A stretch of 64,000 nucleotides of DNA from Diphasiastrum complanatum (Eukaryota; Streptophyta; Lycopodiopsida; Lycopodiales; Lycopodiaceae): NCBI GenBank assembly GCA_029204225.1, contig CM055107.1, positions 6,170,873-6,234,872 on the forward strand, in the 5' to 3' direction. This document shows, piece by piece, positions 1 to 64,000 of this stretch (positions within the stretch are counted from its first letter, which is position 1; the number at the start of each line of letters is the position of its first letter). The position numbers and the translations under genes were made by a program. The notes under the pieces are model-generated. The model was not told where the DNA came from and searched no databases. It worked only from the letters and a program-made list of their open reading frames with translations.

Positions 1-183
1 CTTTAAAAGATAAGCAAGGCCAAGCACAAACCCATCATCTGTAAACAAGGCATCTGTAATGTCTCTTCCTCTTTTCATTAGCTTTTCTTTTGCCTGAAAC
101 ATGGCCTCTGCAGCATTAATCGTCAAGGCAGGAATAATGAGGAAAAATTCTTGTAAATGGAGGTTATCCGTGTTCTGAAGTTC
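1..183 (-). CDS. WASHC4: WASHC4 coding exon 22 (runs off the window)
   Basis: Starts GAA CTT CAG after ttgggcag and is open to position 1. Encodes [20 protein letters not shown] and [18 protein letters not shown], matching human FYIIVPPLTLNFVE and FTDDGFAMGVAYILK. About 90-100 C-terminal residues should lie to the left of the window. Confidence 0.94.
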
Positions 184-3100
184 CTGCCCAAAAAGAAAAA
201 CCCAGTCTTACGTACTTCATTGATTGATTAACAATGTTTACTGGACCTTCAAAAACATAATCCTGTTATGATCTATCAATCTATGTGAGAATATAAATCA
301 AAACATTTTCCAGAAGTGACAAACCTTAGAGAAGACATTTGTCAGAATGATAAAATAGTCCGTCTGGTCAGATGACATGTTCAGACTTTCCACCACTCTG
401 TCAAACAGTTTTCCTGATTCGATTGCATCGCTAGACATTCTCAAACGTCTCAGAGTCTCTTCAAATTTATTGGTGACACCCGAATCCTTTATAAACCTGT
501 TTATAAATCAGGACATTAAGTTTCATGTCAAAACGGAGAAGCAAGCATATCCAGAAACCCTTGAAAACAAGCAAAAAGTATAAAATGTCTTAGTATCAAT
601 AACAAGACAAGTGCATGTGCAGCATAACTGATAAATACTTCACGGTTTCTTTAAGAAATTACCTCTATTAGCAGATTTTAGGTGTCACCACAACCATGAA
701 TGCTAGACCAAAACTCTTGTTCATATAGTTGATCACTAATAAGTATAAGAACAGTAGGCCAGCTTACACATGAAAAACATCTGGTAATATGTCCACATAA
801 TGCAGAACCATCAAACTTAAACATGTTATTCCAAAAAGTTAAACGTTTAGCTCTTTTGAAGTGAACGATTGTACATGTACTTGAGCTTACCCAGAAACTG
901 TGCTACCATGATGAAGTCCTCCGAGTCGTACCATGCGTACAAAACCAAGGGCATTTCCCATTTCGGCAATGAGGCGTCGAAATTGATCAAGAAAGCTGAG
1001 ACCTTCAGTCAATCCTAGCTTCTTTATATCTTTATTCAGCCTCTCAGCTCTTGCAACAGGGTAGCCATTGTCAATTTTTCCTTTGTTTTCCTGAAAAACA
1101 TCAGCTTTAGTGAGATTGATCAAGCAAGTCTTTTTGAATTTTGAGCAGGACTTGCAGTAAAGCTTTCATCTACAATCTATGAACATGTTGACACCACAGA
1201 ACCAAGAACACATGGAAGCAAAAAATATATATTGAATTGATGTTTCTAACAAAGAAGAACACAAAATGTGACAATATATTGCTTTGTAGCACCCTTCCAA
1301 AGGACACCTGCCATTGACGCTCTCCCATTAAGACGTGTAGTCTCCAAAAACTAGACTGACAGATGAGTTCACCAACTAAGATACAGGCTCCTAAAGCCAT
1401 CCACCCATAAGAGATGGCTGTATCTGACTAGCTTACAAAGAGCCATTTCCTAAATGTTTGTAGAGATATGGCAGGCTAACACTCAGTCAATAGTCTTAAA
1501 ATAATACAAATTAGATAGTTAGGTCTAGGGAAGTTCAAACTTCTAGTTTACTTGAGTGTCATAGGGGTGCAAAAGTTTGCAGGACTGAGGTTCTGAAGCT
1601 TTCCTTCAGAACTTTATTCTGAATATCTTTTGTTTTTAAGTTTTCATAGCCTTACAATTTGAGCTTTACTTCCCTTCCCTACCACTAAAATTTTCCTGGC
1701 CCTAGTAAAGCAAACATGTATATAATCTTGTCATCTTGTTGTGTACAACTGTAGAAAGAAGCAAACATGTATATAATCTTGTCATCTTCTTGTGTCCTTT
1801 TTTATTCTTTGTCGAAGAGAATATGGGCAGGCTCAAGAATTTCTTCATTCCCCGTTACCTCTGGAGGTTCTTCAGAGTTCACTTCTTCAGGAACTTTTCC
1901 AGCAAATGCTTAAAGAATGACATGAAAAGCATTGTTAATTTTCCAAAGAGGAGGAAGTCAGAAGCGTGGCCGGCACTATTTATGACTATTGACTTTGAAA
2001 CCAGTTCTGTGTTGAGGTGATAACTTATATACAACCTGCTTTTTCCTTCATCTTAAGTATTCCTTATCAAACTTCAAATGTACACAATCATCTCTAATAA
2101 AGACCACATCCATTCCTTTCTTGTCTGCTGCTTGCTTTTGCCTTTTGTCCTTGAAGCTTGAAATTTAAGTCTACAGTGGAGTTAGTGTGCTTCCGCACAC
2201 AACTACAGAAGGACATTTTCCAAATGGAGGAATGAACAATATCACTATAAGCAAACTCTACTATTGGCAAATTGTTTTTCCAAATAGCTGTGTTAATTTG
2301 CATAAGACTTAAGGTCAAGCATAGGACTATTTGTAACCTCCAAATGTCCATCCTTTTGAGGATCTTGAAGCAACAGATACAAATAAGTTTGGATCTCAGC
2401 AAAGCATAGCTGATAAATATCTCCAAACCAACTCAAGAACAAAAAAAAACTTATTATTTGAGACGATGGTGACACTGGTCTTACTGTATAGATGCAAAGT
2501 TTGGAGGGGCAACTTATCACATGCAAATGGGCTGAAACTGAGAGGGTTTGAAAGAGGTTCCTAACCTCCTATGTGAAGGTCAAACAAACCACTCCACTTG
2601 CTATGTTGTTAGCTGAAGGCAATGAACTTCCTTTCGAAAAGGCCGCCTTGCTTAAGACAACAAGTTGGAAAGAGTAGATACTTAACAAAAACGGCTATGA
2701 AAGGTGGCTGTCCATGCTCCCTAAGGTTATGAAAAGTTTGGGGGTTGGATGCTGTCAAATGGCTGGTTTTGGAAAATTCACTACAATCCATGGCCCAAAC
2801 AAGTTTCTAACTTGAAATCATGTGTGCAAAAAATCAGTTGGTTCAATTCCAGAATTAACAGGCCTAGAAAAAGGCATTATGAAAAGAATATACCTATATA
2901 ATAAAAAATCAGGCCGTTTCAAAACTCCATATGTATTATGAACTTAGATTGGAAATGGGAAGATGGTGCAATACAAAGCTTGTTTGGGAGGCAAGCACTT
3001 GCTTACTTTGCAACATTGATCAGGTCGAAATGGAGCATCATTATCATTTTCCTGGCCCTAGTAAAGCAAACATGTATATAATCTTGTCATCTTGTTGTGT

Positions 3101-4655
3101 ACAACTGTAGAAAGAAGCAAACATGTATATAATCTTGTCATCTTCTTGTGTCCTTTTTTATTCTTTGTCGAAGAGAATATGGGCAGGCTCAAGAATTTCT
3201 TCATTCCCCGTTACCTCTGGAGGTTCTTCAGAGTTCACTTCTTCAGGAACTTTTCCAGCAAATGCTTAAAGAATGACATGAAAAGCATTGTTAATTTTCC
3301 AAAGAGGAGGAAGTCAGAAGCGTGGCCGGCACTATTTATGACTATTGACTTTGAAACCAGTTCTGTGTTGAGGTGATAACTTATATACAACCTGCCTTTT
3401 CCTTCATCTTAAGTATTCCTTATCAAACTTCAAATGTACACAATCATCTCTAATAAAGACCACATCCATTCCTTTCTTGTCTGCTGCTTGCTTTTGCCTT
3501 TTGTCCTTGAAGCTTGAAATTTAAGTCTACAGTGGAGTTAGTGTGCTTCCGCACACAACTACAGAAGGACATTTTCCAAATGGAGGAATGAACAATATCA
3601 CTATAAGCAAACTCTACTATTGGCAAATTGTTTTTCCAAATAGCTGTGTTAATTTGCATAAGACTTAAGGTCAAGCATAGGACTATTTGTAACCTCCAAA
3701 TGTCCATCCTTTTGAGGATCTTGAAGCAACAGATACAAATAAGTTTGGATCTCAGCAAAGCATAGCTGATAAATATCTCCAAACCAACTCAAGAACAAAA
3801 AAAAACTTATTATTTGAGACGATGGTGACACTGGTCTTACTGTATAGATGCAAAGTTTGGAGGGGCAACTTATCACATGCAAATGGGCTGAAACTGAGAG
3901 GGTTTGAAAGAGGTTCCTAACCTCCTATGTGAAGGTCAAACAAACCACTCCACTTGCTATGTTGTTAGCTGAAGGCAATGAACTTCCTTTCGAAAAGGCC
4001 GCCTTGCTTAAGACAACAAGTTGGAAAGAGTAGATACTTAACACAAACGGCTATGAAAGGTGGCTGTCCATGCTCCCTAAGGTTATGAAAAGTTTGGGGG
4101 TTGGATGCTGTCAAATGGCTGGTTTTGGAAAATTCACTACAATCCATGGCCCAAACAAGTTTCTAACTTGAAATCATGTGTGCAAAAAATCAGTTGGTTC
4201 AATTCCAGAATTAACAGGCCTAGAAAAAGGCATTATGAAAAGAATATACCTATATAATAAAAAATCAGGCCGTTTCAAAACTCCATATGTATTATGAACT
4301 TAGATTGGAAATGGGAAGATGGTGCAATACAAAGCTTGTTTGGGAGGCAAGCACTTGCTTACTTTGCAACATTGATCAGGTCGAAATGGAGCATCATTAT
4401 CATTTTTTAAGCAATTTCCTAAAAGTACTCCTCAATGAGTCCTCGCTTTCTACAAATATTCTTATGATAATCTTAGCGCACTTGGTAGCATTGTTATTAA
4501 AGCGCATGATAGAGGAAAAATCTGCAAGGTGCGTCTAAGTAGTCATTGAACTTAAAATACTTATCTTGTTTTCCGAATTTTAAGACATTGATATTATGAT
4601 TGTTATTTGGTCCCATAGCCCATATTGGTCTCCATGGATGTTAGTAAAGGCAATC

Positions 4656-4713
<58 letters not shown>

Positions 4714-7700
4714 GCACAGAGAACCAACAGCTCCGGACAGAAATGGAAAATAAATATGCTTCCCAGCCAGAAGAAGAGACAAAGATGAAGATTCAAGATC
4801 TGGAACAACGACTGAACCAATACAAAGAATCGACGAACACATGGGCTTCTATCATCACCAAGAACAAAGCTACCAGTCCACCTTGGACAGCCGATGACGG
4901 AAGTAAGTCTCCCCCTTTTTCATCATTCATTTCCGCTACTCTTACGGAAGAGAAACTTTGAGATTCCAAGGCTCTCAATATTAGGGTACGAGGCATCGTG
5001 GACACCCAAAATGCCATTGACGAAGCAAAAAGATTTTTATGCACTACCCTAGGACACAATGCAGATGGTTTGGATACAGCATGGCGTACTAGGAAAGACA
5101 CCACTACCTTGGTCCTCCGCTTCACGTCACATACATATCGTAAGGCAACCTTGCGGAAAAGAACCAAATTGAGAGACACCAAAATCTTCATGGATGATGA
5201 CCTTACCTATATCCAAGTTGAAGAGAGAGGCCAAGCACTCCAAACCGCCAAAGCGACCGGAAGCCGAGCAATCTATCGTGATGGAGTTGTTCGGTACCTC
5301 GATGGTACTGCATCTGGAAACAACCTACAGGAAATTGGGGTCCCCGGGCATGGGAGCATCCCGGGACCCCCTCCACACCACCTACATCTTGGAATATGGA
5401 ACTGTAATGGCATACACTCATCATCCACGGCGGGAGATCTTAACGACTTCATCACAGACAGAGATATATTATTTTTTATGGAGACACATGAGAGCCCAGA
5501 GAGAGGACTACCCACATTTGCAGGTTACAGATGGGATTCAGTTTATAGGACAGAGACTCGATCAGCGAGTGGCAGAGGTTCAAGTGGAGTTGCATGTCTT
5601 TATCGAGAGTCACTACAACCAGTTATAGAGTTTCTCCGACATGATGCACAGGCACGATACATATGGGCTCATATCACTGGGCGAGCTATCGGTTTGGATA
5701 GGGATCTCTTCATTGCTGCCTGCTACTTCCCTCCAGAGTCCTCCTCCTTTGCAGACGGCTTTGGCTCTCCTAATACTGATCTCTCCGTTGACATTGTCAG
5801 ATTTACAAATCGGGGTTATGTCCTTCTCACTGGCGACTTTAATGCCAGGACTGCTACCAGACAGGTGGATTTCCACGACACTGATGACATATTACGTACA
5901 CGAGCTATTTATTGTGAGGACATTGGCATCACTAGGAGCTCAGAGGATATGATGGGCCCTATCACGAGTTATGGAGAGTACCTTCTACAGATGGGTGAGG
6001 CTCACGAGTTGGCTATTTACAATGGCTTGGCTTGCTGGCCACATTCTAGCAGATTCACTTGCCAGCGGAGGACACAGTGTTGTCGACTATCTCATGGGGT
6101 CACCAGCTTTTATCCCACTTATATCTGATTTCCACATTCTTCCCACTACCCTTTCCGATCACTCCTTCCTATCTTTCAGTATGGGCTCCATCCCGACTTC
6201 CCAACCACTCATTATTCCACCCATCTCTCGTGCACCCAAATACACCTTTGATCGCTCTCACATCAAGACATACCAGGAGGCCGTCAGTTCATCTCTTTGT
6301 CATTTTCCCCACCACACGTCGTTGGAAACACAAGCTATCTTCCTTACCACGTCACTACATACCGCTGCAGCATTTTCCTTTCCCTCCAAACCACATCGAC
6401 GCCCACCCACTCCGTCACACCCTATCCGACCTCCCTGGTTTGACGCCGAGTGTCGTATCCTCCATCTCCAAGTTACCCAAGCTAGATTGCATAATACACA
6501 CCTTCTTCCTGCAACTCGTCAATCTTTCCATTATGCCCTCCGACGGAAGAAACGGACGTATGAAACTCAAAAAGGGAAAAGCTTAGTCGATTCCCTTTGC
6601 AGTTCCTCATCTGGTGCCTTCTGGAGAGAATTCATCCCCCGTGCCCCACCTCCTCCCCTCACTGACCTCCATACCTGGACTACATATGCCACTACCTTAT
6701 ATACAGTACCCACGGACACACCCATCTCCATTTCTCCCCGACCGACTACTTTCACTTTCTTCACCCGGGACATGGTCTTGACTGCCATCAAAAAACTGAA
6801 AACTTGTCGCACCCGTGATATTGACAACCTTGAATCCGAACTATTAATCCATGCTGCAGATATACTTTCACCGATCCTAGCCACTTTGCTTAATCAAGCA
6901 GTTGTCTCCGGCTTCCCTTCCTCCTGGTGCACCAACATCATCCACCCCATTCATAAAACTGGTGACCCCATGGACCCTGGAAACTATCGCACCATTATGA
7001 TTGGACACATCATTGCTAAGTTATATGGCACCATCCTACAGTCAGCAATCAGTTCTGAGGCAGAGTCTAGGAGATTACATGCATTGGGCCAGGCAGGTTT
7101 CAGAGCACACTACTCCACCACAGATCATATCTTCACCCTTCGGGCCATTATTGAGGAGGCTAGACACAGAAGAGAACGAGTCTACTATTGTTTTGTTGAC
7201 TTCAGGAAAGCCTTCGACTCTGTTCCACGATCCCTTCTCATTCAGCGTCTACGTGATCTTGGTTTTTCTACTGACATGATCTTGGCAGTGATGGCACTAT
7301 ATGAGAGAGTCCTTGGCTTACATCTTCGGATTGGGCCAGTATTTCACGACTGCAGGTTCTCATGCTATCTCGTATGATACGGGCTAAGCCATCTATCCCA
7401 CATCAGATTATCCTGACAGAGTTCGCGGTCCCTCCCATTCAGCTATCCGCCATCTTCCAGCTTATTCTATATATTCAGCCACAGATGAGCAGAGATACAC
7501 ATAGACGGCACTTGCCTCCTCGCGAGACCTTTATGATCAGGGGCATCGACTATCATGGTTCTCTCAGGCCTCCCGGATACTGGATACACTTGGGATTTCT
7601 ATCACAGACCTTCCATCGGGCACCCATGAGTATATCAGACGCTTTATCTATAGAGCATACCGGATTTCTATCACAAACCTTCCATCGGGCACCCATGAGT

Positions 7701-9016
7701 ATATCAGACGCTTTATCTATAGAGCATACCTGAGCCGGATATGGCAGGGACAGCTCAGGGTCAAACCCGAGGCATGGTGTACGGGCCTCCCCTCTTCACA
7801 CTGGGCCAGCCTTTCACGATTACAGACCACCATTCTAGCTCGGTTGATTCAAGCAAAGCCTTCTATACCACATGAGATTCTTTTGGCGAGTTTGCAGTTC
7901 CACCTATACAGATCGAGGTAGCTCTTCAGCTCATCACCTATATTCAGAGGATACAAGCACTGCCAGAGATAGACAGACGATACATACATATTGCACTTTC
8001 ATCCTCACAGGGCCTTCATGATCAGGGCTATAGACTATCATGGTTCTCTCAGGCATCTCACCTCCTACTTGAGTCATTTGGTATCTCCATCACTGCGCTT
8101 CCCTCGGGTACCCATCAGTATATCAGACGATTTCTCTATCAAGCATACCTAGAGCGGACTTGGAGCAGCCAGTTAGGAGTTAAGCCAGATTTCTACCGGA
8201 CCTACTTTTTGGAGCTGGATGTATCAAGGACCCCAGTCATGCCACGCTACTTGGATTCAGGGCTATCACATTGCCTCAGATTCACACTGGGACAGCTCAG
8301 GGTGTCTTCTCACCAGCTAGCTATTGAGACGGGGAGGTTCCATGGTATTCCCAGAGTGGAGCGGATTTACCAGTTGTGCTCCCTCGGTGAGGTGGAGTCT
8401 GAGGAGCATTTTATCTTCAGATGCCCGGTATATTATGAGATCAGAGGGAGATATCACTGCTTGTTTCGAGACATACCTACCACTCTACGTTCTCTCATAG
8501 CCTATGAGGACCCACGGTGTGTCGTGCTGATGGTACACGAGATGTTCTATTGCGGAGAGATCTACACGGGACATCCCAGCACATTAAGTCTCAGTCATTG
8601 ATCATTTCATTCTTTACTAGACGGAGATCACGTGTCTCAGTACCCGAGGATGATGACTACTATGACGACGAGGATGACAGTCGCTTACATGCCCACAGAG
8701 ATCAGAGACGATGTACCTCCCATACTGCCAGGATAGTCATACCTCATATACAGAGACATACTACACATGCTCATGCTCATAGACGACACCAGCGGGCTCC
8801 AGCGCTTTCTCATGTTGCGGCTCGCATTACATCTTTCTACAGCACCAGCACAGACTTGACATCTTGATTGCAGATGATTACTTGTTTATTTAGTTGATAC
8901 TAGTTGTTTTCTTTATTTCAGTTTTGGAGACGTTCTATGTGCTCCCATGGTTACTACACACTTGGCATGTACCTCATTAGTCTTATATGCCTTTTGGCAT
9001 GGAAAAGACATTAATA

Positions 9017-9088
<72 letters not shown>

Positions 9089-12000
9089 GATGGCAGCAGT
9101 GCGACCATCGCGACCAGCATGGACCTCGCGACTGCTCGCTGACTGTTTCCCTGGCCAGCTGATCTGGCACGGTCCTAACTGACGCGGTCCTAACAGACGG
9201 ATCTCTGAGCGGATCTCTGCGCAGACTGATCTCTGAGCACGGACGGATCTCTGAGTGGACTGATCGCTGAGCATGGACGGATCTCTGTACGGGCAGCATG
9301 GACGGATCTCTGAGCGGACAGCATGGACCTCGCTCTGCAGCATAGCTTTCTGAAGGGCACAGATCTCTGAGCAGGGCTTGTCTGAGCTCTGGACATTTGA
9401 GCAGACATCTGGGGAGGTGGAACGGACATCTGGGAAAGCGGACCTCTCTCTTTCTCACACCTGAAGCTGTCTATCAACTGACATTCCTTGGAGCGATGGC
9501 TCCACGCAACAAACGAGGGGGAGGTAACTCCCCCCACTCTCCACCATGCCCTACTTTGGGAGCCCCATAAAACACCCCCCTGTCCCTCACATCTAAGTTT
9601 TTGGCACCTGCTCCTGCCATCGTACCTGTTTTAAGTGTATCCACCGCATCCACTTCTGATCTGTCCACTGCATCTGCATCGGAATCCAAGACGGATGCTC
9701 GCCCTACTGTCGAAACATTTGCAGTTAATCAATTGCCCACAGTCAATTATACCCCCTCCAAACCTACTGAAGGCCTCTTTGTTTTTGACACTAGCTTTAT
9801 TCGACAAGAAATCATCGGACTCAAAAGACAATTACACTCTTTTGAAATTGAGAACGGCAAGCTGATTTTGGATCTCTGTGGGGTTAAAAAGTGAATGGAG
9901 CAGCTTGAACAAGAAAATGTATATCTTAAGCAACGGATTGCGGAACATATCCCTCAAAAGAATATATTGGAGGAGACGTCGAACAAAATATCCAGCCTTG
10001 AGAAACAAGTGGAAGAAACGAAGACATGGGCAGCGCGTCTCAAAAACGATGGTAAGGTCGGATCTTCAAGCTCGGTTCAACATGCAGTTATGAATTCTAC
10101 ACTAGAAGATGTCTTCTCCGAGCAAGAAAGAAGGGCTAAAAAGCCATTAATATCCGGGTTAGGGGGATTCCCGACGGGATAAGCCCATTGAAGAGGCAAA
10201 AGACCTCCTTTTAACTAAGCTCACACACACCACGGATGGATTTGATACAGCTTGGAGAAGTAAGTTTGACACTAATGTCTTGTTTATCAAGTTTCGCTCT
10301 ATGAACAGCCGCAACGCAGCTTTACGCCTTAGAGCCAAATTGAAAGGGACTTTTATTTTTATGGATGATGACCTTACACACACACAATGGCAAGCCAGGA
10401 AACAAATTATCCAGGATGCAAATGCAAGAAATCAGCGGGTGGTTTTCATTGAAGGCAAACCAAAAAATTTTGATAAAATTTCTCAATAGGGATTTGGGAC
10501 TCTTGGGCAAAGGAGCAGCCCAAGATCCCCTCAGCCTTTACATATTGGTTTTTGGAATTGTAATGGCATACTATCATCTTCTTCAGCAGGTGACTTCCAT
10601 TCTTTCATGCTGAAATGTGATATCCTTTTGTTAGCAGAGACTCATGAATCCTTATATAGACCGCTCCCATCCATACAGGATTGCACCTGGCACTCAGCGC
10701 ATCGGCCCTTTGTGAGAGGGAAGACCTCCCGTGGTTCTGGTGGTGTTGCTTGTCTCACCAAGGATGTTTTCAGTTCTCATTTTAAACTGGTCAAAAGTGA
10801 TCCATTTGCACGCTTTATTTGGTTTCAGTTCTCTGGTCACTGTTTGGGGCTTTCTCGGGACCTCTTTCTTGCAGTTTGTTACTTTGCACCACAGACATCA
10901 TCTTTTGCAGATTTTGGTGGTGACCCTTTCCAGGCTCTCTCATATGATATATTCAGCTTCGCAAAGCGAGGCCTTATTCTTTTAGCAGGGGATTTTAATG
11001 CTCGTACGAGCATCAGGCAAGCTGTGTTTTATGCAGAGAGTGATTTTCTACAGGTTCGCACATTAGATATGGGCTTTGACAGGACCTCACAGGATGCAGA
11101 TACTCCAACTACCCACCTTGGAGAGAGGCTGATTGCTTTAGCAGAGGCCCATTCCTTAATTATTTTGAATGGCCTTCCTTACTGGCCTTCGTCATATCAT
11201 TTCACTTGTCACCCACATGGAGGAGGACATAGTGTTGTTGACTACTTCATTGGGTCACCGGCTTTGATCCCATTTCTTCATACCTTTCGCATTATACCTC
11301 CTACCATTTCGGATCACTCCCTCCTACTTCTATCCCTTGGTCATCATAGTACCACCGTCACAACACACCGTCCCACTCATCACCATCGCCCGGTTTTCTC
11401 TCCATCTGGTTTCTCCCTTTACACCGAGTCCCTAGTTACTTTTCTCCAAGACTTCCCCTTCACCTCCTCAGTTGACCAACAAGCTATCTTTTTATCTCAG
11501 TCTCTTTTGCAATCTGCCAATACTACCTATCCTTCGAAAACCTTTCCTTCGCATAAACGCACTCACAACAAATGGTATGATACAGAGTGCTACAAGTTGT
11601 ATACGCTAGATACCACTCTCCTCACACCCTAGCCTTGAAACAAAGAGAATATCACAAAGTGACTCTGAAAAAAAAGACAGCTTATCTCCAGTCCTTGGGA
11701 CAAAAACTTGTTGATGCTATTGCCTCCCCATCCTCCCATTTCTTTTGGCGGATGTTCTCTAAAAACCCTTATAAACCCGCTCCTATTGCTATTGAATCAT
11801 GGATAAATTATGCTACTAAGCTTTATACAGTTGACTCTCTTTCCATTTCTCTTTCCCCACGCCCTTCAGAATTCACCCTCTTTACCCCGTCCATGGTTGA
11901 AAATGCCATCCAAATTGGTCAAACCCAAAAAGCCACTGATGTTGACCTCCTAAGTATGGACTTCCTAAAACCAGTTGCTCACATTATTGCCCCATACATT

Positions 12001-14229
12001 TCCCAAATCTTTAACCAATCTGTCATCTTCGGTCTCCCCACATCGTGGTGCACCAACCTTTTACACCCTATCCTCAAAGCCGGGGATCATTTGATTGTCG
12101 ACAACTACTGCATTATTATGATCAGTCATACTATGGCCAAGCTATATGGATCCGTTTTACAGTCTATTGTCAGCTCACGAGCAGAGACAGAAGGGTTACA
12201 TGCTATGGGACAGGCAGGTTTTAGCGCTGGCTACTCCACGGCTGACCAGATATTTATCTTGAGATGCATTATTGAGGAGGCTAAGTTCAGGAAGCAGAGG
12301 GTTTATTGTTGCTTTGTGGATTTCCGCAAAGCCTTTGATTCTGTTCTGAGACACCTTTTACTCCAGCGCTTAGCATTGCTTGGCTTTCTCAAGAGATCAT
12401 TGCTGCTATCATCACATTGTATGAGAGAGTGTTGGCCCGTTTTCGAGATGGTGATGGATGGTATAGTGGGAGTTAAGCAGGGATGTCCTTTGTCCCCTAC
12501 TCTCTTTGATCTATATATTGATGATCTTGAGCGGATTATAGGGAGGAGGGTGGAGATGGCTGTCAGTTAGCAGATATGATTATCCCTATTCTACTGTATG
12601 CGGATGACGTGATACTTCTATCAAGATCCGCATCTGGGCTTCAGCAGCACCTTGATGCTTTATATACTTTCTGCCAGACATGGGGTTTGATGGTGAACAT
12701 TGGTAAGACTAAGGTCATGGTGTTCAACACCAATCGACAGCATATGAGAGACAGAGTGTTCTACTATGATAGGCTTCCACTGGAGATAGTAGCCTCTTAT
12801 ACTTAGGTGTCCTTTTTACTGGTCCATTGCTCACTTTTAGACCAGTTGCACTGTCTGGGCTCCGCAAGGGGCACTCTACTCTTGTCCAGATGGAGAGGTT
12901 TTCCTCTATTTACTATGTACATGATCCTGATACACGTTGTCGCCTTTTTTCTGCGATTGTCTCTGCGGTGGCTCTATATTCAGCAGAGACATAGTGTCCT
13001 GGCTTGTCCAGAGATACTTGGAGTGATATTTCACGTTTGCATATCCTTATGCTTAGTCGGATGATCCGTGCGAAGCAGTCAGTTCCCCATGATATCATAC
13101 TGGCAGAGTTTGCCTCACCACCACTGATTGTCGAGCCTATATTTCGGATTATCACATTCATTCATAGAGTCTCGGAGATTCATCCAGATATGTTGCTACA
13201 GCTTTCACATCCTCTCACACTCTAGCTAGTCAGCAGGCTAAGTCCTCATGGTTTCAGTGTGTTTCTGACCTTTTAAGTAGGTGGGGTTTATCTATATCTG
13301 ATCTCCCGAACGGGACACACGCATATATTCGCCAGCAGATTTACAGAGCTTACATCAGCACAGTGTGGTCTCACCCAGATCCAGCACGGGTCAAGCTTCA
13401 TTTTTATCACACTCAGCTTCTTCAGCTGGATGTTTCCGGGCTTCCCATTCGACTGGGTTATTTGTCTCAGACGTAATCTTTCGGCCTGCGTTACCGTCTT
13501 GGTCAGTTTAGGGTCTCTTCTCACCAGCTTGCTTTTGAGACAGGCAGATACACAGACACACCTCGACCACTACGGATTTGTCAGTGCTGCTCTTTACAGG
13601 AGATTGAGGATGAGCTCCATTTTATTTTCTGATGCCCAGCCTACTATGAGATTAGAGGCAGATACCATTGCTTATACAGAGATACTCCACTTACACTTGC
13701 TTCTTTCCTTGCCTTCTCAGATGCGAGATGTGTTGGTTTATTATTGCGAGAGATGTTTACTCTCAGATCTTCCTTTTTATTGGATGTTTCTGATATGGAT
13801 CATAGCCAGTCCCACATTACGCACTTTTTCCAGAAGAGGGATAGAGATGAGACTTATGACAGTGAGTTAGACATTCCAGCACGACGACCGAAGCTCCAGC
13901 ATCCTCTTCGCTCCTCCAGGCCCAGGGCTCTTCATCGGAGGCCAACACCTGCTTCTCACCGTATCACGCAATTTTTTATATCCACTTAGCCAGTTAGCTA
14001 ACTTATTTCAATTTTCTCTTTCCCTCTGTGTAGCTGGTGGTTAAGCTACTGATATTGTACCCTCAACAGAGCTGGAGGTTAAGCTTTGTTTTTCTCTCTG
14101 TTTTCTAGTGCTGGTTTAGCTGTTAGAAATAAGTCCTACATGGACAACGCTCCTTCTTTTTTGATGTACTCTCTACTTGTCTTATGTGCCCTCGGGTACT
14201 TAACAGACATTAATATAATTCTAATTCTG

Positions 14230-14325
<96 letters not shown>

Positions 14326-17300
14326 GTTCTACAAACAAGGCACGACTCCCATACAAGTACGAGTAAAACAAAACCGGTATATACCTTGTAAAACCGACGC
14401 TCCTTCATGAGACGTGATTTAATGTGGTCATCAAAAAGAAACTGTGAAAATGCTACAAACTGTTTTGCAAGATATTGATACGTAAAGTTCACAGTTGTGC
14501 TCATAATTCCGATGCCATGAGTTCGAATTGAGTTGGCCACATGTTTTACAGTGAGGGTGTTCACATGCTTCCGGGTGACGGAATTTGAGAACCTCTCTAT
14601 AAATACCTGCATAAACATGAGCTTTAGCTTAATCAATTGTTATTTTAACCAACTATTTGGTGCATCACTACCTTGCACAGAAATTTTGAGTTATATATGT
14701 ACGCAGAAATAAGTATTCAACACGGATAATTATGCTTTCTTTACACTCAATCAAGATCACACACTAACTCAATGCAATACAGTCAAGTGATCACATAGTC
14801 GCATACAACACTGGATACATATTGCCTCCAATAATCAACATCTTTCAATGTACACTACTAATTGTAAGTTGTAGCTACCTAGAACACTAATTAATGGTAT
14901 AGCATAGTTTCTCAAAAGATAATACACATGCTACCCACTTCATGCTTACTATTCCAAGAACATTGCATGACCATCTCTTAACAATGCCATAGCTTGTTGA
15001 GAAAAAAAATTGGGAAAAGTGGATGGAGAATGTTACCTGAGTATTTAAATTGTACGTAAAACAGGCTACAAAAGTATGTATGTTGCGCATAATCTCTAGC
15101 ACATCTACACCCTGTTCCAATGTTTGACCAGGAAGATGGATGTCACTCAATTGAAGCCCATACTTTTGTTCTCCAAGATGACGCATCTCATTGTACGTCT
15201 ATAGCATTATCAAAAAGTCCAAGCTCAGCACTGAGAAATAATACAACAACTTTGTTGCAGGATATTAGATTTTTTATGAATGTTATATGTGCTATGGTGA
15301 TTTGTTTCCATAATCAAGCTCTCATAGTAATAAGAAGATTTACTAGAATGTTGCAAAGATGTGCATTGAAACTTGAAAGTATAGCCATGTAAATAAATGC
15401 ATTTGAGCTAGCAAGCAAGACATTAGCCTAAAGAAATATCTACATATAACGATTACAGGAGACAACAAACTTTGGCAAGTCATCTAGTTATATACTAGGA
15501 CTAGCCCCTAACTGGGATACCATTAGTTATTGGGCCACTACCATTAAAAGCATGTCCTTATGGGACCCAAGTACCCTAAGTTGCCCTAATATCTAGAAGC
15601 TTCAGTTCATCCTTTGTAAGTTTTATACATCATACAAAGTAGCAATTGCCTTACAATCCAACATATTGAACATTTAACAATGCATGAGCATACTTAGATT
15701 GAGAGATGAAGAGACTATTTCTTGACCTCCAAACTTCTATACCCTACCAATACTATAGATTCCTCAAATCTTTCATATCAAATTCTTTTGAAAGACCCCT
15801 CTTGATTCTCTTTATACACGTCTTATTTGATCCAGTAATAATAAGATCATCTACATAGAGAACCACAATCACTATATCATTTAATTCTTTATAGACAAAG
15901 TGTAGACACACTCTAGCCACTTGCTTCAAACCATACAAGGTCTTTTCAACCTACACACCATATGCTCCTTGCCCTTCATTTCATAACCCTTTTGGTTGCT
16001 CCATGTAGACCTCTTCTTCAAGGTACCCATTCAAAAATGCTCTTTTTAGATCCATTTGTTGTAAGTTCCAACCAGAATGAGCCGCTATAGTCAATACTTG
16101 TTAGAATCGAAGAGATTCTCTAATTGGAGTAGACTAATCTTATTAGTACTCACACAAAACATCAACCACAAGCTGAAGAAGAAGAGAGACTGCAAGAAGC
16201 TATGCTTCATAAGCTGGAAATTGAGGTAACAATGGAGGTGGGTGCCCATCTACTCTTATAGAGGCTGTCCACGATGAAAAGCAAAAGCTATCCTTCTACA
16301 ATAGCAATTGAAAAATAATTATGAAGTCTTAACGATAGAAATCTATGCTAACTTGGTTAAAATAGATTTCTATACTATTCTAGCAAAATTGATACTAACT
16401 TAGGTACCTATACTAAAAATAGATAGCACCTATACTAAAAATAAAAATAGGCCTTCTAGCACGCAGGCTGGCCTCTACATTGAATTAATTAATCCATTAA
16501 TTCCTAACACTCCCCCTTAATGGATAATTAATTATCAATCACAACCAAGTCCCTTGGTTACTAATCTTCATGATAGCAATCTCTTAGCTCCTTGTTGACT
16601 CGATTCTCCCTCATCTTTTATAGTCTCAAAATACCATCTTGGTAACTTCTTTGTAGGTGACGTAGAAGGAGAATATGTATCAAATACTCTTGACCTTTCC
16701 TTCCGTTTACCAAGATCCACCTGTGTACTCACCCTTGGTACAACTTGTGTAGAAGTTGTATCACATGGACCTGTATCTTCCTGGACATCATCTATAATAG
16801 GAGTTTTTGATGAAGGAGAAAATACATCCTCCTCACGATCTTCTAGGGTAGAAGACTCACTTTCTTCAAATACAACATCCCTGCTCATAATCACCTTCTT
16901 ACTAGTAAGAATATAAAGGCGATATGCCTTCTCTTCCTCATCATAACCAAGGAATAAACACTTGATTGCCTTTGAATCAAGTTTTTGACAATTATCTTTA
17001 GGAATATGAGCATATGCTATACAACCAAAAACTCGTAGATGATCCACTTTAGGTTTTATACCTGTGAAAGCTTCTTCTGGAGTCTGATTTAGAACAGCTT
17101 TTGTAGGACTTCTGTTAAGTAAGTAAATTGCTATACTAACTGCTTCGCCCCACAAATGATTCTTGAGGTTCTTACCTCGTAGCATGCTTCGAGCACTCTC
17201 CACAATAGACCTGTTCTTTCTCTCGGCTACTCCATTATGTTGTGGTGTATCAGTCAAAGCAAATTGTCTCTTGATTCCATGTTCTTTGTTGAATTCCTGG

Positions 17301-20300
17301 AACTCTGTAGATATGAACTCACCTCCCTTTTCTGAACGTAGAATCTTGATTTGCTTTCTTGTCTGCTTCTCAACAAGTGATTTGAACTGATTAAAGAACT
17401 TAAAAGCTTGACTCTTATACTTAAGCAAGTATATCCATACCTTCCTTGAAAAATCATCCACAAATACCATGAAGTAGGATGCTCCCCCTATAGACTGAGT
17501 CTGCAGAGGACCACATAAGTCTGTATCAACAAGCTCCAAGACTCTATATGCTTCATCCTTGGGAAACTGCATACGATGATGCTTGCCCATAACACATCCT
17601 TCACAAATTTCCTGAATACAATATTAGGTAATCCTATTACCATATTATTGTCTTTTAGAACCTGTAAGCTTTTATAGTTCAGATGTCCAAACCTTTCATG
17701 CCATATCCTGCTCTCCATACTATCAGAAGCTGCACAAACCTGATGATCCAATGTAGTTGCATCAAGTTTGTAAAGTCGACCCTCCAACAATCCTTTGACC
17801 ACAACTTTGTAACCTTTGTTTTTGTCTTTGATGAGACACTTCTGATCGCTTTCATATTCTGTTTAGCTATAGCAGAAACTGAAAGTAAATTCTTCTTTAA
17901 GGCTGGAACATAGAGAACATTCTTAATTTCTCCTATATTCCCTGAAGGTAAATGTACTCTCACTGTACCTCTACCTTTGATATCGTAAGAAGAATTGTCT
18001 CCAAGTTTGACATGTGACTTTACACCAGTGTCATCAAACTGTGTGAACCACTCGCGATGTGGTGTCATATGTTGCCTTGCTCTAGAATCAATATACCAAA
18101 CAATCTTGAGGGATCTCTGATGTTGAAGCTGAGAATAACTCGTAGCATCCCACAGCTTCACTTTTGTCTTCGTCTTCACTGCTTCTTGTCTTGGATTGCC
18201 TTCTTTTTCCTGCACTCAAACACAAAATGACCATATTTACCACAAAAGTTACAATTGCCATTTCTCTTTGGATTGGATTTTGAACTGTCTCCTTTTTCCG
18301 TATTGTCCTTGCCTTCCTGCTTCTGATCCTTTTTGCCTCCTTTCTTCTTACCCTTCTTACCTTGATTTTTAGAAAAGAATCCCAGTTCCTTGAAGTCTTC
18401 CCTAGACATCAGGTTTTGTCTTCGTAATTCCTCTTGAAGTAGCAAACCATTGAGCTTATCAAATGTTGGCGATCTCTCCCTCAAACTTAGTGTCATAACA
18501 AAGTTCTGATATTGTAATGGTAAGCTATTCAAAACAATTTGTACTAGAGTATTATCAAGTACAATTTCCCCTATAGAAGACAACTGATCTCTTAGATCCT
18601 TCACTCTGGTAATAAAATCTGTAATGGATTCTTCTGATTCCATTTTCAAGGTATGAAGCTTATTGTTCAAGAACAACGCTCGAGACTTACTTACCGTTTC
18701 ATATGTGTTCTTAAGGATATCCCATGCATCCTTAGGCCCAACTACATTCCTGATTGGAGGAATAACCTTATCCTTCATAGATAAGTTGATGAAATGATGC
18801 GCACGTTGCACCCATTTCTCAAATGCCCTTCTATCTTGATCATTGAGACCGTGAGCCATCACCTCTTGTCCCATGACAATTTCCCAATAATCTTCGTCCT
18901 AAAGGATATTCTGAAGTTTGAAGTTCCACAAGCTGTAGTTAGATCCATCTAACTTGCTTGATTCTGGAAGAAAAGATTCATTCAGACTCCCCATCTTTGT
19001 ACAAAAATGACAGGCTTTTTTACTAAGAATATACTTGCATGCAACAATCTATTATTTGTCGCCTTCCTTGGATAGCACCTGTCCAGATACTACCTACCAC
19101 AGAAATACTTGTCTGCTGTCCTAGATGGAGCCTGGCTGGTTCTGACCTGAATCTGATTTGGACTCCCTCAGATATCACCTATTTGATTGTTGCCTGTCCC
19201 AGATAAACCCTGTCTGGTTCTTACCTGACCTGTCTAGGTTCTGCCTCACTCAGAAAACACCTATCTGGTTGTTATCTGTTCCAAATCTGATCTGATTTTT
19301 CAGATGTTGTTGTCCCCAGATATGCCTGAACCAGATGTTGCCACCCTCAGATGTGCCTCTGTTCTGAAAAACTGCCTCAGATAAAGCCTGTCCTGGTCAA
19401 ATGTTGCTGCCCCCAGATGTTGCTTCCACCAAAAACTGCCGCCCTCAGATATGCCTCTGTTCTGGTCAGATGTTGCTCAGGTACTGCCCACCACCTACAG
19501 ATGAACCTGCACCACATAAAACCTGCACAAGAAAAGACCTGTTTTGATATCCTGGATGTTGCCTCCCTCAGATCTGCCTGTCTGAAACTGCTACCTGTCC
19601 AGAAGATACTTGCACCAGATGTAACCTCCACCAGAAAAAACCTGCATAGGATGGCGCCTCCACCAGATGCAACCTTCACCAAATAGCACCTCCACTAGAT
19701 GCGACCTCCACCAGTAAACCTGCAGCGCTGATCTTCTCCTTCCTTCCGTAGACCTCGATCTTAGCGAGATGGCACTGATACCATGTTAGAATCGAAGAAA
19801 TTCTCTAATCGGAGTAGACTAATCTTATTAGTACTCACACAAAACATCAACCACAAGCTGAAGAAGAAGAGAGACTGCAAGAAGCTATGCTTCATAAGCT
19901 GGAAACTGAGGTAACAATGGAGGTGGGCGCCCATCTACTCTTATAGAAACTATCCACGATGAAAAGCAAAAGCTATCCTTCTACAATATTAAAATACTAA
20001 TTATGAAGTCTTAACAATAGAAATCTATGCTAACTTGGTTAAAATAGATTTCTATACTATTCTAGCTAAATTGGTACTAACTTAGGTACCTATACTAAAA
20101 ATAGATAGCACCTATACTAAAAATAGAAATAGGCCTTCTAGCACGCAGGCTGGCCTCTACAATGAATTAATTAATCCACTAATTCCTAACTATACTATTC
20201 TCAATGTATTCATTTTTACCACCGGTGTGAAAATTTCATCATAGTCATCACCTTTCTCTTATGCATAAACCTTAACCACCAATCTTGATTCTTGTCAATT

Positions 20301-23300
20301 GAACCATCAAACTTAAACTTAGTTCAATAAATCCATTTGCACCCAATTGACCTCTTACCTAATGGTAACTCAACAATATCCCATGTCTTGTTCTTCATGA
20401 TTGCTCCATATTCCTCGTCCATAGCTAACTTTCCTTAGTAGCATCTCAAACAATAAAGGATAATTTGTATCCAAAATTGAAGTCATGAAAGCATAATGTG
20501 TTTCTTCACTACTTACCTGCTGTAAACCACTTCTAATCAATCTCTTGGTTCCATGTCTACTCGACTCACCATCATCTAGGATGTTCCCATCCTTGATTGC
20601 CTCATAGTACCACCTTGGTAGTTTCCTTGTTGGTGATGTAGACGACGAATATGAATCAAATACTCTTGAGCTTTCTTTTCTCTTGCCATGATCCACCTAT
20701 GCTTGAACTCATAGATTAGTTGGTTCCCTTTCTTGTAATGATCCCTGCTTAGCAACTTCAAGTTCTTTTTCTTCGCTTATGTCATTGGTGATAGGAGGCT
20801 TGTCATCATAGATGTATCATAAATTAAAATTCATCAAATCTATGTTGCTTCGAGGTAAGTCACTCATAGTAGCCTACATACTCTATGAAGCACATGAGAT
20901 GAAGCTAAGAGCATAGAAGTAGCAGGATAAGATGGCTAATTGGTAGAAGAAATATTTTTATTGTGAAGCCAACAACATTAAGGTCATGGACCTATGAACA
21001 CAGTCCATCATATCTTTAAAAGGAAGGATGAAAAACGTAAAGAAATAACATCAACACACCTTCCAATTGTGCAGGGCTACAGCAGCATGATCATAAAACG
21101 TAGCATTTAGGTAAGTTTCTACTCGATTCTTGATGTGAATGTACTTAGAGGTCAGCCTTAGAGGTTTGAGATGCAAGAACCAGGATAAGTCACGGATTCC
21201 TGTCTGCAAACATACACCATGATAAAAATAATGAAGTCTATAAACAATCTGTACGAGCATTCAAAAATATAAGTCTACAATACATTTTTTCTTGATTATA
21301 TCTTCTATTTCAAAGGCCACAAATGAACTGATCTAAAGCATCTGCACTACAACAAATCAAACAAAAATGAATAATCTTGGGAATAAACAAGCATGTACCT
21401 TGGTAGGATTAACATTCACAGTACCCTTTAGATTAGCAGAGTGAACATGCAAACGAAGATCCGTCTCAATGTCCCTACAAAGAGGCATAACAATTTCCTG
21501 CAATTTCACATGAGAGGTAGGGATTAGGACCAACTATGACACAAATTTCACTTGTAGGAACAAAGGCAAAAAAGTGCTCATGTGTATCTTTCAAGTTTTC
21601 ATCACGAACATATATGAAAGAGCCAAACTCATAATCCAAGAAATGGTAGATCCTGTGCCTCTGTTTATACTAATATCACACAAGTCTAGAAGGTTCTAGT
21701 GTTTCCACCCAGTTCAGAATCAACCTTTCCATAATCTGATATATTGACATGAATTGTGGATCCAAATTGGGTCCATCAAAAGAATTGACAAGAATTTTGG
21801 AAAAAAATATAGTGCTACGAAAATCCAATGTAATATGTGTAATGTCTACAAAGTTTCTGCCAGAAGGTGGTGGCTATGGATAGCTGCGCTCCTAGAGTTG
21901 GCGGTGTCTATTGTCTATGGATAGCTGCGCCCTTCAGTACATCACATTCAAGAATCACAATCACAATGAAATCTGCTTTGAATGGCTGATTCAACAACTC
22001 TGAATTCTGAACTGAGGCGAGGTATCAGAAACTTCGTTCTTAAATTTGCTTTAAACTGAGGTTTTTGGTAGTTGTTGCTTGTTTTTGTGTTTTGTGTCTC
22101 GTGAGTCTGCTATCTGCTGTCTGCATCTGTTTAGAAGTTAGGGATCATGGATTTGCTGGAAGATTATGATTTTTGTGAGACTGCTTGGTTTAATAAGGAC
22201 GTTGATGGACAGGAAACAGCCGTGATCAGCGAGGAAGTCTTGCAGAATCTTGACACAGTAGAAGAGGACCGGATTGCTGAAGAAGGACTGTGGAGGCAGC
22301 GATTGAGCCTACTCGTGGCTAACCAGGGTTTCTGGCTTCCATATCATAGAGTGGCAGAGGCATAGGCATTTTTTGTGTTGAATGAGTCCAATGCCAAGGT
22401 AGATGTGCAGGCTACTCAGCTCATGAGGTGTGCTATTTGTCACTTTGTTGAGAATCCTCAAAGCTCTAGCAACTCCACCAAGACTCGGAAGGGTTTTGTT
22501 TCATACAACCCTGAGCATGGGATCACAGCCTTGAAAAAACATGTTACCAACGAGCATGACAGTGATCTCACTAGGTATAAGGCACATAGGAAAGATTTGG
22601 ATGATCAGGCTAGCAACAAACGACAGAAAACAAAGAAGCGAACATCTGTCACTCCTTCTGCCATTACTTCATTTTTTGGAACTGCCAAGCCCTATAGGAA
22701 AGGTAACCCTGCTCAAATCCGTTTCATTGAGGATCTGGTCTTAATGATTTCAAAAAGTTACATGCCATTGTCTGCTATGGAGAATCCATGGTTGAGGCAG
22801 CTTCTTATGCGTCAATGTCCTCAAGTGGTATTCCCTAGCCATAAGCAGCTTGTGTGAGAGCATCTTCCTGATTTCTTGCAGAAAACCATGGAAAGATATG
22901 TTCTTCCTGCCATTGCTCAATGTGCCACTGTGACAGCTTCATTTGATTTGTGGATGTCTAGATCTGGTTATGATACCTTTGCTTTGGTTATCAATTTCAT
23001 CAATGAAGAGTGGGTGCCTTGCCACATTACAGTGAGGATTTTCGAAGCACCAGACACCTCTGGAGTAACTCTTGCCCAGCAAGTGAAGGCATTGTTGGCT
23101 GAATTTAATTTGACAAAGAAGGTTATAGCTTATGTTAAAGATGAGGGTGCCAATCTCAGAACTCTCACCAATGCTCTGACTTCAGTTGTTTCATGTGAAC
23201 CCCTGGCTCTTAGTGCACCATATCCGGGTGGTTGCTTTGGTCATGCTATGAGTAAGGCTTGTCAATATGCCACCAATGAGGCTAAGGTGGGAGGTGGCAT

Positions 23301-26300
23301 GAAGGAAGTGAGCCTGAAGGATGCTCGAGCTGCCCTTCAGAAGACAATCACGTGGACCAAAAAATCTGGTAAAGGGAAGTTGGAATGGGATAAGGCTTGT
23401 ATTGAGGCTGGATTACCACGCAAGAAACTGAAGACTCCGGTGAAAACAAGATTTGCTTCAAAGGTTATCTTGTTTCAAGAAACTTTGGAGTATGCCAAAG
23501 CTATCAACATTTGTTACTCTAGACAGACTTCAGCATTGCGAGCTAGGGTACAAAGTGGCCTGACCTGGGCCATAGCTCGAGCAGTTACAGAAACATTGAA
23601 TCCTGTTGTGCATCAATGCCCGCTCAATCAAAGTAGAGGTCATTGGTTACTTTCTGATGCACTTTCTTCTGCTCTTGGTATCATTAGGAGGGCGCACTAG
23701 TACTAGTGTAAAGTTTGATTTTACACTTAGAAATTCATTATGGGTCTTTACCCAAAATAGAGTATAACTATAGCAATTAGCTATCTGCCTTTTAAGCTTT
23801 TGCTTTTAGCTTTTGACATACACTAGAGAAACTATATAAGAGAGGCTGGAGCCCCACCTCATGTCATTCCATTTTATATAGCTTTGCTCATTCCTCTATA
23901 ATTTGAGTTCTCTTTAATCTCTATGTTGATCTTGATTTGTGAGTGCTAATATGATTAGCTAACTCCTATTTAGAATTTGAGCATCAAATTTTGAAATGGT
24001 ATCAGAGCAAGCTTTGTGACCTTGGATGTTATCAAGATCCAAAGTGAGAGAGAGGATTGTTTGCAGATGTGCAAGCAGATTATTGAAGAAGCTGAAGCTG
24101 CATGTGGAGTTGACGTTGTTAGGAGGACAACGGGGGTCTTCTAGGTAGACCTCTTCCCTGCCTGCAGAGCAGTTTTCTAATCTGAGGGCTGGATCGCTGG
24201 AACCAGATCACTAAAGGCATGAACTAGATCTAATCACTGGCAGATCTTCTGTTTTCTGGCTGCAGGGTTGTTCGCTGCAGATCTGTCTAATGGAGACCTC
24301 ATCACTGCCTACTAGATCAGATTGCTGAAGTACAGATTGGATCGTTGTTATACCCGATTGCTGATTTGGATCTGATTTACAAATTGCTACCTGCAGAACA
24401 CTGTTGCCTTTTCACTGGTTAATTTTTGAATCTAATTGCTGCTGTCTACTGGCTGATCGCTGCCATCAGAAGTTGTGCACAGACCTGAACATGGGTGTTC
24501 GCTGAAATTCAGGTTCTTCGAAACTGGTACAGATTAGTATGGCAAGGTTGAATGATATTGTATTGCTGGAGTCTAGCAAGCTAGATGGTACAAACTACAA
24601 CATATTAGTATCAGCTATTGCGAAGCAACATATGGTTGTACAGTTTGATGAAGAGCAGTGTCTTATCATAAGGACAATGAAGTAGTAGCTGAGGGCATTC
24701 TTGTAGGAAGGTTGTACAAACTTCAGGCTCAGGTGGTGGGCAGCCTATTTTACAATACTTGAGTTTTCAAGCTGCAGGACATCAATTTTAGAAGCTGCAA
24801 CTGCAAGGACCTCAACAGATATTCCTCTCTAGTTACACTCTATCATTGCAAAATCATAATACAGATCGGTAGAAGAATAGATTGAATTTTCATACAAACT
24901 GTAAAAAATTGAAGCGAATCTTACATCGGATGATATCAGTCCAATCGGTTACTTGGAAAGCAAGAAAAAACTAAATACAATTACCACAGGAGCATTGAAC
25001 TAGCTTCACAATAAAGTCTCGAAACCATCAGAACAAGTGTCATAGGCAAGGCATACATTGATCAAAGCATCTTCAATCTCTTTTTCGAAGCACTTTATAA
25101 CTTCGCTGTCCACATTTCCTGCTGCCAGAAGCTGAACACCATCCTTAAAAGCATTCACAAGTAGCCTGAAAATTCGAAGTTCATAACAGGCACACAGTTA
25201 TAGAATCAAATGTACAAGTCATGTGAGCTTCTCAAACAACACGAATTTGGGAAATATTGACACTCCAGATTAGACCAAAATAATCACTCTTCAAAACCTT
25301 AACAGAGCTATGCATCTGATTAGCTCTTATAAGTGCTTAGTAGAGATTTCACTATTTCAAACTTAGCAATAGAAATGGCAACATAAAGCATTTGTGTATT
25401 CTCATGATTGAAATTTGAACTAAATTCCTAACTGTCCTCCATACAATTGAAGCTTACTGCAAATGGGGAGCTTCATCTCCCTCTGAATACACCATAGAAA
25501 AGCAGGTTGGCATTATCTCTCTGCTCCAATAGAGAAAGCTGCAGTCTGTAACCTTCTTGACCAAGAAATCAAGCTCTGCTACCATATCCATTAGAAAACA
25601 CAAGTTTTTGACTTCTTCAACAACCTCTTCTTGCTTGCCTTTCTGTAGGGCCTACAGAAAACAAAAATCTGACAGATTATAACAAACATGGAATCTGTAA
25701 AACAATGCTCATAGAACTAACTTCTACAGAATAAGTCCCGCTAAAAACATAAAAACTATAGAAAAATAGTTGCTTGAAAGACACTGATGTTCAATGTCAA
25801 GGAAATTAATGCAGAGAATCAAGCAATGGCAGCCATTTGTAGCTATCATCCTTGCTGACAGATGATTTTTTTAGTCGTGCGTGGTTCCGAAAAGTTTACA
25901 CCAAAAGCTATGAATGAATCGTCGTATATGGAGAAATCCTTATGTGAAGTTATTGCAAATACTTGATAGCTGATTCAGCTCAACAGAATGCAAAAAGCTT
26001 AATCAACAATATAGGGGACCTGATAGAAAAAAAAGGGAATAAAACCAAGCCTTTGACATATGATAGCAAATACCAGCACAATTTAGCCCTGCCATGTCAA
26101 TATAGATGCTCAGAACTGCCAAACCTTTCTCAGATATGGAAAAGAAAGTGCTTGTAAATATTATTTGCATGGTTGTGAGAATGTGTATAATGGTGGGTTA
26201 AAATGTTCATTAAAATGTGGAGGTCTTCTTATAAAGACAAGACAGCTGGTCGTGGTACTATGGACTGAGTGCTGGGCGCCATTGCATAGATACCAGTATA

Positions 26301-29300
26301 TACATTTGCTCCTACTTGCAACCACACAGAAAAGTGAATAACTAGGTACCCCAACTTGAGGTGGCTTTTCTTCACAATATATTGAGGTTTGAATTGTTGA
26401 CTGAATAAGATTGTGCCCAATCCACTGCTAATGCTAAAACTAAGAATTGATCATCCTGAGCTAAGAGTCTTGGCTTCAAGTCTTTGGCACCCCACACCAC
26501 TAGCACTCAAGCCTCACTTTTGCTCATACTAGGCATATGCCACACATTTGTATAAGCATCCTACTAGTCTATATCTTCCAGGCTCTTGGTACAGACCTGT
26601 CAATGACCCCACCCACTCCTTTGTACACACAAAGTAGGGCCTCTACTACAATATTGCAGCCAGCGCAATGAATGAACCAATCAATGAGCGATCATGGTCG
26701 CTAGTTGTCCACAACAATCTGAGTACTAACTTCTTGAGAGGGAGCCAGATGTGCATAGGCTCTCTTCTATAGAGGCAACCAAGGTTACACCCCGATTCAA
26801 ACCGGCCGATTCGAACCGATTCTTTCCAGTTCGAACCGGCAGGCCAGGTTCGAATTGGAAAACGGTTCGAACCGAAAAAAAAAAAAAAAATCCCAAAACG
26901 TTTTTTTTACTTTTTGGGTTTTTTTTTTTTTTTTTTGCCCTAAATCCGGTTCGAACCGAATTCCGGTTCGAACCGGGTCCAAATGGTTCGAAGGTTCGAA
27001 CCACGGTTCGATGCAACTATGGAGGCAACTCGTGGAACTTGTATAGGAGACATTCAAGATGTTGGGTGGCTAGCATGAACGTACTAATGCATTAGTTGCA
27101 ATGGCTTCTACTCCTAACGACGGCTGATGTCAATGAGGAAGTTGTTGAATTTGGGCTTGCAGATGTTCATATGATTATGAGATGCTTCATGAAGAGGTGG
27201 ATTATTCCTCATGATTGCTTTAGATGAATGATGACTCAAGGTCGAGATTCGAGAGTCTCGCTAGTAGTTAGTTGTACTTACTAGTATTTGTCATGGATCC
27301 AAGATCTAGAGTTTGGAATTCAATACATTCAGGTACTTTCAAACTTGCAATGAGATGAGGATCATGGTGATTGGAAGTTCTAGAAGTTGGAAGCTTTGGA
27401 ATGTTTGAGTCGTATATGTTCCAAGAATTTAAGGATATCAATTTTGCACATTCTTTTGTAACTTCACATAACATCGTAATCTAGCACCTCATTGCCACCT
27501 TGATTAACCTTTGTACATGGCCCTACAATGCTTGCCATCTGTGGATTATCCATATAGATATATCCATATTTGCTTTACATACCCCTCCAATCCTACTTTT
27601 CTAGCTACAATCAACCTTGAAATCATTCAGAATACAAAGGAATCTCCTCATCCATGCCTCAAACAAGGTCTTACCATCATCTCCAATTCTTTGAAACACC
27701 ACCGTTTTTGAAAGTGCAACAAAAAACATCAGCATAATGTGACCCCATGAGAGAAGATTGTTAACTTTGACCTTAACACACTAATATTAATAATCACATT
27801 TGTACCCAAGTGCTATATGATCATTATGGAGGTAGCATAAGTAGAATAGTCGATGCATAGCCTCTCTCGGAATCAATGCCAAGATAGTTTTTGACCAAGA
27901 GTTTCCAAAGCAGATCAGATGTTCATTGAGGGCTATCATTCAAGGGCAAAGCATAGATAAGAGGGAATATATTGTTGCTTTATCATATGAGATTCTTTGA
28001 CTCAATTTGACATAGTGGGGCCTGAGGGAGAGATTGAGAAACTGCAGAGCTTCCTTACCACAATAGCAGTTGTACTGGAGAAGAACAAATTTTGAGAGGA
28101 ATGTTTGTAACCCATATAAAAAAATGAAGAAAGAAATTGACAAGTTACTATTTTCCCTTCGACTTGATGGATGCTGCCATATGCTCATTGATAGCAATGT
28201 GAGTGTAATTCCAAATATTTTAATCTCCATACTCCTGCATATTGATGACATAACTTTGATCTCTTCCTCTTATGCAATTTTTAGAAATTCCAGCTGCTTC
28301 GCAGACGCTTTATGTGATGGAAGGGCTTGACAGGAATCATACAGAGACCCAGGTGATTTTAACATCATACTCTCTTGGCACACAGTCTGAAGTTGGTAAC
28401 ATTGCCTACTATAGGGTCCAGTTCTCATCTCTGATCTTCGACATGTGGCAAAAGCTACAAGAAAATTCAATCAGCAGTAGAAAAACTTCCATTTGCTCTC
28501 AAGTACCATTCAACCAACATAGTTGAGAACCAAGTGAAGTTATGATTTCAGTGCGAAGACAAAAAATTTCATGTTCATTATTGTCTCCAGAATTTTACAA
28601 GAATGCTTAATATGATAGATGCAGATCACATTGACACCCCAATTTTGTATAGATTGCATATGAGATATCAAACTTGACCACACCTTTTGATGGCCTTGGG
28701 TGGCATATTTCTTTGGTATACTCTATCTGGGAAAAACAAGTTAACTTTACCCCACTCATTGAAGCATAAATCTTGCACGTAAGGAGTCTATTGCTTTTGT
28801 TGATGCGTGATTTGAAGTTGTTTTGGCTCACGAACATGTATCATGAGATGTCTTGTGTGGTATTGGGGAAATCTTAGCTCAGAACAAGCATTCCACATCT
28901 TAAGGAGAAAACAATTCAGCAACAGATGCTAGAAAATCAATAGAGGATAATGTTCATGTTACTAGGGGCTAGTTAGAGATGTTAAATACATTTGGATCCC
29001 TATTTCATTGTATCTTCAAATGGGGCCTCAATCCTTCTTCAGAAACTAGCAAAAAAATTTAGCTCCTTATTTTGATGGAGGCTTTTTCAAACTGGAATTA
29101 ACAGATGAGACCTTACAATATCCTTCACAACATCGAGCGCAAGATGAAGAATCAGTCTTCGCTGGAGACTAGGACATCCTTCAAGCATTGTTAAGGACAA
29201 ATTCACCTGCAAGCAAGGGAGGAAGACAAGCTTCATATTCCTTGAGATGTCCTTTGAATGGACACATGGAAATGCTAAGGTTACAAATTAGCAACAGCTA

Positions 29301-32300
29301 ACCCCCTCTATCCACTAGCAACCATGCAACATCAACATACTTTTGACTTTCTGTAGACCACTGATAATTCTTACGCCATGATCAAAGAAAGAACATTGAC
29401 ACTTATACAAAAGTGAGGAGCCATACAGCTGCCATGGAATCCAAAAGGTTCAAGTTCGTTTCTTTTCCACCTATGAGACAGAAAATCATGAGTTGGGTGT
29501 TCCTGAAAACAAAGACATTGTAGCTCACACACAGCAATACAGTCATTTGCTCTCACAATTCTTGAGTGACCAGATTGACATAGTAATTTTCTACGCATGA
29601 ATATGTGCACATAAATAGCATCCTTCCAAAATAGATTCAAACTAAAGCCGAAAAGACACAAGTGTGCCATGTTGCTTTCCTTTGCATCCTCTGATACAGT
29701 GCGAGTTTCAGCAGTCGGCAAGAGTGCCTTGTGTACCCACAAGGTTGAGAGTTTAGAGACTACGTATCTACGAAAATATCATAACACACCTCTTGCAGAT
29801 GCACTATAAAACGTTTGCAGTCTTAGAGATGTTGCAGTGCAGTTTAAAGATAGACCATACATTAATAGAATTCTGAGGATACCTAGAGAGAAATTCAATG
29901 GTTAAAAAAGCACCTTAAAGATTAGACTGAAGAATTTGCATGGTGCATGCCAGTCTAGCAAAACATTACAAGAGGTCTCTTGGCTAAAAAGCTCAGTAAT
30001 ATGAACGAAAGTCTATATTCTAGCAGCATTGTGGATATGATATGTGAGAAGTTTCCACAACAGTGAAAAGGAAGGGAATAATATGCCTCATGAAAATTTT
30101 CATTGATCCGTTTTTTCCCGAAATTGTGATTATGTCAAAAATATAGACAATTCATGGCATATGGCTGCACATGAGCAATCAGAATGTCTAAGTGCCTTGC
30201 ATCTCTGCACCATAGAACCCACGGTTCCCAGAACCGTGGGTCCTGGGAACCGTGGAAGGAACTGTACCACGGTTCATTGAACCGTGGTACGGTTCCAGTA
30301 TTTAATTAGTTAATTATTTATCAAATTACCAAACTAAGACAGACACAGAAATGGACCTGATTTGGACAGAGATTTGGACCTGATCCATAATAGATTTGGA
30401 CAGACAAATAGGACCTGATCCATAATAGAATCTGGTCCAAAATAGGACCTGATCCACACAGACACACACACAGATTTGGACCTGATCCATAACGGATTTG
30501 GACAGACCATAGTACCGTACTGTTAATCCACACAGACCTATTAATCCACACAGACCTGATCCACACAGACACAGACACAGATTTCTGGTTTTTATTGGGA
30601 TTTTTTTGGCATATTATAATTTTTTTGGGCTGCTTTTGGTGGGAAACTGAAAAAAAAAAATTAAGTTAATTAATTAATTAATTGTACGGTTCACCACGGT
30701 TCTGGCCAAAAATTTTAGTGAACCGTACGGCTCTCAGACATTCACGGTTTCTAATCAAAGGACATACTACATATCTCATATACTCAAAGGCATGACATAA
30801 CGATGATGGGGCCAAAAATTACACAGTAAATCACTACCAATTATCTTGTCTGTTCATTTGACAATTATGAAAAAAAATAGTTAAGTAGCAGCTGCAGCGC
30901 TTTTTAGTACAAAAATAGAAGCAGAAACACCCTAATTAATTGATCATTGGATGCAAAATTTATGGTCAGATGTCTAAGGTTTAGACGGGGAGGTTGAAAA
31001 ACTGAATGCACCAAGAGTGTACAGATATCATTCTTCATCTCATGAACCAACATGTACGCAGAATCTAGAAAGACATTCAGTGATCAGGAAAGATCTTTTA
31101 CTTCGTGTCAAAGACCGGCTAAAGTGAACAAGGCTGCTATTTTTCGATCGTGCAGAAAGATTTTCTTCCAACTGTAGCTGCAGAAAAAAATAGCAACCAG
31201 AAACTCCAGTGATGTTCAGGAACTTGTTATCCAATCAAGTCACAGTAGCAGTCTTCATGCAGATTCCAGAATATAAGTGGAATTCAAGCTTTGAAGTGTT
31301 GACTAATAGACAATCTCAGTTGCAAACCTTAAGAGGATGAAGATAGCCTTGCATTTGAGCTTGTAGGTATTGAAGAATGTGACTGATGCTTTGAGCGGTC
31401 TCATTGCCTCTTCTATGATACATTCCCTGAACTGCCTGAGAAATCAAAATTATGTTAGAAAATACTACTCAAATACAAATTATGTTACAAGATCCTACTT
31501 CAAATATTAAGAACCAGTAACATTCAATAGAGCCAACAAAATTTCAGAAAAACCGTAACAATTAGATGGCAACCAACCATTAAAAAGGCATGATTAGACA
31601 AAACACAAAAATATTAGCTGTAGAGCTGAATCATATTTTAGTTGGCTTAAAAAGGCTAGATATTTCATTACGGAAAGGAACCAAAAACGTTCACAGATTT
31701 CACGCAAGAAGGTTCATTGAAGCCATTCTTACCTTAAGAATTTCAGCAGCTTTACGCAGTTGACATATCTGATCTTTGTTGATTGGGACCTGCCACAAAG
31801 ACAAAGATATAAAAGCATTGAGGACAGCTACCAAAGAATCAGCATGTACGATCATCTCTCTCTTATGATATCCCAAAAATCAAAACTCACACTTTCCTTG
31901 TATCAGCTGGTTGTAGAATACAGCCACCAGTCAAAATGCAGAACCAACTTCTAGCAATGGTCAAAGAATAATCCTTCAAAAAGATATCAACCCATCCTTC
32001 CACTCTTTCTCAGCTTTGTTGGCGTTTCCTAGCTATCTTTACATAGCTATTCTAAGATGTCTTCATGTGACTTGCAGTTGAAACTCCCATGTGCTAGTCT
32101 TTTTCACAATAGAAGCAAGGCATTCAAAATTGGTCGTGTATCAAGCAAACTCAAAGTGGAACACATGTATATATTATTGTGGTGGGTAACAAACTAGAAG
32201 AATGAGACAAGCAAAGATGGCAACATTAAATGTAGTGCACTGTTCTGCAAATTCAGACATATATTATTGCAGTACACATTATTTGGCAGTGCTAGTGTTA

Positions 32301-35300
32301 TGTGACATACGGTGTCTTCAAACCAATTTATTCCTTTAGTCATTTGACTCTTTCAGGGCCCATATGGACCTTTCCAAATAACTTGCAAATAAGGCTCTTG
32401 GAACTCACAAAGTGCTTCCACATGTATATCTATAATGACCTAACCCTAATCTATAGGGTATAAAAAGGTGCTATTTTATCCATTTGGTAGGTTGGGATCT
32501 TGTCATCTTCTAAAAGGTTTGTAGGAGACTGGCAGCGCTTCCTTGCAAGGGACTGGGCTATTGGTAGTAATTGGTGATCATGGAATATTATCTGAGGAGA
32601 TAGCTCTCGTGTTATTAGGGCACTTTGATGAAACATCGAAGACTTTTCGCCAGTAATTGACTTTTACAGATCTTTTTCCAGCAGTTGTCAATCTCCATCA
32701 ACTATCCACTTTCAGGTTTCATCTCCTTCAACAATTTGATTCCAGAAACACTTGGCCATTTTCCAATGCTTGACATGAGCAATTTTAGGTCCATTGTCCA
32801 TCAGAAATCCACCACCTGGAGCCTATTTCTTGAGCAATTTACCTTTTGTTGCTTACAGAGGACGGTTTTTCATCATTTGAAAAGTGGACACTTCTCCTAG
32901 GTCCAGCAATTTACATAATGCAGGGGTTTCCTCCATCAGCAGTTGTTGACACATTTGTGAATGACTCATCATATCGACTCTAGAGTGGTACCTCAAGCAC
33001 AAAATGTGACTGCTTTGTATCTATATGTTCCTCATCTTAACGATCTCGTGGATCATCAATAGCATGTAGAAAATAGCAAGCATACAAGCTGAAGACTGAT
33101 GAAATGATATATCTAGGAATACCTGACCTGGAGATGTAAAACCAACAAGAGAATCCAGCTTATCCTTTACCTCATAAGAACATGCCTGCGATATGAATCA
33201 TCCTAATTAGCATTACCTTAAACATGGATTTTCTGTGGTTTTCTTTGGGCCCTAAGGCCCCAAAAGGGGACCAAAGGGATCTCTTGAAGTTACAATTCAT
33301 GTGGGTCTTGTGACTCTGCCTTGCTTTATTTTCGTTGTCCCTTTTGCTTATCCCATTGTATCTAGTGCTCTATCTTTCCCTTGCTTTCAAGTGCTTGCTC
33401 AAAAACTTATTTGAGGATTTCCTCAAAGAGGTACATGATGCAATCTTTGGTTGAATGAGTAATGTGAATCGATTGGTACAGTAAAACTTTCACTATAATA
33501 AGAATGAAGACTAGAACAAAGTAGAACTAAACAAATTTAAAACAACCTAATTGAAGCCATAAAAACCCTCAAAGATGAAATTTTGATCTCCCTCACTTCC
33601 AGATATCTGATTAGTGAATTCAAAGGCCATTAATCTTCAAATGATATAAACTAGCAAGCTAGTAATTGGGCATGACATGAAAAGTAGTTACTCTTTATAC
33701 CTCTAAAATGAGATGAAGGTCTATGGTAGCTGTCAAGATATGATGAAGCCTGTTTGCAAGCTCTATCCCCTGTTGACAAAGTTGCAAAGTTGCAGTGAAT
33801 TGCAGCTAATACAACTTCTTATCATATAGATGGTAAAAGTTTCCCAAGAAATTCAGCAAAAAAGGAAAGATGCTCTGGATATGAACAAAATCAATAAGAG
33901 GCAGACAAGCATGTGTGACATTTGCAATCTAATACCTGTAAAAACTGATTCAATCGAGTGCCCAAATGAACATGCACTGCTAGTTGTTGTACCTACAAGT
34001 CAATATTGCGACTTCTAAAATGTAATGATACCGGTAATTTTAGAGCAGGTGTGTTCAGGGCACCAAGTCAAATACAATTCCAGACAACTCTCCTCATAAC
34101 AAACAACAAGAAAAAAATCAGTTCTCTGAGCTAAAAGTTTTTCCTGCCAAACTTGTCAAACAGTAATGCCCATATGTACTTACAGTAGGAGAAATGACCG
34201 AATTGAAGGAGACAAGCCAATTTGCAACTGCAATATTCAATGCCTGGGCATCTCTGCCACAACACCACAATTAGATACATCTAATTTGCAAGCACCAAAA
34301 GAAAATTTCTGAAGCATATTGCTAAAAAAGGACACTTGACTTCACGATGCATCTGTGCCTATTTCTTCAGCACATATGCCTCACAAAAAAACCATAAACT
34401 ATTACCGGGTTAAGACATCATGTAAACCTGCCAAATAGGCATGATTCAGCACGCGCGCTTCCTTTCGAGCTTCTTTATAAAAGACTGATGCCAGAACCCA
34501 GGGTGGCAAATGGGCCGACAAGAACTCAAACGAATTTAATCTGATGTTGCAAAAGGTATGTAGAATGGGCGAATACGTGATGACCTTCAAGATCACCTTG
34601 CTGACCTTTTTACTTGGAGCCTCCCCTGTTACATCATACAAACTAGCACATAAATTTGAAATTGTATTTGACAGCAGAAAAAGGCTATTCACAGCACCAA
34701 TTTGAATATGAGGAAGCTGTCAGCACAGACACACCACATGTCCTCAACTACCATGCAGAAGTGGAGAAGCTCACAGCATGCACAACAAAAATCTTCTCTT
34801 TTAAAGATTCATCCACTTCAGTGCAAGGACACTCATTGCATACAGCCAACTAGTCAAACTGAACATGGTGTTGTGAATGTTAATTTAAGATTTGATACAC
34901 TTCCTAACAATGAAAAAGCTAATCTTAGAATCGATAACAGTTGGGAAGCATTCATGAATGCAAAGTCCAACAATTGAAAAAAAAAATAGTCAGCTACACC
35001 TGCCCTCGATTGCTGCAGTTGACTAGCATCATCCTGAAGCAAAATTGTTCTTTTGCACGTCTATTTTGGGTCTACAAATTAAACTGTTTAAGCAGGTATT
35101 CCAAGATGCAGTGATAGAGAATTTACAGCGATCACGAACGCTTTACACATACATGATCCTCCTTCTGTTCAAATCTCAAAAGGACTATATTGCAACTTGC
35201 ATGGCACAATTCCCAGAAACATAACGGAACCATTCCTAGGGCACCTAAAGAACCATTCTTAGATAAAAGAAAAAAGCTAAATCATTTTTTTTTTAAATTT

Positions 35301-38300
35301 TAATCCCCAAAGTCCTACTATAGCTTGATATTACAAGGGGTGAAAACCCGTTCATTAAGAATATCAAAAGTTGGTTATTTAGGTTCCTAAAAAAGGGTTT
35401 CATGCAAGAGTTTTTTGTTCCTGTTCTTGTTCCTAACTTTGCGCGTAAGAAAAGGGTTGATGTTCTTGTTTTTGGTCCTATTCCTAAGTATTTGAGTTCA
35501 TGTTCCTGTTCCTAAGTTCAAAACATTCGTAAGCAAAAAAAGGATTTATGTTCTTGTTCCTAAGTCGTAAGTTCCTAGGGTACCGAAGGAACGGTTACAT
35601 GACAAAGTTTACTGGGAGCTTTTCATAAAATTAGCAGAACCATATCTATTTGTGAAATTAGAATATATTCAATTTCACAAATTTAAATTGAGAAGTCAGT
35701 AATGTCATAAAAAGCTTAGCAACAATATACAAGCAACCCTTAAAGCATAGAATCAATGAACCGTTAACGGTGCAGTATGGTTCTGAGAACCGTACTGTGA
35801 ACCGTACGGTTCACAATCGTTTTTTGGGCAGAACCGTATAAACCGTGAAATAATAATTAATTAATTATTTTTTTTCCCCCACCCCCAAAACGAGCTATGA
35901 GGGGTTTTGGGGGGAAAATTAAAATAAATAAATAATTAATTGATTTTTAGATGAACCGTACCACGGTTCAAGGAACCGTGGTACGGTTCCTGCGACGGGT
36001 CCCAGAACCCACGGTTCTGGGAACCGTGGCTTCTATGCCTTAAAGTCAAAAGGATCTAAATCAAAGCATTAATATAGAAATCAATAAACAAAAATTCTTA
36101 GCCAAACATCATTGCTTATGTCTCATAAGTACCCAAGCATAAATGCTAACTAGGTTTTGAAAGAATCCGGATTCTCTTGGGAAGACCCCGTGTTGACTAA
36201 GAAGCAAATGAATAATAATGATAATAATTCAAATAAAATGAAATAGAAAACCAAGGACCATAAAATGTAGACAAGTTACCAAGACAAAAACAAAGTACAA
36301 AATACTAGAAACAAAGCAGGCTCTTTAGCTCCCCACTTTTCTGAATTCTATTAAAAATCATCCTAAACATAATCCCAAAGATAAAACCAAAAGAGTTTAA
36401 AATAGTTCGAACTTTTCTCATGATTTTCTTAAATAAGTAACCCTTATGGAGTAACAAAATAATTAGATTGCTTGACTGGTCTACAAAAGCATCTCTACTA
36501 GTACAAAGACGAGAAAACCTGTAGAATTGAGAAGTGATCACTCCATATTTAACAAAATCTGAAATATTTGAAGAAATATGAGGCATGCAAATTATGTTCA
36601 AGTTATTGTATTCTGGCTGCAGCCTTTTATCATGATTATCAACCAATAAACCTGACCCAGACTGGCTTATAGAAAGGTCTAAAAAATTGCACTTATCATC
36701 ACTAGTTGTACAATTAAGTTCACATGAGTCTTTAGGATAGATTTCTCCACCAAAAACATTAGAATCTTTATATAGAATACTACCAAGATTAGGAAAATCA
36801 AGAACAAATAAGTCATCAATATATCTTCTAACTTCTAAGTAGTGTTGCAGCGGATCGCAATCCGCTGCAACTATGTTCCAGATCTCGTGATCCGGAACAC
36901 TGGCGATCCGGGACCAAAAACGCGGTCCCGGATCGCCAAAAAAATTTCAGCTTTTTTTCATAATTTCATTGTTTGCATCTCGTTTCACAGAATCTGAGGA
37001 TGTTCCAAGGCAATTCAAGGATTCTTCTGCATGTTGAACTCCCTGAGGATCTACAACATTTTTTGTTTCAGAAGTAGACAGTAGATTTGTCTCTTGAAGG
37101 GTCCTTGCAGGAATTTCAAGTGTTGTCTTGAGAAAAGTGCTCTCAATGCCTGGGTTAATAGGAAAATCTGACATCATCAGTGTAGAGCGACTTTCTACCT
37201 TTTGAGAATGTACGCTAGTTGCAAGCTGTATGCTCTTTCTGCCTATAATTTCACTTGAGATTCTAACACTTCTTAAGGTTTTCTGGGCTGGTTTTGGGTT
37301 CTTCTGAGATGTGAAAAATCCCGGATCGCATTCCGGAACGCGTCCTGCATCTCTGCTTCTAACATGGGTTAATTTATGCAATAAGATGGGACAAGCACCA
37401 AATGTATAAATTCAAATCCATAAGAGAAAAGATAAAAGTTAGCTAGATGAACAGGACAAATAGTACCCATGGGAATACCTATCCTTTGTTGAAAAAGCGA
37501 ATTGCCTAAGAAAGATGCAAGTTATCCAATAGAAAGTGCAGCCAAAAACAAACATCTTCAACATCAACTGTTTTAGTAAATCTTTTCTTCTTTGAATCGA
37601 CATCTTGATTTTTGTTCTCAAGCCACCAAAACTCAAAATGCAAAGCACTCTTTTCAACTTTCAAAGCTTTCCATCGAGTGTCCTTTAGTTTATTGCTAAG
37701 AACATCTTGAATTAGCTTATTAACACAAAACTTGAAATCTTCCAAAATGATTTTAGTGTATAGTGTCGTGAAGTCATAGGTTTGAGAAAGCATAGGTTGG
37801 GTTTTTTCTTCTAAAGTACGAGAGGAGTTGAAAAAATTTATTCCTTTTTTATACCAATAGAATCGTCTAAAATCCAACTACAACTTACAAGAACATCTGC
37901 ATCCTTAAGTAAGTTTATCCAAAGCTCATTAATAAAAGGAAACCAACGCTTTGAAGCAGTTACTTAGCCACTTAATTGGTTCAGTTAGCGTAGTTTTATA
38001 GGCTACTGCTAGTACACTCATAGTTGAAAGAGAACGAGCATTATATGTTCCCACTGGAGAATGGACTTCATTCAATAACAATTGCAAAATTTCTTGCAAA
38101 CCAATACAAAATTGTTTGAGCATTTATCCACATACAAAATGACAAAACGTCTATGAAACTTACGAAGAAGAACTTCCTCCTCGTATGAGTATTAGAGAGC
38201 CAATCCAACTTTGGAAGACATGCTTAGGGTGTATGTGAGTGAAAAGCAAAATGCATTGGGAACACTATCTACCATTGTTGGAGTTTCCCTATAATGATTA

Positions 38301-40886
38301 AAACAATGCATCTAGAAAGATGAGTCCTTTCAAGCTAAATTATGGTTTTAGACCAGCCAGTCTAGTTACTATAGGTATGCCTCATAAGACATCTAGTGCT
38401 ATGGAATTTCTAACTCACATGCAACAGATGTTGGAGTTGGAAAAGGAAAACGTAAGAACAGCGATGGATCGGGCAAAGACTTTGCCAATCTAGATCATAT
38501 GCGAAGAGAGTTCGAGGAAGGAGACATGGTGTTTCTCAGCATTCCAAAGGACCCGAAAACCCTTAAGACAGGGACGTGTTACCAGTTGTCACCTAGATAT
38601 TGTGGACCTTGGAAAATTGTTAAAAAGATTAATAGCGTTGCTTATGAATTGGATTTGCCTGTGGATTGAAAGGTTCATCCTGTTTTTCATGTTTCACAGA
38701 AATGACGGTGATAACTTGTTGGCTGACGGCCTTGTATTGTTTCAGGAGCATGGGAGGTGATGCATGGACCAGCGATAGTATTTGACCAGAGGCAGAGATG
38801 ATTGCGGAATTATTTGCTCCGTGAGTACTTGGTTACCTCTTACCTGGGAGACCGTCCATGGGTTGTATGAACGATATCAAGACTTTGCCATCGATGAGGA
38901 GGGAAAAGATGTCACATGGACTTTGAATCTCTTTGCCTAATGTAAATTGTAAATTGTAATGGCTAAGTCACCAACCTATGGAGACAATTGTAAATTGCAA
39001 TGTAAATACAAGTTATAGTGACTGATTCTGAAATGGCTAAGGGGATACTGGGTCTCATGGGAGTCTGCTAGACTGACCTCCTAAAATTAGGGAGGGTTGG
39101 TGGTCAACATGACACGTGTCATCCAATGTATGAGTGACACGTGTTAGACAATCTACCAACTAGCTTGCCTATGTGTCAACAGTCAGAGTACTGCCAAGTG
39201 GCAAGTGTCGAGTGTGCATGGAGTTTGCCGACCTTCAGATGTGTCAGGTTTAAGGGGTGCTTGAGGGGAGCTTGTTAATCTATGTACATTTGCTTGAGAT
39301 TAATAAAGTGAAAAATTTACTGGATATTTATGTGTACTTAGGGTTTTGTGAGCTTGTGTGCAACAATATAGCAGCTCTACCTTCATAATGAAGCGCTATT
39401 AGCTAGAATTTCTGATCATCAATATTTGGATACAATCAAAAGTATGTCTTGATGAAGCTGTAGGACATAACCTCTATGGATTTTTTTGATGACTTTAGCG
39501 CATATAATCACAAATCTTGATCGTCCAAGAAGATCACATGAAGACTTCCTTCTTGGAAAAAAGGGGAGCTTATGCATATGAGTATTACTTCTTGGATTTC
39601 CTTCATCCTTTCAAAATTTATGTCTTGTTAAATATATAATTACCTAGATAAATTTATAAATAGCTTTCTCGAAAATTCTTGCATGTGTGCACACATACGC
39701 ACATTTGTGTGTGTGTGTGTGTGTGTGTGGTTATAAGACAATCACCTCCAGTCAAAAAGACCTTCTCATAAGCATCAAGAATCTTGTGACTATGTTAGTA
39801 GGTTTCTTATTAGGACAAGTGGTCTCTACATATGACATTCTATTAACCCAACCAAGATCAAAACTATTCAAAAAATGAAACGTCCTCTTACGGACAACCT
39901 TTCTTGGTAAATATGGATATCACAAGAAATTGATTCTCCATTATGTAGAAGCTCTATTCTATACAAGAAAGTTGCAGGTCTGAAATAACCAAAAATCACA
40001 TCCTAAACCACAAAGAATAAGAATGTGCATGTCAAAGAGTTTCTACTACATACCACTCATCCATGAATGAAAAACAAAAACTCCAAGAAGCCCAGGTAAT
40101 ATTTCACGATCCATAGGGCGCTCCTTTGTGGAATCTGAATTTGAAAGACAGCATCATGGGTCGATTACTACCACTAAATGCAATAATTGTCAAAGTCAAA
40201 CATAGACAGTTATAAGTCAATACAATCACAAGAGTTAAAGTAATGGCCCTTCAAACTAAGTATCAAGAAAGTATCAATAATATTGCCAAATCAATACCTA
40301 GACGAGAAAGAAGCTGCAAAAGAACCCCTTTGAAGCCACTAGAGATTTTGTTAAGACAACTTTGATCGGTTTTGAGTTTGGCCATCTCAGGATTTGAATA
40401 GAAATCTTCGTACAAGCATCTCTGTGTACCCAAATATCAATGTATTAGCTAACTCGAGTAGATGTCAAATTGAAAGCAATTCCATGTTATCCATAATCAT
40501 TTCCTCCACATGTCAAGGGTGTTGGCTCAATTGATTATCTTGACATCCAAAGTCTCTTTGGTCTCAAGTTCAAGCCTCCCCTTGGAAACCAAGAAGCATT
40601 TCGTCCACATGACTCACTATGTTATAAAATCATCTTAACATAAGGAAGCATTAAAATGAAAACAGCAAGAAGATGTTGAAAATGCATGTGCCTAAAAGTA
40701 CCCATTAAAGAATTAAAAAAAGCTACCTGAAAAAGGCCACCTTTCAATGTCTCATCTAATTGTGAGACGACCCAATCAAGAGATTCAACTTGTTCCAGCT
40801 TCATACCAAATTTGGAGGGATCATTCCTTAATGATTGCAACATTCTACAAAAGCCAGCATAAAGAACTTTGGCTTAGAAAAGAAGC

Positions 40887-40954
<68 letters not shown>

Positions 40955-43900
40955 GGTGCAGCTCCTCCTCTCATGATGGTGCCCTCTCTATGGCGCGCTC
41001 CCCATGGATATGACCCCTCGGTGCTGACCTTCCAGTGCTGTGATTTGTGCTCCACCTCCCTATCTCAGATCCGCCCTACCCTGTCCATTCCCGTCTGCAC
41101 CCAGGTTCTACCCTGTCCTGTCCGCACCTGTCCTGTGCGCTCTACCTTGTCCTATCCGCACCCTGTCCTGTCCGCATATGGCCTCAATCAAAAAAGATGG
41201 GGCTCCTTCGCCCCCCTCTTCTCATGCTTTCGTTGGCCAGGCTTCTGCTGGCCAGTCGGCCTTCGATGGCTCTTCCCCTTCTTTTGCAGGTCTGACTTTT
41301 TCATCCCCTCATTCTCCATTGCAGGGCATTGCCAATGCGCCAGTTCCGATATTATCTCATGCAGATTCCTACCTTGCCTGTCATATCCCTGCTGAACAAT
41401 TACAACCTAGCAACTTATCCGACTTTAGGCTCTTAATATACAAGTTAGGGGTATTCCTAATGGAAACAAGGCCCTTGATGAGGCAAAAGACCTTCTTGAA
41501 TCTAACTTGCACATAATATGGAGGGATTTGACACTGCTTGGCGGAGCAAATTTGATGATAAGGTCTTATTCATAAAGTTTCGTTCCATTGATCGACGCAA
41601 TGCTGCTTTACGCCTTCGAGCTAAGCTCAGAGGATCTTTTATGTTTATGGATGAAGATCTAACACACACACAATGGCAAGCGAGGAAATTGGTCATTCGT
41701 GAGGCCAATGCTAAAAATCAAAGAGTGTCTTTATTGAAGGCAAGCTTAAATTCTACGATAAGATTTCACAATAGGAAGTCGGGGATCCCGGGCACAACAT
41801 TACGAATTAATTTTTGGAATTGTAACGGTGTGCTTTCATCTTCTTCAGCAGGGGATTTTCACTCTTTTTTGCAGAAATGTGATATTTTGCTCTTAGCGGA
41901 GACTCATGAATCACTATATCGACCCCTTCCAGCCATTCAGGATTACTCATGGCATTCAGCATATAGGCCTTTCTTGAGAGGAAAAACCACACGTGGCTCT
42001 GGTGGTGTTGCATGTCTTACCAAGGAAGTTATCGTACTCATTTTAAGCTGCTCAAAAATGATCCATTTGTGCGATTTATTTGGTTACAGTTTTTTGGTCA
42101 CTTCTTAGGGCTACCTCAAGATCTCTTTATAGCAATTTGTTATTTTGCACAGCAGACATCAGCTTTTGTAGATTATGGTGGTGACCCCTTCCAGGCTCTT
42201 TCCGATGATATAGCCAGCTTTGCACAGTACGGCCTTATTTTATTAGCAGGAGATTTTAATGCTTGCACCAGCACCCAGCAGACAAAGTTTCATGCAGATA
42301 TTGATTTCCTACATATTCAGGTTTTGGATGTGGGTTTGGACAGGACCTCTCAGGATGCAGATACTCCAGCTACACACGTTGGAGAACAGTTGATTGGACT
42401 TGCAAAAGCTCACCCTTTAGCCATTCTGAATCGTCATCAGTTTTTACTGTCATCCGCACGGAGGTGGACACAGCCTTGTTGACTACTTCATTGGCTCACC
42501 AGCCTTGATTCCATTTCTTCATACTTTTCATATTATGCACCCTACCATCTCTAATCACTCTCTATTGCTCCTGTCTCTTGGCCATGCTACTGTTACGACA
42601 CCGCATTCCACACGTCGTCATCGTCCTTCTTTCTCTCTACTTGGTCTTCCTACTTACAATTCCTGTCTGGCCACAATGCTCGACGATTTCCCCCTTCTCA
42701 TCTTCAGTAGACCAACAAGCCGCCTTTTTATCTCAGTAGCTTCTTCGTTCAGCCAATACTGCATATCCTCCAAGAACTTTTTCATCTCATAAACACACTT
42801 ACAATAGATGGTATGATGATGAGTGCCTTTCTCTACACAAGCAGGCTGTTCACGCTCACTATCATTCTCCCGACACCTTAGCATCTAAACAAAGAGAATA
42901 CCATAGAATGACTTTGGGGAAGAAGACGTACTTTCAGTCTCTGGCACAGAAACTCATCAATTCCTTAGACTCCTCTTCTTCCACCTTCTTTTGGAAGATG
43001 TTTTCTAAAAACTCCTGTATGCCAGCTCCTATTGCCATTGAATCGTGGATTGAATATGCTGCAAAACTTTATACAGTTGACTCTCCTTCCATCTCTCTCT
43101 CACCGCAACCATCAGAATTCACCCTTTTCACTCCGTCCATGATTGAAAACGCCATCAAAAATGGCCAAAACCATAAAGCCATTGATGTTGACTCTCTAAG
43201 TATGGACTTTCTAAAACCTATCGCCCATATTGTTGCTCCATACATCTCCTACGTTTTTAACCAATCTGTTACACCTTGGTGTACTAACCTTTTGCACCCT
43301 ATACTTAAGGCTGGTGATCCTCTGAATGTAGACAACTATCGTACTATTATGATCAGCCACACTATGGCTAAGCTCTATGGTTCGGTTATGCAGTCTATCA
43401 TCAGCACTCATCCGGAGACAGAGGAGTTATATGCTCTGGGACAGGCAGGTTTTAGAGCAGGCTACTCCACAGCGGACCAGATATTCATACTAAGATGTAT
43501 CATTGAGACAGCGAAGTTCAGGAAACAGAGATCTGAGAGTCTATTGCTGCTTTGTGGACTTCCACAAAGCATTTGATTCGGTTCCGAGACACTTGCTGCT
43601 CCAACGTTTGGCATCCCTTGGTTTCTCACAGGAGGTCATTGCTGCTATCATCACATTCTATGAGAGACTTTTGGCCCCATTTTGTGATGGAGATGGATGG
43701 TCTTCATATATTCATAGTACGGTCGGAGTAAAGCAGGGGTGTCCTTTATCACCCACCCTTTTTGCTCTATACATTGACGACCTTGAGCGGATCATTCGGG
43801 AAGAAGGTGGAGATGGCTGTCCTCTAGCAGATATTGTTATCCCTATCCTTCTTTATGCAGATGATGTGGTTTTACTATCTAGTTCAGCTGCAGGACTTCA

Positions 43901-46900
43901 GCGACATCTGAATGCCTTGTGTACTTTTTGTCAGATATGGGGGGTGCTAGTGAACATTGGTAAGACTAAGGTTATGGTGTTTAACACCAACAGGCAGCAT
44001 ATGAGAGACACTATGTTCTATTTTGATGGACAGCTTCTAGAGATAGTGGCGTCTTACACATACCTGGGTGTTCTCTTCTCTGGTCCATTGCTTTCTTTTA
44101 GACCAGCTGCATTGGCTAGGCTCCGCAAGGGGCGCTCTGCTCTTGTTTAGATGGAGAGGTTTTCCTCTACTTATTACATGCATAACCCAGACACACATTG
44201 TCGCCTCTTTTCTTCCATTGTTTCTCCAATGGCACTGTATTCAGCAGAGACATGGTGCCCAGGCTTATCTAGAGACACTTGGAGTGACATCTCGTGTTTG
44301 CAGATTCACATGCTTAGCCGGATGATTCAGGCCAAGCAGTTCGTTCCTCATGAGATTATTTGGCAGAGTTTGTTTCTCCTCCACTGATTGTCGAGGTTAT
44401 TTCAGGATCATCACGTTCATTCACAGAATCTCAGAACTTGATTCTTCCATATACATGGTAGCGGCTTTTACATCTTCTCGCACTTTGGCCGGGCAGCGGG
44501 CTAAGTCTTCATGGTTTCAGTATGCTTCGGACTTTCTACATAGCTGAGAATTATCTATGTCTGACCTCCCAAATGGGACTCATGCGTTCATTCGCCAACA
44601 GATCTACAGAGCATACATACATATTGTTTGGTCTCACCTGGATCCTTCACGGGTTAAGCTTCAGTTCTACCGCATTCACTTTCTTCACCTGGATGCTTCA
44701 GGGCTTCCCGTTAGACCGAGTTATCTCTCTCAGACGCTACCTTTTGGCCTGCGCTACCACATTGGTCAGCTTCGGGTCTCTTCTCATCAGCTCGCTATAG
44801 AGACCGGCAAATACACAGACACGCCACAACCATTACGGATATGTCGGTGTTGTACACTACAGGAGGTTGAGGATGAGTTTCACTTTATTTTCATATGTCC
44901 ATCTTACTGTGAGATCAGAGGCAGATACCATTGTCTCTATCGGGACACTCCACTCACGCTTGGTTCCTTCTTTGCCTATTTAGATGCGAGATGTGTTGGT
45001 TTACTTTTGCGAGAGATGTTCTCCTTGAGATCTTCACTTCTGTCGGATGTTCAGGATGTTGACCACAGCCAGCCACATATCACATTTTTCTTTCAGAAAA
45101 GAGCTAGGGAGAATACTTCGGATAGTGAGATTGACATTCCAACTCGTCGACTGAAGCTCCAACGTCTTCCTCAACCATCCAGAGTTCATCATCAGAGGCC
45201 ACCATGTGCCTCACACCAGATCACTAAAGGTCCCCTAGACATTGTATGAATGACAATATGGAACAATTCCTCTAGCTGAATAGGGGGGACGGCGAACTCC
45301 GCTAGTATACTATGATGTGGTACAGAGGGCTTAGCCCGTATCATCCAAGATAGCATATGAACCTGAAGTCGTGAGATGTGTGCCCACTCGGTGGCCATCA
45401 GGCCAGTACTCCATGTTTCTGATGCGGACAGGGCTGAGGGGACTACCATAGTGTCAAAGAGTCTGCACTTACTAGTCGCATCCCTAATGTGTGAGCTAAA
45501 ACATAGTCTCTCCGAATCTACCAATGATGCATAGCCCTTCTGTAACCGGGAAACTGCCACCTGTCACATGCTGAAAGTGGGGCAGATACCACACCTAGGT
45601 ATGTGTAGGAGTCAACTGCCTCAAGTGGATGTCCATCCCATAGAAGCTCCTGCCGCATCATGAAGGATCTGGAGGTGTTAAACACTATAACTTTGGTCTT
45701 GGCCACATTCACTGACAGTCGCCACTATATACAAAAGGAGTGAAGCGCATCCAGATGCCGCTGTAGGCCTTCCCTCATCCTCGAAAGCAAAACCACATCA
45801 TCCGCATAATAGGATAGCAATAACGAGGTCACCCAGTGTACATCCCTCTCCTCCATATCTCTGTATAATCTGCTCAAGCTCATCTATATATAAACCAAAG
45901 AGTGTAGGTGAAAGTGGACATCCCTGCTTAACCCCAATAGTACTCTCTATCTCTGGTGAGACAACACTTGATACCCGGATCCGGCCAATAACTCTTCTGT
46001 ACAGTGCCACAACTACCTGTATGTGGCCTAAAACCAGCCTGGCCAATGGCATGCAGTGCTCTGGAATCCATCTCTGTACTGATCTCCGACTGGAGAATAG
46101 AACCATAAAATTTGGCAAAGAGGTGGCTAACCATGATGGTACGATAGTTGTCGACTTTCATGGGATCACCGCCTTTATGGATAGGATGGATAAGGTTGGT
46201 GGACCAAGGGGAGGGGAACCAGATGTGATAGCGCGGTTGAAATGGAAAGAGAGGAAAGGTGAGAGGATGTCAGCGGCATGCTTCAAAAGTTCAGCCTCTA
46301 ATTCGTCAATCTCTTTGGATTTATGTAGGTTTAATCGGTCGATGGCTTCTTTTACTATGTTTGGAGAGAAATATCAGAGGTACAAGTGTATGGGTGTGTG
46401 GGAAGCGGAGGTGCATCAGGTACAGTGTACAGCGATGTGGCATAGGTCACCCATGTGCTAAGATCTGTGATCCTGGGTGGAGGTGCTCTTGAAAGGAACT
46501 TTTGCCAAAAGGATCTCGACGACGAGCTAAAGAGAAGGTCCATCATCTTCTTTCCCTCGCAGATTTTGTATGTAATTTTCTTTTTTCGGGTGGTTCTACG
46601 ATATACACGGGATAAGTCCTTCACTAGATGGGGAAGGTGGCAGCGTGCATAAACCAAGTTTAGGTGAAGTTGGTTACATTCGTGGTCATACCAGGGGTTA
46701 TGTGGCCGACAATGTCGTTTGGACCATGGGGATGGAAAAGCAAGGGATACAGCGATAATGCACGGTTTGGACAAGAAAAAGAGACTGGTCCGCTAAAGTA
46801 TGTTCGTAGGGAAAATGAGTCAGGAGGTCAGATAAGGCTTCCCTGTACAGGAGTGTTTTGAGGGTTATAACGATATACGGTCTTCTCGATAGGGGTTAAC

Positions 46901-46930
46901 ATACGAGTGTATGGGGTGAGAAGAAGGCCA

Positions 46931-46996
<66 letters not shown>

Positions 46997-49448
46997 ATGG
47001 TCAGATAGGGTGGTGCGGTGAACCAAGAGGGATGAAATGGAGGGAAAGAGAGATGGCAATCCCATGAAATAGTCAACAACACTACGTCCTCCGCATCAAA
47101 ATCAGGTCAATACAGTAAGCCATTATAAATAGCCAATCCATGAGCCTCGCCCAACTGAAGCATCTGCTCTCCATATGCAGTAATTGAACCCTCCGCATCT
47201 GCTGATCGTCGTCGGAGGCCAAGATCATCCCAGTCCAAAGCATGTATCCGCAGTGGGTCATCCTCTGTGGAACTCCATCTGCCTGGACCTAGTCCTGGCG
47301 TTAAAGTCGCCAGCTAAAAGAATATAACCGCGCTACTCGTATCTGATAATGTCTGAAGAGACATCCCCTCCTGTAGCTGAAGAGTGAATGCCATTGCAGT
47401 TCCATAACCTCAACCGCAATGCTCTAGAAAGAGCCCCTGAACCGCTACCGGAGGATCAATGTACCGAGCCTTACCATCCCGATAAATTACCCTCTTCCCC
47501 AAAGCTTTTGCCTCACTGAATGCTTTCTTCTGATCCGCAACCTGCATGGGAGTGAGATCATCATCCATAAATATAAGTGCACCTCTAAGCTTGGTCGCAA
47601 TTTGAGGGTTGCCCGTCTTTCTTCTAAATTCGTGAAGCGAACAATGAGAAGATTCTCATCTTCTACAAGCACCTCAATCTTGAAAGAGGGAGCATTTGAT
47701 CTACAGGTGTCAGATCAAGTTGAGTCTTGCACTGTTGGAGAGCTATTGTCAAGGGGAGAAGGATGATCCAAAAACTTTCTAAATCTGGCTAAGTTTTGGG
47801 GAGTCTTTCTGGAGGAGCTTACACAAAAGTAGGGCGCATTTTCTATAGGGGCTTCTGGTTTCTATTCCAGTGAGGCCTAGTGCTTGTGCTAGTGAGGCCA
47901 TACCAAGTGGCAAGGACAAAAGCAGGAGCTGAAGGGTTGCCTTGAAGTGGCTACATACCCTAGTTTGGGGTCAAACCCTTGTTGGTGGAAGTTGTTTCTT
48001 TTCTGATCTTTTTCAGGTTGAGCTTATGTTTGAGCACAGATTATAGCATGGCTAGTCTTGGGGAGAGTTTGTTGGGTGAATCCAACAAACTAGATGGCAC
48101 AACCTACAGAGTGTGGAAGTTCAAGATGGCTAATATCTTGATGGACAAGAATTGCTGGGAGGTGATGGCAGGTACAGAGCCTGTACCAACATCTGATCCT
48201 GAATTGAAGGACTACATGAACAGGAGACAGAAAGCTCATAGGATAATCAATCTTTCTGTCAAGGACAATATTATTCCTCACATTTGCAATGCAAGGGATG
48301 CAGCGGATGCTTGGACTATTCTGAAGTCTATGTTTGAAACAGTGGGTTCAGCCAAGCTAGTGTATTTGCAAAACAGGTTACATTCTCCACAAATTCACTT
48401 GTACCATCCATCTCAAGTTCCTCTATAGGAGGCGTTTGATCTTCTTCAAAGATCACATCTCGACTTATGATCCTCTTCTTGCTAGTAAGATCGTAAAGTC
48501 GGTAAGTTTTGCTTTCTTTATTGTATCCTAAGAAAATACACTTTGCTGATTTTGCATCCAGCTTCTTCCTTTTATCCTTGGGAATATGGGCATAGGCCGT
48601 ACAACCAAACACTCGCAAAGCGCCCACCTTGGGCTAAATGCCACTAAATGCCGCTTCTGGAGTCCTGCCTTCCACAGCTTCGGTTCTTTCTCTTGGCTAC
48701 GCCGTTTTGCTGAGGGGTATGAGGAGCTGTAAGCTGCCTTTTGATCCCATTGGCCTTGCAGAATTCCACAAACTCTGTCTTAATGAACTCTCCGCCACCG
48801 TCTGACCTAAGCATCTTTATCTTCTTTCCTGAATGTTCTTCTACCAAAGCTTTGAAATGCTGGAAGTACTTGAATGCTTCAGATTTTAGCTTCAAGGATT
48901 AAATCCAAATCTTGCATGAGAAGTCATCAATAAAGGTCATAGAGTAAAATGCCACCCCTGCAGATTTGGTTTGGGTAGGCCCCCACAAATCTGAATGTAC
49001 CAAGTCAAGTATACCTGCTGCCCTGGTGGTGCTCTCCTTGGGAAACTTCTGTCTTTGCTGCTGAAGAGCTTGGCTTTTTAACAACTGGAAGCCCCTCCAC
49101 CGTATGATGCTGGTTCAACACCTGCATGCTTTGGTAGCCAAGATGTTGCCCACAGACGACGCCAGCAGGCTCCAGCGCTTTCTCATGTTGTGGCTCGCAT
49201 TACATCTTTTTATAGTATCAGTACAGCAGCAGCAGCAGCAGCACAGGCTTCGCAGTCTTGACATCTTGACATAGATACATACGATCAGTATGCACACACA
49301 CCGCATACGTGTCTATTTTAGTTTGTACTAGATGTTTTTCTTTATTACATATTGGAGACGTTTTATACGCTCCCATGGTTACCACAAACTTGACATGTAC
49401 TTTTAGTCTTATATGCCTTTTGGCATGGAAAAGACATTAATAAAGCTT

Positions 49449-49506
<58 letters not shown>

Positions 49507-49545
49507 CCTCCCTCCCTCCCTCCCTCCCTCCCTCCCTCCCTCCCT

Positions 49546-49598
<53 letters not shown>

Positions 49599-50823
49599 CA
49601 GCGGATCTCGAGCGGCCAGCGATGGCCTAGCTCCATCCGCTAATTCCAGTGTGGTGCTCCACCTGCGGACCTGTTATCCATCTCTGCCCATCACTGCCCA
49701 TGGCTACTCTTGCGGATCTATACCTGAATGTATCTCTGCAGGTTTGAGCGCCCTCCTTCATCGCAATAAGATCCCTCAGAATGCCACGCCGCAGAGGAGC
49801 CATTGCCCCTACTCCTGAGCCATCCTCCGTTTCAAACATTGCCTCAGCATCTTCCTCACAACCAGATCCACCTTCCCCTTCTCCTTCTATGCCTGTTGCG
49901 GTTCCTATCTCCCCATCAAATCCTATTCTTGCCAATACTGAAACTACTGTAGCTATAAATACCTTAACAATCACAGAGAGAAACTTGTTTCTCATAAGTT
50001 GGATACTTCCATTCAAGAACTCAAGAACGAAGTTGTAGTTACAAAAAGTGAAGCTTCTTCCCAAATCACTACTTTAGCTAAAATCCAGCAGCTCGAAAGT
50101 CAGGTGGAACAGTACCATATGGCTGTCCAATCATGGGCAGATGTACTGGTTCGTCTACAATTATCTCTCGACCTTCGCCTTCACCTTCGTTTATCTCAGC
50201 CACATTCACTAAGAGCCGTTTGCGAGAGCTCTCAATGTTCATGTTAGAGGTATTCCGAACTCCCAAAATGCTGTTGAAAAAGCTGAGAAGTTTTTGGAAG
50301 GAAATCTTCAACGCCATAGCAAAGGTATGGAAACTGCCTGGCGACCTAAGAAGGACCTTGATACTCTTGTCATCCGCTTCACATTAGTGTCTCACCGGTG
50401 TGAAGTTCTAGGGAAGAGATTCAAAGGCGGGATACCAAAATCTACTTGGACGAAGATCTTACCTTCATCCAAGTTCAAGAACGTAAGAAGGCAAGACAAG
50501 AAGCTCTATCAACTAGCAAACGGCTTATCATCGTGATGATATTATCAGACTGGTAGATCGGAAGCCTATAGTTAATGAGAAGAATTTTGAGATAGAGTCT
50601 GAGATAGAGAAATGAAGACATGTCCAGTTGAACATGTAAATGGTCTACGCACCATATAATCCTGGCTATATGACTCTTCTTAGTTAGTTTTTGTTATTTT
50701 GCTTTGACGGCACCGATCCGTCTTGTTTCCAACTTACCTGATGTACTTGTTCATCTTATACGCCTTTTGGCATGGAAAAGATGTTAATGAAGCTTTCTTT
50801 CTTCTTCTTCTTCTTCTTCTTCT

Positions 50824-50875
<52 letters not shown>

Positions 50876-52739
50876 CATGGAGACACATGAGCTAGGTCAA
50901 TGGACTACCTACATTCACAAGGTACAAGTGGAATTCATTATATCAGACAAAGGCGAGACCTTGGACAAGGATCTCTTTATTGCAGCTTGCTACTTACCTC
51001 CAGAGTCCTCTTCCTTTGGAGGGCATTTGGTTCCCCTTATGTTGATCTTTCCACAGACATTGTTAGATTCACAGATTGTGGGTATATACTTCTTATTGGT
51101 GACTGTAACGACAAAACCCCCTCGAAACAAGTCGATTTTCACGATGTCGCTACCAATTACACATAAGAGCCATTGCCTATGATGACATAGGAGTTACCAG
51201 GACTTCAGCCAACTCATTGGGGCCCATCATTGGATATGATGAGTATTTGTTGCAGCTAGGCGAAGCCCATGAGTTAGCCATTTATAATGGCCTAGCTTGT
51301 TGGCCTGAGTCAAGTAGCTACATATGCCACCCTCATAGTGGCGAGCACAATGTCATCAACTACCTCAAGTGGTCACGATCTTTTTGATATCACACTTTCA
51401 AATCCTCCACACCACCCTCTTTGATCACTCTCTTTGTCCTTATGGGCTCTATCTCAACTTTACATCCTCCACCCCACTCATATATACCGTGTATCATCTT
51501 ACACTAAATTAGGGGTTCTCTTTAGTGGTCCCATATTTGGTATGAGACAAGCAGCTATAGGTAGACTCATGAAGGGACACGCCTTGTCTAGTTAGAGAGG
51601 TTCTAGTTTTGGAGGTTTGTTTGTGATGCTCTGAGTAGATGTCAACTTTTTGATACCACGACATTATATGCAGCAAAGGCATAGTGTACAGGTCTTACTT
51701 CATTTGATTAGACCAATATCTCATGCTTGTAGATCCTTATGTTATCCCATATGATACAGGCTAAGTCCTCTATCCCACATCAGATCACCCATGTTCTTCA
51801 GCGAGTATTGTAAGATAAATTTGAAATTTAAAGAATTCTATTGATGCTAGAAAATCTATAATATGTTCATAAAGTAAGCTTTGAGGTAAGAGTATACACA
51901 CCGTATAAATAGTGATAAAGAATGTGCAATAGCTCCATTTTGACCCACGATCCCATCCAAAGTAATGAGAATTGAAAGCCCTTTTGCCATAGAGGATATT
52001 GCTGTATGAAAAGTCACACTAAAGCACGATGACGGACCTTTGTTTTTGGACACTTGTCCATAGAGGCCTTGTAATTGTAACGTCAAGTTTTGCAGAGTGG
52101 CCCTCAACCTCGATAAGATATCGATGACTTCAATAAAGAATGGAAAAGATCTGCTAAAACTTAATTGCAATTCTCCTTCTGAGGGCACTTTGTCCGGACT
52201 TGCATGAAGGCCAAAGACAAGCAATTGTGGGTAGACATTCTGAAAAGCCTACAGATAAGAAATGTTGTGATCAATTCGATATCGAGGGATAAGAAATTCC
52301 TGTTTTCCAAAAGCTTCCATTAATAATTCTCTCCTAGAATAAGCATACAGAGGCGCTCCATCTATTTACTCGGTAAAGAACAATGGTCTCTTCACTGAGT
52401 AAAGTACAATGCACCTATGGAACTACTGCAACGATTTGCAAGGAACATTCTAGAATTACCTATTCAAACTTACCCGATCTGATAGAATCTGCAATTCAGA
52501 GCAAACATTTGACAGCACTATCATCACTTTGTTGAAGGGAACGTTGTCTGTGTTGATGAGGTTCAAAACACTGGTTGAATCTCGCGCTTCTACAAGCATA
52601 TGTATTGCATCTCTATTTATGTCCCCGCAATCATTATTAGCAAACCCCAATGCATTCTCGCTAAGTTGTGCTAATGTCTCGCTCACTTGGCCACTCCATT
52701 CGTCAACAAATCTTCTAAGCTTCTCGTGTTGCTCCTCCA
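1..52739 (-). CDS. WASHC4: WASH complex subunit 4 (SWIP/KIAA1033) homologue, 22 coding exons, 3' end outside window
   Basis: In animals and amoebae SWIP is the about 1,170-residue scaffold of the WASH complex (with strumpellin, FAM21, CCDC53 and WASH), which activates Arp2/3 on endosomes. Here 22 minus-strand exons, listed separately, read colinearly with the human protein from its N-terminal region to the TDDGF..G.AY block near the C-terminus. Best-conserved stretches are [50 protein letters not shown] and [13 protein letters not shown]. All borders are GT..AG, all phases match and no exon has a stop, so the gene looks intact. Sum of exons is 3,218 nt. Introns range from about 150 bp to 13.3 kb and carry nearly all the TEs. 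The homology is recalled from the family, not searched. Arabidopsis is not known to have this gene, so retention in this plant is notable. The first exon(s), start codon base A and last exons are not defined. Confidence 0.93.
325..496 (-). CDS. WASHC4: WASHC4 coding exon 21
   Basis: Starts G|TTT ATA AAG after ataaacag, completing GG|G, and ends TCT AAG before GTTTGT. Encodes [20 protein letters not shown] and ends [12 protein letters not shown], aligned with human EYFKMLVDVFA. Confidence 0.88.
497..890. other. WASHC4 intron 20
   Basis: AT-rich intron between exons 21 and 20 on the minus strand. I see no element or RNA gene in it. Confidence 0.6.
891..1090 (-). CDS. WASHC4: WASHC4 coding exon 20
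   Basis: Starts GAA AAC AAA after gtttttcag and ends TCT GG before GTAAGC (phase 2). Encodes [20 protein letters not shown] and [20 protein letters not shown], matching human YPFDRAEKFNRGIRKLGV and IGNAMGYVRMIRSGGLH. It is spliced to exon 19 across a 13.3-kb intron. Confidence 0.96.
1091..1694. other. Unassigned part of intron 19
   Basis: AT-rich intronic sequence left of the tandem duplication. No coding homology, LTR ends or repeats recognised. Confidence 0.5.
1795..1962 (-). pseudogene. Ty3/gypsy integrase C-terminal relic (copy 1)
   Basis: On the minus strand one frame reads [17 protein letters not shown] and then [18 protein letters not shown]. This is the usual end of plant chromovirus integrase (..VFHVS-L-KP..G-VP, then EEEIL-PE-IL). 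There are two in-frame stops and no flanking domains, so it is a dead fragment. Confidence 0.6.
3151..3318 (-). pseudogene. Ty3/gypsy integrase C-terminal relic (copy 2)
   Basis: Second copy of the same gypsy fragment, carried by the tandem duplication at an offset of 1,356 bp; same stops. Confidence 0.6.
4292..4400 (+). pseudogene. Zinc-finger-like retroelement relic
   Basis: Plus-strand frame [29 protein letters not shown] resembles the C-terminal C-X2-C..H zinc finger that follows RT in many LINE-like elements. The identical sequence occurs at 2936-3044 in duplication copy 1. Short and isolated; identity uncertain. Confidence 0.3.
4659..4711 (+). repeat. (CT)n microsatellite at LINE1 5' junction
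   Basis: About 26 perfect CT units. LINE1 coding sequence begins directly at its right edge although LINE1 is 5'-truncated inside the coiled-coil region. Confidence 0.98.
4998..7377 (+). pseudogene. LINE1 RRM-like/endonuclease/RT coding region, frameshifted
   Basis: A frame at 4998-6128 encodes the RRM-like domain (with [15 protein letters not shown]) continuous with the endonuclease. The coiled-coil segment 4713-4958 lies in the same frame, separated only by a TGA at 4959. After a frameshift near 6060 the frame 5971-7377 gives [15 protein letters not shown], the linker and RT fingers/palm through motif A. RT motifs B and C are missing, so it cannot reverse transcribe. Confidence 0.85.
7593..7730 (+). 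repeat. 69-bp tandem duplication inside LINE1
   Basis: Two copies with period 69 (7593-7661 and 7662-7730), with one visible difference (cacagacc/cacaaacc). The unit is 23 codons and keeps the frame. A longer diverged duplication of the neighbouring AKPSIPH..I.L segment follows at about 7840-7930. Confidence 0.85.
9020..9086 (+). repeat. (CT)n microsatellite joining LINE1 and LINE2
   Basis: About 33 CT units directly after TTAATAAAG of LINE1 and directly before the LINE2 5'UTR. Confidence 0.98.
9180..9470 (+). repeat. Degenerate GGATCTCTGAGC repeats in LINE2 5'UTR
   Basis: The motif (A)GCGGAC-GGATCTCTGAGC recurs about ten times, with intervening CATGGAC. It lies between the (CT)n tract and the ORF1 start, where LINE promoters usually sit. 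Confidence 0.7.
9496..10182 (+). pseudogene. LINE2 ORF1-like region
   Basis: One frame with stops at 9568 (TAA) and 9892 (TGA). It starts [17 protein letters not shown], passes through a Ser/Thr/Pro-rich stretch and then a coiled coil ([14 protein letters not shown] and [13 protein letters not shown]). Similar starts occur in LINE3 (41178), LINE4 (49781) and LINE5 (58791), which supports this start as the family's true ATG. Confidence 0.75.
10199..13988 (+). pseudogene. LINE2 RRM-like/endonuclease/RT/zinc-finger region
   Basis: Long frames 10280-10487, 10607-11632, 11587-12570, 12576-12806 and 13430-13989 join into one LINE polyprotein. All RT motifs are recognisable, including the catalytic YADD at about 12596. 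Breaks include a stop at 10487 before the endonuclease, a frameshift near 11630, a stop at 12568 and further shifts after 12800. Confidence 0.85.
14232..14322 (+). repeat. (CT)n microsatellite at LINE2 3' end
   Basis: About 45 perfect CT units directly after the LINE2 3'UTR and 62 bp from WASHC4 exon 19. Confidence 0.98.
14385..14606 (-). CDS. WASHC4: WASHC4 coding exon 19
   Basis: Starts GTA TTT ATA after tttatgcag and ends TAC AAG before GTATAT. Encodes [20 protein letters not shown] and [17 protein letters not shown], the most strongly conserved part of SWIP. The (CT)n tail of LINE2 ends 62 bp from its donor. Confidence 0.97.
14607..15036. other. WASHC4 intron 18
   Basis: 430-bp intron between exons 19 and 18; no element recognised. 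Confidence 0.6.
15037..15198 (-). CDS. WASHC4: WASHC4 coding exon 18
   Basis: Starts ACG TAC AAT after gctatag and ends ACT CAG before GTAACA. Encodes [19 protein letters not shown] and [20 protein letters not shown], nearly identical to human [20 protein letters not shown]. Confidence 0.96.
15199..15700. other. Unassigned part of intron 17
   Basis: AT-rich intronic DNA between exon 18 and the copia relic; nothing recognised. Confidence 0.5.
15700..16098 (-). mobile_element. Host copia relic, RT part (3' side of nested insertion)
   Basis: The minus strand reads [25 protein letters not shown] and [22 protein letters not shown], all landmark motifs of Ty1/copia RT including the YVDD catalytic motif. 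An internal deletion follows YGLKQ. The same element continues at 20192-20830 on the far side of the inserted copia. Confidence 0.85.
16099..16509 (-). repeat. 3' LTR of nested copia
   Basis: On the minus strand it begins TGTTAGGAATTAATGG and ends CGATTCTAACA. It is preceded by the polypurine tract at about 16510-16519. Confidence 0.92.
16568..18994 (-). pseudogene. Nested copia gag-protease-integrase
   Basis: Gag starts at 18994 ([20 protein letters not shown]) and ends with zinc knuckle [14 protein letters not shown] near 18212-18260; one TAG lies in gag near 18900. The protease reads [12 protein letters not shown], where the usual DSG is DSR. The GAG-pre-integrase block [17 protein letters not shown] differs in its first residues ([10 protein letters not shown]) and is frameshifted. 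The integrase has [20 protein letters not shown] and [15 protein letters not shown], and ends [19 protein letters not shown]. No RT follows. Confidence 0.9.
19030..19783 (-). repeat. Degenerate CAGATGTTGCC-type repeats in copia leader
   Basis: Between the 5' LTR and gag, the plus strand repeats CAGAT(A/G)(T)TGCC(T/A)CC and CC(T/A)CCAGATG motifs many times with poor spacing. No coding function is apparent. Confidence 0.6.
19784..20191 (-). repeat. 5' LTR of nested copia
   Basis: Pairs with 16099-16509. The outer TG is mutated to AG (minus strand AGTTAGG at 20191). The PBS TGGTATCAGTGCC is at 19783-19771. Confidence 0.92.
20192..20830 (-). mobile_element. Host copia relic, integrase-tail part
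   Basis: The minus strand reads [20 protein letters not shown] and [17 protein letters not shown], then ..[16 protein letters not shown]. These match the linker between integrase and RT in copia polyproteins and closely resemble the tail of the nested element. Continues across the insertion at 15700-16098. Confidence 0.8.
21060..21203 (-). CDS. WASHC4: WASHC4 coding exon 17
   Basis: Starts ACA GGA ATC after gtttgcag and ends TGG AAG before GTGTGT. Encodes [17 protein letters not shown] and ends [18 protein letters not shown], aligned with human YLDKTFYNLTTVALHDW. Confidence 0.94.
21399..21497 (-). CDS. WASHC4: WASHC4 coding exon 16
   Basis: Starts GAA ATT GTT after attgcag and ends ACC AAG before GTACAT. 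Encodes [20 protein letters not shown], aligned with human [20 protein letters not shown]. Confidence 0.93.
21498..22146. other. Intron 15 left part with short direct repeats
   Basis: No gene. The motif CTATGGATAGCTGCGC occurs twice, near 21868 and 21914, upstream of the hAT pseudogene and may belong to its 5' end. Terminal inverted repeats were not found. Confidence 0.4.
22147..23700 (+). pseudogene. hAT-superfamily transposase, truncated and with stops
   Basis: The frame at 22147-22362 ([20 protein letters not shown]) is followed by a BED-type zinc finger [18 protein letters not shown]659-like/RNase H-fold part then has [35 protein letters not shown] and [15 protein letters not shown], typical of hAT transposases. 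In-frame stops are TAG at 22363 and TGA at 22855. The C-terminal dimerisation (hATC) domain is absent because the sequence ends at a copia boundary near 23700. Ac-type DNA transposases normally run about 600-800 residues; this keeps about 510. Confidence 0.88.
23700..24870 (+). mobile_element. Copia 5' end: LTR-like region, PBS and gag relic
   Basis: The LTR-like stretch from about 23707 (TGTAAAGTTTGATTTTAC) is followed by PBS TGGTATCAGAGC at 23997-24008, complementary to plant initiator tRNA-Met. A leader rich in GCTGGATCGCTG-like repeats follows. Gag starts at 24539 ([20 protein letters not shown]) and collapses after about 40 codons. A fragment [14 protein letters not shown] near 24690 resembles the GAG-pre-integrase entry. 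Most of the element is deleted and no second LTR was found. Confidence 0.72.
25057..25165 (-). CDS. WASHC4: WASHC4 coding exon 15
   Basis: Starts G|CTA CTT after ttttcag, completing CA|G, and ends ATC AAT before GTATGC. Encodes [16 protein letters not shown] and [16 protein letters not shown], aligned with human SALRDCVPAMMHARHL and YDKEIMEILNEHL. Confidence 0.87.
25458..25651 (-). CDS. WASHC4: WASHC4 coding exon 14
   Basis: Starts GCC CTA CAG after tctgtag and ends TTG CA before GTAAGC (phase 2). Encodes [20 protein letters not shown] and a [19 protein letters not shown] block matching human CCFLYWHRAVFPIYLDDVY. Confidence 0.9.
25652..26779. other. Right-hand part of intron 14 flank (WASHC4 intron 13)
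   Basis: AT-rich intronic DNA between exon 14 and the palindrome-rich element at 26780. I recognise no gene, LTR or RNA. Confidence 0.5.
26780..27021. mobile_element. hAT-like MITE built from GGTTCGAACC palindromes
   Basis: An 8-bp target duplication GAGGCAAC flanks it (26772-26779 and 27022-27029). The ends are imperfect inverted repeats, CAAGGTTACA.. and CATAGTTGCA... The body holds about ten copies of the palindrome (C)GGTTCGAACC(G) on both sides of an A/T homopolymer core. Subterminal repeated motifs are typical transposase-binding sites of hAT elements. It encodes no protein. Confidence 0.82.
27022..28069. other. Unassigned intron 13 DNA
   Basis: No gene or element recognised in this AT-rich stretch. 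Confidence 0.45.
28070..28530 (+). other. Unidentified open stretch with coding-like composition
   Basis: Plus-strand frames include [18 protein letters not shown] (28124 on) and, from about 28276, [15 protein letters not shown] running to [14 protein letters not shown] tttttag acceptor-like site lies at 28283. The second frame is open for 84 codons. I cannot link it to a family; it may be a captured gene fragment or chance. Confidence 0.25.
29117..29206 (-). CDS. WASHC4: WASHC4 coding exon 13
   Basis: Starts GTG AAT TTG after cttgcag and ends GAT ATT before GTAAGG. The segment [20 protein letters not shown] aligns with human [20 protein letters not shown]. Confidence 0.9.
29207..30210. other. 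WASHC4 intron 12, unassigned part
   Basis: No element recognised. A 123-codon minus frame at 29371-29742 has no recognisable motif and no usable splice phase for WASHC4. Confidence 0.45.
30211..30755. mobile_element. Palindrome-array MITE, GAACCGTGG/ACCGTACGGT type, with internal tandem repeats
   Basis: The left end CATAGAACCCACGGTTC is the same as that of the element at 35746-36037; the right end (GTTTCTAAT) is decayed and no target duplication remains. Both flanks carry GGTTCC..GGAACCGTGGTACGG palindromes. The interior (about 30340-30580) is a degenerate array of GATTTGGACCTGATCCATAA units that reads as repeats, not protein. Confidence 0.68.
31058..31177 (-). CDS. WASHC4: WASHC4 coding exon 12
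   Basis: Starts CTA CAG TTG after ttctgcag and ends TTC TGC before GTACAT (phase 0). Encodes [20 protein letters not shown] and ends [11 protein letters not shown]. Homology to the human segment is weak; support comes from open frame, correct phase and position between exons 11 and 13. Confidence 0.65.
31328..31435 (-). CDS. WASHC4: WASHC4 coding exon 11
   Basis: Starts GCA GTT CAG after tttctcag and ends CTT AAG before GTTTGC. Encodes [20 protein letters not shown], then [12 protein letters not shown], aligned with human [20 protein letters not shown]. Confidence 0.9.
31733..31789 (-). CDS. WASHC4: WASHC4 coding exon 10
   Basis: Starts GTC CCA ATC after tgtggcag and ends CTT AAG before GTAAGA. 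Encodes [19 protein letters not shown], aligned with human KPMTKTSVKALCRLVELLK. Confidence 0.85.
31790..33122. other. WASHC4 intron 9
   Basis: 1.3-kb intron. AT-rich, with no recognisable transposon ends or coding homology. Confidence 0.5.
33123..33185 (-). CDS. WASHC4: WASHC4 coding exon 9
   Basis: Starts GCA TGT TCT after atcgcag and ends GGT CAG before GTATTC. The 21 codons include [20 protein letters not shown]; this looks like a short plant-side insertion relative to the human sequence. Supported mainly by splice signals, phase 0 and open frame. Confidence 0.65.
33186..33700. other. WASHC4 intron 8
   Basis: No element recognised. Confidence 0.5.
33701..33769 (-). CDS. WASHC4: WASHC4 coding exon 8
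   Basis: Starts GGG ATA GAG after tcaacag and ends TTA GAG before GTATAA. The 23 codons encode [23 protein letters not shown], matching the human helix [20 protein letters not shown]. Confidence 0.78.
33770..34183. other. WASHC4 intron 7
   Basis: No element recognised. Confidence 0.5.
34184..34253 (-). CDS. WASHC4: WASHC4 coding exon 7
   Basis: Starts A|GAT GCC after tgtggcag, completing CG|A, and ends CCT ACT before GTAAGT (phase 0). Encodes [20 protein letters not shown], aligned with human [20 protein letters not shown]. Confidence 0.83.
34406..34625 (-). CDS. WASHC4: WASHC4 coding exon 6
   Basis: Starts GG GAG GCT after gtaacag (completing phase 1) and ends ACC CG before GTAATA (phase 2). 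Encodes [20 protein letters not shown], then [17 protein letters not shown] and ends [13 protein letters not shown]. It occupies the human region around [20 protein letters not shown]. The frame stays open for a further 67 nt upstream, so an alternative acceptor cannot be excluded. Confidence 0.75.
34626..35219. other. WASHC4 intron 5, left part
   Basis: AT-rich; no element recognised. A small exon missing from the gene model, if real, could lie anywhere in 34626-40053. Confidence 0.45.
35220..35601. mobile_element. Candidate MITE with GTTCCTAAG-type subterminal repeats
   Basis: The ends CATAACGGAACC and CATGTAACCGTTCC (reverse complement of the right end) are similar. Inside, GTTC(C/T)TAAG and TTGTTCCT repeats recur, and CCTAGGGCACC on the left mirrors CCTAGGGTACC on the right. 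I found no clean 8-bp target duplication, so the limits are tentative. Confidence 0.5.
35746..36037. mobile_element. hAT-like MITE of GAACCGTACGGTTC palindromes with perfect 8-bp TSD
   Basis: Target duplication CCTTAAAG is at 35738-35745 and 36038-36045. The 7-bp terminal inverted repeat is CATAGAA..TTCTATG. Both arms contain palindromes such as GAACCGTACGGTTC and GGAACCGTGGTACGGTTCC around an A/T-rich core. At 292 bp it has no coding capacity. It is the same family as 30211-30755. Confidence 0.88.
36330..38125 (-). pseudogene. Penelope-like (IPMGT-type) reverse transcriptase relic, interrupted by a MITE
   Basis: Minus-strand motifs run in order: [12 protein letters not shown] (about 38100), [13 protein letters not shown] (37784), a spacer ending [25 protein letters not shown] (about 37485-37435), [13 protein letters not shown] (36829-36793), CNFLDLSIS and [18 protein letters not shown], ending [12 protein letters not shown]. 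This pattern (FDFSTLYT, IPMGTNCAPLLA, YIDD, FLDL, YGV..SQ..R..R.C) is a widespread eukaryotic RT type unlike LTR or L1 RTs; I place it with Penelope-like elements tentatively. No GIY-YIG domain was seen. Frameshifts and the 36840-37355 insertion kill it. Confidence 0.62.
36840..37355. mobile_element. hAT-like element with GATCCGG palindromes, carrying an open captured segment
   Basis: It splits the RT relic between LANF and RRYIDD. The flanks are CTTCTAAG (36832-36839) and CTTCTAAC (37356-37363), an 8-bp duplication with one change. The ends TAGTGTTGCAG and CAGAGATGCAG (reverse complement) are imperfect TIRs resembling hAT ends. Palindromes such as GCGGATCGCAATCCGC and GGTCCCGGATCGCC crowd the left arm. 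The middle (about 36950-37310, minus) is open for about 120 codons of Ser/Thr/Lys-rich sequence. Confidence 0.72.
38190..39365 (+). mobile_element. Ty3/gypsy pol 3' fragment and tail
   Basis: Plus-strand frames read [56 protein letters not shown] and [18 protein letters not shown], the C-terminal half of plant gypsy integrase, with several stops and shifts. A purine run GAGGGGAGCT at about 39264 precedes TGTTAATCTATG.., which may be the start of a 3' LTR ending GCAACA near 39365. RT and gag are absent. Confidence 0.75.
39366..40053. other. WASHC4 intron 5, right part
   Basis: AT-rich intronic DNA with a short (GT)n tract at 39706-39729; no gene recognised. Confidence 0.5.
40054..40134 (-). 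CDS. WASHC4: WASHC4 coding exon 5
   Basis: Starts AT TCC ACA after aaattcag, completing G|AT, and ends AGT G before GTATGT (phase 1). Encodes [20 protein letters not shown] and then VFHSWMS, aligned with human DQRDKYVGICGLFVLHF. Joining to exon 6 skips about 14 residues present in the human protein, so a small exon could be missing from my model. Confidence 0.78.
40298..40421 (-). CDS. WASHC4: WASHC4 coding exon 4
   Basis: Starts AGA TGC TTG after gtacacag and ends CGT CTA G before GTATTG (phase 1). Encodes [13 protein letters not shown] followed by [13 protein letters not shown], in the position of human ACIEQQFDSLNG and FANVEAKLG. Confidence 0.82.
40514..40600 (+). mobile_element. tRNA-headed SINE fragment (intron 3)
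   Basis: A box-like TGGCTCAATTGATTA and B box-like AGTTCAAGCCTC lie at pol III spacing. The same 80-bp head, in reverse orientation, is found at 54412-54495, so it is a dispersed repeat and not a unique tRNA gene. No functional anticodon arm is evident. Confidence 0.65.
40727..40844 (-). CDS. WASHC4: WASHC4 coding exon 3
   Basis: Starts A|ATG TTG CAA after tttgtag, completing the CG|A arginine codon of exon 2, and ends CTT TTT CAG before GTAGCT (phase 0). Encodes [18 protein letters not shown], aligned with human LLKSVHHNPSKFG. The (CT)n edge of LINE3 lies only 45 bp upstream of its acceptor. Confidence 0.92.
40889..40952 (+). repeat. (CT)n microsatellite at LINE3 5' junction
   Basis: About 32 CT units, 45 bp from the acceptor of WASHC4 exon 3; LINE3 5'UTR begins at its right edge. 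Confidence 0.98.
40953..45235 (+). mobile_element. LINE3: near full-length (CT)n-family LINE, 3' end lost
   Basis: The 5'UTR contains CCTGTCC/GCAC repeats. ORF1 starts at 41178 ([18 protein letters not shown]). The RRM-like part has [17 protein letters not shown], the endonuclease [19 protein letters not shown] and LLAGDFNA, the [44 protein letters not shown] and [11 protein letters not shown], and the finger [17 protein letters not shown]. It breaks at about 45235 against a minus-strand LINE, so its 3'UTR and (CT)n tail are missing. It is a close sister of LINE2. Confidence 0.92.
41518..45249 (+). pseudogene. LINE3 RRM-like/endonuclease/RT/zinc-finger region
   Basis: Frames 41518-42108, 42012-42482, 42505-42792, 42908-43576, 43503-44150 and 44557-45249 join into the same polyprotein as LINE2. 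The catalytic YADD at about 43855 and both flanking motifs are intact, and most damage is single-base shifts. It is the least damaged LINE RT in the window. Confidence 0.85.
45236..47700 (-). mobile_element. LINE7: minus-strand LINE of the same superfamily, with internal (CT)n
   Basis: Read right to left: an RRM-like piece ([21 protein letters not shown]) at about 47650, endonuclease remnants ([12 protein letters not shown] and SDHSS) at about 47150-46990, then [39 protein letters not shown] and thumb [15 protein letters not shown], then [20 protein letters not shown]. The YADD segment is damaged (ILLCG) and part of the palm is deleted. It is 3'-truncated where it meets LINE3. Confidence 0.85.
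46933..46993 (-). repeat. (CT)n inside LINE7 endonuclease C-terminus
   Basis: GA array on the plus strand. It sits right after SDHSS, the invariant end of the APE domain, where sister copies read [12 protein letters not shown] or [11 protein letters not shown]. The CT array therefore reads as an in-frame Leu-Ser run in LINE7 orientation. Confidence 0.9.
47700..48047 (+). other. Copia leader-like stretch
   Basis: No gene; position and GTGAGGCC-type short repeats suggest the untranslated leader of the copia gag that starts at 48048. Confidence 0.35.
48048..48375 (+). pseudogene. Copia gag N-terminus, plus strand
   Basis: Starts [20 protein letters not shown], then [18 protein letters not shown] and [13 protein letters not shown], the standard plant copia gag (UBN2) pattern. 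It stops abruptly at about 48375, where minus-strand copia sequence begins. Confidence 0.85.
48376..49100 (-). pseudogene. Copia integrase fragment, minus strand
   Basis: The minus strand reads [44 protein letters not shown] and [17 protein letters not shown], a clear rve integrase core, then [20 protein letters not shown]. Frameshifts lie near 48640 and 48897. It abuts the plus-strand gag head to head, so this copia is rearranged. Confidence 0.85.
49150..49446 (+). mobile_element. LINE 3' end fragment (LINE1-type)
   Basis: Matches the end of LINE1 (8780-9019), including GGCTCCAGCGCTTTCTCATG and GGCATGGAAAAGACATTAA-TAAAG, then enters a CT/TCCC tract. It carries a (CAG)n expansion at 49224-49243. 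Confidence 0.9.
49447..49596 (+). repeat. Compound (CT)n-(TCCC)n-(CT)n microsatellite
   Basis: CT units flank a central run of about 13 TCCC units at 49500-49553. It links one LINE 3' end to the LINE4 5' end. Confidence 0.97.
49597..50796 (+). mobile_element. LINE4: internally deleted (CT)n-family LINE
   Basis: The 5'UTR has GCGGATCTCGAGCGG-like motifs. ORF1 starts at 49781 ([17 protein letters not shown]), with a coiled coil [18 protein letters not shown] and an RRM-like remnant ([13 protein letters not shown]-like at 50345). At about 50600 it jumps to a 3'UTR that ends GGCATGGAAAAGATGTTAAT and pyrimidine repeats. Endonuclease and RT are deleted. Repeats bound it on both sides. Confidence 0.82.
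50797..50872 (+). repeat. (TTC)n-(CT)n microsatellite between LINE4 and LINE6
   Basis: TTC units at 50797-50829 pass into about 22 CT units. The LINE6 endonuclease begins at the right edge. Confidence 0.97.
50873..51815 (+). mobile_element. LINE6: 5'-truncated LINE1-like fragment
   Basis: Begins inside the endonuclease ([64 protein letters not shown]). After an internal deletion it has [14 protein letters not shown] and SHIRSPM-type thumb remnants. It ends about 90 bp from WASHC4 exon 2. Confidence 0.82.
51902..52248 (-). CDS. WASHC4: WASHC4 coding exon 2
   Basis: Starts GCT TTT CAG after tctgtag and ends ATA CG before GTGTGT (phase 2). Encodes [13 protein letters not shown], then a helical stretch aligned with the human segment around MGRFISFLQEL, and ends [20 protein letters not shown], matching human LTLDEIIDNH..LKDHW. 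Its donor opens the 11-kb intron 2. Confidence 0.9.
52474..52739 (-). CDS. WASHC4: WASHC4 coding exon 1
   Basis: The exon starts TG|GAG GAG after a tttacag acceptor, so the first codon is N|TG; if the upstream exon ends in A this is ATG and the protein starts [15 protein letters not shown]. It ends GAT CGG before GTAAGT (phase 0). The segment [20 protein letters not shown] aligns with human [20 protein letters not shown]. 88 codons follow the partial first codon. Confidence 0.88.
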
Positions 52740-52740
52740 C

Positions 52741-53620
52741 TGTAAATCAAAAATGACGACCAGTAACAATGTCACTGCCAAAGTCAACTCATAGTGTGCA
52801 TAATAAGGAAGAGAATAAGTCTCGTTTCAATTACACCTATGAATGCTGAAATTTAACGATTCAACAAACACGAGAGACTTTGATACAGTTGTGACAAGAA
52901 TCGTTAAACAGTGGATCTGCAATTCCCTCATCTTTCAAAAAAAATTGCAAAAAAGACGTGAAAAGAGCTTCGGAAAGCAAACGTGTTGCAGGGATCAGAT
53001 GATCAGCAGCCAGCCTCAGACATATCAAAACGGACAAAGAGATTGACAGAAAAGAGTAGCACGATACTTGATCAAATTAAGAAAAACAGACTCTAGTGGA
53101 GAAAGTATTGGCTACCAGAGGAATAAAGACTTGAAAATTCCATGGCACAGAATTCTTCAAGAGCTTTAAAGGTACGATGGATCGATCAGGAGCTCGATTA
53201 TTTCGAAAACAAAAAGGGGAAAGGCCGCATCCGGGCGAGCCATATAAGCTGAGCAACGGGCAATGTATCCACTTGATTCCTGAAAAAACTGCAGTGCATA
53301 TAGCAAATTCCTGTCGACGACAGATTGCAGCAGAGAAACAAACCGGGAAATATAGGCTCCAAGCTCCTTCAATGGATACGGAAGTTGTCAAACAATTTGA
53401 TTCTTATCACTTCAAAACCTAATTGTGCAATCTGTTTTTATGGTCGAAATGAAAATTATCAGCAGAGATGCAACCATGCTTGTTTCCTCCTCGCCTTCAA
53501 CCTCGTAGCATCGTTACTCTCTCTTTCAAGTTTGCTTCCACCCCGCCATCGTTGCCTCGTGCGGCAGGCATAAGGAAGAAAATTGCGATCCACGGAAAGC
53601 TTCTTATAGTGTGTGGCTTG
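52741..53620 (-). promoter_or_regulatory. Probable WASHC4 promoter and 5'UTR region
   Basis: On the minus strand a TATA-like ACTATAAGAAG lies at about 53609-53599, followed by CpG-retaining DNA, unlike the CpG-poor flanks. A short upstream frame begins ATGCCTGCCGCACG near 53571 and stops after 24 codons. Two donors whose exon ends in A could supply the first base of the start codon: ..GAGAGA|GTAACG (about 53515) and ..TTGATCAA|GTATCG (about 53074). Both choices give a purine-rich context before ATGGAGGAG. No transcript evidence is available, so this is inference from position and signals. Confidence 0.4.
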
Positions 53621-53639
53621 ATAATTGAAACTTGAAAAT

Positions 53640-54360
53640 GGCGAGGGTAACAAAGATTGTTGAATTATTTTTGGGACATGGACACTTTAGTTTGAGTGAC
53701 ACTTTAGTTCTTTGCAAGCTCTTGCTATGGACTAGATAGTGGGCATGAACAGGCTTTGTAGGTAATGACTACCCCTACGTAGAGTAGCGGCTCACGCCCG
53801 CTATCTGACGCAATTTGCTGCCACTTTTTTATCGATCATGTGTGGAAGAGGCTTTGAACTTGGGTGGCCATCCCTACGCGATATCACCACACAACACTAG
53901 GCAAATTTATTTTTTAACTCTTTTAAAGGCTTGCTCCCTCTATGTGATACCACCACACAACAGTACGCAAAGCTATCTTTTAACTCTTTTAAAGGCTTGC
54001 TTGAATAAATGTTTTGGTCTATCACATGTTACCATGTGATGATATATTATGAGAGGCATTGTCGTAAGCATGACATTCAAATCGTAAAAAAAAAAATACA
54101 TGTTAGAAGAATCAGAAATTAATAAAAAAAAGATTCAACACTCAAACTTACCTAGGAGTGACACCTCATCTTTTAGCACATCATCACAATAGCTTATTGT
54201 CATCATAGCAAAGCTTAGAATGCTAACTTGGAGTAAGTGAACATGTCAAGCACTACCTCTCGGCATCTCCACTACATTGTCCCTATTTTTTAGGAGCCAT
54301 TCATATTTGAATTTCGTAGGCAAAAAACATTGTTTAGGCTGTTATAAGATAGAGGAGACA
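53640..54360. other. Upstream intergenic DNA
   Basis: No gene. A diverged tandem pair of about 66 bp (53872-53937 and 53940-54002) shares CACCACACAACA and TTAACTCTTTTAAAGGCTTGC. Confidence 0.5.
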
Positions 54361-54361
54361 G

Positions 54362-54495
54362 AATGGAGGTCCACTATGTATGTTTGTATGCGTAATCTGG
54401 ATTTGGGAGCTATGCTTCTTGGTTTCCAAGGGGAGACTTGAACATGGGACCAAAGAATCTTTGGATGTCAAGCTAACCAATTAAGCCTACCATTT
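54362..54495 (-). mobile_element. tRNA-headed SINE copy
   Basis: On the minus strand TAGGCTTAATTGGTTAGC (A box) and TGTTCAAGTCTC (B box) match the head of the copy at 40514. The shared CCCCTTGGAAACCAAGAAGC extends past the tRNA part, which shows a SINE body. Confidence 0.65.
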
Positions 54496-54718
54496 AAAAT
54501 GGAGGCTATAAAAGAGGATAAGTGTGACTCATTCACCCCCCGGTGAGTGAAATCCCCATTATTCTGCACTTTTGTGAAGAAGTCGGCTTTCTAATTCAAA
54601 ATGTCTTCTTTCTTATAAATAGTCTCATGGATTTTTTTCATCTTATCTCTCTCTTATAAATAGTGGATATGGATGCAGATGTCGCTACATCATTTAGAGG
54701 GGCCGCAACAAGTCATAA

Positions 54719-54721
<3 letters not shown>

Positions 54722-54792
<71 letters not shown>
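54722..54792 (+). repeat. (CT)n microsatellite
   Basis: About 35 CT units. No LINE end is recognisable on either side, unlike most other arrays here. Confidence 0.98.
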
Positions 54793-54794
<2 letters not shown>

Positions 54795-54889
54795 GCAGCA
54801 AAGTAAACTAAAACACCGTGGCATGTGTATTGTAAGTCCACTGTGAGTACTTATTAATAAACTTCTACCATGGCATGTGTGTTATAAGT

Positions 54890-55080
54890 CCATGGGTAGA
54901 AACTTAATTAAATTCTAAACTCCTAAGTTAGAAAACTTAACTTAGAGAACTTAAACTTAGAAACTTAAGCTTAGAAAATAAAAGATTCTAAGTTATCTTG
55001 AGTTCTAAGTTTAGAATCTTAGGCTTTCTAAGTTAGAAGTGGAGAAGTTTAGAAGTCTTAGAATTGCAAGTTTTAGAAAT
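54890..55080. repeat. Cluster of CTAAGTT/AACTTAG palindromic motifs
   Basis: Roughly a dozen copies of (T)CTAAGTT or its complement in 190 bp. It resembles the body of the palindrome-array MITEs, but I found no target duplication or terminal repeat. Confidence 0.5.
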
Positions 55081-57020
55081 TAATCCCATAAATTAGTAGA
55101 AGCTTATGGAAGGCCCTTCTTGCTGTAAAAAGAGAGGCATTTCCCTTGAAAAATAACACTTTTGAGATTATGCTAAATTGCTATCTCTTTCGAGATTATC
55201 TTGATATTTCACTTGTGTTTCCATTGGAAGGTGCATAGCTTGAGGGAAGGTGCTAGGGCCTTCTCTTGCCTCCTTTCATTGGTTTTACTTGTGGCATGCT
55301 GTTATTTGCTTATTGCTTAGTATTAGCTGCAAGTCATATTTTCTAATCCCTTTTGGGTGTTAAGTAGGATTTAGTCCTCTTGCTAGTTGGGAAGCCTTAG
55401 CAAGATTTTATTCGTTGATCCTTGCTAGTTGGGTAAGCCTTAGCAAGTTTATTTTGTTTATTGAACATTGGCTAATTGGGTACCGCCTTAGCCACACCTT
55501 AGTTTTATTTCCGTTCCGAGCAAGGGAAGTAGAAAAGCGGAAAGAAAAAGTGAATTTATGTAGAGTGAAGGTATATCATAGCCTTTATGGAACCAAAACT
55601 ACCATACTTACCGAAGTTGTGAAGAGTATATTTAAACTCGGAAAGTGTACCTGAATAGTTGATCTTTGATAGCCCAAAGGTAAGCACAACCTTGTCAATG
55701 TTGGGAGGTAGTAGTCCAAGTCTACTTACATAAGCAATTTTTTTTAAGAGAGTGACAACATCCATTGTGTAGAATATTCTTATCTCTAGCATTCATATTA
55801 ACATTCCATTTAGTTGCCCAAATATTTCGATGACATTTATTTCATGTCATCATCACTCAATGAGTGACAATTCAAAATTCTTCACATCATCAATGTCCTC
55901 TTCTCGATAATTGATGTTAGATTTGCAATCCTGTACTGGAAACACAATCTTCTTGTAACGGTGTACTGCCTACAAGCTAATGTACATGATGTGTGATTGT
56001 GTCTAATTTCACATGTCCAAATAATGACAACTGCCTATGGACAAAGACACATAAACCTAGATACAAAAACTATGTGATTTGCATGATATAGCTCCCATCA
56101 TGATTGTTTATTGTTGGACAACATTCATAATGATTATTCATATCAAGGACTGCAACACATGAACCATCAGCGAAATGGAGAAAATCACAAAGTTCCCCAG
56201 GTGAAGGGTTCTCTTCTAGATGGCATGATTTTGGATGGCATTAATGATGAGCTCTAAATCAAAATATGGTGGGTAATTTTCCTTCTTTGACATTATTCAA
56301 AGTTCATTACTCTTAAAATTGCAATTTACTTGTTGACCGGGTATTAAAAAAATTGTAGTGCCATGATGGATGTGATGTACCAATAATTCTTTGTTTATGG
56401 TTTTCTTGGTTTCACATAATGGGTGTTTTACCATCTAAATTTATGCATGTTCAATGTTGTGAACCCATATCAATTCTACTTTGATTCTAGTAAAGCCTTG
56501 TGATATTCAAGTAAACTTATATAAGAGGTTCTTTTCTAATTGATGCCACTAAAAATAAAGTTGCTTTTTTGCATTTAACAACTTCTAGGAGGATGTCATC
56601 CTTATTCTTCCACTTGTCGATTGAGGTGTCAAGGGACTTGGCATACGGCTGCTATAGCATATTTGTCAGCTTCACTGGCTTCTCTTTATGGCCACTTGGG
56701 AAGCCAAAGGTTGTACGGTTGCTGCCAGCCAAATAGATGTACAGTTGAAAGTTTTGTAGATTAATACGGAAGGTGAGTTGTTTCTTGTCAAAATTCTCAT
56801 AAGCCTAGTACATCGGGTAGAGGCTTTGTTGCCCCTTCCATTTAGGAAATTAAATTCTAGTTGCTTGAAGAGCATCTCGACTTGTGTGCACCACTGGAGC
56901 ATTGTGTCATCTTCACACAGAACGAGTTTCAATGACTGAGGTATTTCTAGTAGCCCTTCACTATTGTCTGAATCCGATTCGGCCATGTTTGAAAATTTTT
57001 GGAATTTTTTGGTTTTTTCG
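55081..57020. other. Upstream intergenic DNA, mostly unassigned
   Basis: Short TGCTAGTTGGG-AAGCCTTAGC repeats occur at 55383-55500 and may belong to an LTR. A minus frame at 56672-56986 (MAESDSDNSEGLLEIPQSLK) has no recognisable motif. Nothing else supported. Confidence 0.35.
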
Positions 57021-57890
57021 GAGTGGTGTTGGATGGAATCTGGCGGCTATAGTGGTGAATTAAAATGCTGGATGCAACTGTCCGATGGAAATTGTCAGAT
57101 GCAAAGTGGCGGATGCAACTGGTGGATGAAAATCTGTCGGATGGAACTGACGGATAGAAGTCATCGGATGCAAATGGCAGATGGAATCAGCAGATGGAAA
57201 GTCACTGGATACAACTAGTATATGGAGTGTTGTATTTTAAATGATAGTGCACTTGTCGGATGCATATAATAGTGCAAACTGTCGGATGGAACTAGATGCA
57301 ATATTGAATGAGATAGCAGATCGGATGAAAAAAATATAAAAACGTAGTAACACTGGCTAGATGCAAAATAAAAATGCAAAGGTGGATACAGAGTGTGATG
57401 CACTGATGCAAGAGTCTGTAAAAGAAAACTTTAGGTAATATGTAAAGAAAAGATACACAAAATAAAATGGGTGTGGAAGTGGTAAAAACACAAAGATGGA
57501 AATTTGAGAAAAGTGAGACATTATAAGGTTGAGATTTGGTACGGTTTTCTACTGTGCAGATGGATACGTGTGTTGAAACGATGGAGGATGGATCAAACGA
57601 TTGAAGGATGGATCACGAGAAATTTGACAATCGCTCATGAACTCGTTAGAAAATTGTGTGAAATAAAATTGGATTAGTAAGTGTCCGACATATTTATATG
57701 AAAAAATTTAGGTCAGGCGTCAGATGCAAATTTCGTCGGATGGAATTTCATCGGATGGAAACTTGTCGGACACAAAAACTATAAGATGCAATGCATTGGA
57801 CGCATTTTGGATAGACTGTTGGGTGCAAATCGTTGGATGCATCTTGTTGGATGTAATGTTAGATGGACTGTCAGATGCCAAACTTAGAGT
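57020..57890. repeat. Degenerate TCGGATGCAA/TCGGATGGAA interspersed repeats
   Basis: Two clusters, 57027-57330 and 57716-57890, each with many copies of (G)TCGGATG(G/C)AA spaced 10-30 bp apart. They lie just left of gypsy integrase. I cannot tell whether they are subterminal repeats of an element or a diverged minisatellite. Confidence 0.7.
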
Positions 57891-57959
57891 ATTTTTTAGA
57901 TTTTTTGTTCAAGTGTAAAATCGATGGTCTTCTGGAAATAAACTTGGGTAGAAAAGAAA

Positions 57960-58391
57960 TTAATTCTGATTATCATATACAAGATGATGGATCAGGCAAA
58001 AATAGCCTCTATCAATTTTGTTGCATAATCAGTGGCAATCAAGATGTATCGTGATTGTGTGCCACGTGCTGCTGGACTAATAGGTCCAACAAAATCAGTA
58101 CCCCATTTGTGAAATGCTTGACTTTCAAGTATTGGAGTAAGGAGATTGTGGAACCCCCTTCATTTCTTCGTAACTCCACACAAACACATCTCTGTATTTT
58201 CGTAATAGCCTTTCCAAGTCTCGTAATTGAGTTGGATTGAGGTGGGCACCTACATGCACGATACGGTCTATGTCTTCATTACTATCCTTTAGATTTAGAG
58301 GTATTGTCTTTGCAGGTCCCTCAAAAGAAGTTGATGGTGGTTGAGGTTCCCGTTTTGGCTTTACCATACTGATGATCACATCATCAGTCAT
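57960..58391 (-). mobile_element. Ty3/gypsy pol relic (RT entry joined to integrase)
   Basis: The minus strand reads VGAHLNPTQLRDLERLLRKY and RDVFVWSYEEMKGVP, the usual lead-in to gypsy RT. After a deletion come HKWGTDFVGPISPAARG and YILIATDYATKLIEA, the integrase core. The RT and RNase H between them are missing. Confidence 0.85.
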
Positions 58392-58613
58392 GTAATCTCT
58401 AAAGTGTTGTGGAACATCATATAGTTTTTCTCAATTACCTTTAAGCCCTATTTTCTAGGTCAAGCATTTACAATGTAAATAAGGCAAAATGATAATTTAT
58501 CCTTTCTTGTCACGTAGTAGTTCTTTTTCAAGGGAGATATGCCTATTCTTTAGATGATGTGCAAGCTTTCTAATGACTCTTAAATATTAATTCCAATTAA
58601 CCACAAGAAGATT

Positions 58614-58950
<337 letters not shown>

Positions 58951-60169
58951 TTTACATGGTGCAACCCGAAGGTTATATTATCGAGGGTAAACATAATCAT
59001 GTGCGTAAACTCCATAAGGACCTTTATGGCTTGAAGCATTCTGCTCAAGCATGGTTACAAAGGATCAATACTTTTCTTATTGATCATGGCTACACACCTA
59101 GCTCTTCAGATTCAAATGTTTACTTCAAAGCAGTGCAACATTCTTTTATCATTATCACTTTATACATTGATGATATATCACTTTTCAGCAACAGTACCGA
59201 TCTAATAAAAGAGGCCAAGAAAATGCTATCTTCCGAATTCGACACGACCGATCTGGACGAAGCTCATTTCTGCCTTGGTATACAAATCCACAGGGACAGA
59301 AAATAGACTTTGGTCTATATTACACAACATAGGTACATCTACAACATGTTAATCAGATATAATCTGATTAATTGCAAGTTAGCTCTCTCACCAATGGAAC
59401 CGAATCTCAAATTGTCAAAGAACCAGTGTCCCCAAACAATTCATGAGAAGCTGCAGATGTGAGTATCCTTACCATTCTATTATAGGATCTCTTATGTACG
59501 CCATGATCTGTACCAGGCTAGACATAGCTTTTGTAGTCAGCTCTCTCAGTTAGTTTATGACTAATCCTGGTGTAACACATGGGAAGGCTCTTATCAGAGT
59601 CATGAGATATCTTCGAGCTACTATGGTCTTTTGCATTTGTTATGGAACAGTTGGCAACGACAAACTCAATTTACTCAGTGGTTACACAGATGCAAGTTGG
59701 GCAAGAGATGTAGACACTCGTAAATCCACTTCTGGATTTACATTCTTCCTCAACAATGGTCCAATTTTTTGGAACAGTCGCAAGCAATCTTTAATAGCTC
59801 TATCTTCCACTGAATCAGAGTATATCGCAGCCTCTCAAGCTACAAAGGAAGCAATTTGGTTGAGGAACTTACTCTCAGATATCGGTCTGAATCAATATGC
59901 TTCGACGACATTATTTTGTGATAATCAAGGGGCCATTGCTTTATCAGCCAACCGTAGATTTCATTCTAGGAGTAAGCACATTGAGCTGAAGTATCATTTC
60001 GTCAGAAGCAAAGTTCTCAATGAAGAGGTCAGATTGTAGTATTGTAGAACGCAAGATATGACATTAGAAATTTTTTTACCAAAGCATTAAGTTTGGAAGC
60101 ACACAAAAGATTCTATGTAGAACTAAGTTTGAAGGTCAAGGCATTCAAGGATTCAGATTAAGGGGGGGG

Positions 60170-60843
60170 TGTTGGATTATTCTCCGTTTTACTAATCGAC
60201 TAATCGGTTTTAATCTTCATCCATTGTTTATCCAGATCTGCGGATTTTCCCGTGTCTTTACACAGTCTGCAAATTTACAAGTGTTTTTACACAGTCTGCA
60301 TAAATATATGGAGTTTGACAATAGTGTCGTATTTTCTCTCTCTACAATCCAGATATTGACGCCTGTCAGGAAGTACGTGTAAAAATGCAGTATTGCCTTT
60401 TATTTTTCGCCTGTCAGGATTTACGAGTAAATATGCAAAGTCACATTTTTTGCATTTTTCGAAGTGCCTCAAATGTTAAGGAAATTACTCTGGCAAAGTG
60501 TGGGGCTACTCTTAATGAGATTTAAGAACACTGTCGGATTTTTCACAAAAGCCCGACACTATTACCTTTCTGCGACACTGTCGCCTGTGGTAGTTTTAGT
60601 TCATTTCTACAGAGTGACAATTTTTGTTCATTTATACATATAGACTATTTACGGCCAATTTTCACTACTTATCAGCAATCAATTTCTGAGAAGGAACTGG
60701 ATGAATGCCAACGGACATCAGCCAACTGGCAATCACATTTGACAACCTAATTACTTAGTATAAATCAACTGTTCATACATCTCTTTTCACGCTTTTGAAG
60801 TTCAGAAGTTTTTGATCAATAGATCAACAAGTATTGAATAGTT

Positions 60844-60932
<89 letters not shown>

Positions 60933-61374
60933 CCAAGCCTGCGAGCTTGAACACTCCTAAGCATTCTAGCTCACTTCTTAGAGTAGTTTAGAGATTGCTA
61001 TTACGCTTACTACTTATCAGCATTGCACTTAATTCAGACATCCATTTTGGCCGCTCAGAGATAGCTTAGAGTACGCGGCTTCAATCTGCAACTTATTGTA
61101 CTTGGCATTTATTTCTGTTTCATTTTCATACTGAATCAATACTATCATTTATTGCATTTAGGTTCATCTCAGAATGCATGAATTCTGTAGTTCTTTCGCG
61201 ACTAATTATTTGTCTGATAATTCATTGCATTATTGTTTGGCTATGTAATAGTCATGCATGAAGAAAGAGGAAGATAGTCTATTCCACTGCACATGATAAG
61301 TTTTCTTTCTTGTCGTTCGAATTCTTTTTATTCGAATCTTATTCGACCTATCTTTCACATACCTCTTTCCAACA
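60170..61374 (+). repeat. Copia 3' LTR containing a (CT)n array
   Basis: Starts TGTTGGATTATTC right after the PPT and ends TTTCCAACA, giving TGTTGGA/TCCAACA ends. At 1,205 bp it is long for copia and includes about 42 CT units at 60846-60930. Confidence 0.75.
60846..60930 (+). repeat. (CT)n microsatellite within copia LTR
   Basis: Perfect array between ..GAATAGTTAG and CCCCAAGCCTGCG; no LINE sequence at either edge. Confidence 0.98.
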
Positions 61375-61379
61375 TGTTC

Positions 61380-61802
61380 TTCAATGGTAGGCTTGAAGGA
61401 ATCAACAGATCCCTGCTACAGAAACATGAGACAAAAATGAGAGGGGTGGAACAATCCATTTTTTGAATATTCGCGTGAAGGCTGTCTACAAAAGCTTTGA
61501 AGACAGACATTTTATCTCGTTGGAAGTACAACTCCTAAAGTAGACAACCTCATTGCAGCATGAAGAGAGTTCAAGAATGAAGGTTGTGGTGAATTCGTCT
61601 ATGAATTCCATGTTTATTTGAAGGAAGCCCACTCTGATACCATGTGAGAAATCAGAGCATGCACATAAGCATTCACATAAGACAAGAGGGGAGAGAGAAC
61701 ACCATTGCTCTATTACTTTAAGCTTGCACACTATAATGAGAGTGAATACGTGAAAGAGAGAGAGGTTACACCCCTTCATAAAAGATCCCAGCCCCTTTCA
61801 CA
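61380..61802 (-). mobile_element. Short copia-type LTR with PBS (TRIM-like)
   Basis: The LTR-like unit 61643-61802 (160 bp, minus) begins TGTGAAAGG, ends TTCTCACA and is followed at once by TGGTATCAGAGTGG (61642-61629), a copia primer site. The following leader holds a short open frame MEFIDEFTTTFILELSS. No second LTR or pol was found, so it is a fragment or a solo end. It adjoins the gypsy gag relic. Confidence 0.62.
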
Positions 61803-62046
61803 TTGGGAGGGATTCAAAATAAATCAAATTTGACTTTAGCCACATTGGACCTTTACCACATTTACATGCATTCTCAAAGACTTGTAAAAATCTATGAGGG
61901 TCTACATTACCATCAAACTTTGGTAATTCCAATCGGGTTGTTCGTTTATCAGATCTTGCGGTATGGTGAGCATGTTGAATAGGTTGATCGTCGGGGTTAT
62001 CAAATTGATTAGGCCTCCACCTGGATGGCCCAGGGTCTTGATTCAT
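61803..62046 (-). pseudogene. Gypsy-type gag N-terminus
   Basis: Starts MNQDPGPSRWRPNQFDNPDD and contains LELPKFDGNVDPHRFLQVFE, like the retrotransposon gag entry (..PKFDG..DP..FL..FE). The sequence GATCCCACGGTGAGG upstream of the ATG resembles plant gypsy leaders. It is cut off after about 80 codons. Confidence 0.6.
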
Positions 62047-62960
62047 TGTTAGGCTTTTTCCTCACCGTGGGATCAACATAGGAGAAGGAATAACTTAACA
62101 GGGTGCAACATTTTCAGTGCTGCTACAAGGATGGTTGCACATGTCTCAAACTTGATTCTAGACTGGCGATCCCTGACATGTTTTATCAACCAAACCGTGC
62201 CTTCACAACTAATAAAGGGTTTCCAAGCCTCTACAGATATAGCTGATGAAGGGGTATACAATCATTCTTAATTTCATTCATAAGGTTTGTCTTTCCACTC
62301 TCTAATGATTTAGTACACTCATCTCTCTGTGGCAAACGGTAGATTCTTTTATTGATAAAGAAAGGTTTATTTCAAGTGCGGTATCCAACCCCTAAACATC
62401 TCGGTTTACAGATGTTCGATAGTGAGTGACTAGGAACCATATAGTCCAACAGGGTAGTATCCTAGGCATTGTGACCCTAAATGGATATGCCAGTAGGTTG
62501 AGATGTTAGCTCTAAATGGTATATTCCAACCATGTCGAGTATAGATCTATATCTTGTATTCCAAGGAGATAGGATGAGATTACCATTTACCTTAAAAAGA
62601 CACACATACGATTCAAATTTTCATTGAAAAATTTCCATTTCAATGACGATTCACTAAAACCTCTTTTAATTTACGTCAAAACACCAAAGTACTCATCTCC
62701 CATTCATACGATAACTTTCAAGAGATGACAATAACTTTCTCAAGGAAAATACAAGATACGTCACCGAACTCAAACAATATGCAAACGAGTGATACCTGAA
62801 ATTAGTTGACGCTTCTTTCTCCAATCAACCCATCAAGAAATCTGAGACCCGAGAAGGTTCTTTTCTTCGACGACTCCATCTTTTGATTTGGATAGTGATG
62901 TGGCTCAAGGTACGATGGTCAAGAGTGACTGACAAAGTGTTTCTCCCCTCAGCAAGTGTT
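62047..62960. other. Probable gypsy leader/LTR, unassigned
   Basis: Lies 5' of the gag relic on the minus strand. No coding homology; LTR ends were not located. Confidence 0.35.
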
Positions 62961-63560
62961 GACAACTTCACAAATGGTATACAATAGGCATTCTGCTTCA
63001 GAATTGTAGGTGGATCGTTGATGATGCATACAGGAGCTCTTCCAAATGCGATGGCAGTAGGTGTTCTTCCTCAGAATTGTGGATGAATCACTACTCTCGA
63101 ATGTAATGGGCAGTAGGCATTCTGCCTCAAAATTGTTACTAGAACGTTCTGTCTCAAAAGCGTTGATGGAGAATTCTCAAATGCGATGGACAGTAGGCAT
63201 TCTGCCTCAAACTGGTGATAGCGCATTCATCTCAAATGTGATGGAAAATAGACATTCTGTCTCAATATTGTAGGTGGATCATTCTCCAAATGTGATGAAC
63301 AGAATCGTAGATAAATCATTCATTTCAAAAGTGATGAACAGTAGACATTCATTCTCTGAGTTGTTGATAAAACACTCCAAATGTGATGGGCAGCAAGCAT
63401 TCTGATCCTGGATAATAGGTGGATCATCCTCCAAGTGTGATGGATAGGACTCTTGATGAAGCACTCTTCTCTAATGCAATGGGTAGCAAGTGTTCTACCT
63501 CAGTTGCGATGGATAGTAGAGACAGGTCATCCACTTATCCCTTGTGAACGATGGATCAAC
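62960..63560. repeat. Degenerate minisatellite, unit about 60 bp
   Basis: About nine diverged units containing GGCATTCTGCCTCA, GATGAATCATTCTC and AATG(C/T)GATGG(A)CAGTAG blocks. Unit length and order vary, so it is an old tandem array. The last part to 64000 has only weak GCAACGATGGCCTCTCT-type repeats. Confidence 0.7.
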
Positions 63561-64000
63561 GAGCTCTGTAGCAGCGAAGGAATGGGACGCACTTATGCCC
63601 ATTGGTTGATCTCTCAGAATCTCAGTAGAAACAATGATAGAGCAAAATAAGAGCTTTCGCTCTCTGTAGATGATCTTGGTAATATTTCTGGCTCAAGTGT
63701 GACCTCTAGAGCAGCGTTGGCATCTCTCTATCAGTGGTACATGATCATGCCTCATTAATGGCTCAGATAGCAAAGGTAAATGTGCACCCAGACAGTGATA
63801 GTATTTCAGAGACAGTACTCAGGTGATATATTCTTGAATATCAACAAACAGGAGTGAAAACATCTCAAAAGTCAGCAATTGAGGTGATCTCGATGAGCAA
63901 CGATGGCCTCTCTGTGGGCAACGATGGCATCTTTCTATCGGTGGTAAATGATCAGGCTTACTCCTTTCAGAAGTGCGATGGAGGGGCCTTTACTTATGGC
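63561..64000. other. Unassigned right end of window
   Basis: No gene recognised; short repeats of GCAACGATGGC and CTTTCTATC-GGTGGTA occur, perhaps a continuation of the minisatellite-bearing element. Confidence 0.4.

What the first reader, a model, noticed from the sequence alone, without database searches (positions are those of the whole stretch)
4659..14322. A plant LINE family that sits in (CT)n microsatellites and forms head-to-tail LINE-(CT)n-LINE arrays
LINE1 and LINE2 lie in the same orientation as (CT)26-LINE1-(CT)33-LINE2-(CT)45, with the element edges exactly at the CT tracts. The same arrangement is seen at 40889 (LINE3), 49447/50797 (LINE4, both sides), 50872 (LINE6) and 58739 (LINE5). 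Animal R1-clade LINEs with microsatellite targets are known, but I know of none described for plants. Either the endonuclease nicks (CT)n/(GA)n or the transcript's (CU)n tail anneals to GA repeats during target-primed reverse transcription.
Basis: partly seen in the sequence, partly recalled or inferred. Interest (0 to 1): 0.92.

Follow-up and report, generated by a model that had tools for sequence, protein, structure and literature searches.

The report
Clubmoss LINEs nested in CT microsatellites
In a stretch of clubmoss DNA, every intact tail end of a family of old jumping genes (LINEs) and most of their front ends lie exactly at a long CT repeat, which suggests that these plant elements prefer CT repeats as landing sites and so pile up head to tail; this habit is known from animals but I found no plant case described.

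Summary
In this window all four recognisable LINE 3' ends and six of eight 5' ends abut long CT tracts (22-62 repeats, two compound), CT on the LINE sense strand. Ten of 15 tested ends lie at tracts; 200,000 random placements gave 3 at most. The order is (CT)-LINE1-(CT)-LINE2-(CT); (CT)-LINE3-LINE7/4a-(CT)-LINE4b-(CT)-LINE6; and (CT)-LINE5. The host is the clubmoss Diphasiastrum complanatum or a close relative (ORF1 piece 97% identical). The LINE has an APE-type endonuclease, an RT outside the sampled L1 rows and 10 of 11 RNase-H-bearing rows, an ORF1 with weak fold likeness to human L1 ORF1p and a 3' stem-loop before the tract. Best explanation: insertion into existing (CT)n by target-primed reverse transcription, the (CU)n RNA end pairing with the GA strand. 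At least three insertions landed at a CT tract whatever its origin. Not excluded: element-borne tails reused as targets, or short CT seeds expanded later. The genome-wide test could not be run: the genome search did not complete (22 calls). R1-clade kinship is not shown.

The parts
4659..4711 (+). (CT)26 tract, left edge of array 1, between non-LINE DNA and LINE1
   Evidence: the 3'-end model finds no LINE 3' end on its left
4712..9019 (+). LINE1, 5'-truncated inside ORF1, lacks part of RT, 3' stem-loop 8978-9018
   Evidence: (EN 9.7e-10, RVT_1 9.7e-9)
9020..9086 (+). (CT)33 tract between LINE1 and LINE2
9087..14231 (+). LINE2: about 410 bp of 5' UTR, ORF1 (from about 9496), in-frame TAG at 10487, ORF2 with EN, RT and C-terminal Cys/His motif (motif by eye), 3' stem-loop 14177-14217
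   Evidence: ORF1 piece 97% identical to a D. complanatum protein
14232..14322 (+). (CT)45 tract, right edge of array 1
40889..40952 (+). (CT)32 tract, left edge of array 2, next to non-LINE DNA
40953..45225 (+). LINE3 (75% identical to LINE2 over 3.9 kb), 3' end missing
   Evidence: RVT_1 2.7e-24
45226..47716 (-). LINE7, antisense piece (ORF1 to RT); limits approximate; possibly the inverted 5' part of the same copy as LINE4a (twin priming, inferred)
   Evidence: RVT_1 2.7e-4, below Pfam's cut-off
46933..46992 (-). (CT)30 on the LINE sense strand, inside LINE7 coding DNA
49147..49448 (+). LINE4a, 3' end only, stem-loop 49404-49444
49449..49596 (+). Compound CT/CCCT tract between LINE4a and LINE4b
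49597..50798 (+). LINE4b: 5' UTR and ORF1 joined by internal deletion to the 3' UTR, stem-loop 50751-50791
50799..50872 (+). (TTC)10(TC)23 tract between LINE4b and LINE6
50873..51788 (+). LINE6, 5'-truncated inside the endonuclease, 3' end missing
58615..58739 (+). (CT)62 tract upstream of LINE5, next to non-LINE DNA
58740..58920 (+). LINE5, short 5' fragment with ORF1 start, followed by Copia-like DNA; right limit approximate
   Evidence: assigned by eye from an ORF1 start like that of P0069; not found by the protein probes

Best explanation
A lycophyte LINE lineage inserts preferentially into existing (CT)n/(GA)n microsatellites. Most likely steps: an APE-type endonuclease opens the GA strand inside a tract (inferred); the element RNA, which ends in its 3' stem-loop followed by a (CU)n stretch, anneals through (CU)n to the GA strand 3' end, and reverse transcription starts there (inferred); the 5' end, full-length or truncated, joins the other half of the tract (shown as end state). 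Each insertion leaves CT on both sides, so the target survives and later copies land beside it in the same orientation, giving LINE-(CT)n-LINE arrays (shown as end state). Whether the endonuclease itself reads CT, or tail pairing does the choosing, is open.
For: 10 of 15 tested ends at CT tracts against at most 3 in 200,000 random placements. 4 of 4 recognisable 3' ends and 6 of 8 5' ends at CT, CT on the LINE sense strand. Two 5'-truncated copies, LINE1 (cut inside ORF1) and LINE6 (cut inside EN), also start at CT, so the 5' CT is not simply element sequence. The leftmost copies LINE1, LINE3 and LINE5 have CT between them and DNA in which no LINE 3' end was found. At least three junctions (LINE1|2, 4a|4b, 4b|6) need an insertion at an existing CT tract whatever its origin; tracts are 838 of 64,000 bp, so 3 or more of 7 insertions by chance is 7.6e-5. 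(CT)35 at 54722 shows that long CT tracts exist without LINEs. A stem-loop lies just upstream of the tract in the four 3' ends: z -4.3, -3.5, -1.4, -3.05; two of 11 pairs doubly compensated.
Against: One 64 kb window with three clusters; no genome-wide count and no empty site. The tracts are mostly perfect beside decayed LINEs, so they have changed length since insertion. CT also lies inside LINE7 coding DNA (46933) and in an LTR-like stretch (60846), so CT can expand here without LINE insertion. The agreement of strand is weaker than it looks: 9 of 10 tracts read CT on the + strand, the two non-LINE ones included. The stem-loop covariation rests on three distinct rows (LINE1 and LINE4a are identical there) and 52 of 500 shuffles reach it; one end folds poorly (z -1.4). 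Target duplications cannot be seen in a repeat. LINE6 lies in the tail of LINE4b, and LINE1 could lie in CT that belonged to LINE2, so neither alone proves a host microsatellite as target. Two of eight 5' ends (LINE7, LINE4a) are not at CT; the DNA between them contains Copia-like sequence.
Confidence: 0.65

Rival explanations
1. Element-borne tails: the LINE carries its own (CU)n 3' tail (and perhaps a CT-rich 5' end), inserts without regard to CT in the host, and later copies nest in tails of earlier ones, as Zepp nests in its own copies in green algae.
For: All four 3' ends have CT after variable linkers (none, CTTTCTTT, (TTC)10, ATTCTAATTCTGAT), like a slippage-prone tail. The three inter-element junctions can be explained by insertion into a neighbour's tail. 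Zepp nested clusters are described in PMC8226300 (passages).
Against: Leftmost copies LINE1, LINE3 and LINE5 have CT on the 5' side facing DNA in which no LINE 3' end was found. LINE1 is 5'-truncated and still starts at CT, unless it landed in CT belonging to LINE2's 5' end.
Confidence: 0.2
2. Short CT seeds expanded later: LINEs inserted at short CT-containing sites, target duplication put CT on both sides, and slippage expanded them.
For: Mostly perfect long tracts beside decayed LINEs; (CT)30 inside LINE7 coding DNA and (CT)42 in an LTR-like stretch.
Against: Perfect CT/GA tracts of four or more repeats in the window have 4-5 or at least 22 repeats with none between, and no other dinucleotide tract exceeds 12. 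This would still be a preference for CT-containing sites.
Confidence: 0.12
3. Tandem duplication or unequal crossing-over multiplied LINE-CT units.
For: Head-to-tail order in one orientation.
Against: Neighbours have different 5' ends and truncation points; LINE1/LINE2 match only in short blocks at 68-77% apart from the 3' end.
Confidence: 0.02

Closest known systems
(TC)n-targeting Kibi and relatives, Tx1 group, fish (Kojima and Fujiwara 2004; names and targets recalled, paper not seen, only its title in the reference list of PMC4640811)
   Same: APE-type LINE in a CT/TC microsatellite
   Different: Animals; membership in Tx1 not tested here because no Tx1 sequence was at hand
R1-clade microsatellite LINEs such as Mino in AC repeats (PMC3124438, passages)
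   Same: APE endonuclease; insertion in a dinucleotide repeat
   Different: Known from animals; this RT lies outside the group that holds 10 of 11 RNase-H-bearing rows, and its ORF1 looks weakly L1-like
Togen, (TG)n-specific NeSL-related elements of fish (PMC4640811, passages)
   Same: Dinucleotide microsatellite target
   Different: NeSL relatives carry a restriction-like endonuclease; here APE-type
Zepp and Zepp-like L1 of green algae (PMC8226300, passages)
   Same: Green-lineage LINE forming clusters by nested insertion with 5' truncation
   Different: Zepp targets its own existing copies, at centromeres in Coccomyxa; here the junction is a CT microsatellite and neighbours differ by subfamily
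Plant L1 with conserved 3' hairpin, maize/sorghum lineage (PMC3747384, passages)
   Same: Stem-loop near the 3' end
   Different: Most plant L1 end in poly(A); here CT; RT apart from the sampled zf-RVT rows

Membership tests
APE-type non-LTR retrotransposon (LINE) | RT domain plus APE-like endonuclease in ORF2 | tested here: met
APE-type non-LTR retrotransposon (LINE) | 5'-truncated copies with a common 3' end | tested here: met
   LINE1, LINE6 truncated (by eye); four 3' ends share a stem-loop
L1 clade | RT groups with L1 | tested here: inconclusive
   LINE3 groups with P0001-P0006 and P0015 (99/99); human L1 with two zf-RVT rows and two others is a separate group (98/97), but the deepest fork is weak (45/81) and no Tx1 or named algal L1 was sampled
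L1 clade | ORF1p of coiled coil, RRM and C-terminal domain | tested here: inconclusive
   Low-confidence model of P0069 (a D. complanatum relative, not the window copy; pLDDT 60.8, pTM 0.25) has the order of helices and strands expected; top four Foldseek matches are human L1 ORF1p, best E 5.9e-5 but TM 0.20/0.28 and rmsd 13. Sequence profiles found none
Tx1 group | RT groups with Tx1 | not tested
   No Tx1 reference was at hand
R1 clade | RT groups with R1 | tested here: inconclusive
   Outside the 26-row group (98/92) with 10 of 11 RNase-H-bearing rows; the eleventh, P0053, sits elsewhere; no named R1 sequence was in the tree
Microsatellite-specific LINE | Copies lie in the same repeat motif in one orientation | tested here: met
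   In the window only: 10 of 16 ends, including 4 of 4 recognisable 3' ends
Microsatellite-specific LINE | Motif holds genome-wide, empty sites carry the motif | not tested
   The genome search unanswered in all 22 calls

The most novel reading that the evidence does not exclude
A land-plant LINE lineage, outside the sampled L1 rows and nearly all RNase-H-bearing rows, has evolved (CT)n target specificity and keeps its own target alive: each insertion splits a CT tract and leaves CT on both sides, so arrays grow head to tail. It would be the first such case in plants, possibly combined with UAG readthrough between ORF1 and ORF2.
Probability: 0.5. Interest if true: 0.75.

Novelty: new variant of a known kind. 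Interest (0 to 1): 0.6.

Why it matters
Microsatellite-specific LINEs are known from animals. A plant lineage with the same habit would be an independent or very old case and would make the choice between endonuclease reading and RNA-tail pairing directly testable. It would also offer one explanation for CT microsatellites that split and spread in large non-seed-plant genomes.

Tried and rejected
Genome-wide copies: the genome search on the own genome did not complete (22 calls). Viral contigs, searched with relatives P0001-P0006 and P0015: 102 pattern matches, none a relative by tblastn. Proteins spanning the 3' end/GA junction: none. ORF1 by sequence profile against PDB and Pfam: no L1 ORF1 match. 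EN piece against PDB by sequence: none at E 0.01. Rfam at gathering score: none. Tandem duplication as origin of the arrays: disfavoured on divergence. R1-clade membership: not supported, not fully tested. Genome contigs (prokaryotes) and metagenome contigs were not searched.

Full report
What is there. The window holds ten long CT tracts (two compound): seven at LINE ends, one inside LINE7, one outside any recognised LINE or Copia sequence (54722) and one in an LTR-like stretch (60846). Perfect CT/GA tracts of four or more repeats have either 4-5 or at least 22 repeats, with none between. LINE coding sequence found by tblastn with 17 protein probes at E 1e-3 lies at 4923-8598, 9571-13971, 41429-45225, 45249-47604 (antisense) and 49942-51786, all within arrays 1 and 2. 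LINE4a was found by blastn. LINE5 (58740-58920) was assigned by eye from its ORF1 start and was not found by the probes.

Array 1 is (CT)26-LINE1-(CT)33-LINE2-(CT)45. Array 2 is (CT)32-LINE3-LINE7 (antisense)-DNA with Copia-like sequence-LINE4a-(CT/CCCT)-LINE4b-(TTC)10(TC)23-LINE6. The antisense LINE7 followed by the sense 3' end LINE4a has the order expected of one twin-primed copy, which is an inference. The third cluster is (CT)62-LINE5 fragment, followed by Copia-like DNA (by eye; the ORF 59557-60036 there has no Pfam match).

Chance. Ten of the 15 ends given to the test lie at a tract; random placement of the ten tracts gave 3 at most in 200,000. The LINE4a 5' end, not at a tract, was not in that test, so it is 10 of 16 in all. 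A model of the 3' end, built from the four known ends, finds those four in the window and nothing else better than E 1.6. A stricter count takes only junctions that need an insertion at an existing CT tract whatever its origin: at least three (LINE1|2, 4a|4b, 4b|6), though the length of the tract at that time is unknown. Tracts are 838 bp or 1.3% of the window, so three or more of seven insertions by chance is 7.6e-5.

What chooses the site. Two truncated copies, LINE1 and LINE6, begin at CT, and three leftmost copies have CT facing DNA in which no LINE 3' end was found. This favours existing CT as the target. It is not proof: LINE6 lies in the tail of LINE4b, and LINE1 could have landed in CT that belonged to the 5' side of LINE2. 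LINE2, LINE3 and LINE5 may be full-length, so a CT-rich element 5' end is not excluded for them. CT is on the LINE sense strand at all ten ends, as expected if the GA strand is always the primer, but 9 of the 10 tracts in the window read CT on the + strand anyway, the two non-LINE ones included, so this argument is weak.

Host. A LINE2 ORF1 piece is 97% identical (100 of 103 residues) to O6H91_Y354900 of Diphasiastrum complanatum, and five of the eight hits are from that species. The window is from it or a close relative. A distant relative with EN and ORF1 parts occurs in the fern Adiantum nelumboides (P0020, 30% identity over 27% of the query).

Known work. Kojima and Jurka (PMC4640811, passages) place most target-specific LINEs in early-branched, Tx1 and R1 lineages and describe (TG)n Togen. 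Mino in AC repeats is named in PMC3124438 (passages). General TE-microsatellite association is described in PMC3547029 and PMC12477314 (passages). Zepp nested clusters are in PMC8226300 (passages). Searches of the held library returned 35, 0, 0, 1 and 44 papers, of which 20, 0, 0, 1 and 15 were listed; I saw no plant LINE with a microsatellite target in those titles and abstract starts. Subscription papers are not held. Kibi and its (TC)n target are recalled.

Verdict. The arrangement is real and far beyond chance. Preferential insertion into (CT)n is the best reading, at 0.65, resting on one window. The decisive genome-wide count remains to be done.

Noticed in passing
10487-10489 (LINE2), 41772-41774 (LINE3), 5328-5330 (LINE1): In LINE2 ORF1 and ORF2 are in one frame separated only by TAG, with no ATG before the first EN motif; LINE1 has CAG there and one long ORF; LINE3 has the TAG, but its downstream frame is shifted, probably by a deletion. 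Six bases downstream lies a hairpin with 3 of 12 pairs doubly compensated between LINE1 and LINE2 (66 of 500 shuffles reach this; LINE3 has lost most of it; z -2.0, -2.1, -0.4). Possible stop readthrough.
   Followed up: partly
46933-46992: (CT)30 on the LINE sense strand inside LINE7 coding DNA, in the EN-RT linker, where LINE1 and LINE2 have no long CT.
   Followed up: no
60170-61374: LTR-like stretch with TGTTGGA...TCCAACA ends that holds (CT)42, next to Copia-like coding DNA (by eye).
   Followed up: partly
1690-4406: 1.36 kb tandem duplication, 99.85% identical: recent, or an assembly effect.
   Followed up: no
9170-9337: LINE2 5' UTR holds short tandem repeats (15, 16, 25 and 34 bp units), perhaps promoter repeats.
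   Followed up: no
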